Assembly (NCBI GenBank): GCA_947448395.1
Contig: CANFNA010000011.1
Location: 1 to 37,485 of the forward strand
DNA length: 37,485 nt
Direction of reading: 5' to 3'
DNA from: Chthoniobacteraceae bacterium
GTDB taxonomy: Bacteria; Verrucomicrobiota; Verrucomicrobiia; Chthoniobacterales; Chthoniobacteraceae
The notes under the pieces were generated by a model that saw only the letters and a program-made list of their open reading frames with translations, was not told the origin of the DNA and did no database searches. The translations under genes were made by a program, and so were the position numbers. Every line of letters begins with the position of its first letter. Within the stretch, counting starts at the first letter, position 1. Shown here piece after piece: positions 1-37,485 of the stretch.

Positions 1-1977
1 CAGGGGCTGTTTTCGTGTTTCACCTCTGACGGGAAGTTGCTCTGGCAGCACTCTTTGATGGAGAAGCTCGGGCGACTTACCTTTCCAAACTCGCGCACGG
101 CTTCCCCGATCCTAGATCAGGAATTGGTGATCACGCGTGGCATTACTTCTAACTGGGGAGCAAACGGTCCTGCTGGAGATCGGTTTTACGCCTTTGATAA
201 GCGGACTGGAGAGCTCGTATGGACGAGTGCTCCTGGCGAGCGCCCACAAGACAACACCTTTTCGCATCCTTTACTGACTTGGATGGATGGTCGGCGTGTC
301 CTGATCTCTGCGGGAGGAGACTCCACCGTCGTGGGAGTTAATGCGCGAACGGGAGATCCTATTTTTAGATTCCCTGCGGCAAAAGCGGGAGCCAAGGGTG
401 GCATCAACGCGGCGATTCTGCGCCATGGGGACAATCTGCTTGTGATTCACGAGTCAGAGAATTTGGACACGAGTGAAGTTGGGCGGGCTGCGGCGTACAA
501 ACTTCCGTTGGGTGCAAAGGCTCCGGAGCCGGGAAAGCCATTGGTTCTGGAAACTAAGGATTTGGAGGTTTGGCGCAATCCCCTTGGGAATCTTGCGAGT
601 TCCCCGTGTTTAGTCGGGAATAAGCTCTACATCGTTACTGGAAATGGGGAGGTGGCGGCTACGGACGCGACGACAGGGAAAGTACTGTGGAGGAAGAAGC
701 TGGCAGCGGAACAGCGTCAGAGTTCGCCGATGTACGGTGACGGCAAGCTGTATGTTTCTGTTTACATTGCGGATGGAAATGCGGCGGCAAGTTCAGGCAA
801 TGACACTGGGGGTAACGGAGCATTGTTTGTTTTGAAGCCGGGGGATTCTGATGTTGAGGTACTGTCTCAAACGGTTTTGGAAGGGCGCTGTTACGGTTCT
901 CCCGTGCCATTTAACGGCAAGCTTTATGTGCAGACAGACCGTCGTCTCTACTGCTTTGGAAAAAAGGGAAGTAACCCTTCCTCGCTGACCGCGAATGCAC
1001 CGGAGGTATGGCCCGCGGTGAAGCCGGGTGTTGCTGCTCGGTTACAGATTATCCCGAGTGAAATGCTGCTCAAACCGAGCGAGGCGAAGGGGGTGAGAGT
1101 CCGCTCTCTAGATGTGAATGGATTTACCGTGGAGGAGTCTGTGGACCTCTCGAAGGTTCGCTTTGAGAGCTACATTCCTCCAACGGCTTTAGTGAAAGCG
1201 CAGATGAAGGGGGCTTTTGATGCAGCAGGTCGCCTGGTAGCGGATCCGACTCCAGTTCCGAGCGCCGGAGCCTATCAGGCGAGTCTGGGGGAATTGAAGG
1301 GAACCATGCGTGCGCGTGTCTTGCCTGATCTTCCGCTCAAAATGGATTTTGAGCAATTTGAGCTCTCTGTGAGTACTGACAATCCGCCCGCTCCAGCCAT
1401 TCCAAACACTTTGGAGCCGGCGACTCCGTTCGCATATCCCCCGTTGCCGTGGAATTCTGCGAGGTTCCGTTTTGAAGTTCGGAAAGCGCCAGGCGAGGGT
1501 GAAAACAAAGCCTTGTGCAAAACAATCGATAATAAACTTTTCCAGCGCGGACAGATTTTCATCGGACATCCGGATTCGAAAAACTACACCGTCGAAGCCG
1601 ATGTTTTGACCGAGGGCAATAAACGGAAGATGAGCGAAGTGGGTGTGGTGAATCAACGTTACCTGATCGTTCTGAAAGGGAATTCTCAGTCACTCGAGGT
1701 GAGTTCGAATCAGGAGCGGTTGCGAGAGTCCGTGCCGTTTCAGTGGTCGCCGAATGTGTGGTATCATCTCAAAACACGGGTGGATGTGGCGAAGGATGGT
1801 TCAGGCGTCGTACGCGCCAAAGTTTGGAAGAAAGACGATTCGGAGCCGTCTGCGTGGAGCATTGAAGTGCCCCATAAGATTGCGCATGCGGAGGGTGCGC
1901 CGGGGCTTTTCTCTTTTACGCCGCAGGAGCAGCGTGCGTGGATTGATAATGTTTTCGTGACTCCGAACGTTCCTTAA
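1..1977 (+). CDS. PQQ-like beta-propeller protein with C-terminal jelly-roll-like domain, 5'-truncated by window edge
   Basis: The reading frame is open from base 1, so the true start lies upstream; a TTG at 37 is only the first possible start codon inside the window. The visible part is about 658 residues. The first half contains repeated PQQ-like blades of the type 'xxYAFDKRTGELVW', 'VGVNARTGDPIF' and 'VAATDATTGKVLW', typical of BamB/PQQ-like propellers. After about residue 330 come a linker and a C-terminal domain with aromatic strands ending near 'QRAWIDNVFV', which resembles concanavalin-like/DUF1080 jelly rolls. There is no adjacent Cys-Cys pair of the sort found in true quinoprotein alcohol dehydrogenases, so a scaffold or binding role is more likely than redox catalysis. 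The next propeller gene starts 30 nt downstream on the same strand, so it probably heads or belongs to the operon that follows. Substrate unknown. Confidence 0.8.
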   Translation, partial: QGLFSCFTSDGKLLWQHSLMEKLGRLTFPNSRTASPILDQELVITRGITSNWGANGPAGDRFYAFDKRTGELVWTSAPGERPQDNTFSHPLLTWMDGRRVLISAGGDSTVVGVNARTGDPIFRFPAAKAGAKGGINAAILRHGDNLLVIHESENLDTSEVGRAAAYKLPLGAKAPEPGKPLVLETKDLEVWRNPLGNLASSPCLVGNKLYIVTGNGEVAATDATTGKVLWRKKLAAEQRQSSPMYGDGKLYVSVYIADGNAAASSGNDTGGNGALFVLKPGDSDVEVLSQTVLEGRCYGSPVPFNGKLYVQTDRRLYCFGKKGSNPSSLTANAPEVWPAVKPGVAARLQIIPSEMLLKPSEAKGVRVRSLDVNGFTVEESVDLSKVRFESYIPPTALVKAQMKGAFDAAGRLVADPTPVPSAGAYQASLGELKGTMRARVLPDLPLKMDFEQFELSVSTDNPPAPAIPNTLEPATPFAYPPLPWNSARFRFEVRKAPGEGENKALCKTIDNKLFQRGQIFIGHPDSKNYTVEADVLTEGNKRKMSEVGVVNQRYLIVLKGNSQSLEVSSNQERLRESVPFQWSPNVWYHLKTRVDVAKDGSGVVRAKVWKKDDSEPSAWSIEVPHKIAHAEGAPGLFSFTPQEQRAWIDNVFVTPNVP

Positions 1978-2007
1978 TTTCTGAATCCCACTCGTTAAAT
2001 TTTTCCC

Positions 2008-3585
2008 ATGAACACGATATTACGTTCCTCTGTTTCGTTGAGCGCCGCCGCCATTGTTTGCACGTCATTTGCCGCCGATTGGCCGCAGTGGGGAGGAAAT
2101 GATTCTGGCCGAAATATGTACTCCCCAGCCAAGGGATTGCCTTCCGCTCTCGGTGCCGGAAAGTTCAAGCCGAACTCCGAGGAGGTGGATATGGCTTCTA
2201 CCAAGAACGTGAAGTGGATCGCCAAGCTTGGATCCCAGTCCTACGGGAATCCCGTGGTTTCGCAGGGGGTCGTCTTGATTGGGACCAACAATGCGTCCCC
2301 TCGAGACGCCCGATTTAAGGACGATAAATCACTGCTCTATGCGTTCCGAGAATCAGATGGAGCATTTCTTTGGCAGCTGACGGTACCGAAGCTGGCATCT
2401 GGAAAAGTGAATGATTGGGAGTATCTCGGATTGCTCGCTTCTCCGTGTGTTGAAGGCGACAAAGTATATGTAGTCACGAGTCGTTGCGAAGTGCTGTGTT
2501 TGGATCTCCACGGGCAGAGCAACGGCAATCAGGGCCCTTTCACCGATGAGGGTCAGTACATGGTTGGGCCAGGGAAACCGAAGGCCGATGTGTTACCCAC
2601 AGACGCCGATATTCTTTGGAAGTACGACATGATGGATGAACTGGGTGTGTTTCCGCACAATGCATCGAATTGCTCTGTGATTATCGAAGGGGACACGATT
2701 TTTGTCTGCACCTCCAATGGGCAGGACTGGACCCACGTGAATATTCCATCGCCGCAATCGCCGTCTTTTATTGCGCTCGATAAAAAAACAGGGGAGTTGC
2801 TTGGCGAGGATAACGCGGGGATTGGGCCAAAGATTTTTCATGGTCAGTGGACCTCTCCTTCGGTGGGAAAGGTGAATGGAAAATCGCAGGTGTTTTTCGG
2901 CGGTGGAGACGGTTTTCTTTACGCCTTTGGAACGGCCCCGGTTAAGGAGGGGGACACAAATTTTTTAAAGAAGACCTGGTGGTTTGACTGCGTGCCTGAG
3001 GAGTACAAGAAGGACAAAAGCGGGAAGCCCATTAAGTATCCCGCCGCTGAGGGACCGAGCGAAGTGAATGCGACTCCGGTTTTTTATAAGAACCGCGTTT
3101 ACGTTGCTGTGGGTCAGGACCCTGAGCACGGCGAGGGGGTTGGCAGACTGTTGTGCATTGATCCAACTAAGGAAGGGGATGTGACCAAGAGCGCTCTCGT
3201 CTGGGATTACAAGGGAATCAAGCGTTCGATTTCGACGGTCTCCATTGATCCTGAAAACGGATTGCTGTTCATCGCCGACTTCTCAGGATTTGTTCACTGC
3301 CTCGATTCGGAGACAGGCAAGTTGCACTGGGTGCATGACATGCAGGCGCACATGTGGGGGTCAACACTTGTGGCTGATGGGAAAGTTTATGTGGGCGATG
3401 AGGATGGAGATTTTGTGGTGCTGGCCTCTAGCAAAGAGAAAAAGGTGCTCAGCGAGTGCAACCTGAATGCACCAATTTACTCCACGCCGATCGTTGCCAA
3501 CGGTCTGCTTTATGTCGGCACGCAGACTCACCTGTATGTGATCGGCGAGGGCGCCACCCCAGTCTCAGTGACACCGAAGCCCTAG
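2008..3585 (+). CDS. Secreted PQQ-like beta-propeller protein
   Basis: A 525-residue protein starting at an ATG 30 nt after the previous gene. An N-terminal signal peptide (about residues 1-22, ending near 'TSFAA') is followed by 'DWPQWGGNDSGRN', the usual first-blade signature of planctomycete/verrucomicrobial PQQ-like propellers. Blades recur with motifs such as 'LLYAFRESDGAFLW', 'FIALDKKTGELL' and 'VHCLDSETGKLHWV'. It is probably exported to the periplasm. It is the second of four propeller genes in this run of same-strand genes. No catalytic residues for PQQ or Ca binding were recognised, so the enzymatic role is open. No clear Shine-Dalgarno sequence is seen before the ATG. Confidence 0.82.
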   Translation: MNTILRSSVSLSAAAIVCTSFAADWPQWGGNDSGRNMYSPAKGLPSALGAGKFKPNSEEVDMASTKNVKWIAKLGSQSYGNPVVSQGVVLIGTNNASPRDARFKDDKSLLYAFRESDGAFLWQLTVPKLASGKVNDWEYLGLLASPCVEGDKVYVVTSRCEVLCLDLHGQSNGNQGPFTDEGQYMVGPGKPKADVLPTDADILWKYDMMDELGVFPHNASNCSVIIEGDTIFVCTSNGQDWTHVNIPSPQSPSFIALDKKTGELLGEDNAGIGPKIFHGQWTSPSVGKVNGKSQVFFGGGDGFLYAFGTAPVKEGDTNFLKKTWWFDCVPEEYKKDKSGKPIKYPAAEGPSEVNATPVFYKNRVYVAVGQDPEHGEGVGRLLCIDPTKEGDVTKSALVWDYKGIKRSISTVSIDPENGLLFIADFSGFVHCLDSETGKLHWVHDMQAHMWGSTLVADGKVYVGDEDGDFVVLASSKEKKVLSECNLNAPIYSTPIVANGLLYVGTQTHLYVIGEGATPVSVTPKP

Positions 3586-3689
3586 AAAGTCGTCCTCTCA
3601 GCGCGTTGGAGTGCCGATAATCCGGTGGACTTCCGCGCTGTGCTGGGTGGGTTTTGCTAGTTCGTATTCGCCCCAAAATTAAATCTCTC

Positions 3690-5378
3690 ATGAACGCCGC
3701 GCTTACTCCTTCTGCGATCGATGCTCGGACCCGTTGGTTGGTCCTGATCATTGCGAGCATCGGGTTCTTATTTGATACTTATGAGCTTCTGATGACGCCA
3801 TTGGTGGGAGTTCCAGCCATTGCGGAGTTACTGGCGTTGCCTCCCAATAACCCGATTGTCACAGATTGGACGGGGCGGATGTTGTGGATTTCAGCGCTCT
3901 GCGGCGGTGTTTTTGGCCTCATGGGAGGATGGTTGATCGATCGCTTTGGCAGAAAGCGCATCATGGGGCTGAGTATTTTTCTGTATGCTTTTTCACCCTT
4001 TGCAGCGGCCTTTGCCTCCACGTTGCCGACTTTTGTTTTCTTTCGGAGTCTGACTTTTGTCGGTGTGTGCGTGGAGTTTGTTGCGGCCATTACTTGGCTT
4101 GCGGAGTTGTTTGATGATGCGAAACAGCGTGAGTTTGCGCTGGGGTTTACTCAGGCTTTTGCGTCTCTCGGCGGCGTTCTTGTGACGGCCGTCAATGTGT
4201 GGATTGTCACGCATGCCAATGAGTTGCCGGCGCTTCCGATTCCCGACTTTCTCAACGCACATGCCTCTTGGCGGTATACGTTGATGACGGGAATCCTACC
4301 GGCGCTCCCGATTGCATTGATGTTGCCTCTGGTTCCGGAGTCACGCGTTTGGTTGGAGCGTCGAGCGCTTGGAGGGGTAAGCAGTCGACCAAGTTTGATG
4401 GGTCTGTTTTCACCGGAACTCAGACGCACGACGCTCGTGACGGCAGCGCTTTCCGCGTGCGCCTATGGTGCAGCCTTTGGAGCGCTGCAGTTAACGCCTT
4501 TGCGAATTGTTCCTGGAGTTCCTGAGTTGGCTGAGCAGAGGAAAGCACTCAAGCCGTTGCAGGATGAGGCAAAGGCAATCAACGCTTCGATTCTAGAAGT
4601 TGATCCTTTGGTTAAGAATGCCTTCGAGAGCATCCCCGGATTGCGCGAACTCGGAGCAAAAAGGGCAAAAAATCGGATCGCGTTTAGGGCTGCAATGAAG
4701 GCTGGCGACAAGGCGAAGGCAGACTCCATCAACTCTGAGTTCAAATTGCTCGGGGAAGAGATGGATCGTTTGACTGCCTCAGCGCCGGAGGCGAAGAAGA
4801 GTTTGGTTGAGCGAGAGAAATTGCTCAAACAACTCGGGGATAATCGAGAGAAGCAAGAGGCTCCCGACAAAGATATCAAGGCGAGGGGGAACTCGGCGCA
4901 GTTCTGGCAGGAGATGGGAGGGCTTGTTGGGCGGCTTCTGCTTGGGGTTCTGGTTGTCATGGCCGTGGCGCGCCGGGCGCTCCTGAGGCTGTTCCTCATT
5001 CCGGGTCTTGCTGCTATTCCGCTGACCTATTTTGTGTTCTACCATTCTGGTGGGGCGCTTTTGAACTGGGGGATTGCGTTTTCCGGTCTTCTCGTCGTGG
5101 CGCAGTTTTCTTATTTCGGGGAGTTTTTACCGAAGGTCTTTCCATTGCACTTGCGCGGGACGGGCGGTTCCTTTGCGACGAATGTTGGCGGGCGAATGAT
5201 AGGAACATCGGCTGCATTTCTGACAACAAACGTGCTGGCGCCGATGGTTCCTGGAGCATCGACGTTTGATAAGGTCGCCTTCGCCGCAGGGATTGTGGGA
5301 ACCTCGGTTTTTGTTCTGGGATTTATTCTCAGCTTTTTTCTTCCGGAGGCCCCTGCTGGTAGCGAAGCCAAGCACTAG
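3690..5378 (+). CDS. MFS transporter with long coiled-coil insertion
   Basis: A 562-residue major facilitator transporter. I chose ATG 3690 because the upstream TTG (3654) adds only 12 basic, non-conserved residues. The motif-A loop 'GGWLIDRFGRKRIMG' is present between TM2 and TM3, and about six hydrophobic helices precede the central loop. After TM7 (about residues 255-275) a hydrophilic stretch of about 125 residues, rich in Lys, Glu and Ala (from 'PELAEQRKALK' to 'DKDIKARGNSAQ'), interrupts the fold before TM8. It looks helical or coiled-coil and by normal MFS topology would be periplasmic. MFS proteins usually have a short loop here. It lies between the propeller genes and the acid-reduction genes, so it may export or import the substrate or product. 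The insert could contact the secreted propellers; that is speculation. Confidence 0.85.
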   Translation: MNAALTPSAIDARTRWLVLIIASIGFLFDTYELLMTPLVGVPAIAELLALPPNNPIVTDWTGRMLWISALCGGVFGLMGGWLIDRFGRKRIMGLSIFLYAFSPFAAAFASTLPTFVFFRSLTFVGVCVEFVAAITWLAELFDDAKQREFALGFTQAFASLGGVLVTAVNVWIVTHANELPALPIPDFLNAHASWRYTLMTGILPALPIALMLPLVPESRVWLERRALGGVSSRPSLMGLFSPELRRTTLVTAALSACAYGAAFGALQLTPLRIVPGVPELAEQRKALKPLQDEAKAINASILEVDPLVKNAFESIPGLRELGAKRAKNRIAFRAAMKAGDKAKADSINSEFKLLGEEMDRLTASAPEAKKSLVEREKLLKQLGDNREKQEAPDKDIKARGNSAQFWQEMGGLVGRLLLGVLVVMAVARRALLRLFLIPGLAAIPLTYFVFYHSGGALLNWGIAFSGLLVVAQFSYFGEFLPKVFPLHLRGTGGSFATNVGGRMIGTSAAFLTTNVLAPMVPGASTFDKVAFAAGIVGTSVFVLGFILSFFLPEAPAGSEAKH

Positions 5379-5419
5379 AAGTTTTTACAACCATTGAAGT
5401 AATCCAACGCAATACACCT

Positions 5420-6490
5420 ATGAGCATTCCCAGTCCCGAAGTCGCCAAGACACAACTTGAAGAGCATCTGCGTGAAATCATTCACTGGCATTTTAGTCCG
5501 GAGACAGGCTCTCCTTTCTGGTTGGAATGGGCCCGGAAAGCGGGTTGGGACCCTCGTTCTGAAGTGAAATGCGTGGATGATTTGAAGAAGTTTCCGCACT
5601 TTCAGGATGAATGGCTTCGCGACTTGCAGCCGGAAGTTTGGGCTCCGAAAGCGTTTCACGGGAGGCCGTTCAATATTTTTGAAACGGGTGGAACGACTGG
5701 AATGCCGAAGCAGAGGATTGGATGGGAGGATTACAAAACTGATTACAGCGAATTTAGCGAAAAGCTCAGCGACGAACATTTTCCAAGAAATCACTATTGG
5801 TTGATGATGGGACCGACGGGCCCGCGTCGGTTGAGATTGGCGATTGAGCATCTGGCCAATGTGAGGGGGTCCGCGTGTTACTTCATTGATCTTGATCCTC
5901 GTTGGGTGAAGCGCTTGATCTCAAACAAGCAATTCGATCAGGCCAAAGCCTACATGGAGCACGTGGTCGATCAGGCTGCGACGATCTTGAAGCACCGGAA
6001 GGTGAGCGGACTGTTCACGACACCAAAGCTTCTCGAGGCACTCGCCGAGCGTGTGGACATCTGGGATGCGGGCATTCGCGGGGTGTTTTGTGGAGGAACC
6101 ACGATGCTTCCGCAGTACGTGCGCTTCATTGTGGAGGAAGTGCTTGAGAATCGAATTGGATTCTATCCGACCTACGGGAACACGTTGATGGGGCTTGCAG
6201 CGTCTGTGCCACTGACTCCGGGAGATCAGTATTCGATTAGTTATTATGCTCCTCAACCTCGGGCAATCTTGAGAGTGGTGGATCCTAAGGATACGGAGAA
6301 GACTGTGGAGTATGATACTTGGGGACGCGTAGAGCTGACCACGTTGACCAAGGAATTTTTTATGCCGCGCTTTTTGGAGCGTGATGAGGCATTGCGTCGG
6401 AAGCCGCGTGCGCAGTACGCGTGGGACGGGGTTGCGGAGGTGCGTCCGTTTGGTGCGATGGAGAAGAATATTGTGGAAGGAGTATACTAA
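5420..6490 (+). CDS. PaaK/LuxE-like acyl-adenylating (AMP-binding) enzyme
   Basis: A 356-residue member of the ANL adenylating superfamily, PaaK/LuxE branch. The P-loop-like ATP motif 'ETGGTTGMPK' is at residues 88-97. A 'YPTYGNT' stretch (about residues 250-260) sits where the adenine-binding YGxTE motif is expected, and 'WDGVAEVRPF' lies near the C-terminus. The length is closer to LuxE acyl-protein synthetase (about 370) than to PaaK ligases (about 430), so the C-terminal swivelling domain is short. Expected chemistry is ATP-dependent activation of a carboxylic acid to an acyl-adenylate and then a thioester. The next gene is an acyl/aldehyde reductase whose ATG overlaps this stop (TAATG), which supports acid-to-aldehyde reduction. 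The substrate cannot be read from sequence; 4-hydroxybenzoate is suggested by the chorismate-lyase-like gene downstream. Confidence 0.78.
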   Translation: MSIPSPEVAKTQLEEHLREIIHWHFSPETGSPFWLEWARKAGWDPRSEVKCVDDLKKFPHFQDEWLRDLQPEVWAPKAFHGRPFNIFETGGTTGMPKQRIGWEDYKTDYSEFSEKLSDEHFPRNHYWLMMGPTGPRRLRLAIEHLANVRGSACYFIDLDPRWVKRLISNKQFDQAKAYMEHVVDQAATILKHRKVSGLFTTPKLLEALAERVDIWDAGIRGVFCGGTTMLPQYVRFIVEEVLENRIGFYPTYGNTLMGLAASVPLTPGDQYSISYYAPQPRAILRVVDPKDTEKTVEYDTWGRVELTTLTKEFFMPRFLERDEALRRKPRAQYAWDGVAEVRPFGAMEKNIVEGVY

Positions 6491-7923
6491 TGAGCACCAT
6501 TCCGCATCTTCCCGCGTTACGCCGCGGCAAGCCTTACGAGAGTCTTGATAAAACCGACATCCTTAATCACCGCACTGGAGAAGTGGTGGCCAGGGTTAGC
6601 CAGGTGAATGCAGGGGTCATTAAAAAGGACATGCGTTCCATTGATGAGGCCCGCGCTCTGCTTAAAAAATTCACAGTTGCGCAGTTAATTGAAATTTCTG
6701 CGAAGGCGGGAGAGCTCTTTTTGAACGGGACACTTCCTCTCGGGGACAAAGGGCATCAGCAAACCGCCGACGATTATGTTCGAACCCTGTCGGGGACGAG
6801 TGGCCTGCCTCACGTGATGGTGAAGCGGAACATGCAAAAGATTCATTACGCGCTGACTCATGTCGCGACGATTTTGAATGGCCTTACGCGAGGGTTGCCG
6901 ATGGATGTGATCGACCGTGGATACGGCGAGCAGAGTGGTGCTGCGGTGAGCTACTATGCCACTACGCAGGCCCTAGGCTTGGTGATGCCGAGTAACTCGC
7001 CTGCGGTGAATTCGCTATGGCTTCCGGCGATTGCTCTCAAGACACCGGTTGTCATCAAGCCCGGAAAAGAGGAGCCGTGGACGCCGTATCGATTAATCCA
7101 GGCGTTCATTGCCGCGGGAGCGCCTCCTGAGGCTTTCGGATTCTATCCAACCGATCACGAAGGCTCTGGGGAGGTGCTGCGGATTTGTGGCAGGGCGCTG
7201 CTGTTTGGAGACGCTAATACGGTTGCTCAGTATCGGGACAATCCAAAATATTCGGTACATGGTCCTGGTTTTTCCAAGATCCTGATCGGAGAAGACTGCA
7301 TTGATAAATGGGAAGATTATATCGACCTGATAGCCTCTTCGATTTCGGAAAACGGAGGCCGTTCCTGCGTGAATGCCTCTGCTGTTGTTGTGCCTCGGCA
7401 TGGAGCCGCGATTGCCGATGCGCTGGCAAAAAAATTGGGGCCTGTGGCGCCTCTATCGCCGGAGAATGAGGGCGCTCGGTTATCGGGGTTTGCGAATCCA
7501 AAGATGGCCGATTTCATTGATGCGGCGATTGAGGACGGATTGAAGACCGCTGGAGCGGAAGATGTGACGGCTAAGTATCGCGGAGGTTCCCGGAAAGTGG
7601 TCTTTGAAGGCGGTGTGTATTTGAGACCGACGATTGTGCGCTGCGACAGTTTTGAGCATCCGCTCGCGAATAAGGAATATCTTTGTCCTTACGCGAGTGT
7701 GGTGGAGGTTCCGCAGTCCGAGATGCTGTCGAAGATAGGTCCTTCTTTGGTGGTGACTGCGATCACGAAGGATTCTTCATTCACAGAGCAATTGCTCGGG
7801 TCCGCTTTGATTGAGAGACTGAATCTGGGTCCAATCTCGACGATGAAAATCTCTTGGGATCAGCCTCATGAAGGAAACATGTTTGAGTTTCTATACCGGC
7901 GTAGATCAATCGAGCGTGCCTAG
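6490..7923 (+). CDS. Aldehyde dehydrogenase superfamily protein, probable acyl-thioester reductase
   Basis: A 477-residue protein; ATG 6490 overlaps the preceding TAA by one base and follows a good GAAGGAG ribosome-binding site at about 6476-6482, so this start is preferred to the longer frame at 6421. ALDH features are the Asn of 'MPSNSPAVNS' (about N169), 'PVVIKPGKEEP' in the NAD(P)-binding region, and the catalytic Cys in 'NGGRSCVNAS' (about C293). The usual general-base Glu motif (ELGGK-like) is not visible; 'ALLFGDANTV' stands in that region. Loss of that Glu is typical of CoA-acylating aldehyde dehydrogenases, which handle thioesters. With the adenylating enzyme before it and an iron-type alcohol dehydrogenase after it, it most likely reduces an activated acyl group to an aldehyde. 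Confidence 0.8.
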   Translation: MSTIPHLPALRRGKPYESLDKTDILNHRTGEVVARVSQVNAGVIKKDMRSIDEARALLKKFTVAQLIEISAKAGELFLNGTLPLGDKGHQQTADDYVRTLSGTSGLPHVMVKRNMQKIHYALTHVATILNGLTRGLPMDVIDRGYGEQSGAAVSYYATTQALGLVMPSNSPAVNSLWLPAIALKTPVVIKPGKEEPWTPYRLIQAFIAAGAPPEAFGFYPTDHEGSGEVLRICGRALLFGDANTVAQYRDNPKYSVHGPGFSKILIGEDCIDKWEDYIDLIASSISENGGRSCVNASAVVVPRHGAAIADALAKKLGPVAPLSPENEGARLSGFANPKMADFIDAAIEDGLKTAGAEDVTAKYRGGSRKVVFEGGVYLRPTIVRCDSFEHPLANKEYLCPYASVVEVPQSEMLSKIGPSLVVTAITKDSSFTEQLLGSALIERLNLGPISTMKISWDQPHEGNMFEFLYRRRSIERA

Positions 7924-7976
7924 AGGCTGACTGAGCAAATTTCCCTCATTTTCTTAATGCGCATTCGCTCTGGGAT

Positions 7977-9134
7977 GTGACGCACCCTTCCTCTCCTATG
8001 ACTCCGTTTGAGTTTCAGATCCGAACGCGTTTGGTTTTTGGAGTGGGTTCACTTGCCAGAGTTGGAGAGCTCGCGCGTGAGTATGGCGGACGGCGAGTGC
8101 TTCTCGTTACCGATCATGGGATCGTGAAAGCAGGTCACGCTGAAACCGCTAGAGAAAGGCTTGCGCAAGAAGGATGTGAAGTGGTGCTGTATTCGGGTGT
8201 TCGGGAGAATCCAGATACGGAAGATGTCGCGAGATGCGTTGAGACAGGGCGTTGCGCGCAGGTGGACCTGATCGTGGGGCTCGGAGGTGGCAGTGCGATG
8301 GATACGGCCAAGGGGGCGAATTTTATTCTGACGAATGGGGGCGAGATGCGGGATTACTGGGGGGTGGGAAAAGCGCACGCAGAGATGCTCCCCTTGATTG
8401 CGATTCCAACGACTTCTGGAACGGGAAGTGAGTGCCAGTCGTTTGCTTTGATTTCGGATCCGAAAACACACCAGAAGATGGCGTGTGGAGATCCGAAGGC
8501 GGCGGCTCGGGTCGCCATTCTAGATCCCGAACTGACGCTTTCTCAGCCGGCACGAGTCACGGCTTGTACAGGGGTGGATGCGCTTGCGCATGCTTTAGAA
8601 ACGGCAGTCACCAAGAAGAGGTCATCCTTGTCGCTGATGTTCTCTAGAGAGTCTTTTAAGCTTATTTTACGCGCCCTCCCGCGGGTTTTACTGGAACCAT
8701 CAGACCAAGTGGCGAGAGGAGAGATGCAGCTTGGTGCAGCATACGCGGGGCTCGCGATTGAGGGTTCTATGCTTGGTTGTGCGCATTCTGCCGCGAATCC
8801 GCTGACTGCTGGATTTGGGGTGATTCACGGTCAAGCGGTTGGGCGGATGTTGCCGGGTGTGATTCGGAGGAATATGAAGAACGCCGAGGCGATGTCTGGC
8901 TATCTGGGGCATGCTCACGCTGCGGGTTTAGATTCCGTTGAATCACTTGTTGGAATGGTGGAGCAAGTGCTTGGGCAAGCCGGATTGAGTGGGAGCTTAT
9001 CGGGTCTTGGGGTGTCCAGAGAGTCGTTGCCGCGCTTGGCGATTGAAGCGAGTGGGCAGTGGACGCGTCAGTTCAATCCAGTGGATTTTTCTGAGAGAGA
9101 TTTTCTCGAGTTATATGAGGAGGTATTTGAATGA
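7977..9134 (+). CDS. Iron-containing (group III) alcohol dehydrogenase
   Basis: A 385-residue protein from GTG 7977; an ATG at 7998 gives 378 residues and is equally plausible. The nucleotide-binding motif 'GLGGGSAMDTAK' (about residues 101-112) and 'IPTTSGTGSE' (143-152) are characteristic of Fe-ADHs such as FucO. The four metal ligands fit the family spacing: D201 and H205 in 'GVDALAHALE', H270 in 'GCAHSAANPL' and H284 in 'GVIHGQAVG'. It should interconvert an aldehyde and an alcohol with NAD(P)H in the cytoplasm. Following the acyl-activating enzyme and the reductase, it would complete reduction of an acid to an alcohol. Its stop overlaps the next propeller's ATG (ATGA), a sign of translational coupling. 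Confidence 0.9.
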   Translation: MTHPSSPMTPFEFQIRTRLVFGVGSLARVGELAREYGGRRVLLVTDHGIVKAGHAETARERLAQEGCEVVLYSGVRENPDTEDVARCVETGRCAQVDLIVGLGGGSAMDTAKGANFILTNGGEMRDYWGVGKAHAEMLPLIAIPTTSGTGSECQSFALISDPKTHQKMACGDPKAAARVAILDPELTLSQPARVTACTGVDALAHALETAVTKKRSSLSLMFSRESFKLILRALPRVLLEPSDQVARGEMQLGAAYAGLAIEGSMLGCAHSAANPLTAGFGVIHGQAVGRMLPGVIRRNMKNAEAMSGYLGHAHAAGLDSVESLVGMVEQVLGQAGLSGSLSGLGVSRESLPRLAIEASGQWTRQFNPVDFSERDFLELYEEVFE

Positions 9135-10291
9135 GGGCCTCTTTCCTATGTTTGGGATTTGTGGTGCAGGTGTGGATGCTGGCTTGTTTGAGTTTTGGTT
9201 CGGTTGGTTTGGCGGTCGAGTCGAGTGAGTGGCCGATGCATCGTGGAAATCCCAAGCTAAGTGGAGTATCGGCCTCGCCTGCGCCTGGGCTTCCGAAGCA
9301 AGCTTGGAGCTTCAAGGCTGGGAAGGCGGTGAAGGGCGGTGCTGCGATTGCAGCGGGGCGTGTTTACGTGGGGGACGAAGATGGAGTGTTGCACGCGCTG
9401 GAGCTGAGCACGGGAAAATCAGTGTGGTCTTTCAAGACGGAGGGGGCCATCGAGGCGACTCCTCTTTTGCGGGGCACTCGGGTGATTGTGGGTTCGAGTG
9501 ACGGGAAGCTTTATTCGATTGATGCGGAGTCAGGGATGTTGGGGTGGGCGTATGAGACGGGAGATAAAATTTTGGGAGGCGCAAATGTGGCGCGCTCCCC
9601 TGAAAACGATGCGGACTGGATTTTAGTAGGGAGCTACGATTCCAACTTGCACTGCATCAATGCCAGCAGTGGCAAGGCGGTCTGGAGGGCGGAGACAGAT
9701 AACTATATCAACGGGACGCCTGCACTTTTGCCCGGAGGCGAAGTGATTTTTGGGGGGTGTGATGCGCAGTTGAGGATTGTGTCATTGGTGGATGGGAGGC
9801 TGCTGCGGCAGATCGAGGCGGATGCTTACGTAGCGTCGTCGGTGGCTGTGGCAGACGATGGGAAGGCCTATGTAGGGCACTACGGAAACGTGGTGATGGG
9901 GATGGATCCGAAGGAGGCAAAAGTGCTCTGGCGGTATCGGGATCGCAATTTTCCGTATCTTTCAAGTGCTGCGGTGGGCAAAGACCGAGTGTTGATCGGT
10001 GGTAATGATAAACGACTTCATTGCATGAACCGCGAGGATGGGGCTCCGATTTGGCAGTTTTCGACGAGAGGCAAGGTAGATAGTTCGCCGGTGATTTGCG
10101 GGGATGCAGTGGTTGTGGGATCGATGGACGGAAGAATTTATTGTGTGTCGCTAAATGATGGGCGTGAGCGTTGGGTTTATGAACTTGGGGCTCCCGTAGT
10201 GGCCTCACCAGCCGTTGTTGATGGCTGGATTGTGATCGGTGCCGAGGACGGTGCTGTCTACGGATTACAAACGAGCCCTGCTAAACCATGA
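9131..10291 (+). CDS. Secreted PQQ-like (BamB-type) beta-propeller protein
   Basis: A 386-residue protein whose ATG overlaps the alcohol dehydrogenase stop by 4 nt and whose stop overlaps the next gene by 4 nt. A signal peptide covers about residues 1-29. It is followed by 'SEWPMHRGNPKLSG' and about eight regular blades with the pattern (V/I)YVGxxDGxLxxLxxxxGxxxWxF, for example 'VYVGDEDGVLHALELSTG' and 'IYCVSLNDGRERWVY'. It is the most regular of the four propellers and close to the BamB layout. There is no lipobox and no sign of the Bam complex nearby, so BamB itself is unlikely. Coupling to cytoplasmic enzymes on both sides implies co-production in fixed ratio. Confidence 0.85.
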   Translation: MRASFLCLGFVVQVWMLACLSFGSVGLAVESSEWPMHRGNPKLSGVSASPAPGLPKQAWSFKAGKAVKGGAAIAAGRVYVGDEDGVLHALELSTGKSVWSFKTEGAIEATPLLRGTRVIVGSSDGKLYSIDAESGMLGWAYETGDKILGGANVARSPENDADWILVGSYDSNLHCINASSGKAVWRAETDNYINGTPALLPGGEVIFGGCDAQLRIVSLVDGRLLRQIEADAYVASSVAVADDGKAYVGHYGNVVMGMDPKEAKVLWRYRDRNFPYLSSAAVGKDRVLIGGNDKRLHCMNREDGAPIWQFSTRGKVDSSPVICGDAVVVGSMDGRIYCVSLNDGRERWVYELGAPVVASPAVVDGWIVIGAEDGAVYGLQTSPAKP

Positions 10292-11628
10292 ACGATTCGA
10301 CACCCTCGATTTCCAAAGTGCATGCCGATGCGGAGGAGACTACGGCGGGAAACTATTTTATTTCGAACTATCCCCCTTTCCATTTCTGGGATGCAGGGAC
10401 AGCGACGCACTTAGAAGAATTGCTTCAAACTCCGAGTCCCTCGGAAACTCCGCTTGGGGTTTATTTTCACATTCCGTTTTGCCGGAAGCGTTGCCATTTT
10501 TGCTATTTCCGCGTGTACACCGACCGAAATGCGTCTGAGATTCAGCGCTATTTGGATGCGGGGATTCGTGAGTTGGAAAGGTATGCACAGGCGCCCTTTG
10601 TGAACGGGCGCAAGCCATCGTTTGTTTACTTTGGAGGAGGAACTCCAAGTTATCTGAGTGTGCCGCAGTTGCGCTCGCTCACGGATCGGATGAAGGCCCT
10701 TTTGTCATGGGATTCAGTGGAAGAGGTGACATTCGAGGCGGAGCCGGGAACGTTGAATGAGGCGAAGGTGATGGCAATCCGAGAGTTGGGGGTGACGCGT
10801 CTGAGTTTGGGCGTAGAGAACTTTGATTCACACATTTTGGAGATCAATGGACGGGCGCATCGAGCGGACGAGATTCAGCGTGCATTCCGATGGGCTCGCT
10901 CGGCTGGGTTTCCTCAGATCAACGTGGATTTGATTGCGGGAATGGTTGAGGAAACCGATGAGAATTGGAGGGAGAACGTTCGGAAGTTGATCGAGCTCGG
11001 TCCTGACTGCGTCACGATTTACCAGATGGAGGTTCCGTATAATACGGGGATATTCAAGCGGATGAAGGAAGAGGGGCAATTGGTTGCGCCTGTCGCGACC
11101 TGGAATACCAAGAGAGAGTGGGTGGGGTACGCCTTTTCTGAGCTCGAGAAGGTAGGATATACGGTAACGAGCGGGTATACCGCGGTTCGAGATCCAGCCC
11201 GCACGCGTTTTGTTTATCGAGATGCGCTTTGGCAGGGGGCGGATTTGATTGGAGCGGGAGTAGCCTCATTTTCGCACATAGGTGGGGTGCATTTTCAGAA
11301 TGCAGCTGAGATCGGCCAATACATTGATCGGGTGGAATCTGCTCAATTACCGGTTTCTCGGGCGATGGCGACGACTCCAGAGGAGAGACTGATTCGCGAA
11401 CTGATTTTGCAGATGAAGCTGGGTCGAGTGAATGCGGCATATTTTTCTGCGAAGTTTTCGGAGGACATTCGTCGGCGCTTTGAGCCTCAGTGGGCTGAGT
11501 TGGAGGCAAGATGCTTGGCCCAATGGCAAGGAGAGATATTTGTGCTGACGCGTGAGGCTCTGCTGAGAGTGGACACGTTGCTGCCAGCGTTCTTTTTGCC
11601 GCAGCATCAAAACGCCCGATACACATGA
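10288..11628 (+). CDS. HemW/HemN-like radical SAM protein
   Basis: A 446-residue radical SAM enzyme of the coproporphyrinogen-III-oxidase-like (HemN/HemW) family. The [4Fe-4S] cysteines are C65, C69 and C72 in 'HIPFCRKRCHFCYF', followed by the SAM-contacting 'GGGTP' at residues 116-120 and a glutamate-containing strand 'VTFEAEPGTL'. A C-terminal HemN_C-like region begins near 'EERLIRELILQMKLGRV'. No other tetrapyrrole gene is in the window. Its start overlaps a propeller stop and its stop overlaps the chorismate-lyase-like start, both ATGA, so it belongs to this operon rather than to haem synthesis. HemW relatives include haem chaperones, methyltransferases and cyclopropanases; which chemistry applies cannot be told here. 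Confidence 0.85.
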   Translation: MNDSTPSISKVHADAEETTAGNYFISNYPPFHFWDAGTATHLEELLQTPSPSETPLGVYFHIPFCRKRCHFCYFRVYTDRNASEIQRYLDAGIRELERYAQAPFVNGRKPSFVYFGGGTPSYLSVPQLRSLTDRMKALLSWDSVEEVTFEAEPGTLNEAKVMAIRELGVTRLSLGVENFDSHILEINGRAHRADEIQRAFRWARSAGFPQINVDLIAGMVEETDENWRENVRKLIELGPDCVTIYQMEVPYNTGIFKRMKEEGQLVAPVATWNTKREWVGYAFSELEKVGYTVTSGYTAVRDPARTRFVYRDALWQGADLIGAGVASFSHIGGVHFQNAAEIGQYIDRVESAQLPVSRAMATTPEERLIRELILQMKLGRVNAAYFSAKFSEDIRRRFEPQWAELEARCLAQWQGEIFVLTREALLRVDTLLPAFFLPQHQNARYT

Positions 11629-12176
11629 GACAAGAGGAGCCTGATTTGCTTGCACCGCTCGCGCGTCTCCACGGGATAGGGTGTGGAAAGTTTGTCTTTG
11701 TCGATGCCGATAAGGTTCCGGCGCCGTTCCAAGGTTTGTTGGTACACAACGGAGACATGACCTCGCGGTTGGAGGCCTTTCACGGGTCGAAGATTGGCCT
11801 AGAAGTTTTGCAGAGTCGAAAATCGGGTGAGAGTGAGTATAGTCGCGAGGTGATTCTGCGCAGGGATTCCGATCGGGCGGCTGTGGAGTATGGAGCGATC
11901 GAAATTTTTCTGGGCGTTTTTGAACCGGAAATGAGGGAGAGAATTTTGGAGGGACGAATTCCCTTGGGGGGGCTCCTAAATGCGAGAGGGGTGAGGTATC
12001 ATAGTGAGCCACGAGCATTTTTTCAGCTGACTCCGGGAGGCGATTTGGCGGCTTTGATGGAGACTTCGGAAAGTGTGGTTTTGTATGGGCGCTGTAATGT
12101 TCTCAAGCATGATGGCGGCGCTGTGATGGCGCGAATTGTTGAGGTGCTGCCTGTTCACAAAAAGAGCGGGGACTGA
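11625..12176 (+). CDS. Chorismate-lyase-like protein (UbiC/UTRA fold)
   Basis: A 183-residue protein. By eye it follows E. coli UbiC through its length: 'LLVHNGDMTSRLE' matches the UbiC segment 'LLLEDSMTKRFE', 'YSREVIL' supplies the substrate Arg (R74), 'RIPLGGLL' the PLG loop (113-115), and 'YGRCNVL' plus 'VEVLP' the Arg and Glu (R156, E173) near the C-terminus that bracket the active site. UbiC converts chorismate to 4-hydroxybenzoate plus pyruvate in the cytoplasm. The start overlaps the radical SAM stop by 4 nt. No ubiquinone genes lie nearby, so the product may feed the adenylating enzyme and reductases upstream in this operon. Family assignment is by motif comparison; catalytic competence is inferred. 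Confidence 0.62.
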   Translation: MRQEEPDLLAPLARLHGIGCGKFVFVDADKVPAPFQGLLVHNGDMTSRLEAFHGSKIGLEVLQSRKSGESEYSREVILRRDSDRAAVEYGAIEIFLGVFEPEMRERILEGRIPLGGLLNARGVRYHSEPRAFFQLTPGGDLAALMETSESVVLYGRCNVLKHDGGAVMARIVEVLPVHKKSGD

Positions 12177-12210
12177 GCATTCGTGCTTGCGGCTTTGGAG
12201 GGGTGGCGTA

Positions 12211-13506
12211 GTGAGCAAAGCTATGCGAAATGCGATAGCTCTGTGGTCGGGATTGGGTGCGCTCCTAGGGTTTCCACTTTCTGGGAATGGAGGGGACTGG
12301 CCGAGGTTTCTTGGGCCTAGTCACAATGCAAAGGCTGATCCGGCAGATGCGCAGGGATTCTGGCCGGAGGGAGGTTTGCGGAAGAAGTGGGAGTTTCCGA
12401 AGGGGAAGGGATGGGCGTGTCCTGCAGTCGCGGGAAACAAGGTTCTGGTGTTTCACCGAATGGAGACACGCGAGATTTTGGACTGCGTGGAGGCGGAGTC
12501 GGGAAAGACGCTCTGGAGTTACGCTTACGAGGCCCCCTACCGCGATCGGTATGGCTCAGGCGATGGGCCGAGGAGTAGTCCCGTAGTTGAAGGGGAATGC
12601 GTGTATGTTTTTGGAGTTAGCGGGCTTCTGCACTGTGTCGATTTGCGGAATGGAAAATTAATTTGGGAGCGGGATGTTGCGAAGGATATGGAGATGAAGC
12701 GGAATTTTTTTGGATTCGGTTCGACTCCTCTGGTGATGGATGGGCGAGTGATTGTGCAGGTGGGAGGATCTCAAAACCGCTGTTTAGCGGCGTTTTCTGC
12801 TGCTGACGGGAAAGATCTCTGGGTGTCGTCTCATGAATGGGGCGGGAGTTATGCGTCGCCTGTTCCTGCTGGGAAACAATTTGTGGTGGCATTTGTCGGA
12901 GGTGAAAGTCGGCCGCCGACTGGAGGGGTTGTGTGTGTTGATGCGAGCAGCGGCGCTGTGCGCGGGGAAAAAGCGCATCGGGCAACAATTGCCGAATCAG
13001 TGAATGCAGCGTCGCCACTTGTTTTCGGCGGGAGCGTATTTTCGACCGAGGGTTACGGCACTGGAGGCCTGCTCTGTGCGATTAGGGCGGATGGCTCTTT
13101 GGAAGAAGTCTGGAGAAGTCCGAAGCTTGGCTCGCAGTTTTTAACACCGATTGAGCGAGAAGGGTTGGTGCTTGGATTTGACGGACAGAACGGCCGCTTC
13201 TCGGATTTGGTGGCGTTGGATGCGAGGACCGGTGAGGAGAAGTGGAAGGAGAGTTTTGGCGGTGCTGTGGGACGTGGAAATCTCGTGGATCTGGGCGGAG
13301 CGGGGGTATTGGTGTTGGGTGAGTTTGGCGAATTATTGCGGATAAAAGTATCTTCGGAGGGTGCGAAGGTTGAGCAGAGGATTCGTCTGTGGGATGCCCC
13401 AGAGACATGGACCATGCCGGTTTTGGCGGGCAGGCGTCTTTATGTTTCGCAAAATGAACGAGGACGCGACGGGAGTGTTCCGCGGATCGTTTGTTACGAA
13501 TTTTAG
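12211..13506 (+). CDS. Secreted PQQ-like beta-propeller protein
   Basis: A 431-residue protein starting at GTG 12211, chosen because a GGAGG at about 12197-12201 lies at good spacing and because it puts a signal peptide (about residues 5-26) at the N-terminus; the frame is open further upstream to 12136 but that stretch overlaps the previous gene. After cleavage come 'GDWPRFLGPSHNAKA' and blades such as 'DCVEAESGKTLWSY', 'HCVDLRNGKLIWE' and 'VALDARTGEEKW'. It is the fourth propeller of the cluster and the last gene before a strand switch, so it probably ends the operon. Function unknown; like the others it is predicted to be periplasmic. Confidence 0.82.
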   Translation: MSKAMRNAIALWSGLGALLGFPLSGNGGDWPRFLGPSHNAKADPADAQGFWPEGGLRKKWEFPKGKGWACPAVAGNKVLVFHRMETREILDCVEAESGKTLWSYAYEAPYRDRYGSGDGPRSSPVVEGECVYVFGVSGLLHCVDLRNGKLIWERDVAKDMEMKRNFFGFGSTPLVMDGRVIVQVGGSQNRCLAAFSAADGKDLWVSSHEWGGSYASPVPAGKQFVVAFVGGESRPPTGGVVCVDASSGAVRGEKAHRATIAESVNAASPLVFGGSVFSTEGYGTGGLLCAIRADGSLEEVWRSPKLGSQFLTPIEREGLVLGFDGQNGRFSDLVALDARTGEEKWKESFGGAVGRGNLVDLGGAGVLVLGEFGELLRIKVSSEGAKVEQRIRLWDAPETWTMPVLAGRRLYVSQNERGRDGSVPRIVCYEF

Positions 13507-13519
13507 CGTTAGAATACGA

Positions 13520-13534
13520 GCGTCCTGAGGACGC
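13520..13534 (+). other. Short hairpin after the propeller/reductase operon
   Basis: A near-perfect 15-nt palindrome (GCGTCC, loop TGA, GGACGC) begins 14 nt after the last operon stop. It has no T-tract on either strand, so it is a weak candidate terminator or mRNA-end structure rather than a classical intrinsic terminator. Confidence 0.3.
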
Positions 13535-13581
13535 GCTGAGTCAGCCGATTTGAGTCACTCGGGGGGGGGGCGGTACCCCTC

Positions 13582-14766
13582 TTAACGGGTACAACTGGGT
13601 TCAGAGATGCGGCCTAGTCCTCCGAGAATAACCGTTTTTTGCATCGTCTGAGTGTCTAGGAGGATGAGCGATCCGCTTTGCGCAAAAATCACATGGCGGG
13701 AGTTTGAGGTCCAAACTGGATCTTGTCCCTGAGCGAGAACGCGGACCTGCCCAGTGGCGAGTTCCAAGCTTGCCACGGCGAATCCACCTCCATCTCTTGA
13801 GTTGAAAACCACCCGCTTGCCGTCCGGAGACCAATTTGGCTCCGTGTTGTAACTGAGTCCGGTTCGAAGTGGTTGAGGTGAGCCTCCCGAGGAGGAGATG
13901 CGGAATAGTAAGGGGCTGCCACCGGCATCGCTTGAATAGATGATTTCACGGCCATCGGGAGACCAACTCGGGGAACTTTCAACGCCCGGAGTCGTCGTCA
14001 ACCGTCGCGGGGAGCTTCCTCCCGAGTCTGTGACGTAGAGTTCAGGGTTGCCGTCCTTGCTGAGGGTGACGGCGAAACGGTTAGCGTCGGGCGAATAGGA
14101 TGCACCGGAGTTGGTGCCGGGATACTTGATGATTCGCTGGCGTGAGCCGGATCCGAGGTCAATTTCATAAACATCAGCATAGCCGCTTTGATAACCCGTG
14201 TAGGCGAGGCGGCGGCCGTCTGGAGAGAGTGCAGGGGATACGCTGATGGAGTGGTCTCTGGTGAGTTGGGTGAGGTTGGATCCGTCCACGTCTACGAGGT
14301 AGATTTCCTTCTGGCCGGTTTTGTTCGAGACAAAGGCAATGCGTGTTCCTGCGATGCCTTTTGTTCCGGTGAGTGTCTGGATGATGTCGTTGGCGAAAGC
14401 GTGCGCCTGAGTGCGTGCTGAGCCGGAGTAGGAGCGTTCCAAAGACGATTGACCGGCTCGATCCCTGACGGATCCACGCAGGCTTGAGCCCGACGAGTTT
14501 CCCGAAATTTGCAAGGCAGCGGTGCCTGGTGCGGCTACTGAGAAAGCACCGGAAAGCTGGAGGTCGCGTTGGACGATTTGTGCGATGGTCTGGCCTTCTG
14601 GACCTGAGAAAGCGCTGACAGTCACGGAGATCTTATTGCTTTTGACGATCTCGATTAGAGGCGCTTCCTGAGCTTGCAGCGTGGTGACGGTTGGAGTGTT
14701 GCAAAGCGCTAAAACGATGCAGCAAAGGAAAGATGAACTGAAAAAGGATGGGGTCGTTAGGCTCAT
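13582..14766 (-). CDS. TolB-like beta-propeller periplasmic protein
   Basis: A 394-residue protein read from ATG 14766; an upstream in-frame ATG at 14802 adds 12 residues before the signal peptide and is less likely. The signal peptide (about residues 1-32) is followed by a TolB N-terminal-like domain (about 35-150) and WD40-like PD40 blades with 'SPALSPDGRRLAYTG', 'SYSPDANRFAV', 'SPSWSPDGREIIYSS' and 'EPNWSPDGKRVVFNS'. TolB works in the periplasm with Pal and the TolQRA motor in envelope maintenance. No tolQ, tolR, tolA or pal is next to it here, so it is either a dispersed tolB or a TolB-like paralogue. A terminator-like hairpin separates it from the upstream minus-strand gene, so it probably has its own promoter. 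Confidence 0.82.
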   Translation of the reverse strand: MSLTTPSFFSSSFLCCIVLALCNTPTVTTLQAQEAPLIEIVKSNKISVTVSAFSGPEGQTIAQIVQRDLQLSGAFSVAAPGTAALQISGNSSGSSLRGSVRDRAGQSSLERSYSGSARTQAHAFANDIIQTLTGTKGIAGTRIAFVSNKTGQKEIYLVDVDGSNLTQLTRDHSISVSPALSPDGRRLAYTGYQSGYADVYEIDLGSGSRQRIIKYPGTNSGASYSPDANRFAVTLSKDGNPELYVTDSGGSSPRRLTTTPGVESSPSWSPDGREIIYSSDAGGSPLLFRISSSGGSPQPLRTGLSYNTEPNWSPDGKRVVFNSRDGGGFAVASLELATGQVRVLAQGQDPVWTSNSRHVIFAQSGSLILLDTQTMQKTVILGGLGRISEPSCTR

Positions 14767-14879
14767 TTTAGGGCGCGCGTTTTGCGGAAAGTCGGGGTTC
14801 ATGGGATGCGTGAAGCGGATCAGCTTTGAAGGAGCAATGTGATGGGTGGTTGTCGTTTTTCCAAGCCGTTTGGGGGGAT

Positions 14880-14918
14880 AAAAAAAGTCGCGCTCCCACT
14901 TTTGCAGGAGCGCGACTT
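14880..14918 (-). terminator. Intrinsic terminator of the cytochrome/FGE-like gene
   Basis: Two 12-nt arms (14885-14896 and 14907-14918) form a perfect inverted repeat, AAGTCGCGCTCC with its complement, around a 10-nt loop. On the minus strand the stem is followed by seven T residues (the A-run at 14880-14886 on +). It lies about 20 nt past the stop of the minus-strand gene ending at 14939, which fits a Rho-independent terminator for that gene. Confidence 0.88.
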
Positions 14919-14938
14919 GGAGGTCTGGAGGGGTTTGG

Positions 14939-16345
14939 TTAGTCTTTTTCGACTCCGCTGTTCCAATACTTCTGCATGTCCTCCGCTGAGGGAATTTCCA
15001 TGGGCCTTACGATGCGGAAGCCTAGGAATTGGGCATCAGTGTGGTACCAAACGCTTTTGGGGAATTGAGGGTCTTGGATTTTCCAATCGGGATCGGAATT
15101 GCGACGGGCTGCGACTCGGAGCTTATCTGCGGAGTCGTCATCCCAAGCCCCGCCTCTAGCGGAATGTGGGTAGGGTTTGGTTGCTTTGTTCCAAGGATTT
15201 GAATTTCCGAGAGTCCCGTAGGCTTTGGGGTCGTACTGGTCTAGGGTCCATTCGATGACGTTTCCTAGGATGTCGTGGAGGCCCCAAGGATTTGGTTTTT
15301 TCTTGCCGACCTTCTGGTACTTGCCGTCGCTGTTGTTTGCGGACCAGCAGTATTCATCCATCTGCGAGGCGTCATCGCCCCAGAAGTAGGCTGTTTTGGT
15401 TCCGGCTCTGGCTGCATATTCCCACTCTGCTTCGGTTGGGAGGCGATAGAAGAAGCCTGTTTTAGCGCTGAGCCACTCGCAGTACTTGTTAGCTGCGTGT
15501 TGGGTCATGGAGATGGCAGGAAAACCGTCCTTGCCCATGCCGAAGCTCATTTCAACGTAGGGTTGGGTGGGACGCGTGGAAGCGTCGGTGAGTTCATTGA
15601 GTTTTGGATCTACAGGGTGGAGATTCCGAATGCGCTTTTCCTCTGTGGGGTACATGAATAGTTCGAACTCATTCCAAGTGACCTCACATTTGCCCATCCA
15701 GAAGGGAGCGATTTTAACTTCACGCTGGGGGCCTTCGTCGTCTTTGCGCCCCTCCTCGGAAGCGGGGCTGCCCATCAGAAAGTTCCCGCTTGGAATGGGG
15801 AGCATTTCGAAGGCGACTTCCGTCCCTGGAATGGTCGTGGAATAGGCTTTCATTTCCTTTTCGGGAACCTTTGGAGAAGTGGCGGCGATTCGCTCGTGAA
15901 TATCCTTCACAAGCTGTGATTCATCCGTTTTTGAGGACGTTTCCTTCTTTTTGGAGACGAGGGTCAGTCCGCTGGGCCACTTGGCACCTTCTTGAATCCA
16001 TTGTTTGAGCAGTTCAGTGGATTCTTTTGGGAGCGGTCCACCCTTCTTTTTTGGAGGCATCAGAAGGTCGTCGTCTAATGGAAGGACGGTCGTCGTGTAG
16101 AGTGGGCTTTTGTCGGGTTTTCCGGGGACTAGGGCGGGGCCGTTTTCGCCGCTGGTGGTGGCTTTTTCGAAAGTATCGAGTCGGACTCCTCCTTTGGAGT
16201 TACCCTTTCCTTCTCGATGGCAGGACACGCAGTTGAGCTCCAAGATTGGCTGAATGTCTTTTACGAAGTCGATGGCGGCGCTGGCTGGAATAGCACTGGC
16301 GAGACTGAGGCTCAGTAGTGAGGGGAAGGAAATGGACCGTTTCAT
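14939..16345 (-). CDS. Cytochrome c-like (PSCyt1) and FGE/SUMF1-like fusion protein, secreted
   Basis: A 468-residue exported protein with a signal peptide at residues 1-23. Residues about 25-125 form a planctomycete-type cytochrome c domain with the haem motif 'CVSCH' and 'DDDLLMPPKKKGGPL', whose Met may be the axial ligand. The rest (about 160-455) is a formylglycine-generating-enzyme-like (sulfatase-modifying) domain: 'MGSPASEEGRKDDEGPQREV', 'YRLPTEAEWEYAARAG', 'NPWGLHDILGNVIEW' and 'LGFRIVR'. The C-terminal active-site Cys pair of genuine FGE is not seen; the corresponding 'VAARRNSDPD' segment has no Cys. It is therefore more likely a binding or structural FGE-fold domain than an oxidase. 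This architecture is common in Planctomycetes and Verrucomicrobia. It is a single gene with its own terminator. Confidence 0.85.
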   Translation of the reverse strand: MKRSISFPSLLSLSLASAIPASAAIDFVKDIQPILELNCVSCHREGKGNSKGGVRLDTFEKATTSGENGPALVPGKPDKSPLYTTTVLPLDDDLLMPPKKKGGPLPKESTELLKQWIQEGAKWPSGLTLVSKKKETSSKTDESQLVKDIHERIAATSPKVPEKEMKAYSTTIPGTEVAFEMLPIPSGNFLMGSPASEEGRKDDEGPQREVKIAPFWMGKCEVTWNEFELFMYPTEEKRIRNLHPVDPKLNELTDASTRPTQPYVEMSFGMGKDGFPAISMTQHAANKYCEWLSAKTGFFYRLPTEAEWEYAARAGTKTAYFWGDDASQMDEYCWSANNSDGKYQKVGKKKPNPWGLHDILGNVIEWTLDQYDPKAYGTLGNSNPWNKATKPYPHSARGGAWDDDSADKLRVAARRNSDPDWKIQDPQFPKSVWYHTDAQFLGFRIVRPMEIPSAEDMQKYWNSGVEKD

Positions 16346-16502
16346 GGGAGGAATGTGTGTTTAGCTGGATGGAACAATACAATTGGGGGAGCCGGCAGGG
16401 GGGACCGTGTGGCGACAGGGGGGAGTCCACCAATGAAAATAGTTAAGAATCGAGCGGAATTTTTCCAGCTTTGTCTTACCGTAGCGTTCCCTGATCCAAG
16501 CC

Positions 16503-16856
16503 ATGCCGTTTGAAGTTCGATACCATTGTCAGAGATGCACGGCGTGCTGCCGTTGGCCGGGGCAGGTGAAGGTTGGCGAGGCGGAGATTTCCTCGATGGC
16601 TGCATATTTAGGAATGACGGAATGGGAATTTGTTCAAGAGTTTACGCAAGTGCGCCCCCAGCGGGACGGTTTGTCGCTTATAAATCGGGAAAACGGGGAG
16701 TGTATCTTTTTAGAGGGCCGAGATTGCAGGGTACAGGCGGCTAAACCGGTCCAATGCCAAGGGTTTCCGAACACGTGGAATTTTCCGGGTTGGCGTGAGG
16801 TTTGTGAGGCGCGCCCGGAACTGGTGGGGGGAGTTGGGAAAGGGGGAGGGAATTGA
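16503..16856 (+). CDS. YkgJ-type cysteine-cluster protein (putative metal-binding)
   Basis: A 117-residue protein of the YkgJ/UPF0153 type. The N-terminal cysteine cluster 'CQRCTACCRWPG' (residues 9-20) and later cysteines in 'GECIFL', 'CRVQAAKPVQCQGFP' and 'EVCEARP' fit the CxxCxxCC...C...C...C pattern of this family, proposed to bind Zn or an Fe-S cluster. Its stop overlaps the start of the first pseudopilin gene by 4 nt (TTGA), so it is translationally coupled to the secretion operon, which is an unusual partner. It is probably cytoplasmic, with no signal peptide or membrane segment. Biochemical role unknown. Confidence 0.78.
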   Translation: MPFEVRYHCQRCTACCRWPGQVKVGEAEISSMAAYLGMTEWEFVQEFTQVRPQRDGLSLINRENGECIFLEGRDCRVQAAKPVQCQGFPNTWNFPGWREVCEARPELVGGVGKGGGN

Positions 16857-17371
16857 AAAGGGCAACTGTTTCTCGGCGGAATCGGTTGGGGTTTACCCTC
16901 TTGGAGATCTCCATGGCGGTCATGATCGGTCTCATGATGCTGTCTTTAGCCCTTCCGAGCATGCGCGGTTTATTTGGGGAGCAGCGCTTGAGGGACCGTA
17001 TGGGAGAGTTTGAAGGGGTGGTTGTACGGGCATCTGCGTTGGCGCGGAGTTCGAATCAAGAGGTCCGTTTGCGATGGGTTAAGCTGGAGAAGGACAAGCA
17101 AGGGTTGTGGATGGGGACGACTGATGGGAGTGTTCAAGAGGAGGGAGGGGCTGAGAATGGGGTGGTTTTGGACATTGCGAAGGATGAGAAGATTCAACTG
17201 CGGCGTTTAGCCGCGAGAAAAGGAGTCGAAGCGCCTGCGGAGTGGTGTTTTTGGCCGAACGGGATTCGAGAGCCGGTGGAAGTGTCTTATGAGGGTCCCG
17301 CTGGAGAGTGGGCATTGCGGTTTGGGGCGCTGCTTCCCGATCCGGAGGTTCTGGTGATGCGCCCGAAGTAA
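16853..17371 (+). CDS. Type II secretion pseudopilin, GspH-like
   Basis: A 172-residue protein starting at TTG 16853 within the YkgJ stop. A short basic leader ends with 'RRNRLG', followed by a class III prepilin sequence 'FTLLEISMAVMIG' with Gly at -1, Phe at +1 and Glu at +5, then a hydrophobic helix to about residue 45. The globular part ends with strands 'WALRFGALLPDPEVLV'. Length and the position before I, J and K genes point to the minor pseudopilin GspH (FimT-like), inserted in the inner membrane and processed by a prepilin peptidase not found in this window. Confidence 0.75.
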   Translation: MKRATVSRRNRLGFTLLEISMAVMIGLMMLSLALPSMRGLFGEQRLRDRMGEFEGVVVRASALARSSNQEVRLRWVKLEKDKQGLWMGTTDGSVQEEGGAENGVVLDIAKDEKIQLRRLAARKGVEAPAEWCFWPNGIREPVEVSYEGPAGEWALRFGALLPDPEVLVMRPK

Positions 17372-17390
17372 GTCGCGAGAAAATTTCCCT

Positions 17391-17819
17391 ATGCGAAGAC
17401 GTTTTCAACAGGAAGGGATGGGAGCCAAGGGACAGCGGGCGTTTGTTCTGCTGGAGGCGATGCTTGCGACGGCGGTGTTTGTTCTGGCGGTCCTTTCGTT
17501 GGCTCGTTGCGTGGAGGCGGGATTACAGGCGGGGGGTGCTCAGCGGGATGATGCGCGAGCAAATCGTGCCCTGATGAATTGCATGCGGGAGTTGCAGGCA
17601 GGGTCGTTGCCTTACGCTGACAACGCTCAGGGGACGGATTTGAAGGGGGAATTTCAGGGGATGCGGATGAAGCAGTCGGTGTTGCCGTTAGAGTTGGTGG
17701 ACCAAAACAATTTGAAAGTGGAGGGGATGTTGTCTGTGGTGCTGACGGTCACGTGGATGAACGGGAGTGTTGGGGCGTCTAAAGAACTCAAATTTTATGC
17801 TTACCCGATTGGCCTGTAA
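17391..17819 (+). CDS. Type II secretion pseudopilin, GspI-like
   Basis: A 142-residue protein starting at ATG 17391, 19 nt after the previous gene. The N-terminal prepilin-like segment is 'GQRAFVLLEAMLATAVF': Glu at +5 is present, but the residue before the cleavage site is Ala rather than Gly. The remaining about 100 residues resemble the small GspI globular domain, with gene order H-I-J-K as in classical gsp operons. The stop lies inside the next gene, whose ATG is at 17797, giving a 23-nt overlap. Confidence 0.7.
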   Translation: MRRRFQQEGMGAKGQRAFVLLEAMLATAVFVLAVLSLARCVEAGLQAGGAQRDDARANRALMNCMRELQAGSLPYADNAQGTDLKGEFQGMRMKQSVLPLELVDQNNLKVEGMLSVVLTVTWMNGSVGASKELKFYAYPIGL

Positions 17820-18453
17820 CCGAGTTGGCCGAAGGGCGTCAGCAACTCGGCTTTGTGCGGGGTTTACTCTGTTGGAGGTAATGGTCGGTGTGGGGGTTTT
17901 GGCGATGCTGGTTTTTTCGATTTACCGGTTGGTTGGGACTCAATTGATGGCCTTGCAGGTCTCGAGGGCTTCCCAAGTGGAGGGGGCGGTTCACGACGGG
18001 TTAGTGCGATATCTTCAGAAGGTTTTTCAATCGATCCCTCCAAAACAGTCCAATGTGATGGTGGGAATTCCCCATCTGGTGGGGGCGGCGCCGGCTGACG
18101 AGTTGCAGTGGCTGGCGCGTTCAGGACCATCACTACTCACCTCTGCGGTGACGGATGATGATTACTGGCTGACTTTGACGGTTCAAAGTGCGAGTGCGCC
18201 GGCTCGAGGACAAGAGCTCGGGATTCGCCGGCGGATTCTGTCTGAGCCTGATAATCAGTATGAGTGGATTCCCTTGATTCCGGACGTTGCTGCTTTGGAA
18301 TTTCGCTATTTTCACCCAGCGTTGGCGGTTTGGGTCGATCGATGGGAGGATGCAAACGCTCGACCTTCCTTGGTGAGGATGAAGTTATGGCGTCGGGCGA
18401 GTGATCAACCTTACGAGGTCGTATTTTCTGTGCCATCTTCCAAGGTGCAGTGA
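17797..18453 (+). CDS. Type II secretion pseudopilin, GspJ-like
   Basis: A 218-residue protein read from ATG 17797; an in-frame GTG at 17767 is possible but lies deeper inside gspI. The leader ends 'RLCAG' before the mature N-terminus 'FTLLEVMVGVGVLAML', a textbook prepilin cleavage site with Glu at +5. The globular region, with 'VAALEFRYFHPALAVWVDRWED', matches the GspJ pattern of a late strand with aromatic residues before 'PSLVRMKLW'. GspJ binds GspI and GspK at the tip of the pseudopilus. It lies in the middle of the gsp operon. Confidence 0.78.
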   Translation: MLTRLACNRVGRRASATRLCAGFTLLEVMVGVGVLAMLVFSIYRLVGTQLMALQVSRASQVEGAVHDGLVRYLQKVFQSIPPKQSNVMVGIPHLVGAAPADELQWLARSGPSLLTSAVTDDDYWLTLTVQSASAPARGQELGIRRRILSEPDNQYEWIPLIPDVAALEFRYFHPALAVWVDRWEDANARPSLVRMKLWRRASDQPYEVVFSVPSSKVQ

Positions 18454-18457
18454 TCCC

Positions 18458-19423
18458 ATGAATGGTTCTACCCCGATCTTCAGTCTCTTAGGTTGCCGCC
18501 GGTCTCAGGGAATCGGTCTGGGGCAAATGTTGGGATCGCGATCAGGGTCGGCGCTTTTGGCGGTATTTTGGGCGATTGTCGTCCTGTCGATGGCGATTGG
18601 GGGTTGGTTTGTTTGGTTGCAAGAGAGGGTGAAGGTGCATGGCGAACAGGCGCGTGCGGCCGAGGCACTGGCGATGGCTTATTCGGGGGTTGCGATGGCC
18701 TTGAATCCGCAAGTGGATCGTTACAGCTCATTATTGACCACGGAGGTGGCGCCGAACCTTGGGTTTCGTGTTCAGGTGGAAGGCGAAGGGGGGCGGTTGA
18801 ACATTCCTTTTCTTCTGACGGGTGAGGACCCTCGGAGGATTCAATTTTTTAAGCACTGGCTAGAATTTGTCATTGGGGTTTCTGGGAACGATATTGATCG
18901 GATGGTGGACTGTTTATTGGACTACGTGGACGCGGATAATCTCCCTCGACTGAATGGGCAAGAGGACCGGGGTGAGTACCATCCGGCGAATCGGATGATC
19001 ATGGATTTGGATGAATTGAAGCGTGTGGCTGGGGTGGAGGCCTTGATGCAATATCCTGGTTGGAAGGACTTATTGACGATGGACAGTGGGGGGCAGATGG
19101 ATCTGATGGAGGCTCCTGAGGAGGTTTTAAATATCCTCCCGGGGTTGAGCCCCGCGGACGTCATGAGATGGGTTCAGGTGCGAGCGGGACCGGATGGGGT
19201 TTTACACACGCAGGATGATCCGAAGTTTACGGGGATGGATCAGGTCCGATCTGCGATGGGCATGGATGTAAAAAAATGGGAGTTATTGAAGCACTTGGCG
19301 ACGGTGAACGACCGGACGGTTCGGATTAAAAGCGAGGGTTATTCTGGAAAAGTCGTTCGACAAGTGCAGGTGGTTGTAAGAAAAGGCGGAGGTACGCCGC
19401 AGATACGCTCTTGGATCGAATGA
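18458..19423 (+). CDS. Type II secretion minor pseudopilin, GspK-like
   Basis: A 321-residue protein starting at ATG 18458, 4 nt after gspJ. The N-terminus has 'GSRSGSALLAVFWAIVVLSMAI': a Gly-Ser cleavage context and a hydrophobic helix without Glu at +5, as is normal for GspK. The large globular domain contains 'DYVDADNLPRLNGQED' (the GspK metal-loop region) and a helix-hairpin-helix-like 'APEEVLNILPGLSPADV'. GspK caps the pseudopilus tip. The stop overlaps the GspL-like start by 4 nt. Confidence 0.82.
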   Translation: MNGSTPIFSLLGCRRSQGIGLGQMLGSRSGSALLAVFWAIVVLSMAIGGWFVWLQERVKVHGEQARAAEALAMAYSGVAMALNPQVDRYSSLLTTEVAPNLGFRVQVEGEGGRLNIPFLLTGEDPRRIQFFKHWLEFVIGVSGNDIDRMVDCLLDYVDADNLPRLNGQEDRGEYHPANRMIMDLDELKRVAGVEALMQYPGWKDLLTMDSGGQMDLMEAPEEVLNILPGLSPADVMRWVQVRAGPDGVLHTQDDPKFTGMDQVRSAMGMDVKKWELLKHLATVNDRTVRIKSEGYSGKVVRQVQVVVRKGGGTPQIRSWIE

Positions 19424-20673
19424 AACCCCGCCGCAGTGGAACTATAGCCAGCCTTTTGCCAGCACCGGACGGTTGGCGTCTTCGTGAAGGGGATCAGGAG
19501 GTTGCAGGGAGTGATGTTGGGGGATTGTGTGGGGAGTTGTCTTCTGGGGTCCGCGTGGAGGTCCTTTTGCCTTCTGCTGCGCTTGTGTTGGAGCGTTTTC
19601 AGCTACCGGAGGCCCCTCGTGAGGATCTTGTTGCGATGGCGCAGCTTCAGCTTGAAAAATTGCTTCCCTACGCCTCAGAGGAGTTTGTCTTTGATTTGCA
19701 AGAGATCGGCAAGCACGGGGAGGATCAGGTTGAAGTGCTTGCTTTGAGCGTGAGTATGGCGGCCTTGGATGCTTGTTGCGGGCCGCTGCGGAGGAATGGG
19801 CGCGGGCCGGTGCGGTTGGGGGTTTACGCAAACCAACTCGCGATGGGGCTTGCTGGAGAGCCGGGGGTGGTTCTCATGGTATGGATGGAGTTTGAGCGGC
19901 CTTTTGTTGCGCTGGTTGAGAAAGGGCGTCTGTTGTGGATGGAAGGATTACCTTCGGTGGATGCGGCTTTAGCGGAGTTGGAAATTTCGCGGGCGCTGAT
20001 TGGGGCGGAATTGTCTGGAGTTGGGGTGGAGATTTCGCGCGCGGTGGTGGCGGTGCAAATTCCGGGTTGGATTCAGGCGGTGAGCAAGGTGGTGCCGGGT
20101 ATTCCGGTTGAAGAAAGGGGGCTGGAAGCTGCCACCGAGATCGAGGGAAGTTGGATGCCTGCGTTGTGGATTGAGGAGGAGGCGACGCGTTCGCGCGGTG
20201 TGTTTCTTTGGGAGCGCTTACAATGGGTGGGACTCGCTTATTTGCTGGTGTTGACGCTCGCGTTTGGTTGGTTGGCACTTCAGAAGGCGGGTCTCAAGCG
20301 CTTGGACGCTCAGTTAGCCCAGCTGCAACCGGAGGTAGAGGCTTCGAAAGCTAGTCAAAATCGATGGATCCAACTGCAGCCTGCAGCCGATCCGGGTCGA
20401 TTTATGGTGGAGATACTCAATTCGATCCAAAGTGCGGTTGGCCCGGCGGATGTTAAAATTACCGAATTCAAAATGGGCGTGCGTGAATTTTCGATTTCGG
20501 GCGAGGCGAGTTCGTTGGCAGAAGCCATTGAGTATTCGAGCCGTCTGAAAAAGGACCCGGCTCTGTTTGGATTTCAGCTGCAGTCTCCTAATCCCAATAT
20601 TCTTCCTAATGAGAGGGCGCAGTTCCGCATAACGGCAAAATCGGAGTCGGTTGCTCCATCTCCTCGCCGATGA
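19420..20673 (+). CDS. Type II secretion inner-membrane platform protein, GspL/PilN-like
   Basis: A 417-residue protein; ATG 19420 overlaps the gspK stop (ATGA), preferred to the TTG at 19411. The N-terminal about 250 residues resemble the cytoplasmic actin-like domain of GspL/PilM ('LPSAALVLERFQLPEAPRED', 'LQLEKLLPYASEEFVFD'). A single transmembrane helix follows at about 272-292 ('LAYLLVLTLAFGWLALQ'), then a coiled coil and a small PilN-like periplasmic ferredoxin-fold domain. GspL links the cytoplasmic GspE ATPase to GspM. The sequence is divergent and the assignment leans on order and topology. Confidence 0.7.
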   Translation: MKPRRSGTIASLLPAPDGWRLREGDQEVAGSDVGGLCGELSSGVRVEVLLPSAALVLERFQLPEAPREDLVAMAQLQLEKLLPYASEEFVFDLQEIGKHGEDQVEVLALSVSMAALDACCGPLRRNGRGPVRLGVYANQLAMGLAGEPGVVLMVWMEFERPFVALVEKGRLLWMEGLPSVDAALAELEISRALIGAELSGVGVEISRAVVAVQIPGWIQAVSKVVPGIPVEERGLEAATEIEGSWMPALWIEEEATRSRGVFLWERLQWVGLAYLLVLTLAFGWLALQKAGLKRLDAQLAQLQPEVEASKASQNRWIQLQPAADPGRFMVEILNSIQSAVGPADVKITEFKMGVREFSISGEASSLAEAIEYSSRLKKDPALFGFQLQSPNPNILPNERAQFRITAKSESVAPSPRR

Positions 20674-21203
20674 ATTTTCAAAAGTTATCTCCGAGTGAAC
20701 GTCGATTGGTCGCGATTTTCGGATTTTTAATCGCGGTTCTCCTGAATTTCGTTTTGGTGAAGTTCTTTTTGAAAAACCGCTCTGAGATCGCTGAGTTAAT
20801 GGCTCAAAAATCGGCCCAAGTTGTCGCCATGAAAGCGCTTTCGGAGAAGGCATCTTTCTGGAAGGAGCGGAGTGAGTGGATGAGGACTGCTCAGCCCAGA
20901 ATTGAGAGTGAGGCTTCTGCGGGCAATCTGCTGCTGAACTTTTTGAAGGAAAACTCGGCTAAAAATGGGCTCACCTTCTCCAAGCAACAACTCGTCGCAG
21001 CTCGTTCGGACTCTGGATTCACCTCGATCCCAGTGAAGTTTGAGCTGAAGGGAAGTTGGAAGGGCCTTTGCCAGTTCCTCATCGATTTGCAGGCTCCGGA
21101 TCGTTTTCTGGTGGTCCAAGATGCAACCCTCCGCGTGGACTCGGCAGACGCGACCATGATGCTCGGAGATTTTACCATCGCTAAATGGTTCGCTACCCGT
21201 TGA
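20670..21203 (+). CDS. Type II secretion protein, GspM/PilO-like
   Basis: A 177-residue protein, start overlapping the previous stop (ATGA). A short cytoplasmic N-terminus 'MNFQKLSPSERRLV' is followed by one transmembrane helix (about 14-34), a coiled-coil stretch (about 35-80), and a periplasmic ferredoxin-like domain with 'FELKGSWKGLCQFLIDLQ' and 'FLVVQDATLRV'. These are the features of GspM and PilO, the partner of GspL/PilN. Its position after the GspL-like gene supports this. Confidence 0.72.
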   Translation: MNFQKLSPSERRLVAIFGFLIAVLLNFVLVKFFLKNRSEIAELMAQKSAQVVAMKALSEKASFWKERSEWMRTAQPRIESEASAGNLLLNFLKENSAKNGLTFSKQQLVAARSDSGFTSIPVKFELKGSWKGLCQFLIDLQAPDRFLVVQDATLRVDSADATMMLGDFTIAKWFATR

Positions 21204-21207
21204 CCTG

Positions 21208-21927
21208 ATGAAACTAACCCGACTGCCTCGAATATTTCCTGTGGCTTCAGTAGCTGGACTATTAGCTCTAGGCTCGGTGGCGTTGTTCGGGATCTCTAGT
21301 TCTTCGACGGATGAGGCGGCTCCAGTTCCTCAGACTATGCCGCCGGATCGTTACGCGGCGCTTATGGAAAAATCGCCGTTTGCGGTTTCCACCGCGGTTC
21401 CCGAGCCCGCAGCGCCAGCTGAAAGTTTTGCGTCCAATTGGATTGTTACAGGACTGTCCAAAAGCCGAGGCGCAGATGGGACCCCTGTGTACACTGCTTT
21501 TATTCGGTCTCGGGACCTTTCGACGCGAAAAGTTTTGAGTAGTGACCGACCCGATGAGGATGGCGTGACACTGGTGTCTGTTGAGGAGGCGGCGATAGCG
21601 ACCAAAGCGGTTGTATTCGTCAAAAAGGGTTCGGAAACGGCTAAGGTAGAGTTTGATCAAGCGACGGTGTCTGCGAGTTTGGCGACATCCTCACCAGGTG
21701 CTCCGGGCGCTCCGCCCAATGCCTCTGCAAGACCCTCTGGGGCGCCACAGTCTCCGTCTGTACCATCTTCAAGCTCGACTAAGCCGGCTGCTAACCGGTC
21801 TGCCATTCCCAGACCTGGATCCAGTTCTATTCCTCGTCCTAGCGCTTCCACGCCAGGACAGCCTGGTGCAGCCCCTGCTTCCACCACTCCGCGTCGGGTG
21901 CGGACTGTGGAGGAGCCTCCCCAATAG
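21208..21927 (+). CDS. Membrane-anchored protein, possibly GspC/PilP-like, with Ser/Pro-rich tail
   Basis: A 239-residue protein starting 4 nt after the GspM-like gene. There is an N-terminal transmembrane helix (about 11-31) and a domain (about 45-155) with 'EKSPFAVS' and 'SNWIVTGLSKSRGADGTPVYTAFIRSR', loosely like the 'L.G' homology-region strand of GspC/PilP. The last about 80 residues are low-complexity Ser, Pro, Ala and Gly. I cannot assign a family firmly; position and topology suggest the periplasmic link between inner platform and outer-membrane secretin. It is the last gene before a convergent rpe. Confidence 0.5.
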   Translation: MKLTRLPRIFPVASVAGLLALGSVALFGISSSSTDEAAPVPQTMPPDRYAALMEKSPFAVSTAVPEPAAPAESFASNWIVTGLSKSRGADGTPVYTAFIRSRDLSTRKVLSSDRPDEDGVTLVSVEEAAIATKAVVFVKKGSETAKVEFDQATVSASLATSSPGAPGAPPNASARPSGAPQSPSVPSSSSTKPAANRSAIPRPGSSSIPRPSASTPGQPGAAPASTTPRRVRTVEEPPQ

Positions 21928-21983
21928 CGGACGGGTTTTGTAAGCGCTAAAGATGGGACGCTTTCGAGTGCGAGCCTAGATCC

Positions 21984-22643
21984 TCAGAATCTGGGCAGGT
22001 TCCGAAGTTGACTGATAGCGGACTTCATGTCTGGCGCGCGGAAAACGGAGGTTCCTGCAACCAAAGTATCGGCCCCTGATTCCACACAGAGGGCGCCTGT
22101 TTGTAAGGTGACTCCTCCGTCCACTTGGATTCGATAATCCAGTCCTTGGTCTTGGCGGGCTTTTTGGGCTGAGCGAACTTTTTCGAGCATCGCGGTGAGG
22201 AACGGTTGCCCTCCAAACCCAGGTTCCACGGTCATCACTAGCAGGAGATCGATGTAAGGAAGGAAGGGGAGCATCGACTCGAATGGGGTCTTTGGACGCA
22301 AGGAGAGACCGCAGGAAATTCCGGCTTGGCGAATCGCCTTGAGCGTTGCGAGCACATCGCAGTCGGCTTCGACGTGGATGGTGATATTGCGGGAGTTTTG
22401 GATGAACCTGGGAAAATAGTGGTCTGGGCGGGTCACCATCAGGTGGGTATCCAGCGGAACTTTAGCAACTTGAGCGGCTGCGTCGACGAAGGCAGGTCCA
22501 AAGGAGATGTTGTCCACGAAATGACCGTCCATGATGTCCATGTGAAGCCAATCGGCTCCGGCGTCTTGGGCACGATCAACTTCTGAATGGAGTCGGCCAA
22601 AATCGCAGGCAAGAATGGAGGGAGCGACAAGGATGGAGTGCAT
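21984..22643 (-). CDS. rpe: Ribulose-phosphate 3-epimerase
   Basis: A 219-residue protein read from ATG 22643, which places 'ILVAPSILACDFGRL' at the N-terminus as in the family; the frame is open upstream to 22712 but that extension is not conserved. Metal and active-site motifs of the TIM barrel are all present: 'WLHMDIMDGHFV', 'DTHLMV', 'ITIHVEA', 'VMTVEPGFGGQPF', 'QVDGGV' and 'VAGTSVF'. It interconverts ribulose-5-phosphate and xylulose-5-phosphate in the pentose phosphate or Calvin pathway, in the cytosol. It is a single gene, convergent with the secretion operon. Confidence 0.95.
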   Translation of the reverse strand: MHSILVAPSILACDFGRLHSEVDRAQDAGADWLHMDIMDGHFVDNISFGPAFVDAAAQVAKVPLDTHLMVTRPDHYFPRFIQNSRNITIHVEADCDVLATLKAIRQAGISCGLSLRPKTPFESMLPFLPYIDLLLVMTVEPGFGGQPFLTAMLEKVRSAQKARQDQGLDYRIQVDGGVTLQTGALCVESGADTLVAGTSVFRAPDMKSAISQLRNLPRF

Positions 22644-22774
22644 GGTAGGAAAGGATTCGGGAGGTTCTGGCCGGAGCCCTCCAGTGACGAGTCGAAAATC
22701 TAATGAGAGCAAGCGATTGTCCTTCTGAAAGGGCTCAAGAAATTAGGAGACCAAGACTCAGGTCGCAAAAACAG

Positions 22775-22804
22775 TTGCCTGATTGATCCGCGGGCTACTA
22801 TAAA
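22775..22804 (+). promoter_or_regulatory. Sigma-70-like promoter for tRNA-Asn
   Basis: TTGCCT at 22775-22780 and TATAAA at 22799-22804, separated by 18 nt, lie 27 nt before the tRNA. This is a plausible -35/-10 pair for the tRNA gene, judged by eye. Confidence 0.55.
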
Positions 22805-22830
22805 CATCCCTCTGATTTTGCGGGGTACCT

Positions 22831-22905
22831 TCCTGAGTAGCTCAGTGGTAGAGCAATCGGCTGTTAACCGATCGGTCGTAGGTTCGAATCCTACCTCAGG
22901 AGCCA
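22831..22905 (+). tRNA. tRNA-Asn (anticodon GTT)
   Basis: A complete cloverleaf can be drawn: acceptor arms 22831-22837 and 22895-22901 pair perfectly, D-arm GCTC/GAGC, anticodon stem ATCGG/CCGAT around loop CTGTTAA with anticodon GTT at 22863-22865, T-arm GTAGG/CCTAC around TTCGAAT. Discriminator G is at 22902, and CCA is encoded at 22903-22905. The gene marks the left side of the island that follows; no copy of its 3' end was seen elsewhere in the window. Confidence 0.97.
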
Positions 22906-22912
22906 GCCTCCC

Positions 22913-22932
22913 GGCGCTGTAATCACAGCGCC
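22913..22932 (+). terminator. Hairpin after tRNA-Asn, probable terminator
   Basis: GGCGCTGT (22913-22920), a 4-nt loop, and ACAGCGCC (22925-22932) make a perfect 8-bp GC-rich stem 8 nt past the tRNA CCA, followed by a weakly T-rich stretch (CCTTTAGTTT). This suits termination of the tRNA transcript. Confidence 0.6.
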
Positions 22933-23283
22933 CCTTTAGTTTACAGACGCTCCACTTCGAGCGCTCTCCTCTAAAGTAAAACAAAATCAAAGGGTTGCGA
23001 GGATTTGTGGTTCCCGCTCGTCTGTCTCCGTTTTCGCCTTCAGAGCCCGGATTCGCCCGAAAATTGCAGCTTTTGTCGCCCTCTCTTCGCCCGCCTCTCT
23101 CCACTCTCTGTTTCGGGCGCTTTTGGTTAACGGCCAAAAGCAACGTGGGGTCGTGCTTTCGGGGCTTCGAAAATCTTCCTATTCGGCCCCTTTCCGGATT
23201 TCTAATCAGCTCAAATTGATGCAGGATCGCACAGTATGGGGAATCGTTCTCTAATAGATTGCTGCACACTTGAGGGAGAGGGT
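22933..23283. other. Apparently non-coding spacer at the tRNA/island junction
   Basis: I see no convincing gene in these 350 bases on either strand. The only clear structure is an inverted repeat, GCTTTTGG at 23119-23126 and its complement at 23134-23141, with a 7-nt loop. A GAGGGAGAG ribosome-binding-like stretch (about 23273-23281) sits just before the ribbon-helix-helix remnant. The stretch probably spans the chromosome/island boundary, but the exact junction cannot be placed. Confidence 0.4.
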
Positions 23284-23419
23284 GTGGACCGGATCACGCT
23301 CGTCCTTTCTTCAGAGGACGAGGCTGCGGTATGGCCACAAGCGCCCCAGCATCGCTTGGGTCATCCGGGACGCCATCACTCGGTATCTCTCAGAAGAGTC
23401 GAAAAAATCAGAGGGGTAA
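23284..23419 (+). pseudogene. Frameshifted ribbon-helix-helix (CopG/Arc-like) gene remnant
   Basis: Two reading frames together look like one small DNA-binding protein. From GTG 23284 the frame reads 'VDRITLVLSSEDEAA', the usual start of a ribbon-helix-helix beta strand and first helix. From 23330, one frame over, it reads 'YGHKRPSIAWVIRDAITRYL' and ends at TAA 23417-23419, the usual second helix and tail of CopG-type proteins. The junction at about 23328-23330 changes frame and appears to lack a few residues of the loop. A GAGGGAGAG ribosome-binding-like stretch precedes it. It may be a decayed regulator or antitoxin of the RM operon that starts 43 nt downstream. A sequencing error is possible, but the missing residues argue for a real deletion. 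Confidence 0.6.
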
Positions 23420-23442
23420 CCCCGTAGATGACTTACCCTCTG
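23409..23442 (+). promoter_or_regulatory. Inverted repeat upstream of hsdM1
   Basis: CAGAGGGGTAA (23409-23419) and TTACCCTCTG (23433-23442) are complementary with one bulged G, around a 13-nt loop. The left arm contains the stop codon of the regulator remnant, and the right arm ends 19 nt before the hsdM1 ATG. With no T-tract it is better explained as an operator or 5' leader structure than as a terminator. Confidence 0.4.
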
Positions 23443-23461
23443 ACCGCAATTCTCATCCCAA

Positions 23462-24961
23462 ATGACCACCCCCACCATCACACTTTCCCAGCTTGAATCC
23501 CATTTATGGAAAGCCGCGTGGCTGTTGAAGGGGCCTGTCGATGCGGCAGATTTCAAAACTTATATCTTCCCACTCCTGTTTTTCAAGCGGCTCTCAGATG
23601 TTCATGACGAGGAGCACGCTGTCGCGCTGGCGGAGTTCGACGGCGATAAGGAAGCCGCACTATTCCCGGAGAACTACCGCTTCCAGGTGCCGGAGAGCTG
23701 CCATTGGCGGGATGTGCGGAAGGTGGCGGTGAATGTCGGGCAGGCTTTGCAGACCGCCCTGCGCGGCATCGAGCAGGCAAACCCGCACACGCTCTACGGC
23801 ATCTTTGGCGATGCGGCGTGGACGAACAAGGATCGCCTGCCCGACAAGCTGCTGCGCGATCTCATAGAGCACTTCTCCGCACTGCCGCTGGGGAACGGCG
23901 TCGCCGAGGCGGACATCCTCGGGCAGGCCTACGAGTATCTCATCAAACAGTTCGCCGACGCCACGAACAAGAAGGCGGGCGAGTTCTACACCCCGCGATC
24001 TGTCGTGCGGCTAATGGTCAACATCCTCGATCCCCGAGAGGGCGAGTCGATTTATGACCCCACCTGCGGCACCGGCGGTATGCTACTGGAGGCCGTTCAT
24101 CATGTGAAAGAGACGCGCGGCGATGTCCGCACGCTCTGGGGCAAGCTCTACGGTCAGGAGAAAAACCTCACAACCTCCGCCATCGCCCGCATCAATCTCT
24201 TCCTGCACGGGGCCACCGACTTCAAGATTGTGCGCGGCGACACCCTGCGGAACCCGGCCTTCTACTCCGGCGACAACCTCGCCACCTTCGACTGCGTCAT
24301 CGCCAATCCGCCCTTCTCCCTGGAGAAATGGGGCGACGAGGTCTGGACCAGCGATCCCTACGGGCGGAACTTCGCCGGCATGCCGCCGGGCAAGAGCGGC
24401 GACTACGCCTTCGTGCAGCACATGATCAAAAGCATGGCTCCGAAGACCGGGCGCATGGCCGTCGTCCTCCCGCACGGAGCCCTCTTCCGCATGGGCAAGG
24501 AGGGCGAGATTCGGAAAAAGCTCCTCGGCATGGACCTGCTGGAGGCCGTGATTGGCCTCGGGCCGAATCTCTTTTACGGCACCGGCCTTGCCGCCTGCAT
24601 CCTCGTCTTCCGGCAACAGAAGGCGAAGGATCGGAAGAAGAAGGTGCTCATCGTCGATGCCTCGAAAGAGTTCAAAACCGGCCGCGCCCAGAACGAGTTG
24701 CTCTCTGAGCACGTTGAACGCATTCACGGCTGGGTTCGCGACTTCCAAGACGTGGAAGGCATCGCCCGCGTCGTCACGCTGGACGAGATCGCCGCCAACG
24801 ATCACAACCTCAACATTCCTCGCTATGTCGAGCCGAAGGTCGAGCAGGAGGTGCTCACCGTGGAGGAAGCGATGAAACGGCTGCGCGAGAGCGCGGAGGC
24901 GGCGTTCGCGGCGGAGGAGATGCTAGTGGGAATGCTCAAACGGGAGGGATTGTTGGTATGA
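23462..24961 (+). CDS. hsdM: Type I restriction-modification DNA methyltransferase subunit (HsdM), copy 1
   Basis: A 499-residue N6-adenine methyltransferase subunit. The N-terminal helical domain ('LESHLWKAAWLLKG...YIFPLLFFKRLSD') is followed by the catalytic domain with the SAM motif 'TCGTGG' (residues 201-206) and the NPPF active-site motif (282-285). It needs an HsdS specificity subunit to methylate DNA. The gene is GC-rich (a sample line is about 63 percent) compared with the chromosomal genes to its left (about 48 percent in a sample line), consistent with import. Its stop overlaps the next gene's ATG (ATGA). It is clearly paralogous to the second hsdM at 26698, with long near-identical stretches at DNA level, but no hsdS follows it directly. 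Confidence 0.95.
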   Translation: MTTPTITLSQLESHLWKAAWLLKGPVDAADFKTYIFPLLFFKRLSDVHDEEHAVALAEFDGDKEAALFPENYRFQVPESCHWRDVRKVAVNVGQALQTALRGIEQANPHTLYGIFGDAAWTNKDRLPDKLLRDLIEHFSALPLGNGVAEADILGQAYEYLIKQFADATNKKAGEFYTPRSVVRLMVNILDPREGESIYDPTCGTGGMLLEAVHHVKETRGDVRTLWGKLYGQEKNLTTSAIARINLFLHGATDFKIVRGDTLRNPAFYSGDNLATFDCVIANPPFSLEKWGDEVWTSDPYGRNFAGMPPGKSGDYAFVQHMIKSMAPKTGRMAVVLPHGALFRMGKEGEIRKKLLGMDLLEAVIGLGPNLFYGTGLAACILVFRQQKAKDRKKKVLIVDASKEFKTGRAQNELLSEHVERIHGWVRDFQDVEGIARVVTLDEIAANDHNLNIPRYVEPKVEQEVLTVEEAMKRLRESAEAAFAAEEMLVGMLKREGLLV

Positions 24962-26667
24962 CTGAGATTCCGGCAGAACTTCAGCGAACTCTGGGTGGTC
25001 TGGAAGGTGAGCATTGCGAGTTCAAAGAATGGAAGACCAAGGACAACTTCGATGGGCTCACAAAATACGCCTGCGCTCTAGCGAACGAAGGCGGGGGGAA
25101 AATTATTCTTGGCGTTTCAGATCAGCGCCCACGCCGGATCGTTGGCACCCAAATTTGGCCACAGATTGAGCTTACGAGAAAAAACCTTAACCAACGCATT
25201 CACCTCACCACTCATTGGGAGGAGTTCCTGACTCCTGAAGGCCGGGTTCTGGTCATCACGGTGCCCCGTCATGCCTATGGATTACCTGCGGCCTGGGATG
25301 GTCGCTCGTGGATGCGGGAGAATGACAGCTTGGTGCCCCTCTCCGAGGCGCGTCGAAAGTCAATCTGGGAGGAAATCGGTCGGGATTTCACTGCCGAACC
25401 CTGCTCGGGTCTCGTGTTGGGCGATCTCAACCCCTCCGCCATCGAAGCCTTCCGTCATGCCTGGGTTCACTCACTGCGGGCGCGTCGCGAAGAATCGGGT
25501 CAGCGTGATGCTGAACGCATCGCAGGGCTTCGCCATGAGCAGTTGCTTCGCGACACGGAGTTGCTTCTTGCGAACGGCACTTTGGTCAATGCGGCCTTGA
25601 TTCTCTTCGGCTCCCGGCAGGCGGTGCGCAAACACATGGCTCAGGCCGAGCTGGTTTATGAGTTCCGCAACACCCCCGCTTCGGGTCCTGCGGATTTGCG
25701 TTTGGAGTTTCAAGAAGGTTTCTTCGCGTGGCATGATCTCCTTTGGCAGCAGGTCAATGAACCCAGTCGTAATCCGCGGCAATCTTTCCAGTCGGGGCTT
25801 TTCGTCCGGCAGTTGCCGTCCTTCGCCGAACGTCCGGTGCGTGAAGCACTCCTCAATGCCGTCTGCCACCGTGACTACCTGCTCGGAAACAGCATCTTCA
25901 TCCGACACGCACCCACTACGCTTACCATTGAGAGTCCGGGTGGCCTGCTTCCGCAGGTCACCGTGGAGACACTGCTTGATCGGCAAGCGCCGCGGAATCG
26001 TCGCCTAGCCGAAGTTTTTCAGCGTTGCGGCATGGTTGAGCGTTCCGGTCAGGGAATGAACCTCATCTTCGAAGACGCCATTACCAGCGCCAAGCAGCTC
26101 CCCACGCCAGAAGCCTCCCCCTTTCAGTTTAATCTGACCCTTCATGGCGTGGTCCAGGATCCGCCTTTCCTTGCCTATCTGGAGAGGGTCGGTCAGGAGA
26201 AAATGCGGCTTTACGACACAGCGCATCTCCTGGTCCTAGATTCAGTGCGGCGGGATGTGGGGCTTCCAGATGGTCTGAAGCCTCTGGCAGACCGCCTCGT
26301 CACCGATGGTCTCCTGGAGCGAGTCAGTCGTGGTCGAGGTGCGCGATTGATTCTCTCTCGCACCTTCGCCTCTGCCATTGGTGAGTCCGCCACCTACACC
26401 CGCCGAAAGGGGTTGGATCAGGATGAAGGTAAGCTGCTGCTGCATAAACATCTTGTCCACAAAGGCGACCATGGTGCGCCTTTGGAGGAACTTGCTCAGG
26501 TCCTTCTCTCAAAGACAAAGAGACAAGTTCAACACTTGCTGCGTCTTTTGGCCAAGGATGGCATGGCGATCCCGCCACGCCGTGGGCGCGGAGGACTTTG
26601 GAAATCAACAACATGTGTGCAATCCGACCCGCCGCAGGAATTAAACACAAACCCTGATCGTGTTTAA
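24958..26667 (+). CDS. AlbA_2/Schlafen-type DNA-binding protein with ATPase (HATPase_c_4) and winged-helix regions
   Basis: A 569-residue protein, start overlapping the hsdM1 stop. The N-terminal AlbA_2 (Schlafen AAA_4) domain shows 'EGEHCEFKEW' and 'LANEGGGKIILGV' (about residues 17-52). A GHKL-type ATPase follows with 'REALLNAVCHRDY' (about 295-307), 'LTIESPGGLLPQV' and 'ERSGQGMNLIFEDA'. C-terminal winged-helix-like segments (about 415-545) end the protein. Such proteins are often annotated as putative transcriptional regulators or RecG-like helicases and are common companions of type I RM genes in defence islands. Its job there, regulatory or as a restriction-linked effector, is not established here. 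Its stop lies in an 11-bp inverted repeat. Confidence 0.82.
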   Translation: MTEIPAELQRTLGGLEGEHCEFKEWKTKDNFDGLTKYACALANEGGGKIILGVSDQRPRRIVGTQIWPQIELTRKNLNQRIHLTTHWEEFLTPEGRVLVITVPRHAYGLPAAWDGRSWMRENDSLVPLSEARRKSIWEEIGRDFTAEPCSGLVLGDLNPSAIEAFRHAWVHSLRARREESGQRDAERIAGLRHEQLLRDTELLLANGTLVNAALILFGSRQAVRKHMAQAELVYEFRNTPASGPADLRLEFQEGFFAWHDLLWQQVNEPSRNPRQSFQSGLFVRQLPSFAERPVREALLNAVCHRDYLLGNSIFIRHAPTTLTIESPGGLLPQVTVETLLDRQAPRNRRLAEVFQRCGMVERSGQGMNLIFEDAITSAKQLPTPEASPFQFNLTLHGVVQDPPFLAYLERVGQEKMRLYDTAHLLVLDSVRRDVGLPDGLKPLADRLVTDGLLERVSRGRGARLILSRTFASAIGESATYTRRKGLDQDEGKLLLHKHLVHKGDHGAPLEELAQVLLSKTKRQVQHLLRLLAKDGMAIPPRRGRGGLWKSTTCVQSDPPQELNTNPDRV

Positions 26668-26670
26668 TTC
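26638..26670 (+). promoter_or_regulatory. Perfect 11-bp inverted repeat between AlbA_2 gene and hsdM2
   Basis: Arms at 26638-26648 (GAATTAAACAC) and 26660-26670 are exact complements with an 11-nt loop. The repeat spans the stop codon of the AlbA_2 gene and ends 28 nt before the hsdM2 ATG. It is AT-rich in a GC-rich setting and has no T-tract, so an operator for a dimeric regulator is a reasonable reading; an mRNA processing hairpin is the alternative. Confidence 0.5.
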
Positions 26671-26697
26671 TGTGTTCAATTCCGCGCTCAATTCGCC

Positions 26698-28185
26698 ATG
26701 ACCCGCATCACCCAACAACAACTCGAATCCTACCTCTGGGGAGCTGCGGTGCTTCTGCGGGGCACCATTGATGCAGGAGACTATAAGCAGTTCATCTTCC
26801 CGCTGCTGTTCTACAAGCGCCTGTGCGATGTCTTTGATGAGGAGACGGTCACCGCGCTGCGGGAGTCGGGCGGGGATCAGGACTTTGCGTTGTTCCCGGA
26901 GAACCACCGCTTCCAGGTGCCGGCGGATGCGCATTGGCGGGAGATTCGGAAGGTCAGCCGTGATGTGGGCCGCGCCTTGCAGCAGGCCATGCGGGCCATT
27001 GAGACCGCCAACCCCGACAAGCTCTTCGGCATCTTTGGGGATGCGCAGTGGACGAACAAGGACCGCCTGTCGGATGCCATGCTGCGCGACCTCATTGAGC
27101 ACTTCTCCTCGCTCGAACTCACCGTCGCCAACCTGCCCGAGGACGAGCTGGGCCAGGGCTACGAGTATCTCATCAAGAAGTTCGCCGATGACTCGGGCCA
27201 CACTGCCGCCGAGTTCTACACGAACCGCACCGTCGTCCACCTCATGACCGAGATGCTCGACGTGCAGCCCGGCGAGTCCGTCTATGACCCCACCTGCGGC
27301 TCCGGCGGCATGCTGCTCTCCTGTATCGCCCACCTGCGGAATCAGAAGAAGGAATGGCGAAACGTGAAGCTCTACGGCCAGGAGCGGAACCTCATGACCT
27401 CCTCCATCGCCCGGATGAACTGCTTCCTCCACGGCATCGAGGACTTTCGCATCGAGCGCGGCGATACCCTGGCCGAGCCGAAGCTCGTGGAAGGCGACCG
27501 CCTCATGCGCTTCGATGTCGTGCTGGCCAATCCGCCCTACTCCATCAAGCAGTGGGACCGCGACGCCTTCGCATCCGACCCCTGGGGGCGCAATCTCTAC
27601 GGCACCCCGCCGCAGGGCCGCGCCGACTACGCCTTCCAGCAGCACGTTTTGCAAAGCCTCAAGCCCAAGTCCGGCCGCTGCGCCGTTCTCTGGCCCCACG
27701 GCGTGCTTTTCCGGCAGGAGGAGGCGGAGATGCGCCGCAAGCTCATCGAGGCCGACCTCATCGAGTGCGTGCTCGGGCTCGGCCCGAACCTCTTCTACAA
27801 CTCGCCCATGGAAGCCTGCGTCGTCGTCTGCCGCACGCAGAAACCCAAGGCCCGGCGCGGCAAGATCCTCTTCATCAACGCGGTGAACGAAGTCACCCGC
27901 GAACGCGCCCAGAGCTTCCTCACCGACGAGCACCTCCAGCGCGTTGTCCGCGCCTATCAGAACTTCAAGGACGAGCCCGGCTTCACCCGCGTCGTGCCCA
28001 TCGAGGAAATCCGAGCGAAGGAGGGAAATCTGAGCATCCCGCTGTATGTCGGAGGCGAGACGCAGGGGCAGACTGATGCCGCTGCCGAGTCTGCCACCAC
28101 TGCGCTGCCAGACGCGCTGGCGAGATGGCTTCAGAGTGCCGCTTCAGTCCGGAAACAACTTAACGCTCCCATCTCGGCCAAATGA
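26698..28185 (+). CDS. hsdM: Type I restriction-modification DNA methyltransferase subunit (HsdM), copy 2
   Basis: A 495-residue HsdM with the SAM motif 'TCGSGG' (199-204) and active-site NPPY (278-281), both intact. It follows copy 1 almost residue for residue through the N-terminal domain ('IFPLLFYKRLCDVFDEE', 'WTNKDRL', 'LRDLIEHFS'), and differs mainly in the C-terminal third. It is GC-rich like hsdM1 and hsdR. The stop overlaps the start of the HNH-type gene (ATGA). It probably forms the modification enzyme with the intact HsdS at 30586 and is the natural partner of the HsdR at 32746. Confidence 0.95.
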   Translation: MTRITQQQLESYLWGAAVLLRGTIDAGDYKQFIFPLLFYKRLCDVFDEETVTALRESGGDQDFALFPENHRFQVPADAHWREIRKVSRDVGRALQQAMRAIETANPDKLFGIFGDAQWTNKDRLSDAMLRDLIEHFSSLELTVANLPEDELGQGYEYLIKKFADDSGHTAAEFYTNRTVVHLMTEMLDVQPGESVYDPTCGSGGMLLSCIAHLRNQKKEWRNVKLYGQERNLMTSSIARMNCFLHGIEDFRIERGDTLAEPKLVEGDRLMRFDVVLANPPYSIKQWDRDAFASDPWGRNLYGTPPQGRADYAFQQHVLQSLKPKSGRCAVLWPHGVLFRQEEAEMRRKLIEADLIECVLGLGPNLFYNSPMEACVVVCRTQKPKARRGKILFINAVNEVTRERAQSFLTDEHLQRVVRAYQNFKDEPGFTRVVPIEEIRAKEGNLSIPLYVGGETQGQTDAAAESATTALPDALARWLQSAASVRKQLNAPISAK

Positions 28186-29156
28186 ACCTATCAAAGGAGC
28201 AAAACGACGCCGTTGGGTTTTATGACCAGCACTATTCTATCGTCTTCGATAGCGAACTGGTCGTTGGCCGTCACATCAAGCTAGCTGACCAACCAGACAC
28301 AGAAGGCCGCATTTGTCGGTTTTGCGGACTTGGAAAGCCACAGGTCACATTCCGTAAAGTTGCCCATGCAGTCCCGGAGTTTCTTGGAAACAAATCGCTT
28401 GTCTCCCAAAACGAGTGCGATGCCTGTAATGAAAAGCTGGCCGATGAATACGAGGATCACCTTTCCAAATGGTTCGGTCCAATGCGCACCGTATCTCAAA
28501 TCAGAGGCAAAGGCGGTGTCCCAACATACAAAAACAAGGACATTCGTATCGAGATGGGCGAAAAGGGTCTCGAAATAGGAATCGTTGCGGACGAACTGGA
28601 GTCATCTCTGAAGTTTGATGGCCCGTTCACGTTCAAGATTCCCGTTCCGACTCCTGCCCAAGCGCACGTCCCGCTGAGAGCTGCAAAAGCTCTGTTAAAA
28701 GTGGCCTGCTCAATTTGTCCGCCTGGGCTCGTGAGCGAATGCCAGCCGACTATTGACTGGCTTATGTCCCGCGTGACTGCGCGGCTTTCGATGTTTCCCG
28801 TGCTGTTTGCGTTTACGCCAGGGCCAAACCCACATCGGGACGGCAAAGTGCTTTTGCTCCGACGGAAAAGCGACGCGAAGCTGCCTTTGCTTTGGTGTAT
28901 CTTGGCCACTGCGAATTATCGGTTTCAATTCTTCGTCCCGTTCTGCCCGTCAGATTCTTGGATCTCTCCGGGTGAGCCTGTCCAACTAACGCTTCCGCAT
29001 TTTCCGGACGTTTTTGGCGACAACTGGCCGCATGGGAAAACTGGGTTCGGGGTCTTCGACTGGTCGGGAACTGAGACAGTGGTCCGAGAACAGTCAGTGT
29101 GCTTCCATGTCGATCGCGTGGAGAAGGTGGACATCAAACCCAATTCAGCAAACTGA
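28182..29156 (+). CDS. Putative HNH-type nuclease, accessory gene in RM operon
   Basis: A 324-residue protein between hsdM2 and the hsdS region. A zinc-finger/HNH-like module is visible at residues about 45-93: 'CRFCGL' (C45, C48), 'AHAVPEFLGNKSL' (H62, N70), 'ECDACNEKL' (C79, C82, N83) and H93. This fits the CxxC...HxxPxxLG...CxxCN layout of HNH endonucleases. The C-terminal about 220 residues are not recognised. Its GC content (about 45 percent in a sample line) is well below that of hsdM2 before it. The start overlaps hsdM2 (ATGA) and the stop overlaps the truncated hsdS (TGATG). It is probably a defence effector acting with or beside the type I system; activity is inferred from motif only. 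Confidence 0.62.
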   Translation: MNLSKEQNDAVGFYDQHYSIVFDSELVVGRHIKLADQPDTEGRICRFCGLGKPQVTFRKVAHAVPEFLGNKSLVSQNECDACNEKLADEYEDHLSKWFGPMRTVSQIRGKGGVPTYKNKDIRIEMGEKGLEIGIVADELESSLKFDGPFTFKIPVPTPAQAHVPLRAAKALLKVACSICPPGLVSECQPTIDWLMSRVTARLSMFPVLFAFTPGPNPHRDGKVLLLRRKSDAKLPLLWCILATANYRFQFFVPFCPSDSWISPGEPVQLTLPHFPDVFGDNWPHGKTGFGVFDWSGTETVVREQSVCFHVDRVEKVDIKPNSAN

Positions 29157-29353
29157 TGATTTCCGTTGCTCCATCAATTGGCTCCTTCAAGCCCAATCCC
29201 GCTTGGGCTTCTCGCCCGGTCTTCGAGCGGACCGACTGGAAGCTGGTGGGGATTGGGGATGTGATGGAGAATTGTGCTGAAACCTGCGATCCAGAGGAAT
29301 CGGGGTTGGAACGGTTTGAGGCAATAGAGGATTTGGACACAAAAGCTGAATGA
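29156..29353 (+). pseudogene. Truncated hsdS 5' fragment (65 codons), coupled to both neighbours
   Basis: A 65-residue frame homologous to the first residues of the intact HsdS at 30586: 'FKPNPAWASRPVFERTDW' corresponds to 'LKPNPAWATLPLFDRTGW' there, and it ends at 'FEAIEDLDTKAE', just at the 'GLEHLDP' element where the first target-recognition domain begins. It starts at 29156 within the HNH gene's stop (TGATG) and stops in an ATGA overlap with the HEPN-type gene. It is too diverged from the local hsdS to be a recent duplicate, so it is probably a relic of another hsdS allele. It may still act as a translational relay between flanking genes. Confidence 0.75.
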
Positions 29354-30582
29354 ATACGAATTTCTTGATGCCTCTCACAAACTCTCGCGGACTGGGGAAG
29401 GTTGTCTTCTTTTCGGGATTGCAGTTTCCCATGGTGATCACTCCGAGCATCATGGGGGAACCAATTCTCACGGCTCAGCCGTTCTATTTTCTGGAGCGAC
29501 TGGATTCGGTGGCGAAGACGCGCTTTGATTCAACTAAGCCGATTCCATCAGAACGCGAGCAGGAGTATGTTATTGATAACTACCTATTCGAGTATTCCAA
29601 GCGGCACCCAGAATCCAAGCTGACGAGCAAGATCAGCGAGTTCGTTTTCTGGAAAGAGGACCCAGCGGAGCACTATTTCCGATACGATTGGCTTCTGACG
29701 GAGTGCCTCGTGTTGGACACGTTGAACGACGACACTATCGTCGAGTGCACCGACCCGAACCATACGAGCAAGGATCACTTTTACGACTGGTGCTTGTTCA
29801 AACCGTATTTCCAAGAAGCGTTTGAGGAATATCGCAGAAAGCTGGAAGCTGCGATGGCAATCTCTGCCAGTGTGGAGACCAAAGATCATTCGAGCCTTGG
29901 AACAGGCAAATACACACTTCCTATAATTAAGGTCGCCGGCAGCATAGTGACCTTGGAGCAAGCAGAGACATTCGACGTGATTGAACCTGGGCGCCCAAAA
30001 CAAGGGTCAATGGAGTATCCCGTGAATCGAGGGTTCCCGTCTTCCTCCAATTTCAAGATCGAGCAGGAACTCATTACTACGACAGCCCTGCATGACGAGC
30101 AGTTGCTCGCTTACTACTTTTCAGCGTTGAGGGACTACTCTCCGGTTTCCCAATTCAAGAATTTCTACAACGTTCTCGAATACTTCTTTGAGGAGGCTCC
30201 CGTAAAACTCGGAGTGACCGCGAAGAATGAAAAACAGCAGATTGACGCTGTGCTGCGATGGGCGGTTGCAGCTGGCGACCTGCTGCGAACGCTTAATTCC
30301 TTACCAGCCAGTGCTTCGGCAAGAATTACCCAGGCACGGGCCACTTCCAGTGGTGAAGTCATTCCGGCAGTCAATTTAGCCGCGCCGGACATTATCGGGG
30401 AGTATGCGGCCCATGTGTATCAACTTCGGAACGCGTGCATTCACTCAAAGAAGACGAGGAAAGGTGCCCCTACACCTCGGATTGCCCCCTCTACGGCTGA
30501 AGAGGAGATACTGAAAGACGAGATGCCTGTCATGCAGTGGCTTGCAGTCCAGTGTATCGAGAAGTGTATCGAGAAGCGCTGA
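29350..30582 (+). CDS. HEPN-motif protein, accessory gene in RM operon
   Basis: A 410-residue protein with no overall family that I recognise. Near the C-terminus a helical region ('FKNFYNVLEYFFEEAPVKLG', then 'AAHVYQLRNACIHSKK') contains R360-N361-x3-H365, the R-x4-H signature of HEPN ribonucleases, in the usual 'YxLRNxxxH' context. The N-terminal about 270 residues are of mixed character and may be a sensor. It starts in an ATGA overlap with the truncated hsdS and ends 3 nt before the intact hsdS ATG. GC content (about 43 percent in a sample line) contrasts with 72 percent at the start of hsdS. The ORF ends with a 12-nt tandem repeat encoding CIEKCIEK. A role as an abortive-infection RNase guarding the RM system is an inference. 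Confidence 0.65.
   Translation: MNTNFLMPLTNSRGLGKVVFFSGLQFPMVITPSIMGEPILTAQPFYFLERLDSVAKTRFDSTKPIPSEREQEYVIDNYLFEYSKRHPESKLTSKISEFVFWKEDPAEHYFRYDWLLTECLVLDTLNDDTIVECTDPNHTSKDHFYDWCLFKPYFQEAFEEYRRKLEAAMAISASVETKDHSSLGTGKYTLPIIKVAGSIVTLEQAETFDVIEPGRPKQGSMEYPVNRGFPSSSNFKIEQELITTTALHDEQLLAYYFSALRDYSPVSQFKNFYNVLEYFFEEAPVKLGVTAKNEKQQIDAVLRWAVAAGDLLRTLNSLPASASARITQARATSSGEVIPAVNLAAPDIIGEYAAHVYQLRNACIHSKKTRKGAPTPRIAPSTAEEEILKDEMPVMQWLAVQCIEKCIEKR
30553..30576 (+). repeat. 12-bp tandem duplication at the 3' end of the HEPN-type gene
   Basis: TGTATCGAGAAG occurs twice in direct succession (30553-30564 and 30565-30576), encoding the repeated tetrapeptide CIEK at the C-terminus. It keeps the frame. It may be a slippage duplication. 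Confidence 0.85.
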
Positions 30583-30585
30583 ACA

Positions 30586-31797
30586 ATGACCGCCGCACTC
30601 CCATCACTCGCCAAACTGAAGCCCAATCCCGCCTGGGCCACGCTCCCGCTCTTTGACCGCACGGGCTGGCGGCGCATGGCGTTTGGGGAGTTTGCGGAGA
30701 GCATCGGGGAGCGGGCGGAGCCGAAGGATGCGCAGGAGGAGATTTATGTGGGGCTGGAGCATCTTGACCCGCAGTGCCTGCACATCCGGCGCTGGGGGAA
30801 GGGCAGCGATGTCACGGGCACGAAGCTCCGGTTCCGGAAGGGCGACATCATCTTTGGCCGCCGCCGCGCCTATCAGCGGAAGCTGGCCGTGGCGGAGTTC
30901 GACGGCATCTGCTCCGCTCATGCCATGGTCGTGCGGGCCAGGCCGGACAAGGTGCTGCCGGAGTTCCTGCCCTTCCTCATGATGAGCGACCGCTTCATGA
31001 ACCGCGCCGTGGAGATTTCCGTCGGCTCGCTCTCGCCCACCATTAACTGGACCACGCTCAAGCTGGAGGAGTTCGACCTCCCGCCGCTCGACCAGCAGCG
31101 CCGCATCGCGGAAATCCTTTGGGTGGTGGATGAGGCGATGAATCGCTTTCAGAAACTAGAGGAAAGGACTGCCCGGTGCGCCGACGCGGCACGTAACGAG
31201 CACTTCATCTCAGAAAGGCATTCCAACTCACTGGTTCCCATACGCCAGACAGGGCGCTGGGTCAGTGGAAACACACCATCAAGAGGACGCAGTGAATACT
31301 GGATGGGTTCCTTCCCTTGGGTCAGCCCAAAAGACATGAAGGTGGCGTTGATCGGTGACTCCGAAGAGCATCTGTCCGAGTCGGGCCGAAATGAAGCCAC
31401 CGTTGTAGGCGCTGGAAGCCTCCTTATCGTCATTCGCGGAATGATTTTGGCGCACTCATTTCCGCTCGGGATCACGACGAGAGATGTGGCCTTCAACCAA
31501 GACATGAAAGCACTCGTGCCAGCCGAAACACATTCTGTGGAGTATGTGTTTCACTGGTTCCGTTGGGCGAAAGACAAGATTCTGTCGTGTATTTCGGATA
31601 GCTCACACGGAACTAAGCGCCTGGCGATGGAAGACCTGTTCGCCATGAAGATTCCAACGCCGTCACGGAAGGAACAGGCCCGCTTTGTCGAAAGCGTTCA
31701 CGCACTCGAATCTACTTCGTGTCGCGTCCGACAGAATTTCCAGAAACTTACGAGCGTCCGCACCGCCTTACTCAACCAAGCGTTCACCGCCAAATGA
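30586..31797 (+). CDS. hsdS: Type I restriction-modification specificity subunit (HsdS)
   Basis: A 403-residue HsdS with the two-domain plan: N-terminal target-recognition domain (about 1-165), first conserved helical spacer with 'FDLPPLDQQRRIAEIL' and 'DEAMNRFQKLEERT', second target-recognition domain (about 205-360) and a distal helix ending 'RTALLNQAFTAK'. It binds the two half-sites of a bipartite target and positions the HsdM subunits. The first half is very GC-rich (about 72 percent in a sample line) and the second half is not (about 48 percent), which suggests that the second domain was exchanged by recombination. The stop overlaps an ATG belonging to a duplicated hsdR start. Confidence 0.93.
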   Translation: MTAALPSLAKLKPNPAWATLPLFDRTGWRRMAFGEFAESIGERAEPKDAQEEIYVGLEHLDPQCLHIRRWGKGSDVTGTKLRFRKGDIIFGRRRAYQRKLAVAEFDGICSAHAMVVRARPDKVLPEFLPFLMMSDRFMNRAVEISVGSLSPTINWTTLKLEEFDLPPLDQQRRIAEILWVVDEAMNRFQKLEERTARCADAARNEHFISERHSNSLVPIRQTGRWVSGNTPSRGRSEYWMGSFPWVSPKDMKVALIGDSEEHLSESGRNEATVVGAGSLLIVIRGMILAHSFPLGITTRDVAFNQDMKALVPAETHSVEYVFHWFRWAKDKILSCISDSSHGTKRLAMEDLFAMKIPTPSRKEQARFVESVHALESTSCRVRQNFQKLTSVRTALLNQAFTAK

Positions 31798-31823
31798 GCT
31801 TCACCGAATCCAACACCGTCGAG
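31794..31823 (+). repeat. Direct repeat, copy 1: duplicated first 30 bp of hsdR
   Basis: Bases 31794-31823 are identical to the first 30 bases of hsdR (32746-32775), including its ATG. In this copy the frame continues only to codon 13 and stops at TGA 31833-31835, which overlaps the ATG (31832) of the PD-(D/E)XK nuclease gene. The copy therefore keeps the hsdS-to-hsdR ATGA coupling and hands translation to the inserted gene. Confidence 0.95.
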
Positions 31824-31831
31824 CGGATGCA

Positions 31832-32743
31832 ATGAACAAGAAACTGTCGCCAGCTTTCGTCGAATTGACCCAAGACGCCATTCTCAAGGTGATCTGGTTC
31901 AAGAGCAGCTTGCGCGTGTTTTTGATCCAGCATCGAATCTCCGATTCCGCGCTTGCTCAGTGGCATTCTGACCAGTCAAAGCGGGATTTCATTCAGTGGC
32001 TTTGGCCAAGGCTTGTGAAGGATGAGAAGGGGCAAAATGCGATTCTGGCGATGGCGAGATCACTGGCCGAGATGAAGCATTTCCCCGACCTCGAACGGAA
32101 GGAAGATACGAAAGAGCGAATTCCCGAGGCCGTCGAGGCAGTAAACCGTTTGAGGTTGGCCGTAGCTGAAATCAACGAGGCCATTCGCGAAACAAAGGCC
32201 TCAGAGGCGAGGCGAAAAGCCGCGATGGAAGACGCATCGAAAAGACAAGCAGCGCAGCAGTCTCTTGAAAAACTCCAAGCGGCGCTCAATGGGCTCATAA
32301 GTAAGATAGGAACCCAGGAAGGCGGATATGAGTTCGAGCGTTGGATCTACGATCTGGCAGTTTACTTCGAGCTCGAAGCACGACCTGGCTACAAAGCGGC
32401 AGGTCGGCAGATTGATGGAGCCATTACTATCGAAGGCACAACCTTTCTCGTTGAAGCCAAACTGGTGAACGAGCCAATCGGCTCTCCGGATATCGACATC
32501 TTCATGGCCAAGATCGATTCAAAGGCCGACAATACGATGGGCCTCTTTATCTCGTTGTCTGGCTTCAATGATGGAGCGAAGCAAGCAGCCTCAAAGCAGC
32601 GCACACCAATGCTTCTCCTAGATTCGAGTCATGTCTTTAATCTGATTATGCGTGGCGAAATGACACTACCTCAAGTGGTGTCTCGCATTAAACGTCACGC
32701 ACACCAAACCGGCTCGTCCTATCTTGCTGCCACTGACTTTTAA
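31832..32743 (+). CDS. Putative PD-(D/E)XK (Mrr-like) restriction nuclease, inserted between hsdS and hsdR
   Basis: A 303-residue protein read from ATG 31832, which overlaps the stop of the duplicated hsdR leader (ATGA); the longer frame from 31685 lies inside hsdS and is rejected. The N-terminal about 155 residues are helical and charged, with a coiled coil at about 100-155. The C-terminal domain shows 'GYEFERWIYDLAVYFELEA' followed by D195 in 'GRQIDGAI' and E208-x-K210 in 'TTFLVEAKL', the PD-(D/E)XK catalytic signature in an Mrr_cat-like setting. It ends 2 nt before the hsdR ATG. It may be a second, modification-dependent or accessory nuclease; that role is inferred. Confidence 0.72.
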   Translation: MNKKLSPAFVELTQDAILKVIWFKSSLRVFLIQHRISDSALAQWHSDQSKRDFIQWLWPRLVKDEKGQNAILAMARSLAEMKHFPDLERKEDTKERIPEAVEAVNRLRLAVAEINEAIRETKASEARRKAAMEDASKRQAAQQSLEKLQAALNGLISKIGTQEGGYEFERWIYDLAVYFELEARPGYKAAGRQIDGAITIEGTTFLVEAKLVNEPIGSPDIDIFMAKIDSKADNTMGLFISLSGFNDGAKQAASKQRTPMLLLDSSHVFNLIMRGEMTLPQVVSRIKRHAHQTGSSYLAATDF

Positions 32744-32745
32744 CC

Positions 32746-32775
32746 ATGAGCTTCACCGAATCCAACACCGTCGAG
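32746..32775 (+). repeat. Direct repeat, copy 2: native 5' end of hsdR
   Basis: This is the authentic start of hsdR and matches 31794-31823 over 30 of 30 bases; the copies are 952 bp apart. Identity begins exactly at the ATG and ends at codon 10, beyond which the sequences differ. Confidence 0.95.
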
Positions 32776-35736
32776 CAGATAATCCTCGACGCCGCGACCT
32801 CGCTCGGCAGCGGCGCGGGTTCGTCGGTGCTGCGGGAGGACCCGCCCGCGGGCTGGGGCGGTTCGTTGGGCGAGGAGTTCAAGCCCTCGAAATGGACCTT
32901 TGTTGATCCGCTGAAGGTGCCGCGTCAGTCGGGCGAGGTGATGGTGGAGATGTGGGTGCGGGAGGCGCTCATCGCCCTGAACCCGGAGATCGCGGCGCAG
33001 CCTGACCGGGCGGACGAGGTGATCTATGCCCTGCGGGCCATCCTGCTCGCTGTGGGCGGCGACGGGCTGGTGCGGGCGAACGAGAACTTCACGATGTGGC
33101 TGCGCGGGGAGAAGACGATGCCCTTTGGCCCGAACGGCGAGCATGTGCCGGTGCGCCTGCTCGACTTTGCCCAGCCGGGCCGGAACCGGCTGACGGTGAC
33201 GAAACAGTGGACCTTCCAGAGCGGCACGGTGGAGAAGCGCTTTGATGTGGTTTTTCTCATCAACGGACTGCCGCTGGTGATCGGCGAGGCGAAGACGCCG
33301 ATGCGCAGCGCGGTGACGTGGTTCGACGGAGCGTATCAGGTGAACGAGATCTATGAGAAGGAAGTGCCGGCCATGTTTGTGCCGAACGTCTTCTCCTTTG
33401 CCACCGAGGGCCGCTGCCTGCGCTACGGCAGCATCCGCATGCCCATCGACCTCTGGGGACCATGGCGCGACGACGACAACCAAGAGGAGGGCAATCTGGG
33501 TCATGTCCGCAAGACGGTGGAGAGCCTCCTGCGGCCCGCCGTGGTGCTGGACATCCTGCAAAACTTCACCCTCTTCGCCACGGACAAGAAGCACCGGCGC
33601 ATCAAGGTCATCTGCCGCTACCAGCAATACGAGACGACGAACAAGATCGTGGCCCGCGTGGTGGCCGGGTATCCGAAGAAGGGCCTCATCTGGCATTTCC
33701 AGGGCAGTGGCAAGAGCCTGCTCATGGTATTCGCCGCGCAGAAGCTGCGCCTGCATCCGCGCCTGGGCAATCCCACCGTGCTCATCGTGGTGGACCGCAT
33801 CGACCTCGACACCCAGATCACCGCCACCTTCAACGCGGCGGATGTGGCGAACATGGTCGGCGTGGGCGATCGCAAGGAACTGCAACGCCTGCTGGGACAG
33901 GACGTGCGCAAGGTGCTGATCACGACGATTCACAAGTTCGCCGAGGCAGACGGTAAGCTGAACGAGCGCAGCAACGTCATTGTGATGGTGGACGAAGCGC
34001 ACCGCACCCAAGAGGGCGACCTCGGCCGCAAGATGCGAGATGCTTTGCCAAACGCCTTCCTCTTCGGTCTCACGGGCACGCCGATCAACCGGGCGGATCG
34101 CAATACCTTCTGGGCCTTCAGCGCGGACGAGGACGTGCAGGGCTACATGAGCCGCTATTCCTTCCAGGATTCCATCCGTGACAAGGCGACGCTGCCGCTG
34201 CACTTCGAAGCCCCGGCGGTGACGCTCAAGATCGACAAGGCGGCGATTGATGAAGCCTACAAAGAAATCACCGGCGACCTGAGCGAGCAAGACCGCGACG
34301 ACCTGGCCAAACGCGCCGCGAAGATGGCCGTGCTGGTGAAGAACCCGGAGCGCGTGCGGGCCGTAGTGGAGCACATCGTGGGGCACTACCAGACCAAAGT
34401 GGAGCCGAACGGCTTCAAAGCGCAGGTGGTGGTCTTCGACCGCGAGTGCTGCGTGCTTTACAAGAAGGTGATGGACGAACTCATCGGCCCTGAGGCCAGT
34501 GCCGTGGTGATGAGCAGCGCCCAGCACGACAAACCGGAGTGGAAGGAGCACATCCGCGACAAGGACGCCGAGGAAAAGCTGCTCGACCGCTTCCGCGATC
34601 CTGCGGACCCGCTGAAGTTTGTCATCGTGACGAGCAAGTTGCTCACCGGTTTCGACGCGCCAATTGTCCAAGTGATGTATCTCGACAAGCCGATGAAGGA
34701 TCACAACCTCCTTCAGGCCATCTGCCGCGTGAACCGCACCTACGGCCAGACGAAGACGCATGGCCTGATCGTGGACTACATCGGCATCTTCGACGATGTG
34801 GCGCAGGCGCTCGATTTCGACGAGAAGGCCGTGCAGCAGGTGGTGAGCAATATCGACGAACTGCGGAAGGCCCTGCCAGTGCAGATGCAGAAATGCCTGG
34901 CGTTCTTCCCGAACGTGGACCGCAGTGTCGGCGGTTATGAGGGGCTTATGGCTGCCCAGCAATGCCTGCCGGACAACGTCACGCGGGACAAGTTCGCCGC
35001 TGAATACAGCGTGCTCGGCACCATATGGGAAGCGCTGTCACCCGATCCCTGCTTGAGCCCGTATGAGAAGGACTTCAAGTGGCTGACGCAGGTCTATGAA
35101 TCCGTGAAGCCCGTCAGCGGCAACGGTCGCCTGCTCTGGCACCGGCTGGGCGCCAAGACGATCGAACTTATCAACGAGAACGTGCACGTGGAGGCAGTTA
35201 GGGATGATATTGAAACGCTGATTCTGGATGCCGACGTCCTCGATGGAATCCTGAATGACGCGAATCCAGAAAAGAAGGCGCGCGAAATGGAAATCAAGCT
35301 AATCGCCCGCCTCAGAAAGCATGCAGGCAATCCGAAGTTCAAGGAACTGGGAGAACGCTTGGAGAAGATTCGTGAAAAACACGAACAGGGATTGCTCAAC
35401 AGTCTGGAGTTTTTGAAAGCGATTCTCGAAGTGGCAAAGGAAACGGTCGAAGCCGAGAAGCACGGGGAGCCCGAGGAAGAAGAGGATCGGGCTCTTGCGG
35501 CGCTGACTGAACTGTTCAACGAAGTGAAGGGCAAGAACACGCACGTCATCGTCGAGCGCCTTGTCGCAGATATAGATGCTATCGTTAAAGAGGTCCGATT
35601 CCCTGATTGGCAGAATACGAGTGGGGGTCAAAGAGAAGTGCAGAAGGTGCTGCGTGCCTCCTTGCGAAAATATCAGCTCCACACGGATCAAGAGCTTTTT
35701 GACAAGGCCTACGGCTACATCCGGCAGTATTACTGA
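32746..35736 (+). CDS. hsdR: Type I restriction enzyme motor/nuclease subunit (HsdR)
   Basis: A 996-residue HsdR. The N-terminal nuclease domain has D167 and E181-A-K183 of the PD-(D/E)XK site in 'RFDVVFLINGLPLVIGEAKT'. The superfamily 2 translocase follows: Walker A 'QGSGKS' (319-324), DEAH box (416-419), 'GLTGTPI', and later 'TSKLLTGFDAP' and 'LLQAICRVNR'. It translocates and cuts unmodified DNA with HsdM and HsdS. The last about 190 codons drop from about 72 to about 47 percent GC in sample lines; this end contacts the methyltransferase core, so the gene may be a recombinant. It ends tail-to-tail with the HTH gene, overlapping it by 7 nt. Confidence 0.96.
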   Translation: MSFTESNTVEQIILDAATSLGSGAGSSVLREDPPAGWGGSLGEEFKPSKWTFVDPLKVPRQSGEVMVEMWVREALIALNPEIAAQPDRADEVIYALRAILLAVGGDGLVRANENFTMWLRGEKTMPFGPNGEHVPVRLLDFAQPGRNRLTVTKQWTFQSGTVEKRFDVVFLINGLPLVIGEAKTPMRSAVTWFDGAYQVNEIYEKEVPAMFVPNVFSFATEGRCLRYGSIRMPIDLWGPWRDDDNQEEGNLGHVRKTVESLLRPAVVLDILQNFTLFATDKKHRRIKVICRYQQYETTNKIVARVVAGYPKKGLIWHFQGSGKSLLMVFAAQKLRLHPRLGNPTVLIVVDRIDLDTQITATFNAADVANMVGVGDRKELQRLLGQDVRKVLITTIHKFAEADGKLNERSNVIVMVDEAHRTQEGDLGRKMRDALPNAFLFGLTGTPINRADRNTFWAFSADEDVQGYMSRYSFQDSIRDKATLPLHFEAPAVTLKIDKAAIDEAYKEITGDLSEQDRDDLAKRAAKMAVLVKNPERVRAVVEHIVGHYQTKVEPNGFKAQVVVFDRECCVLYKKVMDELIGPEASAVVMSSAQHDKPEWKEHIRDKDAEEKLLDRFRDPADPLKFVIVTSKLLTGFDAPIVQVMYLDKPMKDHNLLQAICRVNRTYGQTKTHGLIVDYIGIFDDVAQALDFDEKAVQQVVSNIDELRKALPVQMQKCLAFFPNVDRSVGGYEGLMAAQQCLPDNVTRDKFAAEYSVLGTIWEALSPDPCLSPYEKDFKWLTQVYESVKPVSGNGRLLWHRLGAKTIELINENVHVEAVRDDIETLILDADVLDGILNDANPEKKAREMEIKLIARLRKHAGNPKFKELGERLEKIREKHEQGLLNSLEFLKAILEVAKETVEAEKHGEPEEEEDRALAALTELFNEVKGKNTHVIVERLVADIDAIVKEVRFPDWQNTSGGQREVQKVLRASLRKYQLHTDQELFDKAYGYIRQYY

Positions 35737-36122
35737 AATTCGCTGCGCGGAATGGATTTCGTAACTTGTGATTGGGAGCGCAACACCCTCTCCGTAAGCC
35801 TTGCCCGCCCTGGGCCTCCTTTTAGAAAGAGAATCTCCTCCTGCTCAGTTGGTGGCAGGTTCAGCAGGTTCATGATCTGCGTAATCCGCGCTCGGGAAAC
35901 GCCCCCCAGCCGGGCCAAGTCTGCATAGTCTTTCACAAGGCCCTGTCGAATAAGACCCTCAAAGTGGATGGCTAGAGCCATGAGCCGAGCAATCCGAGGC
36001 ACTGGATCTGGAGGTGCTGAGGTGGGCTTCGGCTCCGGCCCTTCAGCAATGGTTTTTCGGCCTGCCTTGGCTCGAGTGAAATGCATGCGGGTTACGATGG
36101 AGAGACTGGCTGAGTGCATCAT
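35730..36122 (-). CDS. Small HTH protein coupled to the serine recombinase
   Basis: A 130-residue protein with basic N-terminus and a helix-turn-helix-like segment around residues 62-90 ('KDYADLARLGGVSRARITQI'), reminiscent of ParB/KorB-type HTH motifs, followed by 'LNLPPTEQEEILFL'. Its ATG overlaps the stop of the recombinase upstream on the same strand (about 4 nt), so the two are co-translated. Small proteins of this kind often follow serine recombinases in bacterial islands and may control direction of recombination or gene expression; the precise role is unknown. Confidence 0.7.
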   Translation of the reverse strand: MMHSASLSIVTRMHFTRAKAGRKTIAEGPEPKPTSAPPDPVPRIARLMALAIHFEGLIRQGLVKDYADLARLGGVSRARITQIMNLLNLPPTEQEEILFLKGGPGRARLTERVLRSQSQVTKSIPRSEFQ

Positions 36123-37485
36123 TTTTCGTCGGCTAAAACTTTGATTCCGGAGGGCCAGAACGAAATCGCCACGGTGCCCTTTTCCCGGTCATAGGTGACT
36201 TGTTCCAAAAGCAGGCTCAGGCAGCGGGCTTGATGGACCTGTGGCATCGAATCAATGAACTGGCGAAACGCTCCGAGAGCTTTGGCAATTTCTGGCGTGG
36301 TGATGGTTGCTTTCCCTAAGAAGGCCAGCTCGTTTTGGGTCGTTACCAGCCTCAATTCCCCTGCTCGGAGTTGGGCTTCAATCTCGGCCAAGCGCGCTGA
36401 GGCATTTGGAAGCTCAAAAATCCCGGCTACCAGCCTCGCGTTGTTCCGGAGAGCTTTTTCGATCTCTGCTTTCTCAGCTTCGAGCTTGGTCATTCTGCCC
36501 TCCCGCTGGGCGCGAGCGGTCTCCTCTACTTTTCCAATCAGCTTGGGGCTCTCGCCAATGGCCGAAATTTGTCCCACAACGAAATCCTCAATTTCCTTGG
36601 CCGGGATGGAACGGGTCGGGCAGACCTTCGCGCCCTGTTTCGTGGACTTCAGGCAAACGTAGTAGCGATACCGCGTTGTGCCTTTGCAGGTGTAAGTGTG
36701 GATCATCGAGCAGCCGCAGGAACCGCATTTGAGAAGGCCCTTGAGCAGCCCGCTGAACTTGGTGCGTCTGATACCTCCGCCTTTCTGCGCGTTCCTCTGG
36801 ATCAGAGACTGAGTCACCCCCCAAGTTTCCATGTCGATGATCGGGGCGTGTTCGCCGTCGTAAATCTTGCCCTGATAATCCACTTTCCCGAGGTAGGCCA
36901 AATTGGTGAGGAGAAGGGAAAGATTGGAGGTTGTCCAGGGGCCGCCCCCGGCTGTTTTCCCACTCTTTGAGACCCACGTTTTTCTCGGCACCCGTTGCCG
37001 GTTAAGCTCCTCCACCGTCGCCAAAATCGAACGCCGCTCGTGATAAAGCGCGAAAATCTCTCGCACAAGTCGGGCATCTTCCTCGTTGATCACGAGTTTG
37101 CGAACCTGCGGGTCGAGGTCGTACCCCAGAATCACAGAGCCGCCCACCCATTTGCCCTTCCGTCGCGCCGCGCTCATTTTATCCCGCGTCCGCTCTGAAA
37201 TAATCTCCCGCTCAAACTGGGCGAAGGAGAGTAGAATGTTCAGAGTAAGGCGGCCCATGGAATGGGTGGTGTTGAACTGCTGCGTGACGCTCACAAACGA
37301 GCACCCATGGCGATCCAGCGTCTCCATGATTCGGCTGAAATCGAGGAGCGAGCGCGAAAGGCGATCCACCTTGTAAACCACGATGGCGTCCACTTTCTTC
37401 GCCTCCACATCTAAGAGCAGCCGCTGCAGGGCGGGGCGCTCCATGTTGCCGCCGGAAAAGCCGCCATCGTCGTACTGCTCTGGTA
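36119..37485 (-). CDS. Large serine recombinase, N-terminus beyond window edge
   Basis: At least 455 residues, with the frame open to the right edge. Upstream of the internal Met at 37444 the frame continues as 'EQYDDGGFSGGNMERPALQR', a classic resolvase-domain element, so the catalytic Ser region lies outside. Visible are 'VYKVDRLSRSLLDF' and 'FEREIISERTRDKMSAARRKG' of the resolvase domain, a recombinase domain ('GPWTTSNLSLLLTNLAYLGKV'), a zinc ribbon ('CGSCGCSMI' and later 'YVC' and 'KVCP'), and a C-terminal coiled coil ('MTKLEAEKAEIEKALRNNA'). It probably mobilises the island to its left. It faces toward the RM operon and is followed by a coupled HTH gene. Confidence 0.92.
   Translation of the reverse strand, partial: PEQYDDGGFSGGNMERPALQRLLLDVEAKKVDAIVVYKVDRLSRSLLDFSRIMETLDRHGCSFVSVTQQFNTTHSMGRLTLNILLSFAQFEREIISERTRDKMSAARRKGKWVGGSVILGYDLDPQVRKLVINEEDARLVREIFALYHERRSILATVEELNRQRVPRKTWVSKSGKTAGGGPWTTSNLSLLLTNLAYLGKVDYQGKIYDGEHAPIIDMETWGVTQSLIQRNAQKGGGIRRTKFSGLLKGLLKCGSCGCSMIHTYTCKGTTRYRYYVCLKSTKQGAKVCPTRSIPAKEIEDFVVGQISAIGESPKLIGKVEETARAQREGRMTKLEAEKAEIEKALRNNARLVAGIFELPNASARLAEIEAQLRAGELRLVTTQNELAFLGKATITTPEIAKALGAFRQFIDSMPQVHQARCLSLLLEQVTYDREKGTVAISFWPSGIKVLADEK

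Follow-up and report, generated by a model that had tools for sequence, protein, structure and literature searches.

Truncated core-gene ends beside cargo genes in type I restriction-modification operons as probable scars of one-sided recombination

Introduction

How can additional genes enter a type I restriction-modification (R-M) operon, in which the core genes often overlap by a few nucleotides, without breaking it? Candidate embedded defence genes have reportedly been identified via guilt-by-embedding (2024 preprint of Payne et al.). A defence gene embedded in a type I R-M operon is represented by PrrC in the PrrI operon, and HEPN genes have been described as further effectors embedded in R-M gene neighbourhoods (PMC3710099). 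In EPEC, darTG2 is located between hsdS and hsdR, and the gap between these two genes has been termed a potential recombination hotspot (PMC12255303). Embedded antiphage genes in type I operons are thus known, while the available parts of these sources leave their entry into a tightly overlapped operon without breakage unexplained. The described systems resemble the locus analysed here in carrying accessory nuclease or toxin genes inside hsdMSR, but are presented, in the same parts of the sources, without truncated core-gene starts or ends beside the cargo, such as are found in this locus. A literature search likewise retrieved embedded cargo but no description of these core-gene scars.

Organization of the operon

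The window, which is the whole analysed stretch of 37,485 nucleotides from a Chthoniobacteraceae bacterium, encodes hsdM, hsdS, and hsdR as full-length open frames on one strand and thus contains a type I R-M operon with the following features.

23462..24961, + strand: first hsdM gene (M1), assigned to HsdM with the survey HMM; overlaps the accessory gene after it by 4 nt
24958..26667, + strand: SLFN_AlbA_2/RecG-C-like accessory gene in the M1-M2 slot (Pfam PF04326, 8e-15; PF13749, 4e-13)
26698..28185, + strand: second hsdM gene (M2; Pfam N6_Mtase, 6e-89; HsdM_N, 4e-22)
28182..29156, + strand: HNH accessory gene (Pfam HNH_5, 4e-9); 4-nt overlap with hsdM2
29156..29353, + strand: truncated hsdS start (65 codons) of a different allele, colinear with the full gene at 30586
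29350..30582, + strand: accessory gene (410 aa), HEPN-like by motif only; ATGA overlap with the hsdS fragment
30586..31797, + strand: full hsdS (Pfam Methylase_S, 3e-18, two stretches)
31794..31835, + strand: truncated hsdR start of 13 codons, with ATGA at both ends and a 35-nt direct repeat of the hsdR start
31832..32743, + strand: PD-(D/E)XK (Mrr-like) accessory nuclease (Pfam Mrr_cat; partial match to PADLOC PDC-S02, 4e-7)
32746..35736, + strand: full hsdR (Pfam SWI2_SNF2, HSDR_N, T1R_D3-like), beginning with the second repeat copy
36119-37444, - strand, opposite to the operon: serine recombinase gene

The HNH, HEPN-like, and Mrr-like genes between M2 and hsdR are on the same strand as the core genes and either overlap their neighbours by 1-4 nt or are separated from them by 2-3 nt. 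In position, strand, and tight spacing they fit the layout of genes embedded in R-M operons, and a role in defence is predicted. As part of the explanation favoured below, the operon is probably an intact-looking type I R-M operon whose internal junctions take up extra genes.

The nuclease is assigned to the Mrr-type PD-(D/E)XK enzymes by its match to Mrr_cat (34.7 bits against a cut-off of 21, E 2e-8). The putative HEPN identity of the 410-aa protein rests on the motif RNACIH, found by eye near its C end, which we take to represent the HEPN R-x4-6-H pattern. The gene had no Pfam match above the cut-off (best MauJ, E 0.027, 15.8 bits vs 28), no PADLOC match, and, among 386 further genomes from its phylum, no homologue at E 1e-5; a single-sequence fold prediction gave a pLDDT of 33.6 and no usable model. 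Like the HEPN genes in R-M operons covered by the available text of PMC3710099, it is embedded, but it differs in having no accepted family match.

Core-gene start fragments in the window

An earlier note on this DNA had described the HEPN gene as preceded by a 65-codon hsdS start and the PD-(D/E)XK gene by a 13-codon hsdR start, each fragment stopping in an ATGA overlap with the accessory gene and the full core gene following within 2-3 nt. This arrangement was recovered in all its parts, the HEPN label being motif-based. The stop of the hsdS-start frame (29156-29353) overlaps the start of the HEPN-like gene at 29350; this gene stops at 30582, leaving 3 nt before hsdS at 30586. The hsdR-start frame MSFTESNTVERMQ (31794-31835) overlaps the start of the nuclease gene at 31832, and the nuclease stop at 32743 is separated by 2 nt from hsdR at 32746. 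At the DNA level, 31794-31828 and 32746-32780 are equal in 34/35 nt, and the repeat begins exactly at the ATG.

In a start-anchored protein comparison, the hsdS fragment scored 134, with 40 as the top of 278 hsdS-start null scores, and the hsdR fragment scored 46, with 44 as the top of 294 hsdR-start null scores. Since the latter is barely above the null, the hsdR fragment is better supported by the DNA repeat and by the location of this repeat. The two cases differ, one being a near-exact repeat and the other the start of a different hsdS allele, which among the surveyed loci is nearest to the hsdS of the sister operon L039 (79% over 149 nt). An assembly fault is unlikely because L007, a contig from another metagenome bin, encodes the same nuclease (84% aa), preceded there too by a 13-codon hsdR start, which has diverged and is likewise linked by ATGA.

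Occurrence of fragments in type I loci

The survey comprised 150 type I loci in two sets (90 + 60), with two loci counted twice in set 1 (L007/L076, L008/L079), judging from contigs of equal length. An hsdR search of the genome contigs gave 7 loci, and further loci were added from whole-genome searches. True fragments were separated by hand, not blind, from dispersed and low-complexity repeats: L082, L083, L084, L136, L173, and L191 were dropped as repeats with several or opposite-strand copies, L101 and L110 for composition (27-nt GC-rich run, hairpin) though present in two copies only, and L106 and L113 as low-complexity or dispersed-repeat matches. A recheck of copy number for all 18 counted fragments found two copies for most; the exceptions are L137, where the other fragment of the locus is matched as well, L199, with a third copy within hsdS, and L126, where 36 nt recur exactly at an additional upstream position. 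Left out of the final counts are the weak or additional cases L149 and L194, and the hsdM ends in L165 and L144, which were seen in the anchored test only.

Fragments of hsdR starts were found at 8/147 edges (window, L006, L080, L120, L137 with two in series, L171, L176, L164) and 3' ends of hsdM after cargo at 6/132 edges (L103, L126, L160, L207, L174, L202), while hsdS 3' ends occurred at 3/145 edges and hsdS starts at 1/139, the latter being the window itself. The outer operon edges were nearly free of fragments (0/124 and 1/149). A survey of this kind had been called for by the earlier note, and fragments were indeed commoner at the inner edges of conserved genes (14/279) than at outer operon edges (1/273; Fisher P 0.0009); hsdS edges had 4/284 (P 0.017), and the inner versus outer enrichment in set 2 alone gave P 0.065. 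The main P is 0.0016 without L202, which was kept since the hsdM end copied there can be read as protein.

The layout is not tied to one kind of cargo or one hsdR family; repeat lengths range from 35 to about 208 nt, and in every listed case the copied stretch is the edge of a core gene on one of the two sides. The mirror form, in which the cargo is followed by an hsdM or hsdS 3' end, is as frequent (9 loci) as the hsdR-start form (8 loci). The events are not all independent: L126 and L160 share cargo (74% nt over 749), and related cargo in L103/L165 and in L202/L144 makes further events partly dependent. Among S-R slots with cargo, 6/98 have a recognised hsdR-start fragment; L007 and L076, one contig counted twice, provide two further slots with the nuclease insertion of the window and a decayed fragment. 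Of the proposal that such fragments mark a recurring way of loading cargo, the recurrence stands, but the general rule does not: core-gene fragments are a minority route with a mirror form.

In three of four cargo-free sister operons checked (L003, L039, L041), hsdS meets hsdR by ATGA, and in the fourth (L038) a 4-nt gap separates them. The same hsdS-ATGA junction lies upstream of the cargo in the window, L006, and L007. The comparison with cargo-free operons, also suggested earlier, thus maps the insert to the native S-R junction, which is kept upstream of the cargo.

Proposed route of entry

With a probability of about 0.6, the fragments are scars of recombination that was anchored by hsdR or hsdM homology and completed by an illegitimate join inside the resident copy, intact core genes acting as the filter. 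Incoming DNA consisting of cargo and an hsdR start from another operon would pair with the conserved resident hsdR, and its other end would be joined, with little or no homology, within the first codons of the resident hsdR, giving the order hsdS, resident hsdR start fragment, cargo, full hsdR. With hsdM as anchor in the M-S slot, the product would be full hsdM, cargo, hsdM 3' end, hsdS. Overlaps of about 4 nt are common between core genes, and joining at another position would therefore in most cases cost the operon a subunit; inserts that survive would tend to carry a scar, which would decay after insertion. In the window, one event may have joined the HEPN-like gene and a new hsdS to an older hsdS allele near codon 61-65, and a separate event may have joined the nuclease gene at about codon 11-12 of hsdR.

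This process would be homology-facilitated illegitimate recombination (HFIR), which we infer for the window, together with the direction of the events and selection as a filter, from natural operons only, core-gene integrity being the proposed filter. A like mechanism has been proposed for the T6SS immunity arrays of V. cholerae (PMC5361080). As far as the available text of that source goes, orphan immunity arrays and Rhs orphan 3' ends likewise arise by serial one-sided displacement beside an anchor, leaving remnants of older modules; there, effectors are displaced, whereas in type I operons the core genes stay whole and cargo is added.

The hsdS fragment of the window and the hsdM 3' fragments of L126, L165, and L174 match alleles of other operons better than their own gene, and in L160 both are nearly tied, the hsdM comparisons resting on fragments of 41-87 nt. 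This would be expected of left-over resident alleles and suggests two pre-existing alleles behind fragment and full copy in the window hsdS, L126, L165, and L174. It does not extend to the hsdR 5' fragments, for all of which the hsdR of the same operon is the best match or shares first place (window, first copy in L137), with 98% in several (L080, L137). This pattern also fits later gene conversion or a local duplication, in which slippage or template switching copied the core-gene edge in place, with or before cargo insertion and with no donor allele. Such an origin is possible but rather unlikely, given that the hsdS fragment of the window and the three hsdM fragments are nearer to foreign alleles. 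For recombination from a donor, no donor molecule was found, and a comparison in E. coli, where the join lies at a short GAGG repeat without an hsdR fragment, counts against this route.

Translational coupling

The earlier note had also suggested that cargo is loaded in this way without loss of translational coupling. Start fragments might be kept as leader frames that let ribosomes arriving from hsdS begin again at the cargo, and 3' fragments for the start signal of the next gene. In line with this, 6/10 start fragments end overlapping the next start (2.67 expected for a random frame), the hsdM 3' fragments sit at the hsdS start with ATGA ends in L126, L144, and L207, and the E. coli cargo gene ends in the last 12 nt of hsdS, with a GAGGA motif, before hsdR. 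Outside the window, however, the overlap is 4/8 (P 0.078 against a random frame), being absent in the second L137 copy, L171, L176, and L164, and where no scar is listed, a direct overlap between hsdS and the first cargo frame is seen in 37/86 slots. An ATGA coupling of fragments to cargo stronger than that of cargo in general was therefore not clearly borne out, and selected leaders are a doubtful explanation; the fragments look more like scars of the insertion route, filtered for intact genes, than like coupling devices.

Mobile elements and artefacts

Insertion at the junctions by a mobile element that encodes a recombinase or transposase, the direct repeats being target duplications, is suggested by the repeats flanking the cargo and by the serine recombinase gene of the window. 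It is nevertheless very improbable: the repeats lack the constant length of target-site duplications, a search of the other surveyed loci at E 1e-8 gave no relative of the recombinase, and Pfam scans of 16 of the 23 scar-associated cargo proteins listed for loci other than the window found no recombinase or transposase domain, although one of the 16 is a reverse transcriptase. Although the genome is a draft in 268 contigs, the chance that the fragments are assembly or chance artefacts is negligible in view of the diverged fragment in L007, the recurrence in loci of other genomes, and the comparisons with null scores and DNA repeats given above.

Implications

If entry by one-sided recombination holds, the scars would record in the sequence the route of entry, the polarity of this route (beside hsdR in the S-R slot, beside hsdM in the M-S slot), and the order in which cargo arrived; they could also guide searches for embedded defence genes. 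Only tentatively, the copied core-gene ends might further act as recombinase-free cassette borders. Recombination between two hsdR-start or hsdM-end copies would then remove the cargo cleanly and restore the native junction, and incoming pieces of cargo and hsdR start could stack beside hsdR. L137, where a RhuM gene and an AlbA_2 gene lie between three hsdR starts, would then be a cassette array.

Recurrence of truncated core-gene ends beside accessory genes

The layout of truncated core-gene starts in front of cargo genes, which in the earlier note suggested a recurring way of loading cargo without breaking translational coupling, is real and recurrent; as a rule it is not supported, being a minority route that is accompanied by a mirror form at 3' ends. 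In the window, the type I restriction-modification (R-M) operon consists of tightly packed genes, and the coordinates, overlaps and gaps first assigned to it were correct on recheck.

23462-35736, all on one strand: hsdM1, AlbA_2 gene, hsdM2, HNH gene, 65-codon hsdS start, 410-aa gene (HEPN-like by motif), hsdS, 13-codon hsdR start, Mrr-type nuclease gene, hsdR
35730-37444, minus strand, facing the operon: small gene (sub-threshold ParB-HTH match) and large serine recombinase gene

The hsdR repeat is identical at 34 of 35 nt, its first base being that of the ATG start. The operon contains two differing hsdM genes separated by an accessory gene (23462-28185); the surveyed loci L003, L005, L008, L039 and L041 likewise show a pair of hsdM genes, or the end of one, and other genes in the slot. 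No relative of the serine recombinase was found in the other surveyed loci.

The survey comprised 80 regions, nine close relatives and the window (set 1, 90 loci, two of them included twice) and 60 validation regions out of a planned 80 (set 2), with core genes typed by HMMs built for this analysis. Slots of at least 300 nt were present 98 times between hsdS and hsdR (S-R) and 53 times between hsdM and hsdS (M-S), 21 and 56 were tight, respectively, and the remainder was intermediate. For detection of scars, 240-nt windows of each core gene were compared with the 6 kb past the gene edge on both strands. After complexity filtering, same-strand matches were obtained for 27/836 edge windows and 14/5484 inner windows, and opposite-strand matches for 7 and 14, respectively. 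Dispersed and low-complexity repeats were removed by hand before fragments were counted as genuine.

Loci with core-gene fragments in the 240-nt-window scan
hsdR 5': 8/147 (window, L006, L080, L120, L137, L171, L176, L164)
hsdM 3': 6/132 (L103, L126, L160, L207, L174, L202)
hsdS 3': 3/145 (L109, L111, L199)
hsdS 5': 1/139 (window only)
hsdM 5': 0/124
hsdR 3': 1/149 (L170, copy 77 nt past the gene)

At the edges of the conserved genes, fragments were found at 14/279 inner versus 1/273 outer edges in both sets (P 0.0009), and at 7/105 versus 1/104 in set 2 alone (P 0.065). The L120 match lies in the second 240-nt window, as the hsdR frame reaches back past its likely start. A second, start/stop-anchored protein comparison with shuffled and opposite-strand nulls recovered most of the cases for hsdR and hsdS. 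Of the six hsdM ends it recovered two (L103, L174), and it added hsdM ends in L165 and L144. In L120, L171, L176 and L164 the hsdS stop and the fragment downstream are 2.0-5.5 kb apart, which leaves space for other cargo upstream of the fragment. L137 carries two hsdR fragments in series; on its reverse strand (113-3173), three serial hsdR starts enclose a RhuM gene and an AlbA_2 gene.

Outside the window, 23 scar-associated cargo proteins were listed, 16 of which were scanned against Pfam. Matches were obtained for 14: RhuM (2), AlbA_2 with RecG C-terminal domain (2), Fic (2), KilA-N, Bro-N, Abi_2, DUF3644, DUF3800, PRTase-CE, reverse transcriptase and, below cut-off, 23S rRNA IVP; the other two had no Pfam match.

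Sister operons

A close hsdR (at least 79% at the amino acid level, best segment) is present in 11 further loci, seven from genome contigs (L002-L008) and four from an order search (L009-L012), with hsdR incomplete in the contig for some. Of four sisters whose S-R slot lacks cargo, L003, L039 and L041 show an ATGA junction of hsdS and hsdR, L038 a 4-nt gap. L007 encodes the window's nuclease (84% aa) behind a diverged 13-codon hsdR start with an identical ATGA join. The insertion in L006 is unlike that of the window: an hsdR start (38 homologous codons) adjoins the hsdS stop and is followed by a PRTase-CE/wHTH gene, a reverse transcriptase gene and hsdR, the latter split into two frames. This cargo (L006:915-3482) is read here as a retron-like pair. 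No recognizable fragment was found beside the S-R cargo of L005 and L008. In L038 (reverse strand, 15434-15483), an inner-hsdR-like stretch lies directly 3' of the hsdR stop.

Mirror form and coupling

In the hsdM 3' cases, the copied hsdM end sits at the hsdS start. Copied tails can be fused in frame with a cargo gene, as for the hsdM tail in L165 and the hsdS tail in L199. In L126, the hsdM-end fragment occurs once more, upstream of the main copy, as an exact 36-nt match (reverse strand, 9156-9191); this may be a second scar in series. In E. coli, operons that have a DUF4268 gene in the S-R slot differ from those that lack it by an insert that terminates, before hsdR, in a repeat of the final 12 nt of hsdS; the match to the hsdS end spans 14 nt, continuing into hsdR. 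The join contains a GAGG micro-repeat and is compatible with reading in either direction, gain or loss. L150-L155 represent one hsdR family from E. coli and Klebsiella with and without the DUF4268 gene upstream of hsdR, and the 3' end of this cargo gene consists of the last codons of hsdS.

The ends of 6/10 start fragments overlap the next gene, with 2.67 expected for a random reading frame; excluding the two window cases leaves 4/8 (P 0.078). Where an S-R slot holds cargo but no listed scar, the hsdS stop and the first cargo frame overlap in 37/86 slots. Cargo coupling is common in these operons, whether a fragment is present or absent.

Origin of the scars

The hsdS fragment of the window is closest to hsdS of L039 (79% over 149 nt), followed by L038 (73% over 168 nt), and more distant from the neighboring full hsdS (75% over 71 nt). 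In L126, L165 and L174, the hsdM 3' fragments, all short, are nearer to hsdM of other operons than to their own. Judged by sequence similarity, these four speak for left-over resident alleles. The L160 fragment is a near tie between own and other hsdM, the L103 and L207 fragments are closest to their own hsdM, and for every hsdR 5' fragment the hsdR of its own operon is the closest or joint-closest match; for these fragments, the allele comparison, from which L202 was left out, does not decide the origin.

In a literature search, no account of truncated ends of core genes adjoining R-M cargo was found; a preprint by Payne et al. (2024) reportedly deals with embedded defenses, so the novelty of such scars is not certain. 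Earlier work already describes hsdS-hsdR cargo (PMC12255303) and HEPN genes within R-M operons (PMC3710099), and for T6SS arrays one-sided illegitimate recombination has been put forward (PMC5361080). Most likely, the scars stem from one-sided recombination for which hsdR or hsdM serves as the anchor, with insertions filtered for those in which the overlapped core genes stay whole.
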